The notes under the pieces: generated by a model | What the model saw: the letters and a program-made list of their open reading frames with translations, nothing else | Database searches by the model: none | Told to the model about the DNA's origin: nothing | Part shown: piece after piece, positions 1 through 64,000 of the stretch | Layout: each line of letters opens with the position of its first letter | Numbering within the stretch: position 1 is the stretch's first letter | Translations under genes and position numbers: made by a program | Origin: Alternaria dauci | Taxonomy: Eukaryota > Ascomycota > Dothideomycetes > Pleosporales > Pleosporaceae | NCBI RefSeq assembly: GCF_042100115.1 | Contig: NC_091276.1 | Span: 310,001 to 374,000, forward strand | Direction of reading: 5' to 3' | Length of the DNA stretch: 64,000 nucleotides

Positions 1-1418
1 ATTAGAGCGGAGAGACTAGGATTATATATAATTATTATATACGTTCGTCTTTACAAACGCGGCTATAGCGTCTATCTAATTATGTAGCGCGATTATTATC
101 TTAAGTCTTTTACTTACTAGTAGAAGCCCTTCTACCTAACTACGGTAAGGTATATTTATAGTAAGTTTCTGTCTATCTTTATTACAGGATCTAATTTGTA
201 CTAGGTCTACACTACTACATAGTTACTATACTACCTTCCTTTCTATATTACTTAGATTTAGCGTTAACTCGTTGTCCTAATAAGCGATTAAATAAGAAGA
301 CTACACTATTCTTTCTCCTATAGAATAATAAGAAATAGTACTCTCTAAATAGTATAATAATAGACTTAGAAGAGTAGGGCATATTAAGCGTAACGAAGCC
401 TTCCTACTAAGTGCGTAGAGCTAGGGCGTTCTAATATATTTAACACTAGGAATTAGTGTATAGCTGTAAGAGGATTTAGTTAATAAACTATACTGTATTT
501 AAGGTTAAAGCCTTATGTATCCCGTTACGTATATAATATACGATAACCTACTTATACTAACTTAATATAAGAAGATTGAAAGTTCGCAGTAGGTAATACA
601 AATAGGCAACTGCTGTCTTAAACTAATCTTAGAGTGTTATATATACTAAGTCTTCCCTAGGGTTAAAACTGCGCTTTAGCAGTAAGCCTGCTCTTTCTAC
701 TATCTACTATTACTCTTTACCTTGTCTTAAACTTTACATACCTTCCTTCCCTTTTTTTAATTCCTGCTCCTGCTACTGCAACTATAGCTATTAGATAGAA
801 AAGTAAACTCTTACTAAGTTTAAACTAAATAATCTCCTAGAATAATGCCTTGTTGCCCTAAGGAAGCTCTACTATGCTGTCGCTAATTTCTCTAGCTTTT
901 GCAGAATATGTAGGCAAGTTAAGGTAAAGACAAGGTATTGTTAAAGCTGATATCTAGGAAGCGTGTCGCTTTAGATTAGAATTGCATATTGAACATGCTA
1001 GACTTAAGTTAAAGATTTCTTAGGCGGCTCAAGATGTGTGCAGCAGCTGTACTTAGCAACAATTAAGCCGGCCTAATAACCTGGCCTAACAAGCCTGACC
1101 TATTAAGCTTTATTAAGCTAAGCTTCTCTCATACTAATTTGTTAGCAAGCCAAGCTGAGGATGGAAGCTAGCTTGATCCGCTTGATCGGCTTGGTTCGTG
1201 GGGGTACGGGGAGTTCGAGCATGCGGGAGCCCGGATTAGGCCTAGTTACTTTCTTTTCGCTACCATATTTTTTTTTTTTAGCTCTGTTTTGCTGGGGTAA
1301 CTGACACCTCGCGCCATCCCATCTTTTGCAACCTCGTACTCCATCCAACAGCCGCCAAAAGTACTCAATATTGCTGCAACCTTTTGCTCCCATCGTCGTC
1401 GTACTATTTAACTAACGT
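1..1418. other. AT-rich RIP-degraded flank, no gene seen
   Basis: No supportable gene. Bases 1-1,020 have the RIP look (TA-rich, few CA/TG, frequent TAG). From about 1,020 to 1,418 composition is more balanced, with several AAGCC/GGCTT words. A short minus-strand ORF at 1,142-1,393 has no recognisable domain. The stretch lies just outside the left end of the large inverted repeat that begins at 1,419. Confidence 0.6.
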
Positions 1419-2112
1419 CGGTCACTGCGTAGCGAGACACATTGCGAAACGAGACACCACAGACACTCTCCAACATAATAAACTCTATAATAGGTTACAA
1501 GAATAGATATTCTCGGAATAGGAGCCTTACGCTATAAAGTCTATTCTCTCCTAATTTCTTATAGAAATAAGTTCAGCTTACTGTGTAAAATAAGAATTTA
1601 GTATAAGCGTTACGCAACCGCCTCGCTTTAGCTAGTAGTAAGTGCGTTAAAAGCTTATATATCTTATTAAAAGTCCGTTAGCTTACACCTTATTATATTT
1701 TTATCCTATCCTAAGCACTGCGCTTAAGCTTAAAAGGTTGTTGTGCTTCTGTGCTAATTCTAAGTCTGCCTGCTAGAAGTGCTAGATAAGGAGGACCCGT
1801 ATACCTAGCTACACTCCTATGCACTTGCAGTTTCCGCTTTGCACACGCCGCTTAACTGTCATCCCACACTCACCCCTGTCTCGCTTAGCGCATGCTTTTC
1901 CTCAATCGCTCTAGCTCTCGTCAGCATGACCCTTTCCCCTTGCCTACGGAAACCGCTGGACTTGTTTCTTACGAGTATTAGTAAGCATCTTACAGAGTAT
2001 TGTATAGTTCTTCTAGCACAAGCAGTCTTTACAGAAAACAGAAGATAAACATTAGATATAATAAGTAGAGCATAGCTTTAATATAGAGTGGGCAATAAAG
2101 AAAAGCGCGCTG

Positions 2113-5100
2113 TCAACGCAACTTCTTCACGAGTCTCCGTATCGATAGTCCCGAGCTCTTCTTCCTTCGGTCGTGCTGTGGTGCAGACCTCTCTCCTATT
2201 GTTGCGAGCTTCGACTGCCCTTCCCTCTCTCTACTAGCACTCGGCAAAGCGTCTATCTTAGCGACTATGCTCATGCACCTCTCGCTCGACTGACCAAGCA
2301 CGCTGGTCAGCCCAGAAAGAGCCCTTGTGTACACCTCTCTAGCTTTGGCACTCTCTGCTTGCTTCGCATAGAGATCGCCCATGTTCTGTAAGATGTTGAG
2401 TGCTGGCAGGTACTGCTGGACGCGAATACTGCTGAGTGCCTCATACCCTCGCAGCGCCCGCTCGTACATCTGCTCCGCCTCGCCCAGCCTGCCTTGGGCC
2501 GCGTAGAGAAGGCCCAGGTTGTTAACCGTACTCAGTGTCGACGTGTGGCTGACCCTAAGTGCCTCCTTAGTCCCTCGTAGCGCCCGCTTAAGCATCTACT
2601 CCGCCTTACCTAGCCTACCTTAGGCTGCGTAGAGAAGGCCTAGGTTGTTAACTATATCTAGTGTTAACGCGTAGCTAACCCTAAGTGCCTCCTTATTCCC
2701 TCGCAGCGCCCGCTTAAGTATCTACTCTGCCTTACCTAGCCTACCTTAGTCTACGTAGAGATTGCCTAGGTTATTAACTGTGTCTAGTGTTGACGCGTAG
2801 CTAACCCTAAGTGCCTCCTCCCTACCTCGCAGCGCCTACTTATACATTTTTTCTGCCTCGCCTAGCCTACCTTAGTCTGCGTAGAGAAGGCCTAGGTTAT
2901 TAACTATGCTTAGTGTTGACGCGTAGCTAACCCTAAGTGCCTCCTTGTTCCCTTATAGCGCCCGCTTAAGCATCTGCTCTGCCTCGCCTAGCCTGCCTTG
3001 GTTCTTATAGAGGTTGCCTAGGTTGTTGACCGTGCTTAGTGTCGACGTGTGGCTGACCCCGAGTGCCTCATACCCTCGCAGCGCCCGATCGTACATCTGC
3101 TCTGCCTCGCTCAGCCTGCCTTGGTCCTTGTAGAGAATACCCAAAAGATGTACAGCATCCAGAACCGTCTTTCGCTCTTCGTCCTCGTCGGCGTCTCCAC
3201 CACTACCTCCCTCAGCTCGCCCACCCCAAACTGCCTCGCTCTTCGCTATCTGTCTAGAGCACGCCTGCGCGTGTAGGAGAAGTCGGCGTTGCAGAATAGC
3301 GTAGTCGCGAGTAGAGCTCTCTGGCACAGTCCAACCAATAGTAACCACCGCTAGTTAACTTAGCTCCGCTGCGAAGCGCTGGCCTTGCGAGTGATACGCC
3401 TACTAGTGCACTACTAGGTGTGTTGCATAGCTCCTCGTCTCTTACACCTGCTCCGCTAGAGAGTAGTTATACAGTAGCTACATTGCTCTACTAAATTTAG
3501 TCTCGCTGCTCGTAATGTCTCTAACCTACCCTAATAGTATCTTTGCAGCTATAGTAGACCTCCTATATACTATAGTAAATAAGCTATACTAAAGGTCCTT
3601 ATTATTAAGAAATGACTAAAGTAGCAGTAGGTTAGCTATATATTTATACCTCTCGCGGATTACCTAATATGAGATAGCCTACGTCGTCTACACGCTGCGC
3701 TCTAGGTAGTCCTAGAGCAGCGTATTAGCTAGGTCGTCTAACTGTATTAGCTCGCTCTACTGCTACTTATAGAACCGCAGGTACGTCGCTAGCCCTACTC
3801 CGCTCTCCTATAGGTACGCACCCGCCTAGGCAATAGTAAGCGGGAGGCCGTCTAGCATCCGTAGTAGCCGCTCGCTCTTAGCTGCATCTATAATTGTACT
3901 GTTAGCTCTACTAACCTGTCTCTAAGTACTTACTACTTCTAGCTTACTATCCTTCTTCTTATACTAGCTCTCTAAGATAGCCTATCCCTACTCTATAGAC
4001 ACCTTACCTAGCTGCTGCGACTCGCCTAGCTGCTCTAGCCGTGCTAGCTAAGTCGTTACTAGCACTAACCTATAGTCTGCGCTAGAGAAGTAGCGCCTTA
4101 CGTTATACGTATTAGGGTTACCCCCTTACGCCGTGTACTCTTAGTTAACGTTATTAATAATAAGTAGCTAGGTAGTGTTATTAGGCTATATAAGCTAGGC
4201 TATAATATCTTTTACTACTATATTAGTATTAGCGCTGCTGTTACTAGTATACCCTTTACTTACCTTAGAGATCTAGCCTTATAGGACTCTACCTACGCAG
4301 CTTATAATACTGCGCTTAAGGATATCCTTACTACGTCCGTCTAGCTAGAGTACTAAGCTAAACTAGCGATAATATTATTGTATAAACTTAACTACTAGCT
4401 ACGTCTTACCTATACTACTAAGACTACGTAGGATATATATTCTTTATTAGCTATTCTACTAATATCTAGGTAGTAGTACGCGTTCTATCTCTACTATCTC
4501 TACTAGTTAGTCTATAAAGTAGTTAACTTAAGGTACACCCTTAAGGCTAAAGACTATCTAATACTCTCTAAAGTCTATAAATATTTTAGCTATTAGCCCT
4601 AAATTAAGATAATACTTATACTAATACTCTTAGCCTATAATACTACCTATATACGCCTATATCTACCTATACACCTCCTATAAGCTAATATACTACTACG
4701 TTACTACTACTATCTCCTTAACCTTCTTCGCCTCTTCTAGCCTAATATCTTCTAGCCCTTATGCTACGTTAAACTAGTAGTACTACCCTATACTATCTAG
4801 TAGCCCCCGCTTACGCTAAAACTACTTAGCCGTCTACTCTATCTCTATAGCTATCGTAGCTAGTGTCTAGCTAATATTAAAGATATTATCCTTAAACGCC
4901 TTTAGTAATAGTACCCCTATTCTAATTAAGACTAGACACTTAACTTTACCCTCTAGTAGCTTAGGGCCCTACGCTAGCTATACCTAGTCTTATACCTCTT
5001 ACACTAGGTTATTTACCCCTATTACCCTATCTATAAACTCCTTACTATATCTACTAACTATAATTAGGTTAAAGAAGGAGGTTACTACTAAGGTAGCCTA

Positions 5101-5650
5101 GTAGGCCTCCTATATTATTATACTATTAAGTAGGTTACTACTACTACGTAGGGTCTTATAGCTTATAAGATAGATAGTCTTACTTATCTCCTTACTTATT
5201 ATATATATAAAGCTATAGTAGTTAGCCTTTATTCTAATAAGAGTATATCCCTTACCTATATTTTATACTCTACTTTAGACGTATCCTTAAGTAGCGTATC
5301 CTCTAGTAGGCCTTACTACTTTACTACTTCTTTTACTACCTACGCTAGCTCCTCTACGTTAAACTAGCCCTATACCTAGCCCTTAACTATTACCTAGTAC
5401 TATATCTTATAGAATATATAGTTAGAGAGTAATAGGTATATAGTAATATAGTTAGCTACGCTTATCCTTAGCTAGCCTAGTATAATAGTAATTAGCCTAG
5501 TATATTAGTATAGCTTATAGTATACTTCTTAACTATTTACCTACCTACCTATACTTATCCTACTAATTATATTAAAGTAGTTATATAGCTTAGGCAGCGC
5601 GTTAGGGTTAACAGCCTCTATTAGCTACTTAAGGATTATTAGGGCGGATA
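2113..5650 (-). pseudogene. NLR-like NB-ARC-TPR gene, RIP-inactivated (left copy)
   Basis: One minus-strand reading frame runs from about 5,650 to a stop at 2,113 without an evident frame change, interrupted by TAG/TAA at positions that look like former Trp or Gln codons. The P-loop of an NB-ARC/STAND NTPase is at 4,402-4,425 and still reads SLSSIGKT. Downstream, 2,113-3,348 encodes about seven TPRs of roughly 42 residues (LGNLYKNQGRLGEAEQM and similar), of the kinesin-light-chain kind. Adjacent repeats are very similar. The segments 2,113-2,595 and 2,953-3,348 are still open. The N-terminal domain is not identifiable. Fungal NB-ARC-TPR proteins are implicated in non-self recognition and programmed cell death; that role is family knowledge. 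This copy cannot make full-length protein. Confidence 0.82.
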
Positions 5651-5868
5651 GGCTATATATACTACTACTATTAAGGGTAAGTAGGCGTATATTACTACTA
5701 GGTATGGTATATATATATTAGGTAGTAAGAGGAGGAAGAGGAAGAGTACTAAAGTTAAGTTATTATAGGATAGGGCGTAGTATCTATTCTATATACTAGC
5801 AGTTATCTTATGTAGGTATTATAGTGTAGTATTTCTACCCTTAGCGCGTATAGCTAAAATAGCGCGCG

Positions 5869-5950
5869 TCTCTACTATCTCTACTATCTCTACTATCTCT
5901 ACTATCTCTACTATCTCTACTATCTCTACTATCTCTACTATCTCTACTAT
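5869..5950. repeat. 9-bp minisatellite (CTACTATCT)n, left arm
   Basis: About nine head-to-tail copies of a 9-bp unit lie near the inner end of the left arm. The mirror copy in the right arm (9,562-9,643) has the same length, so the number of units is the same in both arms. Confidence 0.95.
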
Positions 5951-6356
5951 CCTGTAGCTGCTAGTATACATAGTTAGTAGAGGAGCGTAGGCGAGGCGGA
6001 GCGGCAGGTGGACGTGGGACGTGCTGGCTGCATGTCGCTCGTCGCTCGTCGCCCTTCCCTGTGCCCCTAGTTACGTTTGCGGTCTGGCGGGCGTTGTTTG
6101 GCTGCGTCGTGCTGGCCTACCTGCAGATGCGTTTTAGATCGGATACATGCAGATCGAGATGTCGCGCGCCGGATCCATCCACAAGCGTCTGATGTTGCGG
6201 GGTTTTATAGATGTGATCGTTGTGCTGTACTGTACGGAACATCAGCGCTCGCATACTGAAGCTTCGATGTTCTTCCATCTCGCCAAGGCTGTCGCAACTT
6301 CACGTCGTACCGCGCAAGACGCAATGCTCTCTGCTGCTACTGTACGCGTCCTCGCC

Positions 6357-7334
6357 ATGGCGCCTAGACTTGCAGCATCGCAGCACGACATGATAAGAGA
6401 CATGATCTCCAGTAAGTCCCTCAAAGCCATCGACATGGCGGCCGCAGCTGGTTGCAGCGACCGCACGATTCGCAACATCCGGTCCAACCTCCACTGCTTT
6501 GGGTCTTCTAGAGCACCCTTCAACGGGGGAGGGCGGCGTCGGCAGATAACGCCAGTTATGCTGGACGCCCTGAAAGCGAGGTTGTTGGAGAAGCCGGGCA
6601 TGTACCAAGACGAGATGGCCCTGTTCTTGTACGATGAATTTGAGGTGCTGGTGAACAACTCTGCAGTAAGCCGTGCCCTAGCATCCATAGGTTGGACGAA
6701 GAAAGCCACCCGTCAGATCGCCAAAGAGCGAAATGCTGATCTCCGAGACTACTACCTCCATAACCTCTCCGCCTTCCAGTCGCACCACCTCATCTACGTG
6801 GACGAGTCAGGGTGCGACAAACGCATCGGCTTCAGGCGCACCGGCTGGTCACCGCTCGGTGTTGCTCCGGTGCAGGTAGCCCAGTTCCACCGCGACCATA
6901 GGCACCAGATCCTCCCCGCGTACACCCAGGATGGTGTGCTCTTCCATCGCGTGTTCCAGGGATCGACAGACAGCGCCGTGTTCGAGGACTTCATCGAGCA
7001 GCTTCTCCACAATTGCGGGCGCTGGCCGGAACCCAAGTCTGTGCTGGTCATGGACAACGCCTCGTTCCACCACAACGAGGGGGTCAAGGAGCTATGCCTC
7101 CGCGCAGGTGTGAAGCTAGTGTTCTTACCGCCCTACTCGCCAGATCTGAACCCCATCGAAGAGTTCTTCGGAGACTTGAAACGCTTCATCAGGCGGAACT
7201 GGGTGGAGTATGAAAGCAACCCTGCCCAGGACTTTGAAGCATTTCTTGACTGGTGTATCAGTGTCGCGGGCGGCAGGGTGGACAATGCAAGAGCACACTT
7301 TCGACATGCAGGCGTCACTGTTGAGACAAGCTAA
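6357..7334 (+). CDS. Tc1/mariner-superfamily (IS630-like) DD34E transposase
   Basis: The ORF is intact. The frame is open from 6,147, but the Met at 6,357 (MAPRLAASQHDMI) matches the usual family start and gives 325 residues. Order of parts: N-terminal helix-turn-helix (about 20-60, including AAGCSDRTIRNI), a GGGRRRQITP linker, then the DDE domain. Catalytic residues are visible as YVDESGCDKR (first Asp), LVMDNASFH (second Asp) and LNPIEEFF (Glu), with 34 residues between the last two. The enzyme would cut and paste DNA at TA sites. It lies in the single-copy loop between the two RIP-decayed arms and shows no RIP stops. No short terminal repeats were found immediately around it, so the arms themselves may be the ends. 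It converges on the 436-residue gene, with 119 bp between stops. Confidence 0.93.
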   Translation: MAPRLAASQHDMIRDMISSKSLKAIDMAAAAGCSDRTIRNIRSNLHCFGSSRAPFNGGGRRRQITPVMLDALKARLLEKPGMYQDEMALFLYDEFEVLVNNSAVSRALASIGWTKKATRQIAKERNADLRDYYLHNLSAFQSHHLIYVDESGCDKRIGFRRTGWSPLGVAPVQVAQFHRDHRHQILPAYTQDGVLFHRVFQGSTDSAVFEDFIEQLLHNCGRWPEPKSVLVMDNASFHHNEGVKELCLRAGVKLVFLPPYSPDLNPIEEFFGDLKRFIRRNWVEYESNPAQDFEAFLDWCISVAGGRVDNARAHFRHAGVTVETS

Positions 7335-7453
7335 GTATAATGTGATAAGTCAAGTAAATCTATAAGCGGGGTTCCGTGCGCCGTAGAGTTATAAAGTCCA
7401 ACTGCAATCACTGAGAACTTTGTCTGTGTACCTATACTAGAAGATTCTCTGCA

Positions 7454-8764
7454 CTAGTTCTCCTGCTCCCTGTTGCACGTCGACTTGTGGAGCTCTGCCC
7501 ATCTTCCAATGTCGCTGACATATCGACGTGCTACGCCTCTCTTCACTCCGTTCTGGATAAAGAAGTCGTAGTCTTGATCCTCGTGCAGCTGCTCCAAGTC
7601 GAGCATCTCCAGCAGGGTAATGTCGCAAGCTTTCTGGTACTCCATCTTCTGCGCCTCGTCGGCGACGTTGGACTGCTGCCATTGACTGTAAGCTACGACG
7701 GCTAGATCGCGAGGACCGGGAATGTCCAGACTTATGCGTCTGGAAGCTCGCTCCATGGAGGATGGTACACTAGAGGTAGACGTTGTCGAAGGAGACTGGC
7801 CAGAGTGCGGGGGCAAAACGTTCGTGATCGTGATCGGCGGGAGACTCGCCCTAGACACACTCCCGCCTGCAGCTTGCCGATCATGCCGCTGGTCTTCTTC
7901 AGCGTATAGCTGCTCACGGATGTCCTCGGGAACGTCATTGTGAGTATGCAGAACATGACCCTCCTCCACGAGTTGGATCAAAGCCTTGAGGTGGTGCGTC
8001 TGCAGCTTGTAATGCTTCTTCCCGAAAGGGTCACGCCAGCAATGTGGCCCGCGGTTGCACGGCGGCCCAGGACACCGCATCAAAGCATACACTTCGCGCC
8101 ACACAGAAGCACTCGCACTAGTCTCCTGCTCTGCATCGAGCTGCGAAGCCTGGTCAGCAAGCATATTCTGCGTCGCGGACGAGCCTCGCTTGTTGCCACG
8201 GTTTCTTGCTGCTGCTGACGATGGTACCAACTCTACATAGTTGAAGGACAGGTCTATTCGGAGCTTCTTACCAGAGCGGAGTAGCTCACCCCACTGCATG
8301 AGCTGCCTCTCTACTAGCAACCAGTCGACATCTATGTCATCGAACCTCTTGGTCAAGTCACGCTCTGAACGATCGTTCACAGACGCGACGACGCTAGTAT
8401 CATCGCACTTTACGTGTCTGCCCTGTGGCAGCTTTCTGCTTAAGAGCTTATCCACCTTGGACCTGAGACAGAGACGCCAGTATGCAGAAGGGGCCAGAAC
8501 TACGTCTTGCTCCGTGTCCTTGGAAAGCGTTCTGTTGTTGACAACCACTTTCCACTCGATCGAGTAGCGCAGCCGGCTTGGTACGTCCTCGTCGTAGCTG
8601 TTGTGCTCATCCCACTCGGTCAGCGGGAGGAAGCCGAGCCTGCTTGAATCTGATGTTGTCGCTTCCTGGCCATCGTCTACAGTACGATGACGCACCGCGC
8701 GACCTGCTGCTACATAGTCAGGCACGGAAGGGGTCTCTAGCGCTGCGATCCAGCGCGCCGCCAC
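7454..8764 (-). CDS. Unrecognised 436-residue protein with a Cys/His cluster, paired with the transposase
   Basis: The ORF is intact and without RIP damage. I do not recognise a named family. The N-terminal half has a mixed alpha/beta look (RLRYSIEWKVVVNNRTLS; DVDWLLVERQLMQWGELL). The middle has a compact cluster with cysteines spaced C-x4-C-x5-C (CPGPPCNRGPHCW), followed by KKHYKLQTHHLKALIQLVEE, which could bind a metal ion. Next comes a low-complexity Ser/Thr/Pro segment (ITNVLPPHSGQSPS region), then a helical C-terminus (YSQWQQSNVADEAQ; FFIQNGVKRGVARRYV). It converges on the transposase inside the same loop, so a role as a transposition accessory or cargo is possible but is inference only. 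No transmembrane segment or signal peptide is apparent. Confidence 0.75.
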   Translation of the reverse strand: MAARWIAALETPSVPDYVAAGRAVRHRTVDDGQEATTSDSSRLGFLPLTEWDEHNSYDEDVPSRLRYSIEWKVVVNNRTLSKDTEQDVVLAPSAYWRLCLRSKVDKLLSRKLPQGRHVKCDDTSVVASVNDRSERDLTKRFDDIDVDWLLVERQLMQWGELLRSGKKLRIDLSFNYVELVPSSAAARNRGNKRGSSATQNMLADQASQLDAEQETSASASVWREVYALMRCPGPPCNRGPHCWRDPFGKKHYKLQTHHLKALIQLVEEGHVLHTHNDVPEDIREQLYAEEDQRHDRQAAGGSVSRASLPPITITNVLPPHSGQSPSTTSTSSVPSSMERASRRISLDIPGPRDLAVVAYSQWQQSNVADEAQKMEYQKACDITLLEMLDLEQLHEDQDYDFFIQNGVKRGVARRYVSDIGRWAELHKSTCNREQEN

Positions 8765-9462
8765 CGATTATATGTCGCTAGGCGTATCGTACTACTATGT
8801 TGCGTCGTATGCGGTATCGGTTTGGGAGGAGAAGGAACTGGTCGCCATTGGGAGGCTGCTCAGGCTGGTGTGCTACGGGTTTGTACCTGCGTCAATCGAC
8901 TAGAGAGATACGGATCAGATCATCCTCAAACGCAGTGCTTTCGCTAGAACTAGACGCTGTACAATTCTGTATAGTACGATGCTGTGCGTATAGGAAAGCT
9001 GGAGTATGAGCGCTGGCTCTCGCAGAGCGAGAGGGGAGTCGCATGGAAGCCACTCGTCATAAGCTGCCCCTTGTCAACGTGATCCACCAATGACAGGACG
9101 CGAGTGGAGAGCTGTGCAGCAGTAGCATGACACACGCTCGCGATACATGATCTCTCAGCATGAAGTTAGGGGAGAGATGTCGTGGATATTCAGCTATTTC
9201 TCTTCGAACAGCAAGGCTGCAGCAAGTACGAAGAACCCCGCTAGGAGCCTGCGTCGATCGGATTGGCGTTATGCAAAGCGCTACGCGGGCAGGTCTTAGT
9301 TCAAGCAGCCGTGCCACGATCGACGCAAAGCCCGGACGCGATCCTAGAAATTGAACACATGGAGTGCATTAGCTCACGGCAACTCTAATGAGACCTCCAT
9401 GTACAGCTCAGAGCGCATCGCATTGGGTGGAGCCTACCGATAGGCGACAGATGACACCAGCG
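8765..9462. other. Loop sequence upstream of the 436-residue gene, no gene seen
   Basis: Composition is balanced and without RIP marks. It presumably includes the promoter of the minus-strand gene that starts at 8,764. The several small ORFs show no conserved motif. The right arm begins at about 9,463. Confidence 0.5.
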
Positions 9463-9561
9463 ACAAGCAACAAACGACATGCAGCCAGCACGTCCCACGT
9501 CCACCTGCCGCTCCGCCTCGCCTACGCTCCTCTACTAACTATGTATACTAGCAGCTACAGG

Positions 9562-9643
9562 ATAGTAGAGATAGTAGAGATAGTAGAGATAGTAGAGATA
9601 GTAGAGATAGTAGAGATAGTAGAGATAGTAGAGATAGTAGAGA
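9562..9643. repeat. 9-bp minisatellite (AGATAGTAG)n, right arm
   Basis: Reverse complement of 5,869-5,950, with the same length. A plus-strand ORF running through it (a repeating IVE peptide) is an artefact of the repeat. Confidence 0.95.
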
Positions 9644-9863
9644 CGCGCGCTATTTTAGCTATACGCGCTAAGGGTAGAAATACTACACTATAATACCTAC
9701 ATAAGATAACTGCTAGTATATAGAATAGATACTACGCCCTATCCTATAATAACTTAACTTTAGTACTCTTCCTCTTCCTCCTCTTACTACCTAATATATA
9801 TATACCATACCTAGTAGTAATATACGCCTACTTACCCTTAATAGTAGTAGTATATATAGCCTA

Positions 9864-12800
9864 TCCGCCCTAATAATCCTTAAGTAGCTAATAGAGGCTG
9901 TTAACCCTAACGCGCTGCCTAAGCTATATAACTACTTTAATATAATTAGTAGGATAAGTATAGGTAGGTAGGTAAATAGTTAAGAAGTATACTATAAGCT
10001 ATACTAATATACTAGGCTAATTACTATTATACTAGGCTAGCTAAGGATAAGCGTAGCTAACTATATTACTATATACCTATTACTCTCTAACTATATATTC
10101 TATAAGATATAGTACTAGGTAATAGTTAAGGGCTAGGTATAGGGCTAGTTTAACGTAGAGGAGCTAGCGTAGGTAGTAAAAGAAGTAGTAAAGTAGTAAG
10201 GCCTACTAGAGGATACGCTACTTAAGGATACGTCTAAAGTAGAGTATAAAATATAGGTAAGGGATATACTCTTATTAGAATAAAGGCTAACTACTATAGC
10301 TTTATATATATAATAAGTAAGGAGATAAGTAAGACTATCTATCTTATAAGCTATAAGACCCTACGTAGTAGTAGTAACCTACTTAATAGTATAATAATAT
10401 AGGAGGCCTACTAGGCTACCTTAGTAGTAACCTCCTTCTTTAACCTAATTATAGTTAGTAGATATAGTAAGGAGTTTATAGATAGGGTAATAGGGGTAAA
10501 TAACCTAGTGTAAGAGGTATAAGACTAGGTATAGCTAGCGTAGGGCCCTAAGCTACTAGAGGGTAAAGTTAAGTGTCTAGTCTTAATTAGAATAGGGGTA
10601 CTATTACTAAAGGCGTTTAAGGATAATATCTTTAATATTAGCTAGACACTAGCTACGATAGCTATAGAGATAGAGTAGACGGCTAAGTAGTTTTAGCGTA
10701 AGCGGGGGCTACTAGATAGTATAGGGTAGTACTACTAGTTTAACGTAGCATAAGGGCTAGAAGATATTAGGCTAGAAGAGGTAAAGAAGGTTAAGGAGAT
10801 AGTAGTAGTAACGTAGCGGTATATTAGCTTATAGGAGGTGTATAGGTAGATATAGGTATATATAGGTAGTATTATAAGCTAAGAGTATTAGTATAAGTAT
10901 TATCTTTATTTTAAGACTAGTAGCTAAAGTATATATAGACTTTAGTAAATACTAAACCCTCTTTAGCCTTAAGGGCGTACTAAGAGTAAGCTATTTTATA
11001 GACTAACTAGCTAAGATAGTAAAGCTTAAACGAGCGCTCCTACCTAAAGACTAGTAGAGTAGCTAATAGAAGATTTACGTGCTATATAGCCTTAGTAGTA
11101 TAAGTAAGACGTAGCTAGTAGTAGAGTTTATATAGTAATACTACTACTAGTTTAGTATAGTATTTTAGCTTAACGGACGTAGTAAGGACAGCCTAAAGTA
11201 GAGTATTACTAGCTACGCGGGTAGGATCCCTAAGGGCTAGATCCCTAACGTAAGTAGAGCCTATACTACCTATAGTAGCGTAGACGTTAATATAGTAGTA
11301 AGAGATATTATAAGCTAGCTTACGTAGCTAGATAACTATACTTAACTACTTATCTTTAATAACGTTAACTATAAGTATAGTAAGCGAGGTGCTAATCCTA
11401 ACGTATATAACGTAAAGCGCTACCTCTTAGGTGCCAACTATAGCACTATACTAATTATAATATAACTAGTAAAGCTAGAGTAGCTAGGCGCGTTGTAGTA
11501 GCTATATAAGGTAGATAAGAAGTAAGCGTAAGTAATCTTAGGAGCATAGTATAAGAGAATATATAGTAAGGTAAAACTTATTAATTACTTAAGTTAAGTA
11601 GCTATAGCTAATAAGAGCGCTATAGATCTAGCTAAGAGTAATTACTTACTATAGCTACTTAATAGCCTACTATTAGTAATTACGTAGGCAGGTGCCTATC
11701 TATAGGAGAGTAGGGTAGGACTTAAGATATACCTACGCTTCTATAAGTAGTAGTAGAGCGAGCTAATAGAGTTAAATAACTAGGGCGACACACTATTATA
11801 GGATTACCTAGATCGAAGTGTATAGATAATATAGGCTATCTTATACTAGGCTATCTACTATAAGTATAAGTATATAGTAAAACTACTACTACTATAGTTA
11901 TTCCTTAATAATAATAACCTATAGTATAGGCTATTTACTATAGTATATAAGGCCTTAGTAGGTACTATAAGAATACTATTAGTGTAGGTAGGAGAAATTA
12001 CGAGTAGTAAGTTAGCGTTTAGCTAGGCTATTTAGCTACTATAGAACTACTTACTTATTAAGGTAGTAGAAGTGATAGTAAGCTATATAACACACCTAGT
12101 AGTATATTACTAGGCGTACTACTACTAGGGTAAGTAGTTAGGGAAGGAGCTAGGCTAGATTATAGTTATTACTATTAGGTAGGTAGTACTAAATTAGTTT
12201 ATTACTAACTTATTAGCTTTATAATAGCGCCTTCTCCCCTATACCTAAGCGTACTCTTCGTAGGTGCTTAAGAGCGAGCTAGGACAGGGCTTAGAAGGTT
12301 CTAAATAGTATAAGCTCTACTTTAAAGAGGGTAAAGAAGTTTAAATACTACTTATTATAATATGTAATATAGGCGTTCTCTATACTAGTTAAGGTAAATT
12401 AGCGGAGGTAGCGTTATTATATAAGTTAGCGTTAAGAGGTAAAGAGGAAGTCCTAGGGCTAAAGCATATATTAATATTAGAGATAGTAGGTAGCCTTAGT
12501 AACGTCTATATAAACTAAAGTAGGCTAGTAGAGGTAGATTATATAATTAAGTAGGTATTATAGGGATTTAATAATATACTACTACTAAAGCACGCATTAA
12601 GACTACGGATAGTTAGTAATCTAGGTATAGTATATAAGAAACAGGGTAAGCTAGTAGATATAGAACTAATTTTTAAGTAGGTACTATAAGAGATAGAGGA
12701 GACACTTAGGCCTAAGTATATATTAATATTAATAGTATTAAATAATCTAGGTAATCTCTATAAGAACTAAGATAAGCTTACAGAAGTAGAGTATATACTT

Positions 12801-13761
12801 AGACGGGCATTAAGAGGGAAGGAAGAAACACTTAGGCCTAACTATCCTTTAACGTTATAGATAATTAGTAATATAGGTATTATCTATAAAAAACAGGGTA
12901 AGCTAGTAGAAGCAGAATAGATGTACTAGTGGGCGCTTTAAGGGAAGGAGGAGGTACTCAGACTAAGACGCATAGAGACATTAGAGATAGTAGGCAATCT
13001 AGGTAACCTATATGTGGAACAAGATAAGCTACTAGAGGCGGAGAACATGTATAAGCGGGCATTGGAAGGGTTTGTTGAAGCCTTAGGAACTGGACATGCA
13101 TCAACACAGCAGATAGTCATCGAACTAAATGCTGTCCGTCGCAGACAAGGCAAGTTTGAGGAGACAGGTCAAATGTTCGAGTAGGCACTACATTGTTGGC
13201 ACCAGGCAATTGGTGCCGCGTCTGTCCAGTGCACTGGCTCTGCAATTATCAGAATACCGCCAATTTGTCCTCATAGTCAGGATAAGATCCTGGTCTATAA
13301 TAAGATGATCGTCTCCTATAACTTAACTTGTAGAGCACCACATGTAGTATGATATTAGAGCAAGAGAGCAAGAGAACTACGCAAAACTAGGCGTAGTCAG
13401 CAGTTTGGGCATTTTCTACGCGGAACAGGGAAAGTTGAGAGAAACAGAGCAGATAGACCAGCGAGCGCTGCTAGGGTACGGATGTACAGTTGGGAACGCG
13501 TCTGTGCCACAGCAAATGCTTACACTCAACATATTAGATGGCATGGGAAGCCTGTGCATTGAGCAAGAGAAGCAGGCCAAGCACAGGATGTGTACTCAAA
13601 GGCACCACCTAGGCTGCAGGGCGACCTTAACTAGTCAAGCTACAGATGCAGAAAGCTTCAGCGTGTCTGCTTCACAAGCAAGCAATGTTGAGCAAACTTG
13701 GCCGCTAGCTGTTGACGATGTTTTTACCACAGTAGGAGGAGAAAACGTCAAAATGCTGTAA
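9864..13761 (+). pseudogene. NLR-like NB-ARC-TPR gene, RIP-inactivated (right copy)
   Basis: Frame 0 can be followed from about 9,864 to 13,190. FNVEELA at 10,149, the P-loop at 11,088-11,111 (now SLSSISKT, with the Gly before Lys changed to Ser) and the TPR unit MYKRALEG at 13,047 all fall in the same frame. Many TAG/TAA stops interrupt it. Downstream of the P-loop, VF*LNGRSKDSLK fits the conserved NB-ARC segment that follows it. The TPR zone spans about 12,300-13,190. After about 200 bp without a match in the left arm, a last TPR-like piece is open in another frame at 13,405-13,761. This is the inverted duplicate of the left-arm gene and is more mutated than it in the TPR part. Confidence 0.8.
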
Positions 13762-13942
13762 GATGCTTATTAATACCGTTAAGTAACAAGCCTAGAGGTT
13801 TCTGCAGAGAGAAAGCGAGGAGTCATGCTGATTGAAGCTAGAGTGGTTGGGGTAAAGCCTGGGCTAAGCGAGATAGGGGTGAGCGTGGGATGACAATAGA
13901 GCGGGGTTTACAAAGCGGAAACTGCAAATGCATGAGAGTGTA

Positions 13943-14328
13943 AAAGCAGCTTAGTTGTAACCTATCGCTGCTGACGCTAGACCTGTGGCTGCGTGGCTGC
14001 GTGGCTGAACGGCGCTTTTGCCAAGTGCTCCAGGACACCCGAAACCCGGCTCGGATTGGGAGCAGGGCCAGGTTTAAAGGCCCTGGCGCATAGTTCATGT
14101 TAACGAACACACCCAGCGTTAAAGCCGCAACCGCAACCAGCTTCCGATACAGCTATCGTGCAACTTTAAGATACAGTGTAATACACGACTATAGCTAACG
14201 CGAAAGCTTGTATGCTATAGAGATAAACCGTCGCGCCGCCCTACAGCTCCGCAGACCCGCCGTTCGTCCCTCGTTTAACCCACCACGTCCTCGTACTTCT
14301 CGAGCACATCGCAGCTAATACATATCCG
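13943..14328. repeat. Left terminal inverted repeat of the HET-ANK element
   Basis: About 386 bp pairing in reverse complement with 17,772-18,152. Shared words include AACCTATCGCTGCTGACGCT, GCACGACTATAGCTAACGCG (one difference) and CCGCAGACCCGCCGTT. Differences are mostly C/T and G/A, as expected from RIP or ageing. The left TIR keeps more C and G than the right. Confidence 0.88.
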
Positions 14329-14745
14329 CATGGTACAGAATACCGAGGTCTGAGTCTAAGCCGCAGCAAGTGGAGTGCGTGTCACTAGAGGAACGCCGTC
14401 GTTGCACGCTCGCGGCAAGGTGGAAGGGTCTGCATATCTTAGGGATACAGCTGTCGTACGGTTACATACCGAACGACTCCTTGCATGAGCACTAGAGCAC
14501 TGCGATCTCTAAGGATGATAAGAGTTTGGATGGCTAACGATGGCTAGGTAGGATATGGCAGAGTTCTAGAACAGGAACTAGCCGCCAGATTTTAGGCTAT
14601 GCTTAGCAAGACGTTACGCTATCTAAGGGTGCATACCGTCCTGCTATCCTCCCCAGTCCGCCTTGTGAGCCACTTCTTACAACACTGTCAACTTATATAA
14701 TAGTTGGCTGTAGGTTAGGAGGAGAGTAAGTAAAGATATATATAA
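14329..14745. other. Non-coding interior of the HET-ANK element, downstream side
   Basis: Nothing recognisable. It lies 3' of the HET-ankyrin gene and probably contains its 3' UTR and terminator. Confidence 0.4.
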
Positions 14746-15036
14746 TTAGGAGAAATTAGGGTGCGACTGCAGCTGCTTAACTAGCTCCTCGTGCCCGTTC
14801 CGTGTCGCCCACGATAGCGGCGTCCGTCCGTAATCACTATCCTTCGAGTCGACGTCGACCTTGCCTGTCTCTAGCAGCAGCTCGACTACCGCTTCGTGCC
14901 CGTTCTCTGCCGCCCATGATAGCGGCGTCCGTCCGTGCTTATCCTTCAAGTCAACATCGACCTTGCCTGTCTCTAGCAGCAGCTTGACTACCGCCTCGTG
15001 CCTGTTCTCTGCCGCCCATGATAGCGGCGTCCGTCC
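14746..15036 (-). pseudogene. Ankyrin repeats cut off from the HET gene by one nonsense codon
   Basis: The frame continues directly past the stop at 15,037-15,039 and encodes about three more ankyrin units (GRTPLSWAAENGHEAVVELL and variants) to a natural-looking stop at 14,746. The stop sits at a D-x-G junction where the sister repeat has Tyr (GATTACGGA against GATTAGGGA). The change is C to G on the coding strand, which is not the RIP transition. Either the protein is truncated, or readthrough or an assembly error hides the full array. Confidence 0.8.
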
Positions 15037-16951
15037 CTAATCACTATCCTTTGAGTCGACGTCGACCTTGCCTGTCTCTAGCAGCAGCTTGACTACCGCT
15101 TTGTGCCCGTTCTCTGCCGCCCATGATAGCGGCGTCCGTGCGTTCCTATCGTTTAAATCTGGATCGATACCATGTTTCGCAAGTAGTAAGTTTACTAGCC
15201 CATAGTAGCCGTTCCCTGCGGCCCACATTAGCGGCGTCTGACCGTCGTATTGGCTTCCTAGCGTGTTCGAATCCACTTCTCCAAGCGCAATCTCATAGCC
15301 ATTCACAGCCTCTTGGAGCTTCTCTTCTGCCTCTTCATTCTCTTCCATATCTCCCAGTATTAATGCAACGTTCCATGTTCTGGTTGCGTTATCCAGGTAC
15401 CTTTCTGACTCTGTCTTTGAACATTCTAACACTGAAATGTTTGTTCTTATTAACGTTTCGTAGCTTTCTTGATCTTGATGTTTCCCGAGGGAACTTCCCC
15501 AGTTCCAGACAAGTAGGAAATCGCGGGTGAAGCTATTTTCCGATTGGGAGATTGTTGGCCACTTAACATGTCTATTCTTCGTTGGTATATCCTCTGGGGG
15601 AGTAGCTGCAATCATGATAATGGCAAAGTAATCTTTACACAATCTGGCAATCATAGGCTTTGAAGCTCCTTGAAGAAGGCAGATGATATCTCCATTTTGG
15701 ATGGATTTTGCCGAGGCCTGGAGGGTCCAGTGAGCGCTCCACTCTCCCTTTTCTTCTGGCTGCCTTGGTATGTTTTTGAAGGTGACATCTACACCCTGTT
15801 TGTCACCTCGAGCCATACCGCTCTGTACTGAGGTGACCTTACCGAGAACACAGCCCTTACTCTTGATTACTGCGATCTCCCTATCCCGCCAAGTCTCCAC
15901 AGATATCTTTTCAGAGAGAAGAAACTTGGTTAGTCGCTGCAAGATCTCCTCCCATGGAACTCCGTAGTTAGGCAATAGGCCAAATTTGCTGAGATCATCC
16001 GAGCTTATGCCGAGCAAGGCATATACCTTATCGTGGCGCTTGGTAGCCTCATGGGCATGATACATGTCTATCAGCTCACCTAGTGGGCATATATCCAGAG
16101 ATGACCTGCCTGAACTACCCATCGAATAGGCAGGTCTGAAAATCGCTTCTCTGATTAGGTAGGTTACCGAACGGATCAACCCTTGCAAGTCTGGGCGAGC
16201 TTTGTAGAAATCCTTCAATGAATCAACACCTAAGCAGAAGGCGTATCCGTCAATCGTCTTAGATCCACACATGATCAGGATATGTCGAGCTGCGGCAACT
16301 TCTTGGAGTATCTACATTACGTTTAGTAATTCGTACGAATGTTATAAGTGTCTATTCCCATGCCCAGATGCGCCGAAACCACGGTCGTTGAAGCAGCGCA
16401 AGAACTGCTCGCTGAATCCTCTCGCTGTCTAAGGAGTTTGTAGACTTCTTGGCCCCAGCAAGGCGTGTCGCTTCGAGCACTAGATCGCTATCGTCTGCCG
16501 CCACTCCAAGCCAAACGATTACACGATTTGCATGACCATAGATTTTCGCCATAGACTGAATCTGGTGCTCCTTCTCTTCCTGATTCGCTTGGTCGATGCA
16601 AATAGCATCTACCCAGACGGTTCGAGCGATATCGCGATCCCGAAGGCGTAATAGGGCGGCGTAGAGGTTTGTTGTAACAGACAAGACATGACTGTCTATG
16701 AAGATAGGTACAATCTCATTTAGGTTGCCCCATACGTAGGATAAAGCTTCGTATGGGAGAGTACCTTTACCTGGCTCTAAAGAGTAATTGAGGAGTTCGC
16801 ATTCGATAATAGCAGTCTCGTTCTTGTTTGGAATTAGGCGAAGCAAGCGAATGTTATCATTCCCCGGTGGAATCGAAAAATGGCAGTACGGGATACTCTT
16901 CACCACCTGATGGTATATCGCAGCCCATGTCACAGCCCATGTCGTTTCCAT
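15037..16951 (-). CDS. HET-domain protein with C-terminal ankyrin repeats (transposon cargo)
   Basis: Two exons are inferred: 16,951-16,364 and 16,311-15,037. The 52-nt intron begins GC rather than GT and contains TTACTAAAC as branch site. It restores the HET motif across the junction (PWFRRIW | ILQEVAAARH). The product is about 620 residues. Visible HET blocks are LPYEALSYVWGN, TVWVDAICIDQANQEEKEHQ and the RRIW-QEVAAAR block. A middle region follows (KVYALLGISSD), then a helical stretch and two ankyrin units before the early stop. HET domains trigger heterokaryon-incompatibility cell death in filamentous fungi (family knowledge). The frame is open from 17,008, but the first in-frame ATG is 16,951. 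Composition is not RIPed, unlike the surrounding arm, consistent with recent arrival. Confidence 0.86.
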
Positions 16952-17771
16952 CGCCTCTTCTGGCACAAATCGGGCCCGGTCCAGGTTTTCGGTAAGGTTT
17001 GTGAACAATAGAGTGAGCTAGGAGTGTGCAGTTCCACGCGCAGATAGGTAGCTAGGCCGTGAGGGAGAGCAGAACCTTAGGTCTCTCAGCTGATGTCTTG
17101 GCACCTAAAGTCCCCTCCTGTGTCTTGTGCCTTTGTAGGTGGGGTAGCGCAAAGTGGCTGAGCCTTTCGCAATTCAATTAAGTTAAGCGTGTTCATATTG
17201 CATGAGGATGGTTTGGTACTTAATGTCGCCCCCACTAGCAAGGAAGGCGGCCGACCCGCACCAGCCACACCCTTGCCATGAACGTCGGCACTGGATCGCA
17301 TTGCGAAGAGATACAAGGGTCATTGTCGATAACAGGACGGCATGCAGCTTTAGATAGCGTTGTACCTTACCATGCGTAGGTACTACTAGATCTCTGCTCT
17401 ACCCTACCAAGCGCTCATGAGCATCGACGGCCCAAACTCCTCATCACCCCTAAAGATCAAACTAAAGCACCTCTCTACGGCCCTAATGATTGCAGTGCTC
17501 ATGCAAAGCCCCATTCGTTGTATGACCGTGCGACAGCTGTGTCCCCAAGGTATGCAGACCCTTTCCCCCTTTAAGTGTGCGTGCAACGACGGCGTCCTTC
17601 CAGTAACACTCACTCCGCTTGCCGAAGCCTAGACTCGGATCTGGGTGTTCTATATCATGCCAGCTAATCACTATCTCCTAACATGCCCGCTGTGTGAGAC
17701 CTGCCCACCCTGTTCTTTGGGCGCCACCTAACTCACGATATTCTCCTTCAACGAGCTGAAGCGATATCTAG
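16952..17771. other. Upstream region of the HET-ANK gene inside the element
   Basis: About 0.8 kb between the gene start and the right TIR. Small ORFs on both strands show no conserved motif and no DDE or helix-turn-helix signature, so I see no transposase remnant. It presumably holds the promoter. Confidence 0.5.
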
Positions 17772-18152
17772 CCGTTGTTTAGTATATGTATCGGTTGCGG
17801 TGTGCTCAAGGGGGACGAGGACATGGTAAGTTAGACGAGGAATCAACGGCGGGTCTGCGGGGCTGTAGAGCGGCGCGACGGTTCATCTCTATAGCATTAA
17901 AGCTTTCGCGTTAGCTATAGTCGTGCATTACACTGTGTCTTAAAGCTGCACGAAGGCTGTATTAGAAGCTAATTGCGGTTTTAATGCTAGGAGTGCTTAT
18001 TAACATAAGCTATACGTTAGGGCCTTTAAACCTAGCCCTGTTCCTAATCTGAGCTAGTTTTTGGATATCCCGGAGCGCTTGGCAAAAGCGTCGCACAGCT
18101 ACACAGCCACAGATCTAGCGTCAGCAGCGATAGGTTACAGCTAAGCTGCTTT
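17772..18152. repeat. Right terminal inverted repeat of the HET-ANK element
   Basis: Inverted partner of 13,943-14,328. It is slightly more AT-rich, with a few small indels (for example fewer copies of a GGCTGCGT word). Confidence 0.88.
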
Positions 18153-18545
18153 TAGCTAGGTGTACGGGGTCCTTATCGTTTAGCACTTCTAGCAGGCGGA
18201 CTTAAAACTAGCACAGAAGCACGACAGCCTCTTAAGCTTTTACGCAATGCTTAGGATAAGATATTAATATAATAAGCTATAAGTTAACGGACTTTTAATA
18301 AGATGCATAAGCTTTTAACGCACCTACTACTAGCTAGAGTAAGGCAGTCGCGTAATGCTCCTACTAAATTGTCGTATTGCATAGTAAGCTAAACCTATAT
18401 CTTAAAAAACATAAGGAAAGAATAGGCTTTATAGCGCAAGGCAACTATTCTGAGGATATTTATTCCTGTAGCCTGTTGTGGGGTTTGTTATGGGGAAGTG
18501 TCTGTGGTGTCTCGTCACACAGTGCGTCTCGCTACGCAGTGACCG

Positions 18546-21500
18546 GTATTACACCTAAAACAGGCCTTACAGAAGAGCAGATGGACGCGTTGTATGAGCG
18601 GAGCAGTTAGGATAACGAAACTTAACACTATGGACAACTATTGTATATGCAATCAAGCTCATCAATCCAGCTTCAAGCCAAGCCGACGATTTTGACCTAT
18701 CAAGCCTACTAAGACAAGCCTACAACACCAAAAACGCCAAAAAGCCAAGCTCACGGCCACGGCCGGCTTATTGCCATCTCTAGCAGCAGCTACCCCAACT
18801 CCGAGCTCCCAGCTCTAACCCCCACCAACGCACCTTTAATACTTTATCTCCCACTCTACAAGTGTCCGCAGTCTTACCTAGTGCACTTAGAATCTCCCTA
18901 AAATCTCCTAGCTAGCCTGCTAGTGACTGCTATTACCATCTCGGCTTCCTCTAGCCCGCCTCGGCAACCTTAGCCTCTGCCCTCGCGACCCCTACTACAG
19001 ACGGTCCTTACGATCCCTACGTCCTACCATCCTTAAAATACACAATCCTTACAGCACAGAACCCTATAAACTAGGCTGTTAGCTGGTTCTGCGGCTGCGT
19101 TATTACTCCCTGCTAGCTCCTTCTCAGCCTTGCCCTCATCCTTATTTCTGCCTTAAGCTGCCCCTCCCCTCTTCCTCTCTTACTGCTACTAATACGACTG
19201 TCTAGATGCTTACAGACATCTAGACTAAAGAATATCGTAACAGCCTTACAAGTCTTTCTTCTATAATGTGTAGTAGCGCAATTTTACTGCGCTAGGCGAC
19301 CTATTAGGGAAGCGTTTACATATCTCTTACCACTCTATACCCTGTTTATCCTTTAATAAGATTAAACGCACTTCATCTAACTCTAGCTATAGCTTATGCG
19401 TTCTTCGGCTGCATTCTTTTATAACTTCCTCTCTATTCTTACCTTCTTCATCGTCGTCGTCGTCGTCTAAGTAGTCCGTTCCATAACTAGAAGCGTCACT
19501 ATAGGAACTACTCATCCACTTCGCATTTAAGCCTCTGCGATTGCAGAGGTTTAGGGCACTGTCTTCACACTAGTACCCTAGCAACATCTATAAACCCAGC
19601 GATAGCTAGATTATATGGGTAACTTTACCTTATTCGCTAAGAAACTTATAACCTAGGGCTACAAGATTAGGAGACCAATTTAAGTTACTATAATATAAAT
19701 TTACTGTCACGATTAAGGAGCCGTTTAGAATAGCGCAGAGCGTAAGATCAGTTATCTAACAAGACATACTAAGGCCAGATTCATAGTTAATGTTAGTTCT
19801 ATCGCTAGCCGTCGTGTCTAGAGAGTATAATCGTGGGGAGCAAAACTAATCCCCTTTATCAATATTAGGTTGTCTTAGAATTAACTTTTATTATAGCTAG
19901 CTTAACATTACTTGTTACGGTGCCCTCGTAGGCACCATATTATAGTTTAATAGTCTAAGAGCAGTGTTTAGTCGCTTACGTCTCGTCTCAGGCACCTAAG
20001 CCCTGCGTCTACGCTATTAAGATCTCAATAGAGGGATGTTACGTACCTCGTCGTAGCTAAGTTCCTCTTTAAAGATTTCCCTAGCTTTACTACCGCTATC
20101 TTATCTGTTTATCACACGCCTATCAGATTCCTAACTAACATCTTATTCAAATTCTAGTCCTTCAGAAGGAGTAGTAGATCCTCTTACCTATAGTAGCTTT
20201 TCAACTATTCCCTAGGAATAGGCGTTGTTACTATCTTCTACAGCGCGGAGGTCAGTTAAAGGCAGGACTAGGCTCATCGCACTATCGCCTTCGCGGCCAG
20301 CACCTAGGGGACTAGGGATAGGACTGTCACCGGCGCTAAGATCTAACAGAGGCGTTGAATTAGGCGTAGATACAGGTTCGAGTATAGGACTCTGTGCTTG
20401 TCGCTTAGCTAGCCTATACCGCTTTACTAGATAGAAGACTTCCCGCTCTAGATCTAGTATAAAGCTCAGAACCGCTGCTAGGGGGATAGTTGTAGAATTA
20501 ACATTCGAAGATTAACGCGATCGTTTCCGTGTCACATCAACGATGCTAAAGGACGTCTCCAGTAATCTCTCTTTAACGGTATCAGCGTAGTTCTATACAC
20601 TAATTAGATAGTATCACTCACCATAACAAGGACTTCTAATATCCCTTATAGAGAAAGCGCGCTCTACAGCTGCGCCGAGATTACCGCGCCAACTAACATA
20701 GTTCCCTTCTTTACTAGCAGTCAGGTCATAACTGTTCTCCTTAGGGTCAGAGGCCTTATTACTAGGCTAAAAGTGCGCAGCGCTGTGTTATTCTTTAGCC
20801 GTACCACTCTCCTTAGTTACGACGCGTGTGGCGTAATCCATTACTCCCTCGTCAAGCAATCCACGGCAAAACTAGTAGCGACCGTCGCTAGACGCGAGAT
20901 TATACGTGTTTATTTAATAGTCTACTCTAAATAGACCGCACGTCGCTAAGCCTATCTCCTCAACATCTATAATATAGCCTACTACCTAGACCTGTAGTGT
21001 CTGTTAAGAGACAGTATAAAGGTCACCCTCAGTATCTACACACAAGTTAGTCTAGTTCAAGTCGCTTACATAACTAACAAGCAAACAATACCTTAATGTA
21101 GCAATCCTAAACTATACGCCGCCTCCTCTACATAATCTCTACAAGTAGTATACCCTATAACCTTAGCCTTAGCCTTAGATTTAGTACGCTTAAGTAACGT
21201 AGGGTCGTAATATTTAAACTAAGATAAAGTGGTCTAAGGAACTAAAGTAAAAGTAGCTATTATAAGATTATAATAGGATCTAATAGACTCTAGCTAAGGA
21301 AACAGTATAGTGTCTAGGAGTTTAAGTAGAAAATAACTCACCTAGCTAACGACTTCTCTAGGGGAGAAGACTTCTAGATAATAACGCTAAATTAATTATA
21401 GTACGCTATCCTTAGTGTCTCTAACACAACCTTCGTTATTTAACTATATCCTACTCTTAACTTAACTATTACTGCATAAGCTACTAGGGTACGTACGACT

Positions 21501-22782
21501 CTCTAAGCGCCCCCCTAAGTTTTCTTTCAATCTTACTAAGAAAGAGACCTCGATCGCTAGCTATTTCTTCGATCACTAGGCCATCAGCGCTAGCGCCTAT
21601 ATAAACCGTCCCTACTAGTAATACTGTAGCGTTACAACTAAGATAATAAGTGCTCGACTGCGTTATTATTAATAAATACAGCCCTATTAGGACGCAGATA
21701 ACTAAGCTTAGATTAGGCAGCGTAGCCCGCAAAAGTACTAAAGGTAGGAAGAGGTAATACTAGGTAACTAGAGCTAAGGCATAAGCGCTGTTAACTAGAA
21801 AGTATATCCTTTCAGCTAGGGCGAGATGTATAGGCCTAGTCTTATTTATCTCGCACTTACTACGCTAATAGTAACACTAAGCTACTAGCTAGCCGCCTTA
21901 TAACCTCTACTCCTTACTACTTACCCTATAACGCTACAGGCACTATAGATATGCTATATATAGCGAAGCATTATAAGACTACAAGCATGAGACTAGCGCC
22001 TTATACGAGTAACTAACCGCGTTATTAAGAGAGAGCTAGTTTAAGCGTAGCATGTGCTAATAGAGCGGATTAGAAGGCGTATTTAATAGAAGGAACTAGG
22101 TATAGAGTAACTAGAGCTAAGACGACAGCATAAGAAATTATATAGGAAACAGTGTATTACAGAAGAAATAATACTCTAGTAATACTAGAAAAAAAAACGA
22201 GGGGTAAACAGACTAATTAGATAATAATGTAAGGCGCTAGACCGTATAACAGGCGAGTATTCCTCTTTTAACCGCAGATGTGCTCTAGATAAGGCTAATA
22301 GGGAAGTTAGGGATAGAACCTAGACGTAAAGAATAGGAGAGGTATCCTACTTATAGATTCATCCCTATTACGTTGCGTTACGTTACGTTACTTTATAGGT
22401 AGAAGTTTAGAAATATATAAACTAGTAGACTTTAGTGTACACGAAAGTTAGAGTAGTAAGCCTATACTAAGACTAAATAAATTTAATAGGGACGACTAAT
22501 AGAGAAAGATCTAGGCACTATAGTAAGGTAGGCTAACTCTTCTAAATAGGTAGCTAAGTTTGAGACAACTACTACATAAAGGATAGTTAGGCTAGGTAGA
22601 AAGAGGGCGATAACTAGGCGCAGGCTAGGGGTTATAGATTAAAAGGATAAGAGTAGAGAGTAATAGATTAAAAGAGGATAGAAAATTATAGTAGAGGGTA
22701 ACTTTTTTATAACAGAGGTTAGAGGTTAATTCCCTATTTAGGCGTAGCGCGAAAGCTATACGCGAGGCCCGGATTACCTAAA
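18546..22782. other. RIP-affected region outside the right arm, unassigned relics
   Basis: Bases 18,600-19,170 are C-rich and repetitive, with no ORF of note. The rest is increasingly AT-rich. Apart from the decayed minus-strand coding traces noted separately at about 20,160-21,960, nothing could be assigned. Confidence 0.4.
20160..21960 (-). pseudogene. Decayed minus-strand coding traces, unknown protein with a membrane-spanning part
   Basis: Two less-mutated pockets read as protein on the minus strand. The first, around 21,484-21,830, has hydrophobic helices (LSLVICVLIGLYLLIITQ) followed by GASADGLVIEEIASDRG, which suggests a membrane protein. The second, about 20,630-21,060, reads DTEGDLYTVS and GLLDEGVMDYATRVVTKES with stops where Trp or Gln would fit. 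Whether they belong to one gene is unclear and I do not recognise the family. Confidence 0.35.
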
Positions 22783-23258
22783 TGTTACACGGGGTTAGGC
22801 TATACTTCTCTAGGCTCGATCCGTACTAAGGCGAGGTAGACTAAAGCGGTAGTCCGTAAGGTAATATATAGAATAATTAGGTAGAAAAGAGTTATTATTA
22901 TAACTAAAGGATAAATAATACTAATTCTATAAATAATAGAATAACTAGTTAATAATCTATATAAGAGATAAACTATTTAAGTTAACTATAATAAGTATAA
23001 TAATAAGATCTAACACATTCTTATACCTATTACTAAAGGTCCTATCCTCCTTACCCTCCCTTCTAAGAGGGAGGCCTAGGAGGGCTATAACCTCCTGATC
23101 CTCACTAGCCTCCTAGAGGCTAGGTCTTAGCGGGATACTATTCCTTTCACGTAATCTAGGCCCCGCCCTAGATCTACTTTCATCCATCGTGTCCGCCTAA
23201 TAGTCTTCCTTTATACAACCTATATAAAAAGGAAGTAATTCCTTATTACCTTATAACA
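22783..23258 (-). mobile_element. Solo LTR (476 bp) related to the chromovirus LTR
   Basis: Read on the minus strand it ends ...CCCCGTGTAACA and begins TGTTATAAGG, like the LTRs at 28,047 and 34,777. The R/U5 side is closely similar; the U3 side is diverged. It is flanked by a perfect 5-bp duplication, CTAAA at 22,778-22,782 and 23,259-23,263. No internal region is attached, so it is a solo LTR left by recombination. Confidence 0.9.
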
Positions 23259-23962
23259 CTAAACAGGGTCTATTAATTTCCTAATATAGGCTTACTATTT
23301 AATATTTTACTATTATATATCTTTAGTATCTAGCGTTTATAATATACTATATATATACTAGTAGTACTAAATATAAGTATAAGACTATTACTTCTTAGTT
23401 AGTACTTTATCTTAAAAAAAGTCTCTAAACGTACTATAATAATAATAAAAAAAAGGTCTATAAAGGCTAAGGCTAAATAGTTACTCTTTATCTTCTATAA
23501 GTATAAAGAGATAATAAAGAATAGTATAAGTATTATATAGTATACTAGATCTAGCTAGGTTATATAGTATATAGCGCTAGTAGTAATAAGTAGTTTTCCT
23601 TTATGATTACTAACTAAGGATATTCTTTATAGTAATCTCCTTATTAGTAAAGGTAAATAAACTTATCTATTATAAATTTACTAAGTTCTAACTAACTATA
23701 TTTATAGGTTAGTAGTTAGTATTTATAAGTAAAGAGCTATAGTAGGGTCTTATTCTAGAAATATATAATTTATATATATACTAATATACTTATTAAGTAT
23801 ATAATATACTATATAGTTCCTAAACCTATTATAGAATACTAACTTTAAGTAACTAGATAAAGTACTAATAGCTTCTAAGTAGGCTTAATTATAAAGCTAA
23901 GTCTTTATAGAGATTATTTAAGTAGTTTTACTAGCTAGTAATAAGCTTATACTTTTTAGTAC
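23259..23962. other. AT-rich RIP block between two LTRs
   Basis: Heavily RIPed, dominated by TA and CTA/TAG words. No coding signal can be supported. Confidence 0.4.
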
Positions 23963-24411
23963 TATTATATAAGGGTTTACTATACTTCTCTAAGCTTAGT
24001 CTATATTAGGGTAAGATAGGCTTAGGTAATAGTTTATAAAGTAGTATATAGAATAATTAGGTAGAAAAGAGTTATTATTATAATAAAAAGATAAATAATA
24101 CTAATTCTATAAATAATAGAATAACTAGTTAATAATCTATGTAAGAGATAAACTATTTAAGTTAACTATAATAAGTGTAATAATAAGATCTAATATATTC
24201 TTATACCTTTTACTATAAGTCCTACTATCCCTTCTATCCCCTCCCTTATAGATAGTTATAATAGCGCTACTATCCTAAGGTACTCTACTATCCTAGATAT
24301 TAGATCTTAGCGTAATAGTATATTATATAACTTAGTGTGCCCTACACTTAGCCTTCCTTTATCTATAGCTTCCCTTATATAAGGAGGATTTAACCTTTAT
24401 TACTTATAACA
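23963..24411 (-). mobile_element. Second, strongly RIPed LTR copy of the same family
   Basis: The sequence from TATTATATAAGGG to TTACTTATAACA follows the solo LTR at 22,783 with many C-to-T and G-to-A changes; for example, the block ACTAATTCTATAAATAATAG is shared exactly. The 5-bp flanks (AGTAC and CTATA) do not match, so it may be part of a broken element rather than a clean solo LTR. Confidence 0.75.
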
Positions 24412-27400
24412 CTATAGAGTATAGTATATTAAACCTTCCTTTCTAAGTCTACTTAAATATTATTCTAATATTCTAATACTATAGTTAAGAATAATACTAA
24501 TAAAAGGCTTACTCTAGTATAGATAGTAGGCCTCCTTAAGTACTTTTAGTTACTTTACTTTATTAGTTATTTTCTTAGTCCTATTCTTTATACTACTTTT
24601 CTTCCTTCTCTTAATAATACTACTCCCTTTACTTACCTAATAGGCCTTTAGCTCTTTATTATAGATAGTATTACTATTAGTAAGTTCTTCTAGTTATCTA
24701 GTAATTAGAAGTATTATATCTTTAAGCCTTACTTAGTAACTCTAATCTATTAGTATCTAAAGACTATCTATTCTTATACTAATACTTATAGCGTAAACTC
24801 TAAGTTTAGTAGTATTATAGAGATATAAAGTAATTATAAAAAGAGGTTAGAGTTTAAACCCTTTAGTACTTATACTACCTTTACTATTAATAACCTCTTA
24901 TTTCTAAATAAGACTTATATAAACTACTATACCCTAGGTACTAAGGTATCTTATTCTATAACCTATAAGTACCTAATTCCTTTTTAGATACCCTCTTCCC
25001 TTATTTTATATAATAATTACTAACTCTATATATACTAAGTTATTCTTATATATATAGTAATATATCCTCTATATCTACTATCTTATATATTACCTTTACT
25101 CTTCCCCTATACTACTTACCTTACTAATTTTACTACTAAGCCTTTAAATACTCTTAAGTTATACTATAAGGGGAGTATAGCTTAGGTAACTTTAATAGCT
25201 AAAGATACTAATTTTAATAATACTAAGTTTAATTCTAAATAGTATATTATTTATTTTAACCTTAATATTAAGCTTATAAGTAATTAGTAGAAGGACCTCT
25301 AAGTAAAGGATCTTTAGTACTAAATTAATAAGTTAAATACTAGTAAAACCTCTTTATTATCTTAGTTACTAGTTAAAGATAACTATAAGATACTTTCTCC
25401 TTATAAGTATATTACCTCTTAAGCTCTAGTAATACTATTACTAATAAAGAAGAAGGCCCTATATAAGAAGTCTTCTATTCTAGTACCTAAGACTTCTTCT
25501 AAGAGTTATTTAGTTTAGCGCTTAACTTATAAGCTAACTATTAAGGCTTCTAAGAAGTTAGAGGTTCTTACTAATAGTAATATTTTTAATAATAATAATT
25601 CTAAGGATATTTATTATTATATTCTTAGTAAGAGTAAGGAGTCTAAAAAGCTTTTACTCTCTAAGAAGGTAATAGGTAGTTATTTTACTATTACTAGTAT
25701 TAGTTTTATTCTAGATAGTACTATAACTAATTATATTAGATATAAAATCTCTTCTTAATTCTCTTTTCTATACTTTAAAAGGGTGTACTTAAATCTAGTC
25801 TAAGGATTTCTTAGTAAGCTTCCTTTACTTTTTTCTTTTCTCTCTACTACTATTCTTCTATATAATAGTAATAGTTTAATAGTAATATTAATACTATATT
25901 TATACTTTAGTAGTAGTTAGTTCCTTTAACTTAGAGGACTAGTATTTAATAGTTATTTTTTAATTAGATAAGAATACCTAATAGTTATTTAGGTTAAACC
26001 CTAACTTCTATTATAGTATACTACTATTATATAGCTTAGTTTAGATTCTATCCTTAAAAGATCTTAATGTTCTTATTAATTAACATCCTAGATATTCTAG
26101 GATTAGTATAATTAAGAAATATATCTCTTACTAGTAGATAGTTTATTACTTAGTTATAGAATATCCTTACTATATTATAGTTTCTTAGTTTTAAGATTAT
26201 CTTTATTACTAGATAAGTTTCTTTCTATGTTAACTTAATTATCTTTAGTCTATTCTTATTAGGTTTAGAGTTAAGTGTTAATTTCTTCTAAATTAATAAT
26301 TATACGTTAGTAAAAGATCTTTAGCTAATTACTAGGTGTATAACTATAGAACTTAGTACTATCTAATTCCTCTAGTTAGTACTATCCTTTTTTACTAGTA
26401 CTCTTAATATAAAATAGACCTTTCTACTTAAGGAGGAACTTTATAAGCGTTAATCTATTACTATTATAGAATAAGTCTTATAGTAGTACTAAGTTACTAA
26501 TTAAAAGGTGCTTAGACCTAAGTACCTTAGAGTTATTAAAATAGTTTTTATTCTTATAGCGTAATTAGATAGTCTAATTAATAGTTTCTTAGAATTACTT
26601 ATCTCTTCTATTAAATTACCTAGCTCTTATAGTAAGGAGTATTACTATATTATAAACTTCTTCCTATAGTAGTATCTACTATATAGGTATTAATAGCTTA
26701 ATTAAGAGTATATATTATTAACTATATACTAAGAATACTAAAGTTTTATTTATAGTATACTTAATAGTTATTTAATCTACCTAAAGGATATTAGGTAAGT
26801 TATCTACCTAGTTCCCTAGAAGCTTCTTTAGGGTAGCTACTATAAGAGTATAACCTTATTTAATTAGACCCTAACCTTAGGGGTAGTATATACTAGAAGT
26901 AATTTAATTAATCCTTTATTAGCTTTAGAGGTCCTTAATAAGTCCCTTATTCTCTAGGCTACTATCTATTAATATTTTAAGTAGTAATCCCTATTAGTAG
27001 AAGATATTATACTAAAGGAACTTTAGTATACTTTTTAAGTTATTCTTAGCTAGCGCTTTAGCCTCTACTTATTATAAGATATAATTATATACTACTACTA
27101 AGAACTTCTTACTATTATATCTAGGTAGTATATATATAATATTAATAGTAATCTATCTAAATAAGATATTAGGTAGCTCTATTAGCTATAACTCCTCTTA
27201 TACTATTACTAACGCGTATAATTAATACTTAGTATAAGATTAGATATACTTCTTAACTTACTTATATTATCCTCTTTAGTAGTACCTTACTTAAACTTTA
27301 CTCTACGTTCTTACCTTACCTTAGTAGCTAGACTTATTATAGAGTAACTTAATAACCTTTAGCTAATCTTTTAGGATATTTATAGCCCTTTATAGAGGCC

Positions 27401-28041
27401 TTCCCCCTATAGGTATTATAAATAGATAACGCTCTTAGACTATTATTTAAAGAGCTTTCTTCTTAAACTTATAGAATTCTACTAGGGAGAGGTACTCTAA
27501 GCGTTTATAGAATAGGAGCTAAGTAGTAATAGCTTATAACTTCTTATTATAGCTTTTTACTAGTAGTTATTTATTAAATAAAAGGTCTATATTATAAAAG
27601 CTATACTAGAGTACTAGTATTTCCTTAAATATAAACTAAACTACGTTTAGGTAGGTATTAATAAAGTCTTCTATATTTTCTTCTAGCTCCTTAGGTAGTT
27701 CTTAATTATCTAGTTCTAGTCTTCTTAATAGTATATTAGCTATAATATTCTTCTTACTAGTAATATAGATAATATCTAAGTCCTATATATTAAGGAGTAC
27801 TAGCTATTATATAATTATAGCTCTTAGTAGGTTAGTAGTACTATATTATAGCTATATAATAAGTATCTTTATATTAGTTTCTTCTATAAATCAAACCTTA
27901 TAGATATATAACTTAAATTTTTTTAAGGTAAGTAGTAGTGCTTTTACTTTCTACTTACTAGAGTTTTAGTTTTACTCTATTCTTAACTAAACTCTACTTT
28001 TAAAGTAGACTAGGTACTAATAGCTATTTAGATTATCTTAT
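24412..28041 (-). mobile_element. 3' half of an older Ty3-like retroelement relic, split by the chromovirus
   Basis: Only the right edge can be read with confidence. On the minus strand about 27,500-28,041 carries RNase H remnants (LLTLKKFKLYIYKV and ITSKKNIIANILLRRLE, the latter at 27,719-27,770). The frame joins across the chromovirus insertion to RT remnants at 35,270-36,600. The integrase should lie towards lower coordinates but is too mutated to read. A Lys/Ser-rich plus-strand stretch at about 25,380-25,760 is unassigned. Confidence 0.6.
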
Positions 28042-28046
28042 ATAAT

Positions 28047-28534
28047 TGTTACAAGGTAACAAGAAGGATCTCTCCTTAATGCAGGTCGCATGGTAAGAGA
28101 CCATCGGGCGACCACGTTAGAAGGTAATGACTAGTGCGGGGCGCTGATCACGTGATGGACATCCTGCTAAGAAGAGCCATCCCGCTAAGGATGGGATGGC
28201 AGGTCGATACAGGATGTCAACCATCACAACCATCCCTCGGAAGGCTACAACCGATGGGATGGCAGTGATGGCAATGGACAAGGCAACGAGGATATAAGGA
28301 TAGAAAGGTTTTATTATTACTCTCGTTGTAGTTAACTTAAATAGTTTATCTCTTATACAGATTATCAACTAGTTATTCTATCGTTTATAGAATTGGTATT
28401 GTTTATCCTTTGGTTACAACGATAACTCTTTTCCACCTAATCATTCCATACGATACCTCACGGACTACCGCTTTAGTCTACCTCGCCTTAGTACGGACCG
28501 AGCCTAGAGAAGTATAGCCTAACCCCGTGTAACA
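28047..28534 (+). repeat. 5' LTR of the chromovirus
   Basis: 488 bp, TG...CA. It contains the 10-bp palindrome ATCACGTGAT at 28,147-28,156 with a CACGTG E-box core. It is much less RIPed than the 3' LTR. Confidence 0.93.
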
Positions 28535-28684
28535 CTTTGACCACCTTAGATATTAGTGGACGTTTAACCAACAGGACAGCCCGATTAAGATTCAACAATA
28601 GCTTATCAGGGAAACGCGCAGAACAACAGGGCTCAGGGTCAGGGACCCTCGACGCCAGCACGCCCTACCCCAGAAAATGATAAG

Positions 28685-30622
28685 ATGCTGGAAGCATCCG
28701 ATGACGAGGGAGAGAACCCTAACGTCACTAAGCTCAGGAATCTTAGGCAACACACAACCACGCAGGCTCAGCAGATTACTAAGATGCAGGCAATGATCAA
28801 TCAGCTTGCAGGGCAACTAATAATAACCCCTAACGAACGACCCGTTACTACAAAGAAACCCAAGATAGCGTCACCAGAGAAATACGGTGGAGAACAAGAA
28901 AAGCTACGAGTATTTCTCACTAACATCGACCTGTACTACGAGTACAACGAGGTACCCAACGACCAGGAAAAGATCCTCATAGCCAGTACATACATGAAGG
29001 ATAAGGCTTCTAATTGGATGCAACCCTATGTGGACGACTATCTGCTAGATGCAGAACACATAGGCACTAAAGAAGGAACCCGTACCTTATTCGCAAGTTA
29101 GACAGAGTTTAAGCAAGAGATAGGACGCATCTTCGGAGAAGTAGACGCTCAGAACTAGGCAGAGAAGAAGATCACTCGCCTAAGGCAGACCTCGTCAGTA
29201 TCGGCATACACGGCGGAATTTAAGCAACTACAAGCACGGATCGATTAGGATAATGCGGCACTTCGAACGGTATTCGAAGCAGGCCTCAAAGAGAATGTCA
29301 AGGACGGCCTTGTACACCACAATAAGCCCGGGACACTACACGCTCTAATCAAGCTAGCCACGCGTATCGACAACAGGTTGTGGGAACAAAACGATCAGAA
29401 GAAATACTTCCGACCCAACCTGCCCAACATGAAGAAACAGCGTGGTAGATTCGACAGGGATGGCGACGCCATCATAACCAGCAAGGTACAAGAGAAGGCC
29501 AAAGACAAGAAAACCCGAGGAGGTAAAAGACACGACGGTCTCTCTAAGGAAGAACGCCAGCGGCGTTACGACAACAAAGCATGTCTCCGATGCGGGAAGA
29601 CAGGACACTTCGCTAGGGATTACGAAGAAGAACAAGTTAAACAGGCAGCTATCAAGATCTAGATAATCAGATAAGGCACGCCTTACCCGGCCGGGATAGA
29701 GCCGGATGACAACCTAAGCGACTTAGACCTATACGAGGAGGCACGCTTAGAGGATAAGGAAGGCTACGAAATCGTCCCAAGAGTTAAACCAGACAACGAA
29801 GTTCTCACCATAGGCCAGCCAAAGAAGACTAACTGGAAGGTCAAAGGCACCATCGTAATAGAACGATTAGCCAACAACCAGTGTTAGGTATGTAGTAACA
29901 AGACACACTACGCCGACAAATGCACAGTTCGCGAACGAATCATGATTACCGGCCCGAATGCCGAAGAAATTGGGTATCAGGCGATACACCAACAACCCTA
30001 CTTCGATGATCCAATAGCTGAGGTCGAGGACCAAGAAGCCCACGAAGTAGAAGATACCAAGGATCACAAGGATTTGTGTTAGTATAACTGCAAGATAAAT
30101 TGCGAGTTCTATAAGCAAGATAAGGAGGATTGCAGGACAGACCAGGACCAGTGCTGCCACCTAAACCTCTGGGCAGACGAATGTCTAGCAGACATCTGCC
30201 ATCTACACGAACCAGAGAAAGTGGAGATCCACTACAGACTTCTATAGACGCAATGCAGGAACGGGTGTAACTTCCATCGCAAGCAGCTCAAGGAAGCACA
30301 CAAGGTGGATAACTATTACCATCGCACCCTATCATCAAACATCTGCGAGGTAGCAGATTATAAGATTCACGAGGCCAAGAAGGCTTAACCAAGGAAGAGG
30401 ATCACTAGGGAGGAGATACCTCACTAGAACATTCATTAGAGCTTCTGTTACGACGACAGGTGCTTGACGCACTACAGCTCAAAGAATGACATAGGCTACT
30501 TTCCTAAGTACAGGAAAGGTAAGCAGTCAAAAAACTAGGATGCCGCTAGGGACAGGGTCACGCTAGTGAAGGCAGTCCTAAAACGACCCTTAGGAAGGTG
30601 CAGGATACCGATAGTCGGGTGA
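28685..30622 (+). pseudogene. Chromovirus gag, with zinc knuckles and a Cys/His-rich extension
   Basis: One frame stays open from before the Met at 28,685 to about 30,622 apart from TAG/TAA codons, many at likely Trp or Gln positions (for example 29,099 and 29,156). The retrotransposon capsid region is followed by a CCHC knuckle CLRCGKTGHFARDY near 29,580, where the last Cys is replaced by Tyr. A second knuckle with C-x2-C-x4-H-x4-C spacing (VCSNKTHYADKC) lies near 29,885. A further 200 residues or so are rich in Cys and His (for example DQCCHLNLWADECLADICH). Gag packages the element RNA. Pol follows in the -1 frame with a short overlap. Confidence 0.85.
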
Positions 30623-33600
30623 AGCAGCTGCTTACGACCGTATCTATACAGGGACGAAACATCGAGGCGCTCGTGGATAGCGGGGCCGCACGGACGATGA
30701 TCTCACCCAGAGTGGTAGAGAAACACGAACTACCCTACCGGGTTAAGAAGAACCCAGTATCAGTACTGTTAGCCGACGAGAAACCCATAGAATATGGAAA
30801 CGGCATAATACGGATAGAAACCGAATCAACAAAGCTACGGATAGCTGGCATAGAGTGCCAAATAAATATCGACATAATGGAACTAGGAGGACTAGACATG
30901 TTGATTAGTTATGACTGGCTAGATGCCCATAACCCCGCCATCGACTGGCGAATAAAGACGATACTCAGAAGAGAACCTGTGCACAAGGTTGCTGGAGTAC
31001 GCCAAAGAGTGAGCCCGAAGGACCAGAGCTCAACCCAGGACGGGAGGTTCGGCAAGATCTCGCCTCATAAGATTATGAGAATCTATAAGAAGGACCCTCA
31101 AAGAGTAGGAGTCATATGGATAAGACGAGTCGCGACTACGAAGGAAGGACCCTTACCACTAGAGATACCAAGAGAGTATCAGACCGACGAGTTTAGAGAA
31201 CTCTTCGAGGAAAACGAAGCCACAGATTTGGCAGACCATCAGGATTGGGATCACGAGATCATCCTAGATAAAGGGGCAAAGTTAAGCCCAGGACCTATGT
31301 ATCCCATATCGCCCGAGCACGATGCTGAGCTAAGGGAGTACATCCAGAAGAATCTAAAGAAGGGATTTATCCGACCGGGATCAGGCCTAATAGCCTCACC
31401 CATCTTGTTCATAAAGAAGCCTAACGGGAAGTGGCGACTATGTGTCGACTTCCGAAGGTTGAACAGCGTTACTCGGAAGAACCGATATCCCTTACCACTA
31501 ATAACCGAGCTCATAGATCGACTCCAGGGAGCCAAGTGGTTTACGAAGTTCGACGTTCGGGAAGGATTTCACCGAATCAGGATCAAGGAAGGACACGAAT
31601 AGATGACAGCGTTCAAAACGAAATATAGACTATTCGAGTACACAGTAATACCTTTTAGGTTAACGAATGCCCCGGCAACGTTTCAGTCAGTCATCAACAA
31701 CGCTCTTCACGAGTACCTTAGAATCTTCGTCACAGCGTACATCAACGATGTGCTAGTATACTCTAGCGGGACGCTAGAAGAACATGTGGAACATGTCAAG
31801 AAAGTGCTCAGGAAGCTTAAGGAATACAAGCTGTACCTGCAGCCGGGGAAGTGCGAATTCCACACGAAGGAAACGGAATACCTAGGCTTCATAATATCCA
31901 CAGAGGGGGTAAAGATGAACCCAAAGAAGACAGCGGCTGTACAGGAGTGGCCAACGCCCAAAACAGTCAAGGACGTGCAATCCTTCCTAGGATTTGCCAA
32001 CTACTACCGGAAGTTCATCAAGGATTACTTAAAGATCACAACACCTCTCTCCGAGATCACGAAGAAGGAAGTTAGTTTTAAATAGAACGAGGAACATCAG
32101 GAGGCTTTTAATCGAATCAAGCAGATATTCCTCAAGGCACTAGTACTAGAGATGTACGACCCAAAGCGAGAGACGCGAGTCGAGACCGACGCGTCAGATT
32201 ATGCACTCGGAGCTATATTATCGCAGCAGTGCCCAGACAAAAAGTAGAGACCAGTGTTCTACCACTCAAGAAAGTTCTCTAGAGCAGAACTAAACTACGA
32301 CGTTCACGATAAGGAGCTACTAGGAGTAGTCGATGCCTTTGAACAGTGGGAAGTCTATTTGCTAGGACTACCACACCAGATCGAGGTTTTTACCGATCAC
32401 CAGAACTTGGCAGGTTTTATGACAACGAAGAAACTTAACCGACGACAAGTCCGATGGGCTGAGATGCTAGCTCAGTTCGACTTCAAGATAACTCACCGCG
32501 CTAGAACGCTCAACGGAGCTGCGGATGCTTTAAGCAGGAGATCCAACTTACGCGAGGAAAATCATAAGGAACCACATAACGCCATGTTTAAGAAGATGCC
32601 TGATGGCACACTACGTTACAACCAGCCGGAACTAGCTAAGATAGCTAAGGTGGCCGAGCGGGTAGAAACACTTTAGCAGCAGTAGCAGCAGAGAGCGGCC
32701 AGCTAGCAGTTTAAGCCTGACGAGAACGGCTCCGACAAACTGTTACAAGACGAGCGAGAGTACCGAGATATGATTCGAAGCGATCGAACATATGTACCCC
32801 CACACATAAGATCGAGTCTCATCAAGGAACTGCATAAGTCCCCAGAGTATAGACATACATCGCTAGAAGAAATAGTTAGGCGACTATCAAAGGTGTTTGC
32901 GATACCACGCTTACGAGCGAAGGTGCAGGACGTCCTAGGCAACTATTTAGCTTGTCATCAGAATAAACCTAAGAGACATAAGCCCTATAGCCTGTTACAA
33001 CCCTTACCGCTACTAACGAGACCATAGAGCAGCGTAACAATAGACTTCATAGTGAAGCTCCCGAAGTCGTTAGAACCAGGATCCGGAAGATTATGCGACA
33101 CAGTCCTAGTCATCGTGTGTCGTCACACGAAAGGAGCAAAGTTTGTGCCTACAGAAGAAACTATTACGGCAGAAGAATGCGCGTATAAGGTTAGCAAGGC
33201 ACTTATGTCAGAACATAGGATACCTGAAGAATTCATTACCAATCGTGATAAACTGTTCACTTCTAAGTATTAGAACACATTCCTAGCAAAGTTAGGTGTG
33301 AAGAAGAAGCTATCAACTAGCTTCCACCCCAAAACAGATGGCCAGACGGAACGAACAAACCAGACACTAGAACAGTATCTGAGGATGTACGCCAACAAGC
33401 TGCAAGATAATTAGGTTAAACTCTTACCAACAGCATAATTGGCCTACAATAGTACTAGGTCTGCGACGACTAAGTACTCACCACACTATGCGAACTACGG
33501 ATATAAGCTGATTGCTCATCGAGATCCGAAAGATATAGAGAGTATCACAGTAGGTGCAGACGACAAAGCCCGCTTGATGCGAGAACTGCACGACGAATTG

Positions 33601-34095
33601 AGCAAGAACATAGCTCACAGGAACCTTACAACAGCTAAAGCGGCTAATAAGCAAAGGATTGAGGGACCAACCTTTAAGAAGGGGGACAAAGTTTTCCTGT
33701 CACGACAGAACTTGAAAACTAAGCGACCAAGCAAGAAACTGGATAACCTCCGAGTAGGACTATTCGAAGTTCTAGAAGAAATGGGCAAAGTAAATTACAA
33801 ACTCCAACTCCCACCAGGCATGCGCATCCACCCTGTCTTTCACAAAAAACTCCTGGAAAGAGCACCTCCAGATGCCGAGCTAGCTACCGACATAGAGCTC
33901 GAAGACGACGAGTACGAGGTCGAGGAGATTAGGGACCTACAGAAAATCGGTCGTCAGTAGAAATACTTAGTCAAGTGGCTAGGATGGCCAGAGAGCCAGA
34001 ACACTTAGGAACTAAAGGAAAATTTGACGAACTGCAAGTCACAGGTACGTGAGTACCACCAGAGACACCCAGAGAGGAGAGGACCGGATCCTTAA
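30598..34095 (+). pseudogene. Chromovirus pol: protease, RT, RNase H, integrase, chromodomain
   Basis: A single frame covers all domains; in-frame stops (for example 31,600, 32,083, 33,025, 33,271, 33,958) sit where Trp or Gln is expected. Order: aspartic protease with VDSGAARTMIS near 30,675; RT from about 31,250, where the YxDD box has its first Asp changed to Asn near 31,738; RNase H with ETDASDYALGA near 32,185 and TDHQNLAGF near 32,393; integrase zinc-binding and core region at about 32,770-33,420 ([16 protein letters not shown]); and a C-terminal chromodomain (KYLVKWLGWPES near 33,961) expected to steer insertion to marked heterochromatin. The enzyme is inactive through stops and the catalytic substitution. 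Confidence 0.92.
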
Positions 34096-34138
34096 GGGAA
34101 GAAAAGAAGTCAGAAAAAGGATCGAAGGAGGCGTCAAC

Positions 34139-34636
34139 CTATAACCAGCCCAAGTTAGTCGACAGTCCGGGTAGCGATAGTTCGGTTAGTAAAAAGTCCG
34201 TACTAGGGGCAGGGTTCCCCTCAGCTTGCTCTTTCGCCCGATCCTGTAGATTCAGGATAGCAAGATCTCGATCAGCGTATGAGTGCTCTTGCGCCTTAAC
34301 CTCTAGGAGCTCACGACAGAGACGGGCAGTCTCTATTATCACGAGGGCCTGACGCTCTTCCGCACGCGCAATCTCGAGTTTCTTCTTGCGCTTCTCAGCC
34401 TAAACCTTCTCCTACTCTTCCTTAGAAACAAACAGGCTACACTCAGCCTTCACAGAAATACAGCCGGCACAACGACTAGTTACAGTATCCATAAAGCAAC
34501 GAAGGTTCTTCTCCTCGCAGCGCTTACAACGAAACGTCATCTTAAGACCCTGCTCTTGCACTTAAGTCGCGCGGGCACGACGCTTAGCGGTTGAACTCTG
34601 CGGATGGTTGCAACGGGACGATTGAACCTTAGGCAT
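34139..34636 (-). pseudogene. Antisense ORF with Zn2Cys6-type cysteine cluster inside the chromovirus
   Basis: On the strand opposite to pol, between pol and the 3' LTR, one frame runs from an ATG at 34,636 to a stop at 34,139 (165 residues) with three RIP-type stops. It encodes a cluster with spacing C-x2-C-x6-C-x8-C-x2-C-x6-C (FRCKRCEEKNLRC, then RCAGCISVKAEC). This fits the fungal Zn(II)2Cys6 binuclear DNA-binding fold. A charged, probably coiled-coil stretch follows (KRKKKLEIARAEERQ; ICR-like helices to about residue 130). The ATG is 141 bp from the 3' LTR, so that LTR could drive it only if it has reverse promoter activity. Function is unknown; a captured regulator is one option. Confidence 0.78.
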
Positions 34637-34761
34637 GGTCAGGAGAAGTGAGGAAAGGAAGGAGGAGAGGTTACAATACTACAGGAATACCTACACCTCC
34701 GCCTCCACCACCACGCTAGGCACAGGAAAACGAAAATCTAGGGTATTAAGACGATACGCCT

Positions 34762-34773
34762 AAAAGGGGGGGA
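34762..34773 (+). other. Polypurine tract of the chromovirus
   Basis: AAAAGGGGGGGA directly before TAA and the 3' LTR start. This is the expected plus-strand primer position. Confidence 0.88.
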
Positions 34774-34776
34774 TAA

Positions 34777-35264
34777 TGTTACAAGGTAACAAGAAGGATC
34801 TCTCCTTAATGTAGGTCGTATAGTAAGAGACTATCAGGCGACTACGTTAGAAGGTAATAACTAGTGCGGGGCGCTAATCACGTGATAGATATCCTGCTAA
34901 GAAGAGCCATCCCGCTAAGGATAGGATAGCAGGTCGATACAGGATATTAACCATCACAACTATCCCTCGGAAGGCTATAACTAATAGGATAGTAGTAATA
35001 GCAATAGACAAGGCAACGAGGATATAAGGATAGAAAGGTTTTATTATTACTCTCGTTATAGTTAACTTAAATAGTTTATCTCTTACACAGATTATCAACT
35101 AGTTATTCTATCGTTTATAGAATTAGTATTGTTTATCCTTTAGTTACAACGATAACTCTTTTCTACCTAATCATTCTATACGATACCTTACGGACTACCG
35201 CTTTAGTCTACCTCGCCTTAGTACAGACCGAGCCTAGAGAAGTATAGCCTAACCCTATGTAACA
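34777..35264 (+). repeat. 3' LTR of the chromovirus
   Basis: 488 bp, the same length as the 5' LTR, so all visible differences are substitutions. Those compared are transitions (C to T, G to A). The ATCACGTGAT palindrome is kept at 34,877-34,886. Confidence 0.93.
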
Positions 35265-35269
35265 ATAAT

Positions 35270-38221
35270 AACTATACCTTAACCTTTCTTACTTCTATTA
35301 ACTATAAGAATAATTTAGTATAAAGGTTTACTATCTTTAATAGATACTAATATAGGAGTAGTAGTAAGGGCCTTTTAAAAGTACCTTATAGCTTCTTTTT
35401 CTTTATTAATCTATTTAAAAGGTACGTTTTTATATATTAGTTTAAAGAGTAAAGCTACTATAATAGTAAAGCTAAGTACTTATACTCTATTACTACTATA
35501 TATACTAATTAATATATAGATATCCTTAGTATTATAGTATTTAGGCTAGTTAGTAATCTTTTCTACTTTCTTCTTATCTAGGTAATATCCCTTCTTATTA
35601 ATATAGTATTTAACTACTATTATAGAGGGGTAGTAGAAATCTAACTTATACCTAGATATAGTAGCTCTAGTATATTTAATATCTACTAATACCTTATTAA
35701 TATTTAAAAGGTATTTAGCTATAAATTTTTAAATACTTAGCTCTACTTCTTTATTATTATACCTTATCTTTAGCCCCTTAATATAGATGTTATCTAGGTA
35801 TAGTATATAGTAATTAGAGATATACTCTCTATAGATCTTAGTTATAACCCTTATAAACTTAGCTACTAAGTTTATAGTACTTATTAGTAAAGTATACTAT
35901 TATATAAGGCTTTATAAGGTAGAGAAAGCTATTATATCTCTTAAGTCCTTATAGAGTTTAACTTAATTATACTTAGAGAAGAAGTTTAAGAGACTTATAA
36001 CTATATACTTAGTAAACTCTTCTAAAAACTTATTAAGACTAGGAGGTAAGCTAGTATCTCTTATTATAACTTTATTAAGTTTCTAAGTATTATTAATAAG
36101 TTAATAGTTTTTATCTTTCTTTACTACTAAGAACTAAGGATTATAATATTAGCTCTTATAAAGCTCTAGTATACCCTTATTAATATAATCTTAGATTATT
36201 TTAATAACTACCTAATAGAGCTTTTATAAGACTAAGAACTAATCTACCCTCTAAGCTTAGTATAGTACTATATTAATAATAACTAAGAGGATAATATCTC
36301 TACTAGCTTATTTAGATTTATAGAAGTCCTAAGCTAGTATTAGCTCTCTTTAGTAGAAGACTTCTAGAAGTATTTCCTTTTCCTTTAGCTAGAGTTCTAG
36401 GGATATTTTTATCTCTAAAATATATTTAAGTATAATATAAGTACCTCTTAAGAATAGTATATAGTAAGGCTTAAAGTACTAGTAAAAGAGAGCTATATTA
36501 CTATTACTATTTAGTACTTATTCTATAGCTACCCTTTCTTTCTAATTAAGTCTTCTTTTAATATTATATACTAGTTAACCTAAGTTATTAATAAGTTTAA
36601 CCTTAACTCCCTTTTACTTATATATATTATTATTCTAAATATTATTTAGCTTAAATATAGTATTAGCCTAACTAGAAGGTATAGGACCTACTATTATAAC
36701 CTTAATAGGTATTAACCTACCCTTATCTACTTCTATAAGGCTTTATTACTAAAATTTAACCTCTATATCTTTAGTAGTATTTTCTTTATATACCTATTAT
36801 AATACTTCCTCTAGTACGTAGTCTAATAGCTAGATATAACTATCTATTATAATAATATAAAGTCTTCCTTTATCTTTTATAATAATACTACTATTAGTAC
36901 TTTTATCTAAAGAGTAACTATTCTCTTATAAAAGGTAATATTACTACTTTTTCTTCTCTTACTTACCTTTCTAGTTCTTCCACTAATTTATAAATTTTAT
37001 CCTTAGTTAACTACCTTTTAGCTCTTCTTCTAAGTTTATTCTTACCTCTATTTCTCTTACTATACTAAATACTACTTAACCTTCTAGCCTTTTAGTAGGT
37101 TTATAAAGTAGAGGACTAGTCTTTATACTCTTATTCCTTTTCCTAAGATAAGTCTCTTATAGAGGTTAGGTTTAGATAGTTAATTACTCTTAGTATATAT
37201 AAAGGTAGTATTATACTAACTATTAATACTAAAGATATATTAGTATATTAGCCTATTAGTTATATACTTAATCTTTACCCTAGTATTTATTAAAAATATA
37301 TTACCTAATATAATAAGATTAGTATAGGCTTCTACTATAAAGAAACTTATTTAGACTATAACTTATCTTATAATAATAGGGACTCCTTAGATAATCCCTA
37401 TAAAGTTTACTATACTACTATTAGTAGTAACTATCTAGGTAGCCCTTATACTTCCTAGGAGTAAGGTTATTAGTAGTATAGCTTTCTTAGCTAATTCTCT
37501 CTTAATTATATTAAGCTCTACTCCTAAATTAAGTAGTATAAGAAATATATTACTTTAGATATTAATTAGTACTTTTAGGTAGTCTTATTAGAGGTGTTTA
37601 ATACCTATTACCTTATTATATAGCTTTTAATTATCTTTTAAATAGTTATAGTTATCCTCTTCTATATTATTAGGCTTAGTACTAGTAATGATATTTTCTT
37701 AGATATAGTTAATCTCTAGGTCTACCTAGTACTCTACTTTAATACCTTAGTAGTTAATAACCTAGCCTTCCTAAGATTCTACTAAGACGTAGTTAAGGGG
37801 AGTATTTACTAAGTAGAGTATATTAATATTACTTCCTTAATAGCGCTTAGGTAGGTCTTATATTTAATAGTCCTTTTTAACTATTAAGTTAATTTTAAAT
37901 AAGTGTAGCTCCTTTAATATATAGCTTACGTTAAATAGGCTTTTATACACCTTTAGTATATTACCTAGAAGAGTTCTAATTTAGAAAGGTATTATTATAT
38001 TTAAGATACTCTTAATAACTAATTATATATTAGGCTCTAGCTTATCTATAATCTTCTCCTTTTATAGTTACTAGTTATTATTATCTCTTTTACTATCTAC
38101 TACCTCTTCCTAGTAGTTATTAATATTAGTATCTTAGTTTATTAAATTATTAGTTTTTTTAAACTATACAATCCTATCCTTATTAATATTCCTATTACTT
38201 AAAAGGTATTTATATTAGCTC
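35270..38221 (-). mobile_element. Older Ty3-like relic, RT half (continues from 24,412-28,041)
   Basis: On the minus strand, about 36,600 to 35,270 reads as a ruined reverse transcriptase. Readable pieces are RDTSLPPSLNKFLEEFAKY, the YxDD box at 35,774-35,800 (YLDNIYIKG, second Asp now Asn) and ALTTTPILVSIKDSKPLY near 35,350. The frame then continues into RNase H on the far side of the chromovirus. From 36,600 to 38,221, where protease and gag should be, RIP is too heavy to assign domains. Confidence 0.72.
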
Positions 38222-41200
38222 TTATTATAGTAGAGAAACTAGGGAAGTATAAGTAGTTAAAGAACTTTTAGGCTTAGGGACAGTATAAGAAAAAGAGTCC
38301 CTATAGAAACTAGCTAAACAGTATTTAGCCTTGAAAATAATAACTATAATACATACTCCTTTTAATATTTCTATATCTACCTACTATAGTAAGCACCTAT
38401 TCCTAATAGAGAATTAGTAATAAAATACTCTACTATATTATAACCTTTTAGGTATAGAATATACTTATTACTTAGTCTTTATAAGATTACTTTCTATATT
38501 AGCTTCTATACTTAAGACTTATTATAGCTAGAGTAAGATTTCTATTCTATTATTATATATATTATTATAGTAGAAGTTACTATATTATTATTATATTTAC
38601 TAAGGGTAGGTAGCTATAGCCTAAAGTCTAACTTATTTAAATAATAAATATACTAGTAAAAGACGTAAGTATAATACTATTAAAAGATACTATAATGAAT
38701 TATAGTAAAGGTATATTTCCTAAATACTTAGTTTTACTATATATAGCTATATATAGTTTAATAATAAATAGGTTAAAACTAAAGCCCTAAACTTTAAGTA
38801 GTTCTAGATAGTTATAGTAACGTTAGGGAGAAGAGGAGTAAAAGTAGAAGAGGAGTTTTTTAGTTAATAACTATAGTTTATAGCTTACCTATAGGCTTAT
38901 AACTATTATACTTAAGGTTATAGAAATAGTTAAGTAACTACTAGCTCTTTAAATCTCTATTTCTTAACTTCTACTTTAATACTCTATCCTAAAGCTTACT
39001 ACTAAAGAGAAAAATATCTTCTTTAATACTATATACTTTATAATATATAATTATATTATAGGTGTTAAATAGCTATTCCTAGAGTTATAGATAGTACTTA
39101 ACGTTAATACTAATATAGACGTAAAGTACTAGTATACTAAAGATTAAATTAGCTTAAACTATAATAATCTTAAGCCTTATAGTATCTTAAGCCTCTTCCT
39201 AGACGCCTACCTCTCCTCTCTTAACTTATTAGATAATACTACTAAGGACTAATATAAAATTCTCTTCTATATAAATAGCCTATTTACTATAACTCTTATA
39301 TACTTAAGTAGTATTACTTTACTAGCTAGTACTAAGATAAATATAGAAGTAAGGTTATCTATTACTATAGAGTAAAATATTTATATTAAGAAGCTAAGTA
39401 ATATAATAGTAACTAGGGGTATACTTATAATAGAGTAAGAGGCGTATATTAAGATAGTTATAAGTAGAGACTATAATAGATAGCTATAGTAGGTCCTTAG
39501 CTAGCTTATCCCTATCTTATAATTATATAAAGTAGGTATAGCTAATAATCGCGCGCGTAGGGTAAGTATTCATAGGGTAGTAGATAATTAATTTAATAAT
39601 ATAGGAGGCTTAGGATGTAGTATAATAGGACTTATTAGGTGCGTAGTAGCTATAGAGGAGTTTAGGCGATAGTACTACTAATATATAGGCTTTATAGCCG
39701 CTTAAAGGGAATTATAATTATAACTATAACTATAACTATAATTATAATAGTAGTAGTACTTATACTCTTAAAATATAATTACTATAATATAATAGAGCTT
39801 CTTAATCTCTAGGTAGTGTTAGTAGTAATTATAATAGTAGGGACGTTAAAGTAGTATAGGGCGTAATATAGGGGATAGATAGAGAGGTATTATAGGTAAA
39901 AAGAGACTTCTAAATACACTAGGATAGTTTAGGCTTAGTTTTAAAATTTCTTAGTAATATAATATAAGATAATACTATAGGCCCTATCCCTAAGGCCTAG
40001 GGGGGGTAAAGTCTAACTTATCTTTAGTAAAGATACTAAATAATTTCTAGTATTAGTCTACTTTATCTTCTTAAAGGCTTCTAGTAGAGTTAAGGATTAG
40101 CTATACTAAGATAGTATTATTTTCTACTATTACTTTAGGAGGTTTTTCCTTAAATAGCGCTATAATAGTTAGTAGATTAATATCTTATTTAAGCTACCTC
40201 CTCTTAATCTAAGCTAAAAGATTCTTAGCCTAGAGCTATTAGCTAAGATAAAGTACTCTACTTTATAGGTTTTCTTCTATACCCTACTAGAGTATAGATT
40301 ACTTATTAAGGTATACCTAACCTTTATCTATAAATACTTATAGTATAGGGTAATTATTCTTATAGTAACTAGGTTTATTATATACTTAGTAGTTTATAGC
40401 TATATTAAAGGACTATACTTAGTTCTTACCCTACCTATACTAGGAGTTATAGTTCTAGTAGCCTTAGGTATTAGTAGTATATAATTAGTTATTATAAGTC
40501 TAATAACCCTTCTATTAATACCTAATATACTATTAGGATTAGGACTAACCCTCTAGCTATAGACTTTTAGGTTCCTAACTATTTATTAAGTAGTTCTAGC
40601 TTACTATATTATTAACTCTATATTCTACTTCTATATAAATACCTAAGTTACTTATAAGCTCTATTTCTTAAGATATTTATTATAGCTTCTAAGGTTTAAG
40701 TTCTAGGCTAGCCTAATTAATTCTTAGGTTTAGTATTTTATTAACTAACTTATCTACTTCTATATTAGTAGGGGCCTTTCTAAGGGGTAACTAAGTTAGT
40801 TAATAGTATTAATTATCTTCCCTAACTAGGATAGATAACTTTAGGGCTTAGAAAATTTATATAAGGATATTAGGTAGGTTATAGCTTACTATAAGTATAT
40901 ACTAAATAGCTATTAGCTTAGGTAAGGTAAACTCTACCTTAGGGGTAATTTCTTTAATTACCTCTAATAGGTTAAGTATATACGCTTCCTCTTCTACTTT
41001 AAGGTAAGTAGTTAGGTAGTTACTAATCTTCTTATAGCTAAACTCTTAGGGGCTATTAGTTTTAAAGCTAAATTACTTAAGTACTTTAGTTACCTATTTA
41101 AATAGTAATCCCTTAACTAGATAAAAACCTTAGTATTCTTTATTAATAGTTATAACTTTAATATAATACTTACTATAGATCTAAAACTCTTATAAGTATT

Positions 41201-42767
41201 CTTTAATATTTAGATTAAACCTTACCTAATACTAAAGAAGCTAATATTTAAAGTATTTAGTTTATACTTCTTACTAGCTCTAGTTATTACTCCTAAATAA
41301 CCTCCTAAGCGCTTCTCTAAAGTCTTTCTAAGACTTATTTACCTAAGCTATATTATAAGTATTAGAAGCTTAGATAATAGTTTACTACTTTTACTTATAA
41401 TAAGCTAAGAGCCTATTTACTATAGCTTTATTACTAAACTTATAGTGCTTAGATATATCTTTAAAGTATTCTAAGAATATAGTAATATTAGTACTATTAA
41501 AGACTAGAACTATTTTAGCTAGGTATAGTAGGAGTTACGTCGCTACTTTTAGGTCTTAGCTTCTTAGCTATTAGAGTAAGGCTACTATTATCTAAAGAAC
41601 TTTTATTATTTTATTATTAGGGGGCTATACTAGTAGAATATCTAAGGAAATAGAGCTTCTTAGTATTACTACTAATATACTTAGTAAATCTATTAGTATT
41701 ATTATACTATTAGCTAAGGCTTCTAGTTTCTTTATTTTAGTAGGAGAAGTAAACTAATCTATATTCTAGCTTCTAGCTAGTAGCTTAGTAATAGATTAGG
41801 TTCTTTTACTTATCTTATTCCTTACTTATTAGTTCTTACTTATCTATATAATATATATAATAAGTATAGTAAGGGCTATAATAAAGAGTATAAGTACTAT
41901 ATAAAGTAGTACTTAGGTTTAACTAGTTAGTTACTTATATATCTAAGAGTCTTTTAGTAAGAGGGTAATTACCTTATTCTTTATATATCTTAAGATACTA
42001 TCTTAGTTAGCTATCTTTAGTCTATTAATTTAATTATTTATTATTAGTTTTTTCCTTATTAGTAGTACTCTATAGGGGCTATTACTATTATTCTTAGCCT
42101 TATATATTATTTAGCCTATTTATATATACTCTATTATATTCTTTATCTATTTAGCTATCTAAAGGATTATTATCCTAGCCTATACTTTTTTTATAATATA
42201 CTACCTTATATAGCGTAGCTATACTCTAGTTATAATCCTAGTATTATTAGTAACTTAGTACCTCTATTATATCTTTCTTACTTCTTAGGGGTCTTTCTAT
42301 ATCCCTATTTATTTATATTCTCTAGTCTTTATACTTTTTTATTATAAAATATTCTTTAGGTTACTATATACTATTACTATTCTCTTAATATTTCTTACTT
42401 ATTCTATACTATATCTATTCTAATTTCTCCTACTATCTAAGACTATAAGATAGAGCGTCTTATAAAGTCTTTAGATAGATTTTATACTTAGTAAATACTT
42501 ATAGCTTTCCTAAGGTTAAAAGGTTATAAGGTTTAAGTTTTAATTAGTTATTATATATAGTAGAGTATTTTATTACTAATTCTCTATTAGGAATAAGTAC
42601 TTAATATAGTAGGTAGATATAGAAATATTAAAAGGAGTATATATTATAGTTCTTTTATAGCTAAATACTATTTAGCTAGTTTCTATAAGGCCTCTTTTTC
42701 TTATACTATCCCTAAGCCTAATAGTTCTTTAACTACTTATACTTCCCTTAGTTTCTCTACTATAATA
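38222..42767. mobile_element. 4.5-kb segment bounded by about 230-250-bp inverted repeats
   Basis: Bases 38,222-38,450 match the reverse complement of 42,517-42,767. Shared words include CTCCTTTTAATATTTCTATA, TCCTAATAGAGAATTAGTAA and AGTAGAGAAACT. The right copy has about 24 extra bases near its inner end. The interior is saturated with RIP changes and yields no readable protein. It is either a dead TIR transposon or two inverted copies of one repeat; I cannot decide which. Confidence 0.65.
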
Positions 42768-44130
42768 TAGCTTAGAATAAGGTAATATATAGTAAATAAG
42801 TAAATATAAAGGTAAAAATATTAAAAGTATAATAAAGGGTATAGTAGTAGGGTAAATAAGGTTATATTAGTCTTAATCTAGTTATCTAGGTCCTATTAGC
42901 GCTAGAATAAGTTAAAATATACCTCCCTACTTATTAAAGGGGTAAATAGCCCTTATAGGCCCCTAAGGGCCTATAATAAAGTAATTTAGGCTTAATAAGG
43001 CCTTTATAGGACTAAGAAAAAGGTAAGGAATTACTTATAATATTAATTATTAGGTAGTAAAGAGAAGAAGGGAAAGTACTATAATAGCTAGTAATATACT
43101 AGAAGCTTAGGCTACCTAGTAACTAAGCTAGTAGAGGTAATAGTAAGGTAGCAATAAAGGTAAAGGTAAAGATTTTAAATTAAGTAAATTCTTAATTTAC
43201 TTACTTATAGAATTATAAATTTACTTCCCTATATACTACTAGCGCCCTTAGTAGTTAGGTACTAGGTAAGGTAGCTAACTAACTTAGAATAGGCTACTTA
43301 GGGGTAACCTATACTTAATTAAGTTAATTTAACCTAAGGAGGGGGATAATATTAGGAACTAAACCTATCTAGTACCTTCTAGTCTAGAATAGACTAAGAT
43401 AGACTTAAATACCCCCTCTTTTACTATTATAGCTTAATAGTAATTTATCTCTAGTCTACTTAAGAATAATACTACTATTTATACTAATTATAATATATTT
43501 AGTATCTTATACTACTATTATTTAATACTTATAGTAGGGGATAGCTCTATATTATAATAGTATAATAGGGAAAGTAATAATAATAATAATTCTTACTAGT
43601 TTTCCTACGTAAGGTACATAGGTTAAGAGTAAGTTCCCTATCTATAGTAATAATAAGAGAAGTAATTATATTAGGACCTTAGTACCCTTCTAGCTAAGCT
43701 ATATCCTACACGTTATATAAATAGACTATGTAATTAAATATCTTAAGATATTTGTGCTTCCTAAGTAGCTTAGATATTACCCTAACGCTTTCTTTACTAA
43801 ATTCTAGTCTATAGGAAGCTTACCTAATAAACTTTATAAGTAAAGCTATCTATATAGAGCCTCTCTTAGTAAGCGTCTAAGATTAGTTCTAATTAAAGAT
43901 AGTGCTATCTTCTAGTTATATATCGCTTTAACCCTAATTACAGGAATCCTAAGTAACTTTAAAATAGCCTTAAATCTCTACAGTCTTAGTTCTAGGAACA
44001 GATTCCTTTACCTCCTTCTAAGGGTACTATAGGTAACTAGCTTCTGGCCTACGTATATTATCGCGTATCTTTAGCTATTCTACTATGCACTGCGCCCTCT
44101 AACAATGCCTGATTAGGAGCTTTTGCTTCG
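42768..44130. other. RIPed tail of the AT-rich block with a retroelement PPT/LTR junction
   Basis: At 43,336-43,349 AAGGAGGGGGATAA precedes TATTAGGAACTAAACC at 43,350. This closely resembles the chromovirus junction (AAAAGGGGGGGATAA before TGTTAC) and suggests the 3' LTR start of another plus-strand retroelement. The LTR end was not found. Composition becomes normal by about 44,050-44,130. Confidence 0.5.
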
Positions 44131-45007
44131 CTAAAACACTGCGGGTGTTGCTTGTCCTAGGGAGCGGGCAAAGAACCCAAAATCTCCAGTTAGAGGACTA
44201 GGGATCGAATTAGCCACTACTTTGTGGGGAATCTGGGCGATAGTTCTTTTCCTATGGTCCTGGTAATGATAAGCGTGATACCAGTGAAGGCGTGGCCCAT
44301 AAGTATCACTTTTAAATAAGAACATCGACTACTTGATCGTCGAGTGGTCTGATAAGTCGGAGCCGGAGTGACGGCTCGGTAGGATTCCGGCTCGGTAGGA
44401 TGTGTAGGCAGTATGGCCGCAGTAGCCTCGCCAAGTCCGTGTCAACTCCGTGCCAATCACATAATCCCACCACGAGAGTGTACCATTGCTTGACTTGTAT
44501 GATAATGGTCTTTGGGTCGTGCTTTGGGGAGTAGTTGGGTTGTTGAGACCTTGATTTACCTAAATATGTACATCATCTTCTGAAAAGCCAAGATATGGTC
44601 GAAGAGTCGGTGTGCAACAAGCAAGCCGGTGGCATGTCAGCATCGGAATCGGAGCCTTGGAAAAGCGGCACACGTATAGGCGCTGGGGTGTAACAAACCG
44701 TAGATCGCTGGGACTTCGGATGGCTCCCGCGAACAAAAAGTGCTTGTACGATTGAATCCATACCCGGCCTTCACTTGGTAGTCTGCGTCTCTCGTCTTCT
44801 CCACATCTCACCGTGAAGCGGGACCGAATGCGTTGATTTGCGCGAAGCTCTAGAAGGATAATTGAATGCATCGATATTTTCGTGAGCAGGTGACCATGGA
44901 CGCTGGCCTCGAAACCCGGAGTCGAGATCCTGTCGATATTCCAGTAGATAAACAGCGCACTATGAAGGGTATATCCTATCCAACGCCTCTTTCCCCAAAC
45001 CACCCCA
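44131..45007. other. Intergenic, start of the gene-rich block
   Basis: Composition is balanced and without RIP marks. Minus-strand ORFs at 44,131-44,325 and 44,560-45,066 have no conserved features. A short duplicated word GGCTCGGTAGGAT occurs twice near 44,375-44,401. The stretch probably contains the 3' UTR of the F-box gene. Confidence 0.5.
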
Positions 45008-46718
45008 TCACGTAAAATCATACACCACCAACGCCTGACTCCCCTCACTCTTCTCCCGCAATACAATCACATTCTGCTCATCAAACCCCACCCAACCGCG
45101 ACTCACCACCGAATCATCGAACCCCCGTTGTAGCGCAACCCGCAAGCCGCCTTGCCTTCCCTCCCCATCGTCCTGCACGTACTCCTCACCAGCAGCCCTC
45201 GACGGCTGCACACGCACACTCAAATCTCCATTCCGCGAGCGCCTGCGATTCGCCGAAGACGTCATGCCGCCCTCCAAGTCCCAGACCCGGAGCTCGTCGC
45301 CCCTTTTGCTCACGGACACGGCTTTGCCGCGCATGCCGACATGCGCACCGGATATGGACGATGTGTGGCCCCAGAGACGGTTGCCGGAGCTGATGGAGAG
45401 GGCGTGCGATGTGGAGCGGACGAGGTAGAGCGAGAGTGTGTTGTCGGGGTGTGCGACGAGGAGGTACGGGTGCGAGTAGGACATGGAGGTTGGTTTCGAT
45501 CGGCTTGGGCCGCTCGGTAGGGAGGCTGTTCTTGCGCTGTTTGGTGAAGGCGATGGCGGCAGGCTGTCGGACGGGGTGGAGCGGTATGCGGAGAGTGTGA
45601 AGGAATGCTCGTCTGCTGCTGTGGCTAGGCGTGACTCGATCAAATCGCCCTTGTGTGATAGTATCAGTTCTTGTACGCCAACTGTCCAGCCAGATAGATA
45701 TGTGGGCAGGGAGTATGCGATGGCAGCGGTCATGCTCGTTGCCGTTGTTCGTAGCGATAGCGACACCGGTGGCCATGCTGTGTGCGATCGGAGCGAGTAT
45801 AGGAGTTTCGGTGCCTCTAGAAGGCCAGTGGTACCTGGTATCCCCTCGAAAGCGTACAACGAGAGCAGGTGGTCTTCAGTCATGGTGAGGAGGTAGGGCG
45901 ACGAGTATGCGAGAGCCGAGAGCATTCCGTTGGTCGACGGCGGATGGGTAAAGACATTCGTGAATGTCTTCCGGGTCGTCCTGTGGTTTGTTCTGAGCGC
46001 GTAGATGGAGAAGGAGCCGTCCTCGAAGCCTATGACGACTCTTTCGGTGTCGTCGCCCACGTTGGACGCGTCTATGGCCATGGATATTGGCAAACGAGCC
46101 GTGTCTGTTTCACCAGACAGTTCCGAAGATGCCAGTAGCTCCCTGTCATTCTTCGAGTTCCATGCTCGGAGGCCTGACATGGAGTCGGCAGCATAGATGA
46201 TGCTGTTGGACATCATGACTAGCAGCGGCGGATCTGGAGGCCTTTCCGCGACGACGATCTCGCTGACGGCGCATTGTCCCCGAGTCCAGTTGTGCCGTAA
46301 CCGATATTGCTGCTTCCAGTTGGTTTGTGTGCCGTCTTTGACCAGGTAGCCGTCGTCCAGCCATTTCGACAGCCGGGAGGAGTAATGTAGCCGATTAGGA
46401 TTCGCAGGGCCCTTGATGCCCGGAATGCGCGATGCTCTTGGGAGGACGAATGTGCGGTAGTAGGCGGCTTTCCATAGCTCCGAGTCGACGGAGAGGCGGC
46501 TAAACTTCTTTGATACCCTGTCATAGTCAGCACACGTCGCGACTCGCTGGCGATGGCGGCACCAACCTCTGGCATACTAATAGCGAGGGTACTGGCACGA
46601 ATGACAATACGCGCACAAGAAGTTCTTCACTCAGCCTCGATATGCGATCGGGATTCGTGAGCCGCTGTGCTTTGGCGGGGTGTTCGCCATCATCGTCCCC
46701 ATCGCGCGCGCGCTTCAT
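45008..46718 (-). CDS. F-box protein with WD40-like repeats
   Basis: Two exons: 46,718-46,567 and 46,517-45,008. The 49-nt intron is GTTGGT...GACAG with branch GCTGAC. The join keeps the frame and gives 553 residues. The N-terminus has a basic, probably nuclear segment (MKRARDGDDDGEHPAKAQR), then an F-box at about residues 25-70 (RISRLSEELLVRVLSFVPVP, and after the intron VSKKFSRLSVDSELWKAAYY). The rest has degenerate WD40-like blades (IIYAADSMSGLRAWNS; VVIGFEDGSFSIYAL; HPDNTLSLYLVRS; GDELRVWDLEGG). Such proteins act as substrate receptors of SCF ubiquitin ligases (family knowledge); the substrate is unknown. It is transcribed away from the Sae2-like gene from a shared 223-bp region. Confidence 0.88.
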
Positions 46719-46941
46719 AGTCCGTGGCTAACGACTGCCGTGTTGGCGGCGAATGCGCCTCGGGACATGATGTCTTATCGTTATCGCGGAATGTCCGAGC
46801 GTCGGCCCGTGACTGCGCGTTCCACTAGCGCGTGACTTTCGCCATTGCCGCCTAATGTCACTGTCACTGCCACGACCCATCCGGACATCAAGCCCTTCCT
46901 CGTCGCATCTCTCCTTTGATGCACTGCCAACTTGGTCGGAT
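46719..46941. promoter_or_regulatory. Short divergent promoter between the F-box and Sae2-like genes
   Basis: 223 bp separate the two start codons. It contains GC-rich palindromic words but no clear TATA box. A bidirectional promoter is inferred from the spacing. Confidence 0.6.
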
Positions 46942-49549
46942 ATGGCAGACTTTTCAGCCTGGGTAGAGCAGAACAAAGAGCTGTGGACACGCGTATACGA
47001 TGAGGTCATCCAACCTGATCTGGAGAAAGAGTGGAAGAAGAGTTTGTATGTCCACTCGACGCGTCGGCAGTCGCTAAGCAAATGTTAGGGGAAGACAAGC
47101 ACAAGAAAGAGTTAGAGCAGAGTACGCGTTCTGGTCCAATTCTGTTGACGCGTACTGACCAGGAGTAGAGGAAGAGAACCAACAGATACTATTCGAGCAT
47201 CTAAACGATGAGATCTTGAAAACTGCTCGTCTTGCCAAGGAAAATGCGCAACTCAAGGAACAGCTCGAATCTGCCCATGAGACCCACCAGGATGCGTCTT
47301 GGACTGGCGCTCCGGGTGCGTCAGATGAACAATATCGCCGCCTAGCCGCCGAGAATGAACAGCTGAAGCAACAAGTCAAGGCGCTTCAAGAAGTAGCTCC
47401 TCCGTCGCCGGACCATGAAAATCTCACGGAAGGTAAAACGAATGCCTCGGAAGAGGAGCACCATGATCTCGCCGAGCGATTCAGCGAATTGACCAAAAAG
47501 TACCGTGACATGTCCCATAAGATCAAATACCTAGAGCGGAAGAATGCGACCGTTATGCAGAAGAACAAGGATATGAAGGAAAACGTGCGCGCATGGCAAG
47601 AGTACGCGGATAGACAAGCTGGAAAGCAAAAGGCAAAGAGCGAGGCTAGAGAGGATGGCAAGTCTCATGTAGCTGCTGTTCACCTTCTTCCTGAAGACCG
47701 GCCCCATATGCCCTCCAGTCCAGGCTCTGCAGTCACTGCTCGGACACATGGATCGCCTGTCAACCCGGAACGCTCTTCTCCTGCTGCCATGACTCCGCTT
47801 CCGCGGTCAGCCCTGGGAACGATGAATCGGTTGACATCCCCGACAACGGTCGGTGGGGGGGAAGTTCAGAGTCCGACCACGACCATCACTCCAAAGGCCA
47901 GCACTCGGCTGGCAGATGCTCAGCGACAACAGCAACATGATGAGGGCACCGGCCCGAGTGTCTCGTCACACTTTCAGCGCATCATATCGGACCACGAAGG
48001 CAACGGTTCAACAATTCCAAGCTCTAGTCAGACAACTGTAGATGAGTCCGAACAGCCAAGAGACATACTCGAGCAGGCCATGGACGCAGACGATGACGAC
48101 GTTCCCGAATTCGTCTCCGAGCGATCGCTGAAACGAAAACGGGACCAGCCGTCAAAATCGAGATTCGAGATATATGCGGATCACTCCTCGGACGGCACGC
48201 CGGTGAAGCCTCATCGTGTGAAGGAAGAGCCACAGAGTAGTCCTCCAGTTTCCATCTTCACGATGACACGGACTGAGACGATGGATCTTGACGATCCCGC
48301 GCCTCATGGACTCAAAACGCCGCGCCAACCTCGAACGCGACTCTCGTATGACGCTGATACTGCCAAAACACCTCGTCAACATGGACAGAACGGCGCACCG
48401 CTTACGCGGGCCATCAAGAATGAGAACGTGAATGATGCTGATCGGCTTGGTCTTCGCGCTGAGATGGGCGATCCTCAACCTGTTGGAAGCATCCAAGCAA
48501 GGGCTGTCAGTGAACCAGCTGAGCCAACTCAAGCAGAGCATGCCGCGTTGAGAGCTCTCGATCCCAACGTAGTGAGCAGTGCTTCGGAGGAACCTCCAAA
48601 CAAGCGCTCAAGACAAGCCCAAGCGTATCACCAAGCCAAACACAGCTTTCTCGCAGAGTCGGGCGAAACGCCGCCTCCAATAAACGACGATTCGCTAAGA
48701 TTGCCGCCTAGCGCAGCTCGAGCACAGATGAATCAGAGGCTCCAAGCATTGAAGAACCACCAGACACCAGACAAGGCCTCACCAAAGACACCCAAGTCAG
48801 GACCGGTGAAAATCAAGACTGAGCAAGTGCCAACCCCGCCCGCAAGCTCGTTGCGGTCCACCTATACACCCTCCAGCAGCAAAGCGTCACGCAGGTCAAA
48901 GTCGAAAACGCGCTCGACGCCTCGCGAAGATCCGACGCCCGAAGGCCCAGTATGGACTATGAAGGCTCCAGAGACGCGCTCCAGTGCACGCAAGAACCGC
49001 ATGCCGCCACCAAAAGAGAAAGAGCAGACCCGTCTCCGCGATAAGCCGGTAAGCGAGCTGGGCGTCAAGGACTTTAAGCCAAACCCAAAGTACAACCAAG
49101 GCTACAGCTACGCATTCTCGGAAACTGTGCGTAAGCGAGGAGATCGCATGTGTCTTCCTGGCTGCACGAACCCGCAATGCTGCGGCTCTACTTTCCGGAC
49201 TTTTGCAGAGGTCCAAGCACCGCTTAGCGCGTCGCAAGAAGAGGAACTACTCGAGGACTACTTGGGCGATGCATACAGTACCATGCAGCTCACGCAAATG
49301 TCGTCCGAAGAGCGACAGGAACTCGTCTTGCAAGCCCGGACAAAGAAGCTGGCAAAGGACTCGGGGAAGCATCGCGAGGCGTATGAGCGACGGAGAACTC
49401 CGCCGGGCTTTTGGAGAGTCGACTTCCCGACTACGCAGGAACAGATGGAGGATAGGGAACGTGCGAAGGAGCAGGAGAAGGCGATTGTGCATGAGTGCTG
49501 GTTGGAAGCGCAGAGGAGGGGTGGGAAGTGGATATTTAGGGATGAGTAG
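46942..49549 (+). CDS. Sae2/CtIP-family DNA double-strand-break repair factor
   Basis: The main exon (from about 47,171 to the stop at 49,549) is well supported. The C-terminus has the Sae2/CtIP/Ctp1 signature: RKRGDRMCLPGCTNPQCC with paired cysteines, then SGKHREAYERRRTPPGFWRV with the conserved R-H-R-like and PPGFW blocks. The N-terminal part is coiled coil (KENAQLKEQLESAHE; LKQQVKALQEV), as expected for tetramerisation, and the middle is long, disordered and rich in S/T-P sites. Family role: activates the Mre11 nuclease to start end resection. The 5' end is spliced. Start at 46,942 (MADFSAWVEQNKELW), intron 47,046-47,088 (GTATGT...TTAG), a 22-nt exon, and intron 47,111-47,170 keep frame and give 834 residues. 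The second intron has a weak donor and is uncertain. Confidence 0.85.
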
Positions 49550-49756
49550 GTGTGGGGAGTGGTGTTTTTACGGTACGAGATCCGTGGTTCGCAGGCGACA
49601 CAACCATGGCATTACTTGGACGTATTTTCGATTGTGAATATAAATATCCGTCCTTGTCCCATCTGCTTTTCAGAACAGGAATCTTTTTTACTTTACAAGG
49701 CATCTTCTCTCCAAGATCAGAAAGCTACTTTTGCCCAAAAGAAAAAAGATTCAAAA

Positions 49757-50722
49757 ATGTCCACCCCCACACGCGAAGTATTCCTCGCCGAATACATCAC
49801 ACCCGCCGCCGTCTCTCCAGAAGACTCTCCCTGTCCAATCTGCTACGAAGACTACGATGACACCACTACCACCACCACTACCTCGCACACCCCAGTCACT
49901 TTCTCCAGCCCCACGAGCTGCAACCACATCTTCGGACGGGAATGCATCGTCCACTGGCTCGACACACAAGCCGTGAATACCTGTCCGTGCTGCAGGTGCG
50001 AACTCTTTGTCGTCCCTGCCGCCGCCGCCGCATACGCAGATTCTGGATATGGCTCTGGCGAAGACTCGGAAAATGAATCTGAGTATGAAGATTGGGATTA
50101 CGATCTTGACGACGACGAAGGATACGAAGAAGGAGACGGGGAAGACGAAGATTGGGAAGACGAAGATGATGATAGCGATGATGACGATGACGACAACACC
50201 CACATCATCCACATCCTCCAACCCACCATCAAACTCCCCATCCGCATCCTCCTCACCCTCCTCCACACAACCTGGTACAAAATCTGGCACCTAATGCACA
50301 TCGTCATCACCAACATCGAACACACACACAAAACCAGCGCCGTCGCGCGTCTCGCCTTGCTCGCTCACAATAGATATCTACCGTCCACATCCGTACTACT
50401 CGGTTTCTTTCTGATGACCTTGACCGCGCTTCTCGGCGACGATGTTGCGGGGCTGTTGGATGAGCGGAGGGTGAGGGTGTTGGAGGGGTTGTTGGGGGAT
50501 ATGATGGAGTTTCAAAAGGGGCTTGTGGGGGCGCTGTGGATAGGCGCGGGGACGGGGATGGGGATAGGAACGAGACCGTGTGTGGGCGATGCGGTGCCAC
50601 GGTTTCCGATGCATGATCGGATGTTGATAGATTCGTGGTTTTACAGGATGAAAGAAGGAATGGGGACATTACCGGTCGCGACGGGAAGACAGCGTCGGGC
50701 GGCAGAAGAGCAAGATTTGTAA
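49757..50722 (+). CDS. RING-finger protein with acidic tract
   Basis: The frame is open from 49,550, but the first suitable Met is at 49,757 (MSTPTREVFLAEY), giving 321 residues. A RING-type zinc finger spans about residues 27-85: CPICYEDY, a Thr-rich spacer, SCNHIFGRECIVHWL, then CPCCRCELF. A very acidic tract follows (EDEDWEDEDDDSDDDDDD, about residues 110-155). The C-terminal half is helical, with a possible membrane-associated segment (SVLLGFFLMTLTALLG). RING proteins are typically E3 ubiquitin ligases. No substrate can be inferred. The gene converges on the DUF7053-type gene, 269 bp between stops. Confidence 0.8.
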   Translation: MSTPTREVFLAEYITPAAVSPEDSPCPICYEDYDDTTTTTTTSHTPVTFSSPTSCNHIFGRECIVHWLDTQAVNTCPCCRCELFVVPAAAAAYADSGYGSGEDSENESEYEDWDYDLDDDEGYEEGDGEDEDWEDEDDDSDDDDDDNTHIIHILQPTIKLPIRILLTLLHTTWYKIWHLMHIVITNIEHTHKTSAVARLALLAHNRYLPSTSVLLGFFLMTLTALLGDDVAGLLDERRVRVLEGLLGDMMEFQKGLVGALWIGAGTGMGIGTRPCVGDAVPRFPMHDRMLIDSWFYRMKEGMGTLPVATGRQRRAAEEQDL

Positions 50723-50991
50723 TTGCGTATTTGTGATTTGCATTTTTGTCATGATTTGTAAACTATAACAAGAAGTAAAATTTTTTAAAAAGGAGGTAAC
50801 TCCATCCATCCAGCCAGCCAGCCAGCCTATCCTGTAAGCCTACTAAAAACATGCGGGTATATATAAATTCCAAACTCTCCCAACACCAAACACGCTTTTT
50901 TTCGCCCCAAAGCAAGAAAACAATCGAAACAGAAATATAACGTTGTACAAAAAATATCTCATCAAAACGTAAACAAAGTGTCCCTCCTCGT

Positions 50992-52530
50992 CTATCCCCT
51001 TAAGCTACCCTTTCTATACTTGTCGTCTTTCAGCGGCACCGGTGGTCGTTCGTCGACGTAATCTTGCGACGGCATGGCCGAGTCTTTTCGCACGCGTCTC
51101 GGGTCATAGATCGCGCTCGATAATATCGGCTCAGGTTTGTAAGTCGCGCTAGAGAGAGTGGGCTCCGGGGTATAAGTAGCGCTCGACAGCGTTGGTTCTG
51201 GTGTGTATGTTGCGCTGGATAGTATCGGCTCAGGAGTTGGTTCGGGCGAGTATGTCGTTGCGGGCAGCGTCTTATACGTATCCGCAGGTAGTGTATACAT
51301 GAATTCGTCAATGGCGTCATCAATATCGTCGAGAAGGTTTTGTTGGTCCGATTGCGACGTCTCGGATGTCGATTTGCGGTCAAACGGTTGCTTTGGGTCA
51401 AAAGGAAAAGTGAATGAAATCGGTCGCTCTTCGGGTGTATACGAGATCCTCGGCGCGTACTCTGGGGTGCTCCAGTCTTGTGGTGGTGCTGGAGTGGTTG
51501 GGCTGAGCGGTAACAGAGATATCATTCGCTCCGAGTTCATGCGCTCGAGGTGTTGGTCCGACGGACTGCCAGGATATAACGATGCTGATCGCTCGCGTCG
51601 TTGCGAGAATCCGCCGTCGTATGTTGTCGCTGGCAGCAGGAAAGAGCTTGCCTCGGGAGCGGAGGACGAGACTTCCTTCTCTTCACGTACAAATGTGAAC
51701 GATGTCGGCCGATCTTTCTCATTGAAGGGACTGTCGTTGGGATCGTTAAGTGTCGAGGAAGAAGAGAAGCCAGGAGATAGCACTGGGTCGCTTTGACTTC
51801 TCGTATGGGACACGAAGCGGGGCGAGGGAACCTTGAGGTATGTAGGAGAAGGCTGGTAGTCGTAGTCCGGTGGCGGCGCAATGAAAATGTCTCCGTGGCC
51901 CATTCGTTCACCGGGAGCGACATTCCGGAGTGCTTGTAGTCTCTCGTTCGCAAAGTTCGACTCCAGGATATGCGCTTTCTCGACCAGCTTGTCGACAAGC
52001 TTTCCATGTGAGTCCTTGAATGTCCTCTTGACAAAGCTCATTAGAAGTGCTGAGCAGGTCATCTTGACGTCTTCCCGAATGTACAGTCCGTGTCTTGGTG
52101 TCTTGAGTCCAGGTTCAATTGGAGGCTTTGGCTCGCCAGGCAATCTCCCTCCGACGGTCCACTTTCCTCGGATATCCAGACCGAGTGGCGCATACACGTG
52201 TGTGTTGAGACCTTCGGCTGTGTCGGTGAAACAAGCGTGATATGATACAGAACCTGTCGCTAGGCCGCCCGGTAGGTATGAGACCTTGTCTAGACGATGT
52301 TAGCACTGCATCGAGGTTGCGAATGCACAATACTCACCCTTGATGGTATACCACGTAGACCAGTACTCGTCTGTCGGCGCATAGCTTGGTGGCCTGCATT
52401 TGAACCGCTCCACGACGAGTGGGTTCAAGTCAATCATGGCAAGATGATCGCGGTACATGTCAAGCACACTCTTCCTTGTGATGCCAGCCGGCAACGGCGT
52501 AATGGTGGTGAAGACGGCTGTCCTCGGCAT
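50992..52530 (-). CDS. DUF7053-type conserved fungal protein
   Basis: Exons 52,530-52,338 and 52,289-50,992, with a 48-nt intron (GTGAGT...CTAG), give 496 residues. The first 180 residues resemble the DUF7053 family of ascomycetes (TAVFTTITPLPAGITRKS; IDLNPLVVERFKCRPPSY; VSYLPGGLATGSVSYHACF; HVYAPLGLDIRGKW). This fold looks like a small lipid- or ligand-binding domain, but function is unknown. The C-terminal 300 residues are disordered, rich in Ser/Pro, and contain a tandem 12-residue repeat (TYTPEPTLSSA, four to five copies, DNA about 51,120-51,250). The start at 52,530 follows family practice; the frame is also open upstream. Confidence 0.8.
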
Positions 52531-54067
52531 GATTGCAATCTCTGCTGAGGTGAGTCGTGCAAATAGATCTTCTCTGGATTGATGTTTCAAGGAATCGCTT
52601 GCGGATGCGATCAATGTTTAACGCGCGCGTGAAGCTGGAGAAGTGGGAAGAGAGAATGTTTGGACGGCAAAGCAGCGAGGGAAGATGTACTTGTTTCGCA
52701 GGCCATAAGAGGAAGATCCAGCCGTGAGTGATGACACACATCGTACATGTATCAGGCGTGCGCTCGAGCGTAGCTTCGAAAAGCCCCTGCATCCAGATTC
52801 GCGGAAGGTTTGGGAACGACAGCTCCCCGCCAAGCACCCCGCCAACAAGACGAGAAGGGCATCATTGCCGTTCTGGTCATGCCATGTAAATCGACTTCCC
52901 TGTCATGGTTGCTATATTCGGCCGGATGGCATCTGGCCGCTTTGTTTCTATGCTGGTCGCCGGAAGACAGAGTACGCTCATACTGGCAATGTCGTGGAAA
53001 ACGTGCTGCCGAAAGCCGAGAAACGCGAGTAGAACGCTGTCAGACGGTGTCAGCCGAGACGGAAATGCGCTGGTTCTGTGACGAGCAGCAGTGGCGTGGT
53101 GTTGCAGGTGTCAAGACCCTGGAGCAGATCCGCCGCAGGTATGTTAGACGCTAGTGTTTGCGCTAGGCCGGATTCAGCAGTGGCAATGAACTATTGGGGA
53201 TCGAAGAACGCATTGTTCTCTATGGACACGGCTTTGAACTACGAAGAACCAATTTTCGACGAAATGAAGATTTCACTGCTGGCTTTTCTCATGTTCGATC
53301 CGTAAAAACATTGATGCAACCACATCGAACATGACAGCCGCAGTCTGCCGTTCCAGGCATTTTACGTCTCTGTTGTGTTTCAGGACAGCTTCATCAGGCA
53401 TACAACGCATTTTATAAGGCACCTCCAAAATCTCTTCCTCGGCAGCACTGCAACATGGCCAAGCGTTTCGAAACAGGCCTAGAATTTGCAATTGACCACG
53501 CGCGACCGACAGTCGGCATGCTAGGTCCTTATAACCAAGGCATCGCATACGGTTCTTGACAAATGGACGGTTAATGAGATTTGCCTGAACCCTGGAAAGA
53601 CAACGGGAAGTTGTATTGCGACTACCGAGATACGGGATCGTGAGTGCCGATGTTCTCGCTGCTGTTGTTGATGGGATGCCTACTCTTGGTTGTCTCTGGA
53701 CGAACAGGGGAGATGGCAAAAGCAGCAGGAGATGGGCTTGACTGTACACTCGATGAGCAGGAGATGATGCAATCACACAGTAGGTCTGCTGTCATTGAAA
53801 CGAGTATCTGCAGAAACAACCACCAACAACACATCTCAAGCGTTAACAGGTAGCTGCGGCACATCACAGAGCTTATCCGTTGCTACACATGATCCGGCAT
53901 TCAAAGGAAGAAGCTGCATTATGACTAAACCATTGCTCAAACCAAAGCAGGATATCCAACGCCGCACATCGCAATCATACCTGATGATCGCTGTTCATGT
54001 ACCATCACAGCAAGCCTTCAATCAATATATACTGTCATCACAAACGCTCCAGCACACACCTCTCTTT
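52531..54067. other. Intergenic, no supported gene
   Basis: Several overlapping ORFs of 70-190 codons exist on both strands, but none shows a recognisable domain or plausible intron set. It contains the divergent upstream region of the DUF7053-type gene and the 3' side of the MARVEL gene. Confidence 0.45.
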
Positions 54068-54711
54068 CTATACACCCTCGTGCATAGCCACCTCCTTGTC
54101 CTTTGGCGCCCTGTTTACAAACCTCACACCACCACTCCTACCCTTGATAACGCCGATTGCGCCAAAGACAAACGTAACTGCCCACGCCAGCCACGACAGC
54201 GCACTAATCGCCGTACTCGCGCGAGCTACGTCGCATACCTGGATCGTAGCATTAGCACCAGGTCCATGCATCCGGTACGTACCAAAAGCAAAAGAAAGTG
54301 TACAACACAAGACTCACCATGCCAAAACATATCCTCCCACTCAGAAACACGGCCAATGCGACAAACCCACTGAACCAGAATAACATCGTCAAACCCTCCA
54401 GTCCAAGCAGCGCCCATTTTACAGTCGCGTTGTCTCGTGTGCTCTCAAACTTTGGTAGGAGTTGCAGGAGGAGGAGGGGGATGAGGGCGAGGAGGGACCA
54501 TGAGGGCGCAAAGATGAGGTAGTTTATTTCGCTCGGTGAGGACTGGCGCCAGTGCGTTGACCACCATGATGATACTGAGAAGGGAGAGAATTAGATGGGG
54601 TGTAAGATGAGGGATAAGGGGCAACGACGTACCATATGCCATCAACCCGAGGACGACGACGGATAGAACGAATTGCACAGCGCGCACGGGGAGGACCCAG
54701 TTGATCGCCAT
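54068..54711 (-). CDS. MARVEL-domain membrane protein
   Basis: Three exons (54,711-54,633, 54,574-54,318, 54,238-54,068) with GT-AG introns of 58 and 79 nt keep the frame and give 168 residues. Four hydrophobic segments are visible: ALPVRAV-type helix 1 (VQFVLSVVVLGLMAY), helix 2 (SLLALIPLLLLQLL), helix 3 (LEGLTMLFWFSGFVALAVFL) and helix 4 (ISALSWLAWAVTFVFGAIGV). The connecting motifs HWRQSSPSEINYLIF and RICFGMVCDVARAS are typical of fungal MARVEL proteins. The C-terminal tail is charged (APKDKEVAMHEGV). Such proteins sit in the plasma membrane or secretory membranes and affect membrane organisation; the specific role is unknown. Confidence 0.85.
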
Positions 54712-56527
54712 TTCTGCTGTGATGTACGGTTCGTATCTTCTCTAGTTGACTGTTTCTGCTTCTCTGGTTTTGCTCCCCTGGAACCAGATGATGAGAGCGA
54801 GGTGTGTGGTATAGCGAATGTGTAGTGTAGTGTTGTCTAGCAAACCACAGCCGTGCTTGATATATTCCTTCGTCCTCGTAGCGTTCGTCTCAAAAAAAAA
54901 AGGGGGGGGGGAAGAAAAGAAGAATGCGACAACCAGGTCTCTATGCGTATCCGTAAACCAGGTATCAAAAGAGCGTCAAAGAAAAAAAACTCACTCAGGA
55001 ACCCAAGGAAGGAAAAAGGGAAGCAAGAAAACTGAGGACACGAGGAAGATGAGCAAAACCGAGAAAAAGGGCAACAAGAAACCCAGACCAGGCACCCATC
55101 TATTTTGAACTCCAACGCCTCAGTAAGTACGACGCAGCAAGTAACACCCACCCACCTATTCGCCCACACAGCCTTGTAATATCCCCTTACTCTACCTAGG
55201 TATGACACCTTGCCCGCCGCAACAATGCAGCAAATCAACGGAAACCACGAGCCCGCGACCAACAACGTTATTTTAAAATGCTCCCTGGACTTTATGCAAT
55301 AACAGAAAACACAGCATGCTGAGTGGTTGCAGAACACGTTTCGGAAGTGGGCAAAAGTGGATTCGCGGGTTGCGCATCTGCGACGTTTTATGCAGAACGA
55401 ACAACAAACGAACCCTGGTTTTATCCGCGATCGCGAACATTCCCCCGCTGCGATCGCCTTCATTGATGTTATGTGGCGATGCGCGAGTGTGTAAACAGGT
55501 GAAGATGCATTCTAGAGAACAACTGTAGTTTTATTTTGCCAAAGCCCGCTCCAATCAACCGTTCCCCAAAGCTCAACCCTGGCAATGATTATCGCGATAC
55601 AGTAGGCCTCCCCTGCCGGAAAAGCGATTTTACACTCTCGCCAAAGCCCGCTCCATCTACCAACACCTTCCCACTATATTGCAATCCCCAGCGTACCACT
55701 CACCATACCTCCCACCACCATCACCCAGCCTTCCAACCCTATAATTCCCTTCACCCAGCCAGCTAGCTAGCACCATACGCATCCCCACTCCCATACAAGC
55801 AACTCCATCATCATTCCAGCATCTGAACTGATCCCATCGTTTCCACACTAAAAAAGAATATAGTAACCGCAGAGTCCACCCGTTCAACCACAAAGCTAGG
55901 TACCTAGTAACACCGCAAGAAGTCAAAAATCCATTCAGCACCAACTACATTACTCCCATTAGTGCCCCTCCTCCATCGCAATGCAATGAACTATCATACA
56001 CAAATCCGCTTCCTCCCTCCTACCTACCCATCCACCACACTCCCCTTTCTCCCCCACAGAAACCCAGCGCCTCGCTTCACCCTCAGAACGGCTTTTGAGT
56101 ACCAGAACTGACCGAATCAAAGTGAGCATTCCAGCAAATCACCAAGACCCGTTTTCTGAACCAAAACCCGCTCCTCGAACTTCTTTCGCCGAAACATTCG
56201 CAGGAGAGGTAAGAGAGGGTGCAATATCCGAAAAGGGAATGGAAACGCAGAATCTATGTGTACAAATCGAAGAAAAGCAGTAGTAAAAAAGCAGTAGTAG
56301 AAATCAGAACGCAAATGAACCATGAAAAAAGTTATAAAAGAACATTCGCAATAAAAAAAAGCACCACTCCAGCATCCCCACCTCCGCCCAAGTAACGAAC
56401 AAATCAAAAAAGATCAAGGCATTCTCAGCACATGACCCATCCATCGTTACTCTTCCCACCCTCTCTCTCTCTCTCTCTCTCTCAAGAACCACCCATGCCG
56501 ATAAACTCCCCTACCCTCCCCATCCCC
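54712..56527. other. Intergenic with simple repeats
   Basis: A run AAAAAAAAAAGGGGGGGGGG lies near 54,893, and a word CCAAAGCCCGCTCC occurs at about 55,540 and 55,640, with a variant near 56,160. ORFs in the region lack conserved motifs. It includes the upstream region of the MARVEL gene and the 3' UTR of the EDC4-like gene. Confidence 0.5.
56460..56483. repeat. CT dinucleotide microsatellite
   Basis: About 12 copies of CT, 45 bp beyond the stop of the EDC4-like gene. Confidence 0.95.
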
Positions 56528-59500
56528 TCAACCCCTCGGACTAAAAGCACCATGAGAAGAAGACGGCATAGAAGGACCACTCGCCACCCTCGTCATCTCA
56601 TTACACCGATTCACCAGCTGCGAAATCGCCCTCAACAACGGACTACCAGGCGTACTCTCATTCAACTGAATGTACGCCGCAGTCAGCCGCTGAATAACGA
56701 CATCCATAATCTTGGGGATGATGTCACGAATCTCCGTGTCCTATAGCATATTCGTTAGCACAACCACAACAACGAAACAATCAGTAGAACGGGTCAAACA
56801 ACTTACACTAGCATCCACACTCTGAAACACAGCACCAAGCCACACCAACCGCTCCCTCAAATTCCGATTCAACGACTCAGACACCACCGCGCCCGTCGAC
56901 AGCGCCAGCAGCGGCGACACCTGGCGCAAGTACGCGGGGTCGCAGTGCACAAAGACGGCGTCGAAGAGTGCAGCGCTACGCGGAGACTGCAGCCACTGCA
57001 TGGTACCTTGTTCGTAGTTGCCTTCAGACATGAGACGCGTAATCGACTCAATCTCGAGCTCCTCTTCCGTCTTCTGGCGCGGCGGTGGTGGCGGAGAGCG
57101 CGTGGCAGCTGCAGCAGCCTCTCCTCCGCGCTGAGGAGCGGGGACTTGGCGTGCTTCGAGAAGCTTAGCAACCTGGGACTGGAGCTCAGTCTGGGTGGCG
57201 GCCATAGTCTGGATGGTCTCTAGACATGTGTGTAGGGTCTCAGTCAGCGCGGCAATCTTAGCGGCGTCGTCGCGGCGCTGAGCATGGGCTTGTCGAAGCT
57301 CTGCGCCAATCTGTCGCTCGATAATGTTGGTCAGATTCGACATGGCCGGGTTAACGACTGTGGCAACGGAGGCAGCGACCATGGGCTCAAAGTTACCGCT
57401 GATCTTCTTCGCGACCTGGTCGGAGAGCGACTGGAACACTTGGGGTTGCTTAAAGGCCCGGGCGACTGCATCAGGAACTTCCTTGGACAACTGCTGCGCC
57501 AGGACGGATTTGAGGTTGGTGCTCAGGCCCTGTTCGAGGGTAGCAGTAGTCTTTGCCAGTACCTGAGGGAGTACAATGTTGCGGATGTTGTCTTCGACCA
57601 TCTTCCCAATCACGCCCTCAACATTCTCGTTGAGCGTGCTAGAGACCATGCGCAGGACAGCCTGCTGGTTGGCGGCGTTTGTTGCGTTCAAGACGCGCTT
57701 GTCCTCATCGAAGCGCTTGTACATGACGTCCAGCTCGCGAGAGAAGCCCTTGGAGATCTCAGCCTGCACGACTTCCTCAAGCTTCTTGGCATCAAACTCT
57801 GCAGAGGCCGCAGGGGTGGGTGCAGCGCTCGATGGCTGGAAGTGCTTGCTGATGAGCTGCTTAGCCCACTCAGGCGCTTCGGTGGTGTCAACAGGCTTGG
57901 ACTTGGCCGCCTCCTGCACAACAGGCGCCTCAGGTGGTGCCGGGGACTTGGACTGCGGGGTTGCCTGAGCAGCCTGCGCATAGGACGGAGGCATAGCCGG
58001 AGGCGCACGGGTAGGAAGAACAGTAGAAGCCACAGCGGATGGCGCTGCCGAGACTTGAGAAGCTGCCTCAGCGGCGGCAGAGCGCTTCTTCTTCTTCTTT
58101 TCAGACTTTTCACCACCGTTGATGATAGCTGCGCGAGCCGCGTCCTGCTTGCTCTCGACCTTTGCAAGGGTAGATGCACGCATAGCAGCTTCAGGGTTGA
58201 CGGACTGCTTCGAGACGTTGCTGTTCTCCCTCTTCAGCGGCTCGCGAGCAGCAGATCGCTCAGAGACGGACTTGGGTGCAGTGTTGTCGCCGGCAGCAGA
58301 AGACTCGTCCGTGACAGGCTGCGGTGGCTTGAGCTGCGAGATGGTAATCACGCCCTCCTCCTCAGCTTCCTTGGGGTGCATGGGCTCGCCCTCCTTCTTC
58401 CAGCCAAGGTCGCTTCGGCGGATGCGCAGGACGCAGACACCCTTGGAATGCATGACGTACAGCTCGAAGAGCGCAGCATTGTCAGGGTCATCGACATCAG
58501 AAGGTCCAGCGGGCTCGTTGAGCATGTGCAGGCTCCTGATCTGCCCCTTGGAAGCGAAAGAATACTCCGTGATGCTTGTCATGATGGCAGTGGCGTTGAC
58601 TGGAGGCAGAGGGTTCTGGCTCCTGTCGTTCTTATTCGCCAAACGGGAAATGTAGGCAGCCTGGCTCAGGGCTGGGAGGTTGTATCGCGGGCAAGAGACG
58701 TGGACGAAGAAGATGGAGTTCCTAGTGGGGTGGGCGACAGCCATGATGCCCGTCCGGGGGTGGAACGATACGCTGCAGATGGCGTCCGACTCGTTCTCGT
58801 GGGGTAGGTGGATCTCTTGCACGGCCTTGTTGAGACCGAGATCCCAGAGCTGGAATGCATGGTTCTGCTTCATACCCACCATGACATATCGCAGCGCAAT
58901 ACCCTTAGTATACGGCTTGTCTTTGTCAAAGAAGAAGACCGAAGTCGGCCACGACTTGGCGTTGGGCGTAGTAGTGTGGAACTCGAGCAGTGTCTCAGAG
59001 ACCTCGACCTGGCGGGGTGGGCTGCGCGGGTTGCCCAGGTCAGGCTCGGTGAGGGTGCGAATGTCCCAGAAGCGCATGCGGCCAGCCTTGTCAAGTGACA
59101 CGATGATGGTGTCGTCCTCGCTAAAGGTAAAGTCCTTGCCAGCCTTGCCAGTGAGGATCTTGAGAGAGCGCTCCTTGAGGTACTTTTCGGTGTGGCAGAT
59201 GCGGCTCTTGCTGCGAGCATACTCGGCGGCAACCTTGGGGAAGACGATGTGGATGGACTTGCCCCGGCCGACAGCAAAGAACTCTGGGTGACGCGAAGAC
59301 GGCTTCGCGCGAGTCTTGAGCTGGCCTCCAGATGTGTTATCATCTTGAGACGGCGACGGGGGAAGCATCAAGCCCTGAGAGTCGAGGTTCTCGCCGAACT
59401 GGTCCTCGCGAGCAGGGTCGAGAGAAGTCCAGAAGACGGTGCCGTTGACGCCGATTCCGAGGATGCTCTCGAGAGGCTCTGGGGAGTCGCCTGCCGAAGT

Positions 59501-60952
59501 GCAGAGGGCGATGTTGAAGATGCGCTCTTGGTGGTTCTCGAAAACCTGGCGGTAGTGGCCGTTCTCCTGGCGGATGATGCGGAAACCACCCTTCTTGACA
59601 AGGGCGTAGACGATAAAATTCCGGCTGGCAGAGACAAGGGAGCGGTCGATCTGGTCAAAGTCCTTCTTCAAGCGAGCAATGTCCATGAAGAGCTCGTTGG
59701 CGAAGTAGAGACGGCGGGGCGGCATCTGGTTGACCTGAATCGAGGCAAAGGCGCGCATGGGGAACCTGTAGACTATTACCGTCTGGTCCTCTCCCTTGGC
59801 GAGACTCTCCTCGGCTTCAGCCGTCTCCCAGTCTTCGGCAACATTATCCTGTGCAATCTCGGTGGCGACCTCCTTCAGGGCAGCTGCAATGGGCTTGGGC
59901 ATGCTGGCCTCAATCTCCTTGGCCGTGCTGGGGTCGGCAAACACGTCCTTGATCTCAGTTGCAATCTCAGCCATGGCCTCCTGGACCTCTGCAACTTCCT
60001 CGGGCTTGGGGAGAGCGGCCTCGGCTTCAGCTTCGGCAAGCGCATCCTCAATCTGCTGGCCGACGTGCTCGCCCAGCTCGCTCACGGCCTCAGCCACAGT
60101 TTCGTGTGTATGGGCAGGAGCATCGTCGTGGGGAGCAGGCGCAGAAGCCTCGGGTGCGTTCTTCTTGAGGATCTCCATCTTGGGAGGAGGCGGCTTCGAG
60201 CCTTGCTGGGTGGGGGTGCGGTTGCGGGGACTGGCCGCTTCGAGCGTGTCGAAGGGGTTGACGTAGGTGAACTTGGGCGCGAGCGGGGCAGCGTCGGGAA
60301 AGACCTTGATGGGCGAGGCAGCGGCGCCTGGCGTGTGTGCAGCGGGGTCGGCAGAGACGTGCTCCTGCTCAGCGTCGGCGAGGTCCTGCGCGAGGTCGTC
60401 CACAACCGTCTCAGGCTTGTGGGACGCGACTGGCGGAGAACGCACGGCAGAGGCAGCGCGCGACGAGCGGACGCTGCCGCCAGACTGGGCCGGCTTGGGG
60501 TGGTTCAGCAGGCGCAGAAGGAGATCCTGCGGGTTCTGCTGGGGCGACGACTGCGCGGGGGCCGGAGCGCCCTGCGACGGCGTCCTGCTGCCCATGACGC
60601 TGGCCAGGTTCAGGTCGGGCGCCTGCGAGTGCTGCGACGAGTGCTGCGAGACGCGTCTCGACTGGCCGGCGCCGCCCTGCGAGTTGAAGCGGAGCAGGTT
60701 GAGCAGGTTGGTCGACTGCTGCTGCGGCGTCTGCTGCGACACGTGCTCGGGCGCGGGCGTGTTGGCCATGGACGAGCTGGGCGACATGATGGCAGACTGG
60801 TGGTGCGGCTGCGGGCCACCGAGCTGGGGCGAGAAGAGAGGCGACGAGACAGAGGGCGGTTGATAGCCCTGCTGCTGTTGCTGTTGTTGCTGCTGGTTGT
60901 TGCCAGACGCGCCACCATTAAGACGGGCAAACAGCTCCTGCAGGTCCGCCAT
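56528..60952 (-). CDS. EDC4-like mRNA-decapping scaffold protein
   Basis: Exons 60,952-56,807 and 56,740-56,528, with a 66-nt GTAAGT...TATAG intron, give 1,452 residues. Start MADLQELFARLNGG is followed by a Gln-rich, disordered N-terminus with LLNLLRF and DLLLRLLNHP short linear motifs of the kind used to bind decapping partners. A WD40-like domain spans about residues 380-860 (VYRFPMRAFASIQV; FSEDDTIIVSLDKAGRMRFW; HAFQLWDLGLNKAV). Then come a Pro/Ala-rich linker, a long coiled-coil region and a helical C-terminal domain typical of EDC4/Ge-1 (MQWLQSPRSAALFDAVFVH). The role by family is assembly of the Dcp1-Dcp2 decapping complex in P-bodies. Long ORFs on the opposite strand are shadows of its GC-rich codons. 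Confidence 0.9.
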
Positions 60953-61664
60953 GGTGAGAGAGACTAACTAGGCCAGATCTGCGTCACCGTTAGCAACGTG
61001 AGAGACGCGACTTCACCACTGCCCGTCATGGGCGCCGTGGCGACATGGACATGGACCGCCTACTTTACTCGGACCCAAAATTCAAGTGCGCGGCCGAAGC
61101 CCAGGTGAGGAAAGCGCGAAGCTGCAAGGGCCTAACAGGAATTGCTACGAAGAGAAGAGCTGACGAGCAGACTGGAAATGAGGGCGCCGGGCTGCGATGA
61201 TGCGCAGATGTCAATTGGCGATGCAAGAGGAAGGGCGACAGCTCGACATGATATCAGTTGGCGCCGCCTCCCAGCTAGGCTAGCGCGCATGGCGGTGGAG
61301 CAGCGCTGACACTCACACATCATGACTTGACCCATGCCATGCCATGCCATGGCCATGTCGCCACGTCTGTCACCTCAACCAAGCCGACGTGAGCTGTTCA
61401 CACACGACGACTTGCATCCAACCCATCTTGCGCACTGCTCGTGTCCTGCTCACATTGGATTGATTCCCTACGATGCGTGCATGAGAGTGCGCACCGAAGA
61501 TGCACGCTCATAGAACAAAAAATAAAACTTCCCTTCATTAAAGAAGAGCCAATTACACAGATTACCCTTCGATGCTCAATGTACCCTTGGAAACCACCAC
61601 CCGTCTCCCAAGAAGAAGGAAAATATAGTACAAACAGAAGCCACGTCGAAGCTGAACCACCATC
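60953..61664. other. Intergenic between the EDC4-like gene and chitin deacetylase
   Basis: About 0.7 kb. CCATG is repeated four times near 61,332-61,352. It presumably contains the EDC4-like promoter and the 3' UTR of the deacetylase. No gene is supported. Confidence 0.5.
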
Positions 61665-63722
61665 CTACTTGGGGCAATCGCCATAACCCGGCTGGCACCC
61701 CAGCATCTTCATACAGTACAACAGGCTCCACCCACATGTTCCAGATCGGCTGCAGCAGTTACCAAACCTCGAGCCCTTGCACGTCGAATTGCTGCGCGCA
61801 CCACACTGGCGGTCTGTGCTAACCTTCAACGCAGCCGCCGATGACGTAGCCGCTGGAGCAGCCGAAGTGCGTGTGCTGGTCGTTCCAGCGCGAGTGCTGG
61901 TCGAGGTAGAAGTAGTAGCCGGACGGGTAGAAGTCGTTACAGGACGAGTTGAGGTAGTAGCAGGACGAGTAGATGTCGTAACCGGGCGCGTAGAAGTAGT
62001 TACAGGACGAGTGGATGTGCTAAGGCTAGTAGGCCGTGCACTCGAGCTCGTCGCCGTCGTAGGCACAGGCGCCGCACTCGACGCCGCCGGAGAGGAAGAA
62101 GATGAAGATGAAGCAGCAGACGATAGGGCGCCTAAACGTTGGATGCACGGAGTCAGACTACCATCTCACAGTGTTTCTACAAGACAAGACATGACTAACC
62201 TGAAGATGGAGCGTTGGAGCTACCGCAGTTACCGAAACCAGGCTGGCAGCCGGTTCCGCAGTGGCCCGCGGTGTTGCCACAGAAATTGTATTGAGAGCAG
62301 CATTCGCCTTCGGCGAAACCTGTGTAGTTGAAGATGGTTAGTCAAGCTCATTCCTGTCACCATTACTTGCGGTTCTTACCGAGACAGGTGAAGCCAGATG
62401 CAGCTCCGCAGGTAGCATCAGGCGAGGTTGCGGTGGGAGTAGATACAGGTCCGCTGGAAGTACCACTGCTGGCACCACTCGGTGCCGGTGTTGCGGTAGG
62501 TGTTGAGAAGGAAGCAGAGGTTGCTACACGGCCGCTCGACGCATCGCGGTACCAGTTTGCTTCTGGCTCGCCGAGACACTCGCCGAGGGTGACGAGCCTG
62601 TAGCCCTTTGCCGTCATGGTATCGAGCATGTAGCCAGTCAGGTTCTGTGCCGTCTGCTGGTGGATGTCGTGCGCGATGACATGGAAAGCGTCGACTTGGG
62701 CGTTGCTGGGATTGATGGCGTTGGCCACCCGGTCTTTGGCATTCTGGACAGTCTCGGGCGTGATGTTGTTATAGTCGTCAGTGTCCAGGTCAAAGTACGA
62801 CACGACGTATCCCAGGTCCGCGAGATCTTGCTGGCAGCCTGATGCGGCTGTGCAAGAGGAGTAAGGCGGGCGCATGTAGGTGGGGAATCTTCCCAAGATG
62901 TTGGCAAGTGCCATCTAGAGTCTCGGCTTAGTATCATCTATGCATGTGCTTCGACTGCGCTGTCATACCTCGAGCTTGACCATCTGGTCGTAGCGTTGTT
63001 CCCGGGTGATGGCGCTGAGATCTTGATGCGACCAAGTGTGACTTGCAACTTGGTGTCCTTCAGCAATCATCCGCTGAATAATAGCAGGCCATGGCTGGCC
63101 CGCATCGTCAATCGCGCCCTTGCCAATGTTGATTCCAGTGACAAAGAAAGTCGCCTTTGCTCCATAAGCCGCAAATTGATCGAGTACTCCTGAGGTGTAG
63201 ATATAAGGACCATCGTCGTACGTAATAGCAATCATGTTTGGCTCAGTGCAGTCGTAGATACCCTCTCCACCATAGGGTTGGTTGCCGAGCCTAGGACGAG
63301 GAATCTCACGGGTGCTGCCTCCAGCCGGGATCCGATTGGCATCGCAGCCTGGGCCATATTGGAACTGGCAGTCGGGCGCCTCGCAGTAATCACCTGGGCA
63401 AAATCAGCTTCCATCTTTCGAGGTTGTTGTACGCGAGCATCTTACTTCCTTGGCCACAGTAACCTGCTATGGAGCAGCAGAATCCCGCATCGCAGCTAGC
63501 ACCACCCTGGTCCGCTCCGCATCGACCATTGTTGCCGCCCTGACGCGCTGCCAAACGGTGCTCGGGTGCTGCAATACGTGCATGTCCACCAAGAATGTTC
63601 CTAGCCTTGAGTTTCCCAACATCTCTCTGTCCCATGCCAATGATCTTCGGAACAGGAAAGTCGCCATGGGCAGCCACAATAGGCGCGATGAGGCCTGCAG
63701 CACAAAGTCCGGAGAAACGCAT
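61665..63722 (-). CDS. Secreted chitin deacetylase with three CBM18 chitin-binding modules
   Basis: Five exons (63,722-63,446, 63,393-62,969, 62,914-62,380, 62,319-62,200, 62,131-61,665) with GT-AG introns of 52-68 nt keep the frame and give 607 residues. An N-terminal signal peptide (MRFSGLCAAGLIAPIVAAHG) is followed by a first CBM18 (CGADQGGASCDAGFCCS). The NodB deacetylase domain has all metal and catalytic motifs: TYDDGPY, HTWSH, RPPYS, DTDDYN and VIAHDIH. Two more CBM18 modules follow, CGAASGFTCLG...GECCSQYNFCG and CGARSNSTCKG...NCCSRSGTCG, separated by Ser/Thr-rich linkers. It would convert cell-wall chitin to chitosan outside the cell, which in fungi affects wall remodelling and exposure of chitin. 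The last linker carries a variable-looking seven-residue tandem repeat. Confidence 0.93.
61905..62012. repeat. 21-bp coding minisatellite in the deacetylase linker
   Basis: About five copies of a 21-bp unit encode STRPVTT/STRPATT repeats between the second and third CBM18 modules. The units differ by single bases. They are likely sites of O-glycosylation and of length variation. Confidence 0.85.
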
Positions 63723-64000
63723 TATGATAATTCGGTATGAATGAGTATGTGAAACGAGTGTGAGATCAAAATAAAGGCTTGATCGACCAAAATTAAGTCT
63801 GATAAAGGTAAAGACGACAACTGCAAAGGAATGAGCAAGCTGCGCTTTTCAACGTATAAAGTGGAAAACGATGTAGCAAGAAGAAGAGAAGGGCATGGGT
63901 GCTAACATATATAAGAGGCGACGACTAGTCACATGCCCAGAGATTGGAATAGAACGAGGGAGACGCCTATTGTGCTTGGCCATCGACGGGTCAGCCGCCG
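63723..64000 (-). promoter_or_regulatory. Upstream region of the chitin deacetylase gene
   Basis: A TATA-like word (CTTATATATG on the minus strand, about 63,905-63,915) lies roughly 185 bp before the start codon. No other clear element is visible up to the window end. Confidence 0.5.

What the first reader, a model, noticed from the sequence alone, without database searches (positions are those of the whole stretch)
13941..18154. A TA-flanked inverted-repeat transposon whose only gene is a HET-ankyrin incompatibility-type gene
The ends are defined to the base by comparison with the empty site in the opposite arm (near 1,806-1,832). TIRs of about 385 bp, a TA duplication and a single host-like gene with no transposase mean that a fungal allorecognition-type gene appears to have been moved as cargo of a Tc1/mariner-like non-autonomous element. 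This would be a direct route for spreading HET genes through genomes. TIRs and empty site are seen in sequence; mobility by mariner-type enzymes is inferred from TA.
Basis: partly seen in the sequence, partly recalled or inferred. Interest (0 to 1): 0.88.

Follow-up and report, generated by a model that had tools for sequence, protein, structure and literature searches.

The report
Single HET-ankyrin gene between transposon ends
A fungal gene of the type used in self/non-self recognition sits alone between two long inverted repeats in a block inserted cleanly at a TA dinucleotide, as if carried by a small cut-and-paste transposon; one insertion is well supported, but repeated spread of such genes by this element is not shown.

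Summary
The 4.2-kb block 13941-18154 is bounded by TA, has inverted repeats (385 columns at 82%, fading out near 0.7-0.8 kb), and is absent at the matching TA of the opposite palindrome arm (1810-1811). Inside is one recognisable gene: a HET domain plus ankyrin repeats, with a GC-AG intron and a TAG stop inside the ankyrin array. No transposase was recognised inside.

The repeat is not confined to this locus, but its other copies found are damaged. At C8 an eroded copy is joined to the same flank at the same junction, so it is no clear independent insertion. At C9 about 620 bp of the repeat sits beside unrelated sequence without a HET gene; its outer end is cut off by another repeat and no partner was found.

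Best reading: a non-autonomous, TA-inserting (Tc1/mariner-type) element that captured a HET-ankyrin gene. Gene capture by Tc1/mariner and hAT elements in fungi is published (PMC3538342), so this is a new variant of a known kind. Repeated spread of HET genes by this route is not shown: one HET copy, no intact second copy. Whether the 'empty' arm is ancestral or secondarily emptied stays open.

The parts
13941..13942 (.). TA at the left end, one copy of the 2-bp target duplication
   Evidence: overlap of empty-site matches
13943..14325 (+). left terminal inverted repeat, well-conserved part; extension 14328-14493, weak to 14648
14746..15036 (-). open frame after the TAG (96 codons and TAA): further ankyrin repeats and a C-terminal end resembling those of relatives P0001, P0002 and P0005
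15037..16311 (-). exon 2 of the HET-ankyrin gene, ending in TAG inside the ankyrin array
16312..16363 (-). 52-nt intron with GC donor and AG acceptor; predicted junction RRIW|ILQE as in relatives P0028 and P0106
16364..16951 (-). exon 1, HET domain; in-frame ATG at 16951
17784..18152 (-). right terminal inverted repeat, well-conserved part; extension 17660-17494, weak to 17328; most of 17661-17783 has no counterpart in the left copy
18153..18154 (.). TA at the right end, second copy of the target duplication
1810..1811 (.). single TA at the matching place in the opposite palindrome arm (site without the element)
1419..1811 (+). flank F, arm 1; matches 18545-18153 (arm 2) and C8:2292320-2292717
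18155..18545 (-). flank F, arm 2, joined to the right repeat; the same junction exists in eroded form at C8

Best explanation
A non-autonomous cut-and-paste DNA element of the TA-inserting kind (Tc1/mariner superfamily by its target site), with about 0.4-0.8-kb terminal inverted repeats, that acquired a HET-ankyrin gene and inserted into flank F of an older palindromic repeat. A transposase supplied in trans would bind the repeats, excise the element and paste it at TA. Shown: the TA-bounded insertion, the repeats, the gene, two further damaged repeat loci. Inferred: transposase type, capture from elsewhere, mobility. The repeats have since diverged mainly by transitions; that the ends can no longer move is a guess.
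For: TA-bounded ends and a single TA at the matching site; repeat loci at C8 and C9; the C9 copy loses homology near 17500, close to where the left and right repeats of this element part; the HET-ankyrin gene has no close paralogue here, while the seven best relatives, 79-87% identical, come from records without organism name (120 of 1540 listed), i.e. no parental copy is seen; a Tc1-like DDE_3 transposase frame without stops at 6138-7334 in the loop of the same palindrome, the only stop-free one of the 4 DDE_3 places found.
Against: No independent second TA-bounded insertion: the C9 repeat lacks about its outer 40 bases and no partner was found in C9:173000-212800, nor at C8 within 2283000-2312700; the C8 copy shares the same junction. 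No transposase recognised in the element. By eye the ends resemble neither the palindrome ends nor the loop ends. TA alone is a weak classifier. Fot1/pogo-type (DDE_1) transposases were not searched for in the genome.
Confidence: 0.7

Rival explanations
1. The element was already in flank F (of the palindrome or its ancestor) before the arms duplicated; arm 1 later lost it exactly, by excision or by conversion from an empty copy. (A rival on polarity, not on the kind of element.)
For: F joined to the repeat at the same base in arm 2 and at C8. In F, transversions private to C8 19, arm 2 9, arm 1 7, so the arms differ at 16 and C8 from them at 26 and 28. In the repeat, over 230 shared columns, transversions left-right 4, left-C8 8, right-C8 10.
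Against: C8 may simply evolve faster; three sequences do not fix a root. Arm 1 has a clean single TA with no footprint.
Confidence: 0.25
2. Insertion happened once in arm 2 after palindrome formation, and C8 is a later copy of that end; arm 1 is the untouched site.
For: Clean single TA in arm 1. F found at only 3 places, two with the repeat and one without. Counting all sites, the C8 repeat is nearer the right repeat (74.8% of 230 columns), its positional counterpart, than the left (69.3% of 238), though transitions can converge by erosion.
Against: By transversions C8 lies outside the C5 pairs in both F and repeat; with C9 as outgroup the site pattern expected here (right with C8 against left with C9) was seen 0 times, the other two pairings 2 and 1 times. 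In F by all sites C8 is nearer the empty arm 1 (81%) than arm 2 (74%).
Confidence: 0.4
3. The HET gene came in by recombination or end-joining between two dispersed repeats, not by a transposase; the TA is coincidence.
For: No transposase recognised inside; only single repeats were found at C8 and C9.
Against: Both borders at TA, outer 59 bp 93% alike, exact empty site.
Confidence: 0.12
4. The block is cargo of an eroded Starship.
For: The Starship Horizon carries ankyrin and heterokaryon-incompatibility genes (PMC9594970, passages); one degraded DUF3435 captain-like sequence lies on the same contig at C5:127859-129179.
Against: It is about 195 kb away and full of stops; the TA-TA borders already explain the block.
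Confidence: 0.05

Closest known systems
Transduplicating Tc1/mariner element of Pyrenophora tritici-repentis (PMC3538342, section 20 read)
   Same: A non-transposon ORF between the inverted repeats of a Tc1/mariner DNA transposon in a filamentous ascomycete
   Different: [quoted passage not shown] here one copy, no transposase recognised, HET-ankyrin cargo, long repeats
ToxhAT (PMC6737239, passages)
   Same: A notable gene carried between inverted repeats, in a transposon-rich region
   Different: About 14 kb, 74-bp repeats, no identifiable target duplication; here 4.2 kb, about 0.4-0.8-kb repeats, TA duplication
Starships Horizon and Icarus (PMC9594970, passages)
   Same: Heterokaryon-incompatibility genes as cargo (with ankyrin genes in Horizon)
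   Different: 143 and 294 kb; Horizon has a tyrosine-recombinase captain; here 4.2 kb with none
Tc1-like elements with long repeats, e.g. Tc3 and Minos (recalled, no call)
   Same: TA target, repeats of hundreds of bp
   Different: Those encode a transposase

Membership tests
Tc1/mariner superfamily | TA target-site duplication | tested here: met
   (one insertion only)
Tc1/mariner superfamily | terminal inverted repeats | tested here: met
Tc1/mariner superfamily | DDE/D transposase in the element (autonomous members) | tested here: not met
   ORFs of 80 aa or more in the block: the two HET exons and two without Pfam hit; it can only be non-autonomous
Tc1/mariner superfamily | ends shared with a transposase-bearing partner | tested here: inconclusive
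   no other match to the 25-base end at up to 3 mismatches in the own genome; eroded or foreign partners would be missed (the C8 copy was missed by that search)
gene-capturing TIR element (transduplication) | host-type gene between inverted repeats | tested here: met
gene-capturing TIR element (transduplication) | several copies of the cargo, or a parental copy in the genome | tested here: not met
   other matches to exon 2 are 34-49%; no HET gene in the fetched C8 and C9 stretches
Starship | DUF3435 tyrosine-recombinase captain at one end | tested here: not met
   the only DUF3435 place found, degraded, is about 195 kb away
hAT (ToxhAT-like) | 8-bp target duplication (recalled) | tested here: not met
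   2-bp TA
HET-domain protein | HET domain PF06985 above cut-off | tested here: met
   114.7 bits against 22.5
HET-domain protein | incompatibility or cell-death function | not testable with these tools
   needs expression

The most novel reading that the evidence does not exclude
The repeat family is a small shuttle that picks up different single genes (HET-ankyrin at C5, possibly a small secreted cysteine-rich ORF at C9) and moves them by TA-specific transposition between genomes, with exact excision as in arm 1, so that allorecognition genes travel one at a time.
Probability: 0.13. Interest if true: 0.8.

Novelty: new variant of a known kind. Interest (0 to 1): 0.5.

Why it matters
HET-type genes are patchily distributed in fungi and how they move is, to my knowledge, largely open. 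Giant Starships are one documented carrier. A 4-kb TA-bounded element with one HET gene would be a far smaller carrier and makes a testable prediction: the same repeat ends around other single genes in other fungi.

Tried and rejected
A plain BLAST search with the repeat and a 25-base end pattern gave only this element's own two ends. Searching with the inner right-hand stretch 17000-17790 gave only this element. The other loci appeared only through flank F and the eroded C8 copy. These searches miss eroded copies: with the C9 repeat, returned C9 and C8 but not the C5 element, so more copies may exist.

One search was meant to search with the C9 repeat but I had the locus orientation wrong: it hit a high-copy repeat beginning near C9:203353 (56 rows; 40 of 225 candidates scored). 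One search is the corrected search.

A partner repeat at C9 was sought by purine/pyrimidine-coded alignment over C9:173000-212800: true copy 443, next best place 131, 104 in the upstream 20 kb; best in one shuffled sequence 120. None found. The same scan over the fetched C8 stretch gave the known copy at 247 and otherwise at most 119; over window 1-45000 without the element at most 121. Flank F was not found at C9: 71 at best, against 308 for the true copy at C8.

'Small secreted ORF as cargo' at C9 is not established: no start codon seen by eye, no Pfam hit at E up to 1, no homologue at E up to 0.001 among 7 candidates.

Classical CpA-only RIP as the cause of repeat divergence: transitions dominate (51 of 58 substitutions in the 385-bp part, 19 of 28 in the inner part), but the C precedes A in only 13 of 51 and 7 of 19; transitions in all contexts fit better.

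The 27-base end pattern in viral contigs: 0 matches. The genome-contig collection (bacteria and archaea) was not scanned.

Literature: among the papers listed I saw none whose title, abstract start or read passages describe a HET gene as the sole cargo of a small TIR element; searches were (listings; two searches found 0 papers), open-licence PMC only. PMC3538342: section 20 and passages; PMC9594970, PMC6737239, PMC12153272, PMC12257634: passages; the others: listings only.

Full report
What is there. The block 13941-18154 begins and ends with inverted repeats: 385 columns at 82% (13941-14325 against 18154-17784), 93% over the outer 59 bp, continuing with gaps to 14493/17494 and weakly to 14648/17328. 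Between them one recognisable gene lies on the minus strand. Exon 1 (16951-16364) encodes a HET domain (E 6e-33), exon 2 (16311-15037) the rest plus ankyrin repeats. The predicted intron (16363-16312) starts with GC and ends with AG; the resulting junction RRIW-ILQE is the one seen in relatives P0028 and P0106. A TAG ends the frame inside the ankyrin array after 620 residues; the frame beyond is open for 96 codons and ends much as relatives P0001, P0002 and P0005 do. So the protein would be HET plus a short ankyrin array. The two other ORFs of 80 aa or more have no Pfam hit.

The insertion. The first 18.5 kb of the window is a palindrome: arms about 1419-6037 and 9475-18545, apart from the block. 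Flank F plus what follows it in arm 1 match the two sides of the block in arm 2, overlapping in exactly TA at 1810-1811. The flanks read ...CCTAGC TA CACTC... in both. This is a TA duplication by insertion, or its exact reversal.

Other copies. The genome (34.9 Mb, 10 contigs) has no other repeat copy that plain BLAST with this element's left end or a 25-base pattern finds. Through flank F a third F copy appeared at C8:2292320-2292717, and there F runs straight into an eroded copy of the repeat, recognisable for about 250 bp, at the same junction as in arm 2. Searching with that eroded copy gave C9:203169-203354. Alignment shows about 620 bp of repeat at C9, homology ending near 17500 and unrelated sequence beyond; about the outermost 40 bases are replaced by a high-copy repeat beginning near C9:203353. 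tblastn finds no HET gene in either fetched stretch. No partner repeat was found at C9 over 39.8 kb or at C8 over 29.7 kb. The searches miss strongly eroded copies: with the C9 repeat did not return the C5 element.

What the copies say. The C8 copy is not an independent insertion unless the same TA was hit twice. Counting transversions only, in F the arms differ at 16 places and C8 from them at 26 and 28 (sums of private sites 7, 9, 19). In the repeat, over 230 shared columns, left-right 4, left-C8 8, right-C8 10; against C9, over 488 columns, left-right 19, left-C9 40, right-C9 35. Taken at face value C8 split off before the arms did, and then arm 1 would have lost the element exactly. But three sequences cannot be rooted and C8 may evolve faster; the 4-sequence test had only 3 informative sites (2, 1, 0). 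By all sites, transitions included, the C8 repeat is nearer the right repeat (74.8%) than the left (69.3%), as expected if it copies the arm-2 end, while in F C8 is nearer the empty arm 1 (81%) than arm 2 (74%). I leave the polarity open, slightly in favour of arm 1 as untouched because no excision footprint is seen.

The gene's origin. In this genome the nearest other matches to exon 2 are 34-49% identical, nearly all over the ankyrin part (15 rows, of which 3 are this gene). In the protein collection the top seven by E-value are 79-87% identical, all from records of source 'jgi' without an organism name. The first named one is Elaphomyces granulatus at 60%; partial named matches lower in the list reach 73% (Leptodontidium sp.) and 71% (Paraphoma), each over 78% of the query (1540 proteins at E up to 0.001 among 6643 candidates, best 120 listed). 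So no parental copy is seen here; capture elsewhere, or loss of the parent, is implied but not shown.

Who could move it. The loop of the palindrome holds a stop-free 398-codon frame (most listed relatives about 325 aa) for a Tc1-like DDE_3 transposase (E 7e-31), the only stop-free one of four DDE_3 places found in the genome, one of the four being below the family's cut-off, with named relatives in Aspergillus, Penicillium and Alternaria. That superfamily inserts at TA (established knowledge). Its own ends could not be separated from the palindrome arms, and by eye I see no likeness between those sequences and the element's ends, so this is a candidate and no more. Other transposase families such as DDE_1 were not searched.

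Erosion. Between the repeats 51 of 58 substitutions are transitions, 13 of 51 in CpA context. The gene has a composition close to that of the genic part of the window (GC 0.49 against 0.55, TpA/ApT 0.84 against 0.63), the repeats less so (TpA/ApT 1.57 and 1.40). Erosion has thus hit the repeats more than the single-copy gene, as expected where duplicated DNA is mutated.

Against the literature. Transduplication in fungi, including an ORF between Tc1/mariner repeats in a family of 46 members, is published for Pyrenophora tritici-repentis (PMC3538342, section 20). ToxhAT carries ToxA between 74-bp repeats without an identifiable target duplication (PMC6737239, passages). Starship Horizon carries HET and ankyrin genes (PMC9594970, passages). 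In the listings I saw no HET gene alone in a TA-bounded element (open-licence PMC only).

Verdict. A real, well-delimited insertion and a plausible gene-capturing TA element; the strong claim of a spreading route rests on a single copy and is not shown.

Noticed in passing
window 1419-18545: Large palindrome with a 3.4-kb loop. The inner arms 4731-6037 / 10781-9475 (1307 bp) are identical while the outer arms differ by about 18-22%: an abrupt edge that suggests recent gene conversion (or an assembly effect).
   Followed up: partly
window 6138-7334: Stop-free Tc1-like DDE_3 transposase frame in the palindrome loop, single copy by protein search; relatives up to 91% identical over part of it in unnamed records.
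   Followed up: partly
window 7454-8767 (minus): 437-aa frame beside the transposase with no Pfam hit, possibly the second ORF of a two-gene Tc1-like element.
   Followed up: no
window 1413-1414 and 18550-18551: TA at both outer ends of the palindrome next to a shared terminal sequence (CGGTCACTGCGTAGCGAGAC), so the palindrome may itself be a TA-inserted unit; the third F copy at C8 has CG there instead. No empty site was tested.
   Followed up: partly
window 2113-3137; counterpart in arm 2 about 12400-13760: Array of TPR repeats (TPR_12, E 4e-13 for 2113-2595), a repeat type known from fungal NLR proteins (recalled), broken by TAA/TAG stops upstream; the arm-2 ORF 13405-13761 has no Pfam hit.
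   Followed up: partly
L029:9138-9479 (C9): Cysteine-rich frame with a signal-like start beside the C9 repeat copy; no homologue found and no ATG seen by eye.
   Followed up: partly
C9:203353 onward (L036): High-copy repeat, about 40 other places among the candidates scored, lying across the outer end of the C9 repeat copy.
   Followed up: no
C5:127859-129179 (L065-L067): Degraded DUF3435 (Starship captain-like) sequence, the only such place found in the genome.
   Followed up: no
window 28589-33960: Ty3-type retroelement pieces (aspartyl protease, reverse transcriptase, Tf2-like domain) between AT-rich blocks (24-31% GC) at 22-28 and 36-44 kb.
   Followed up: partly
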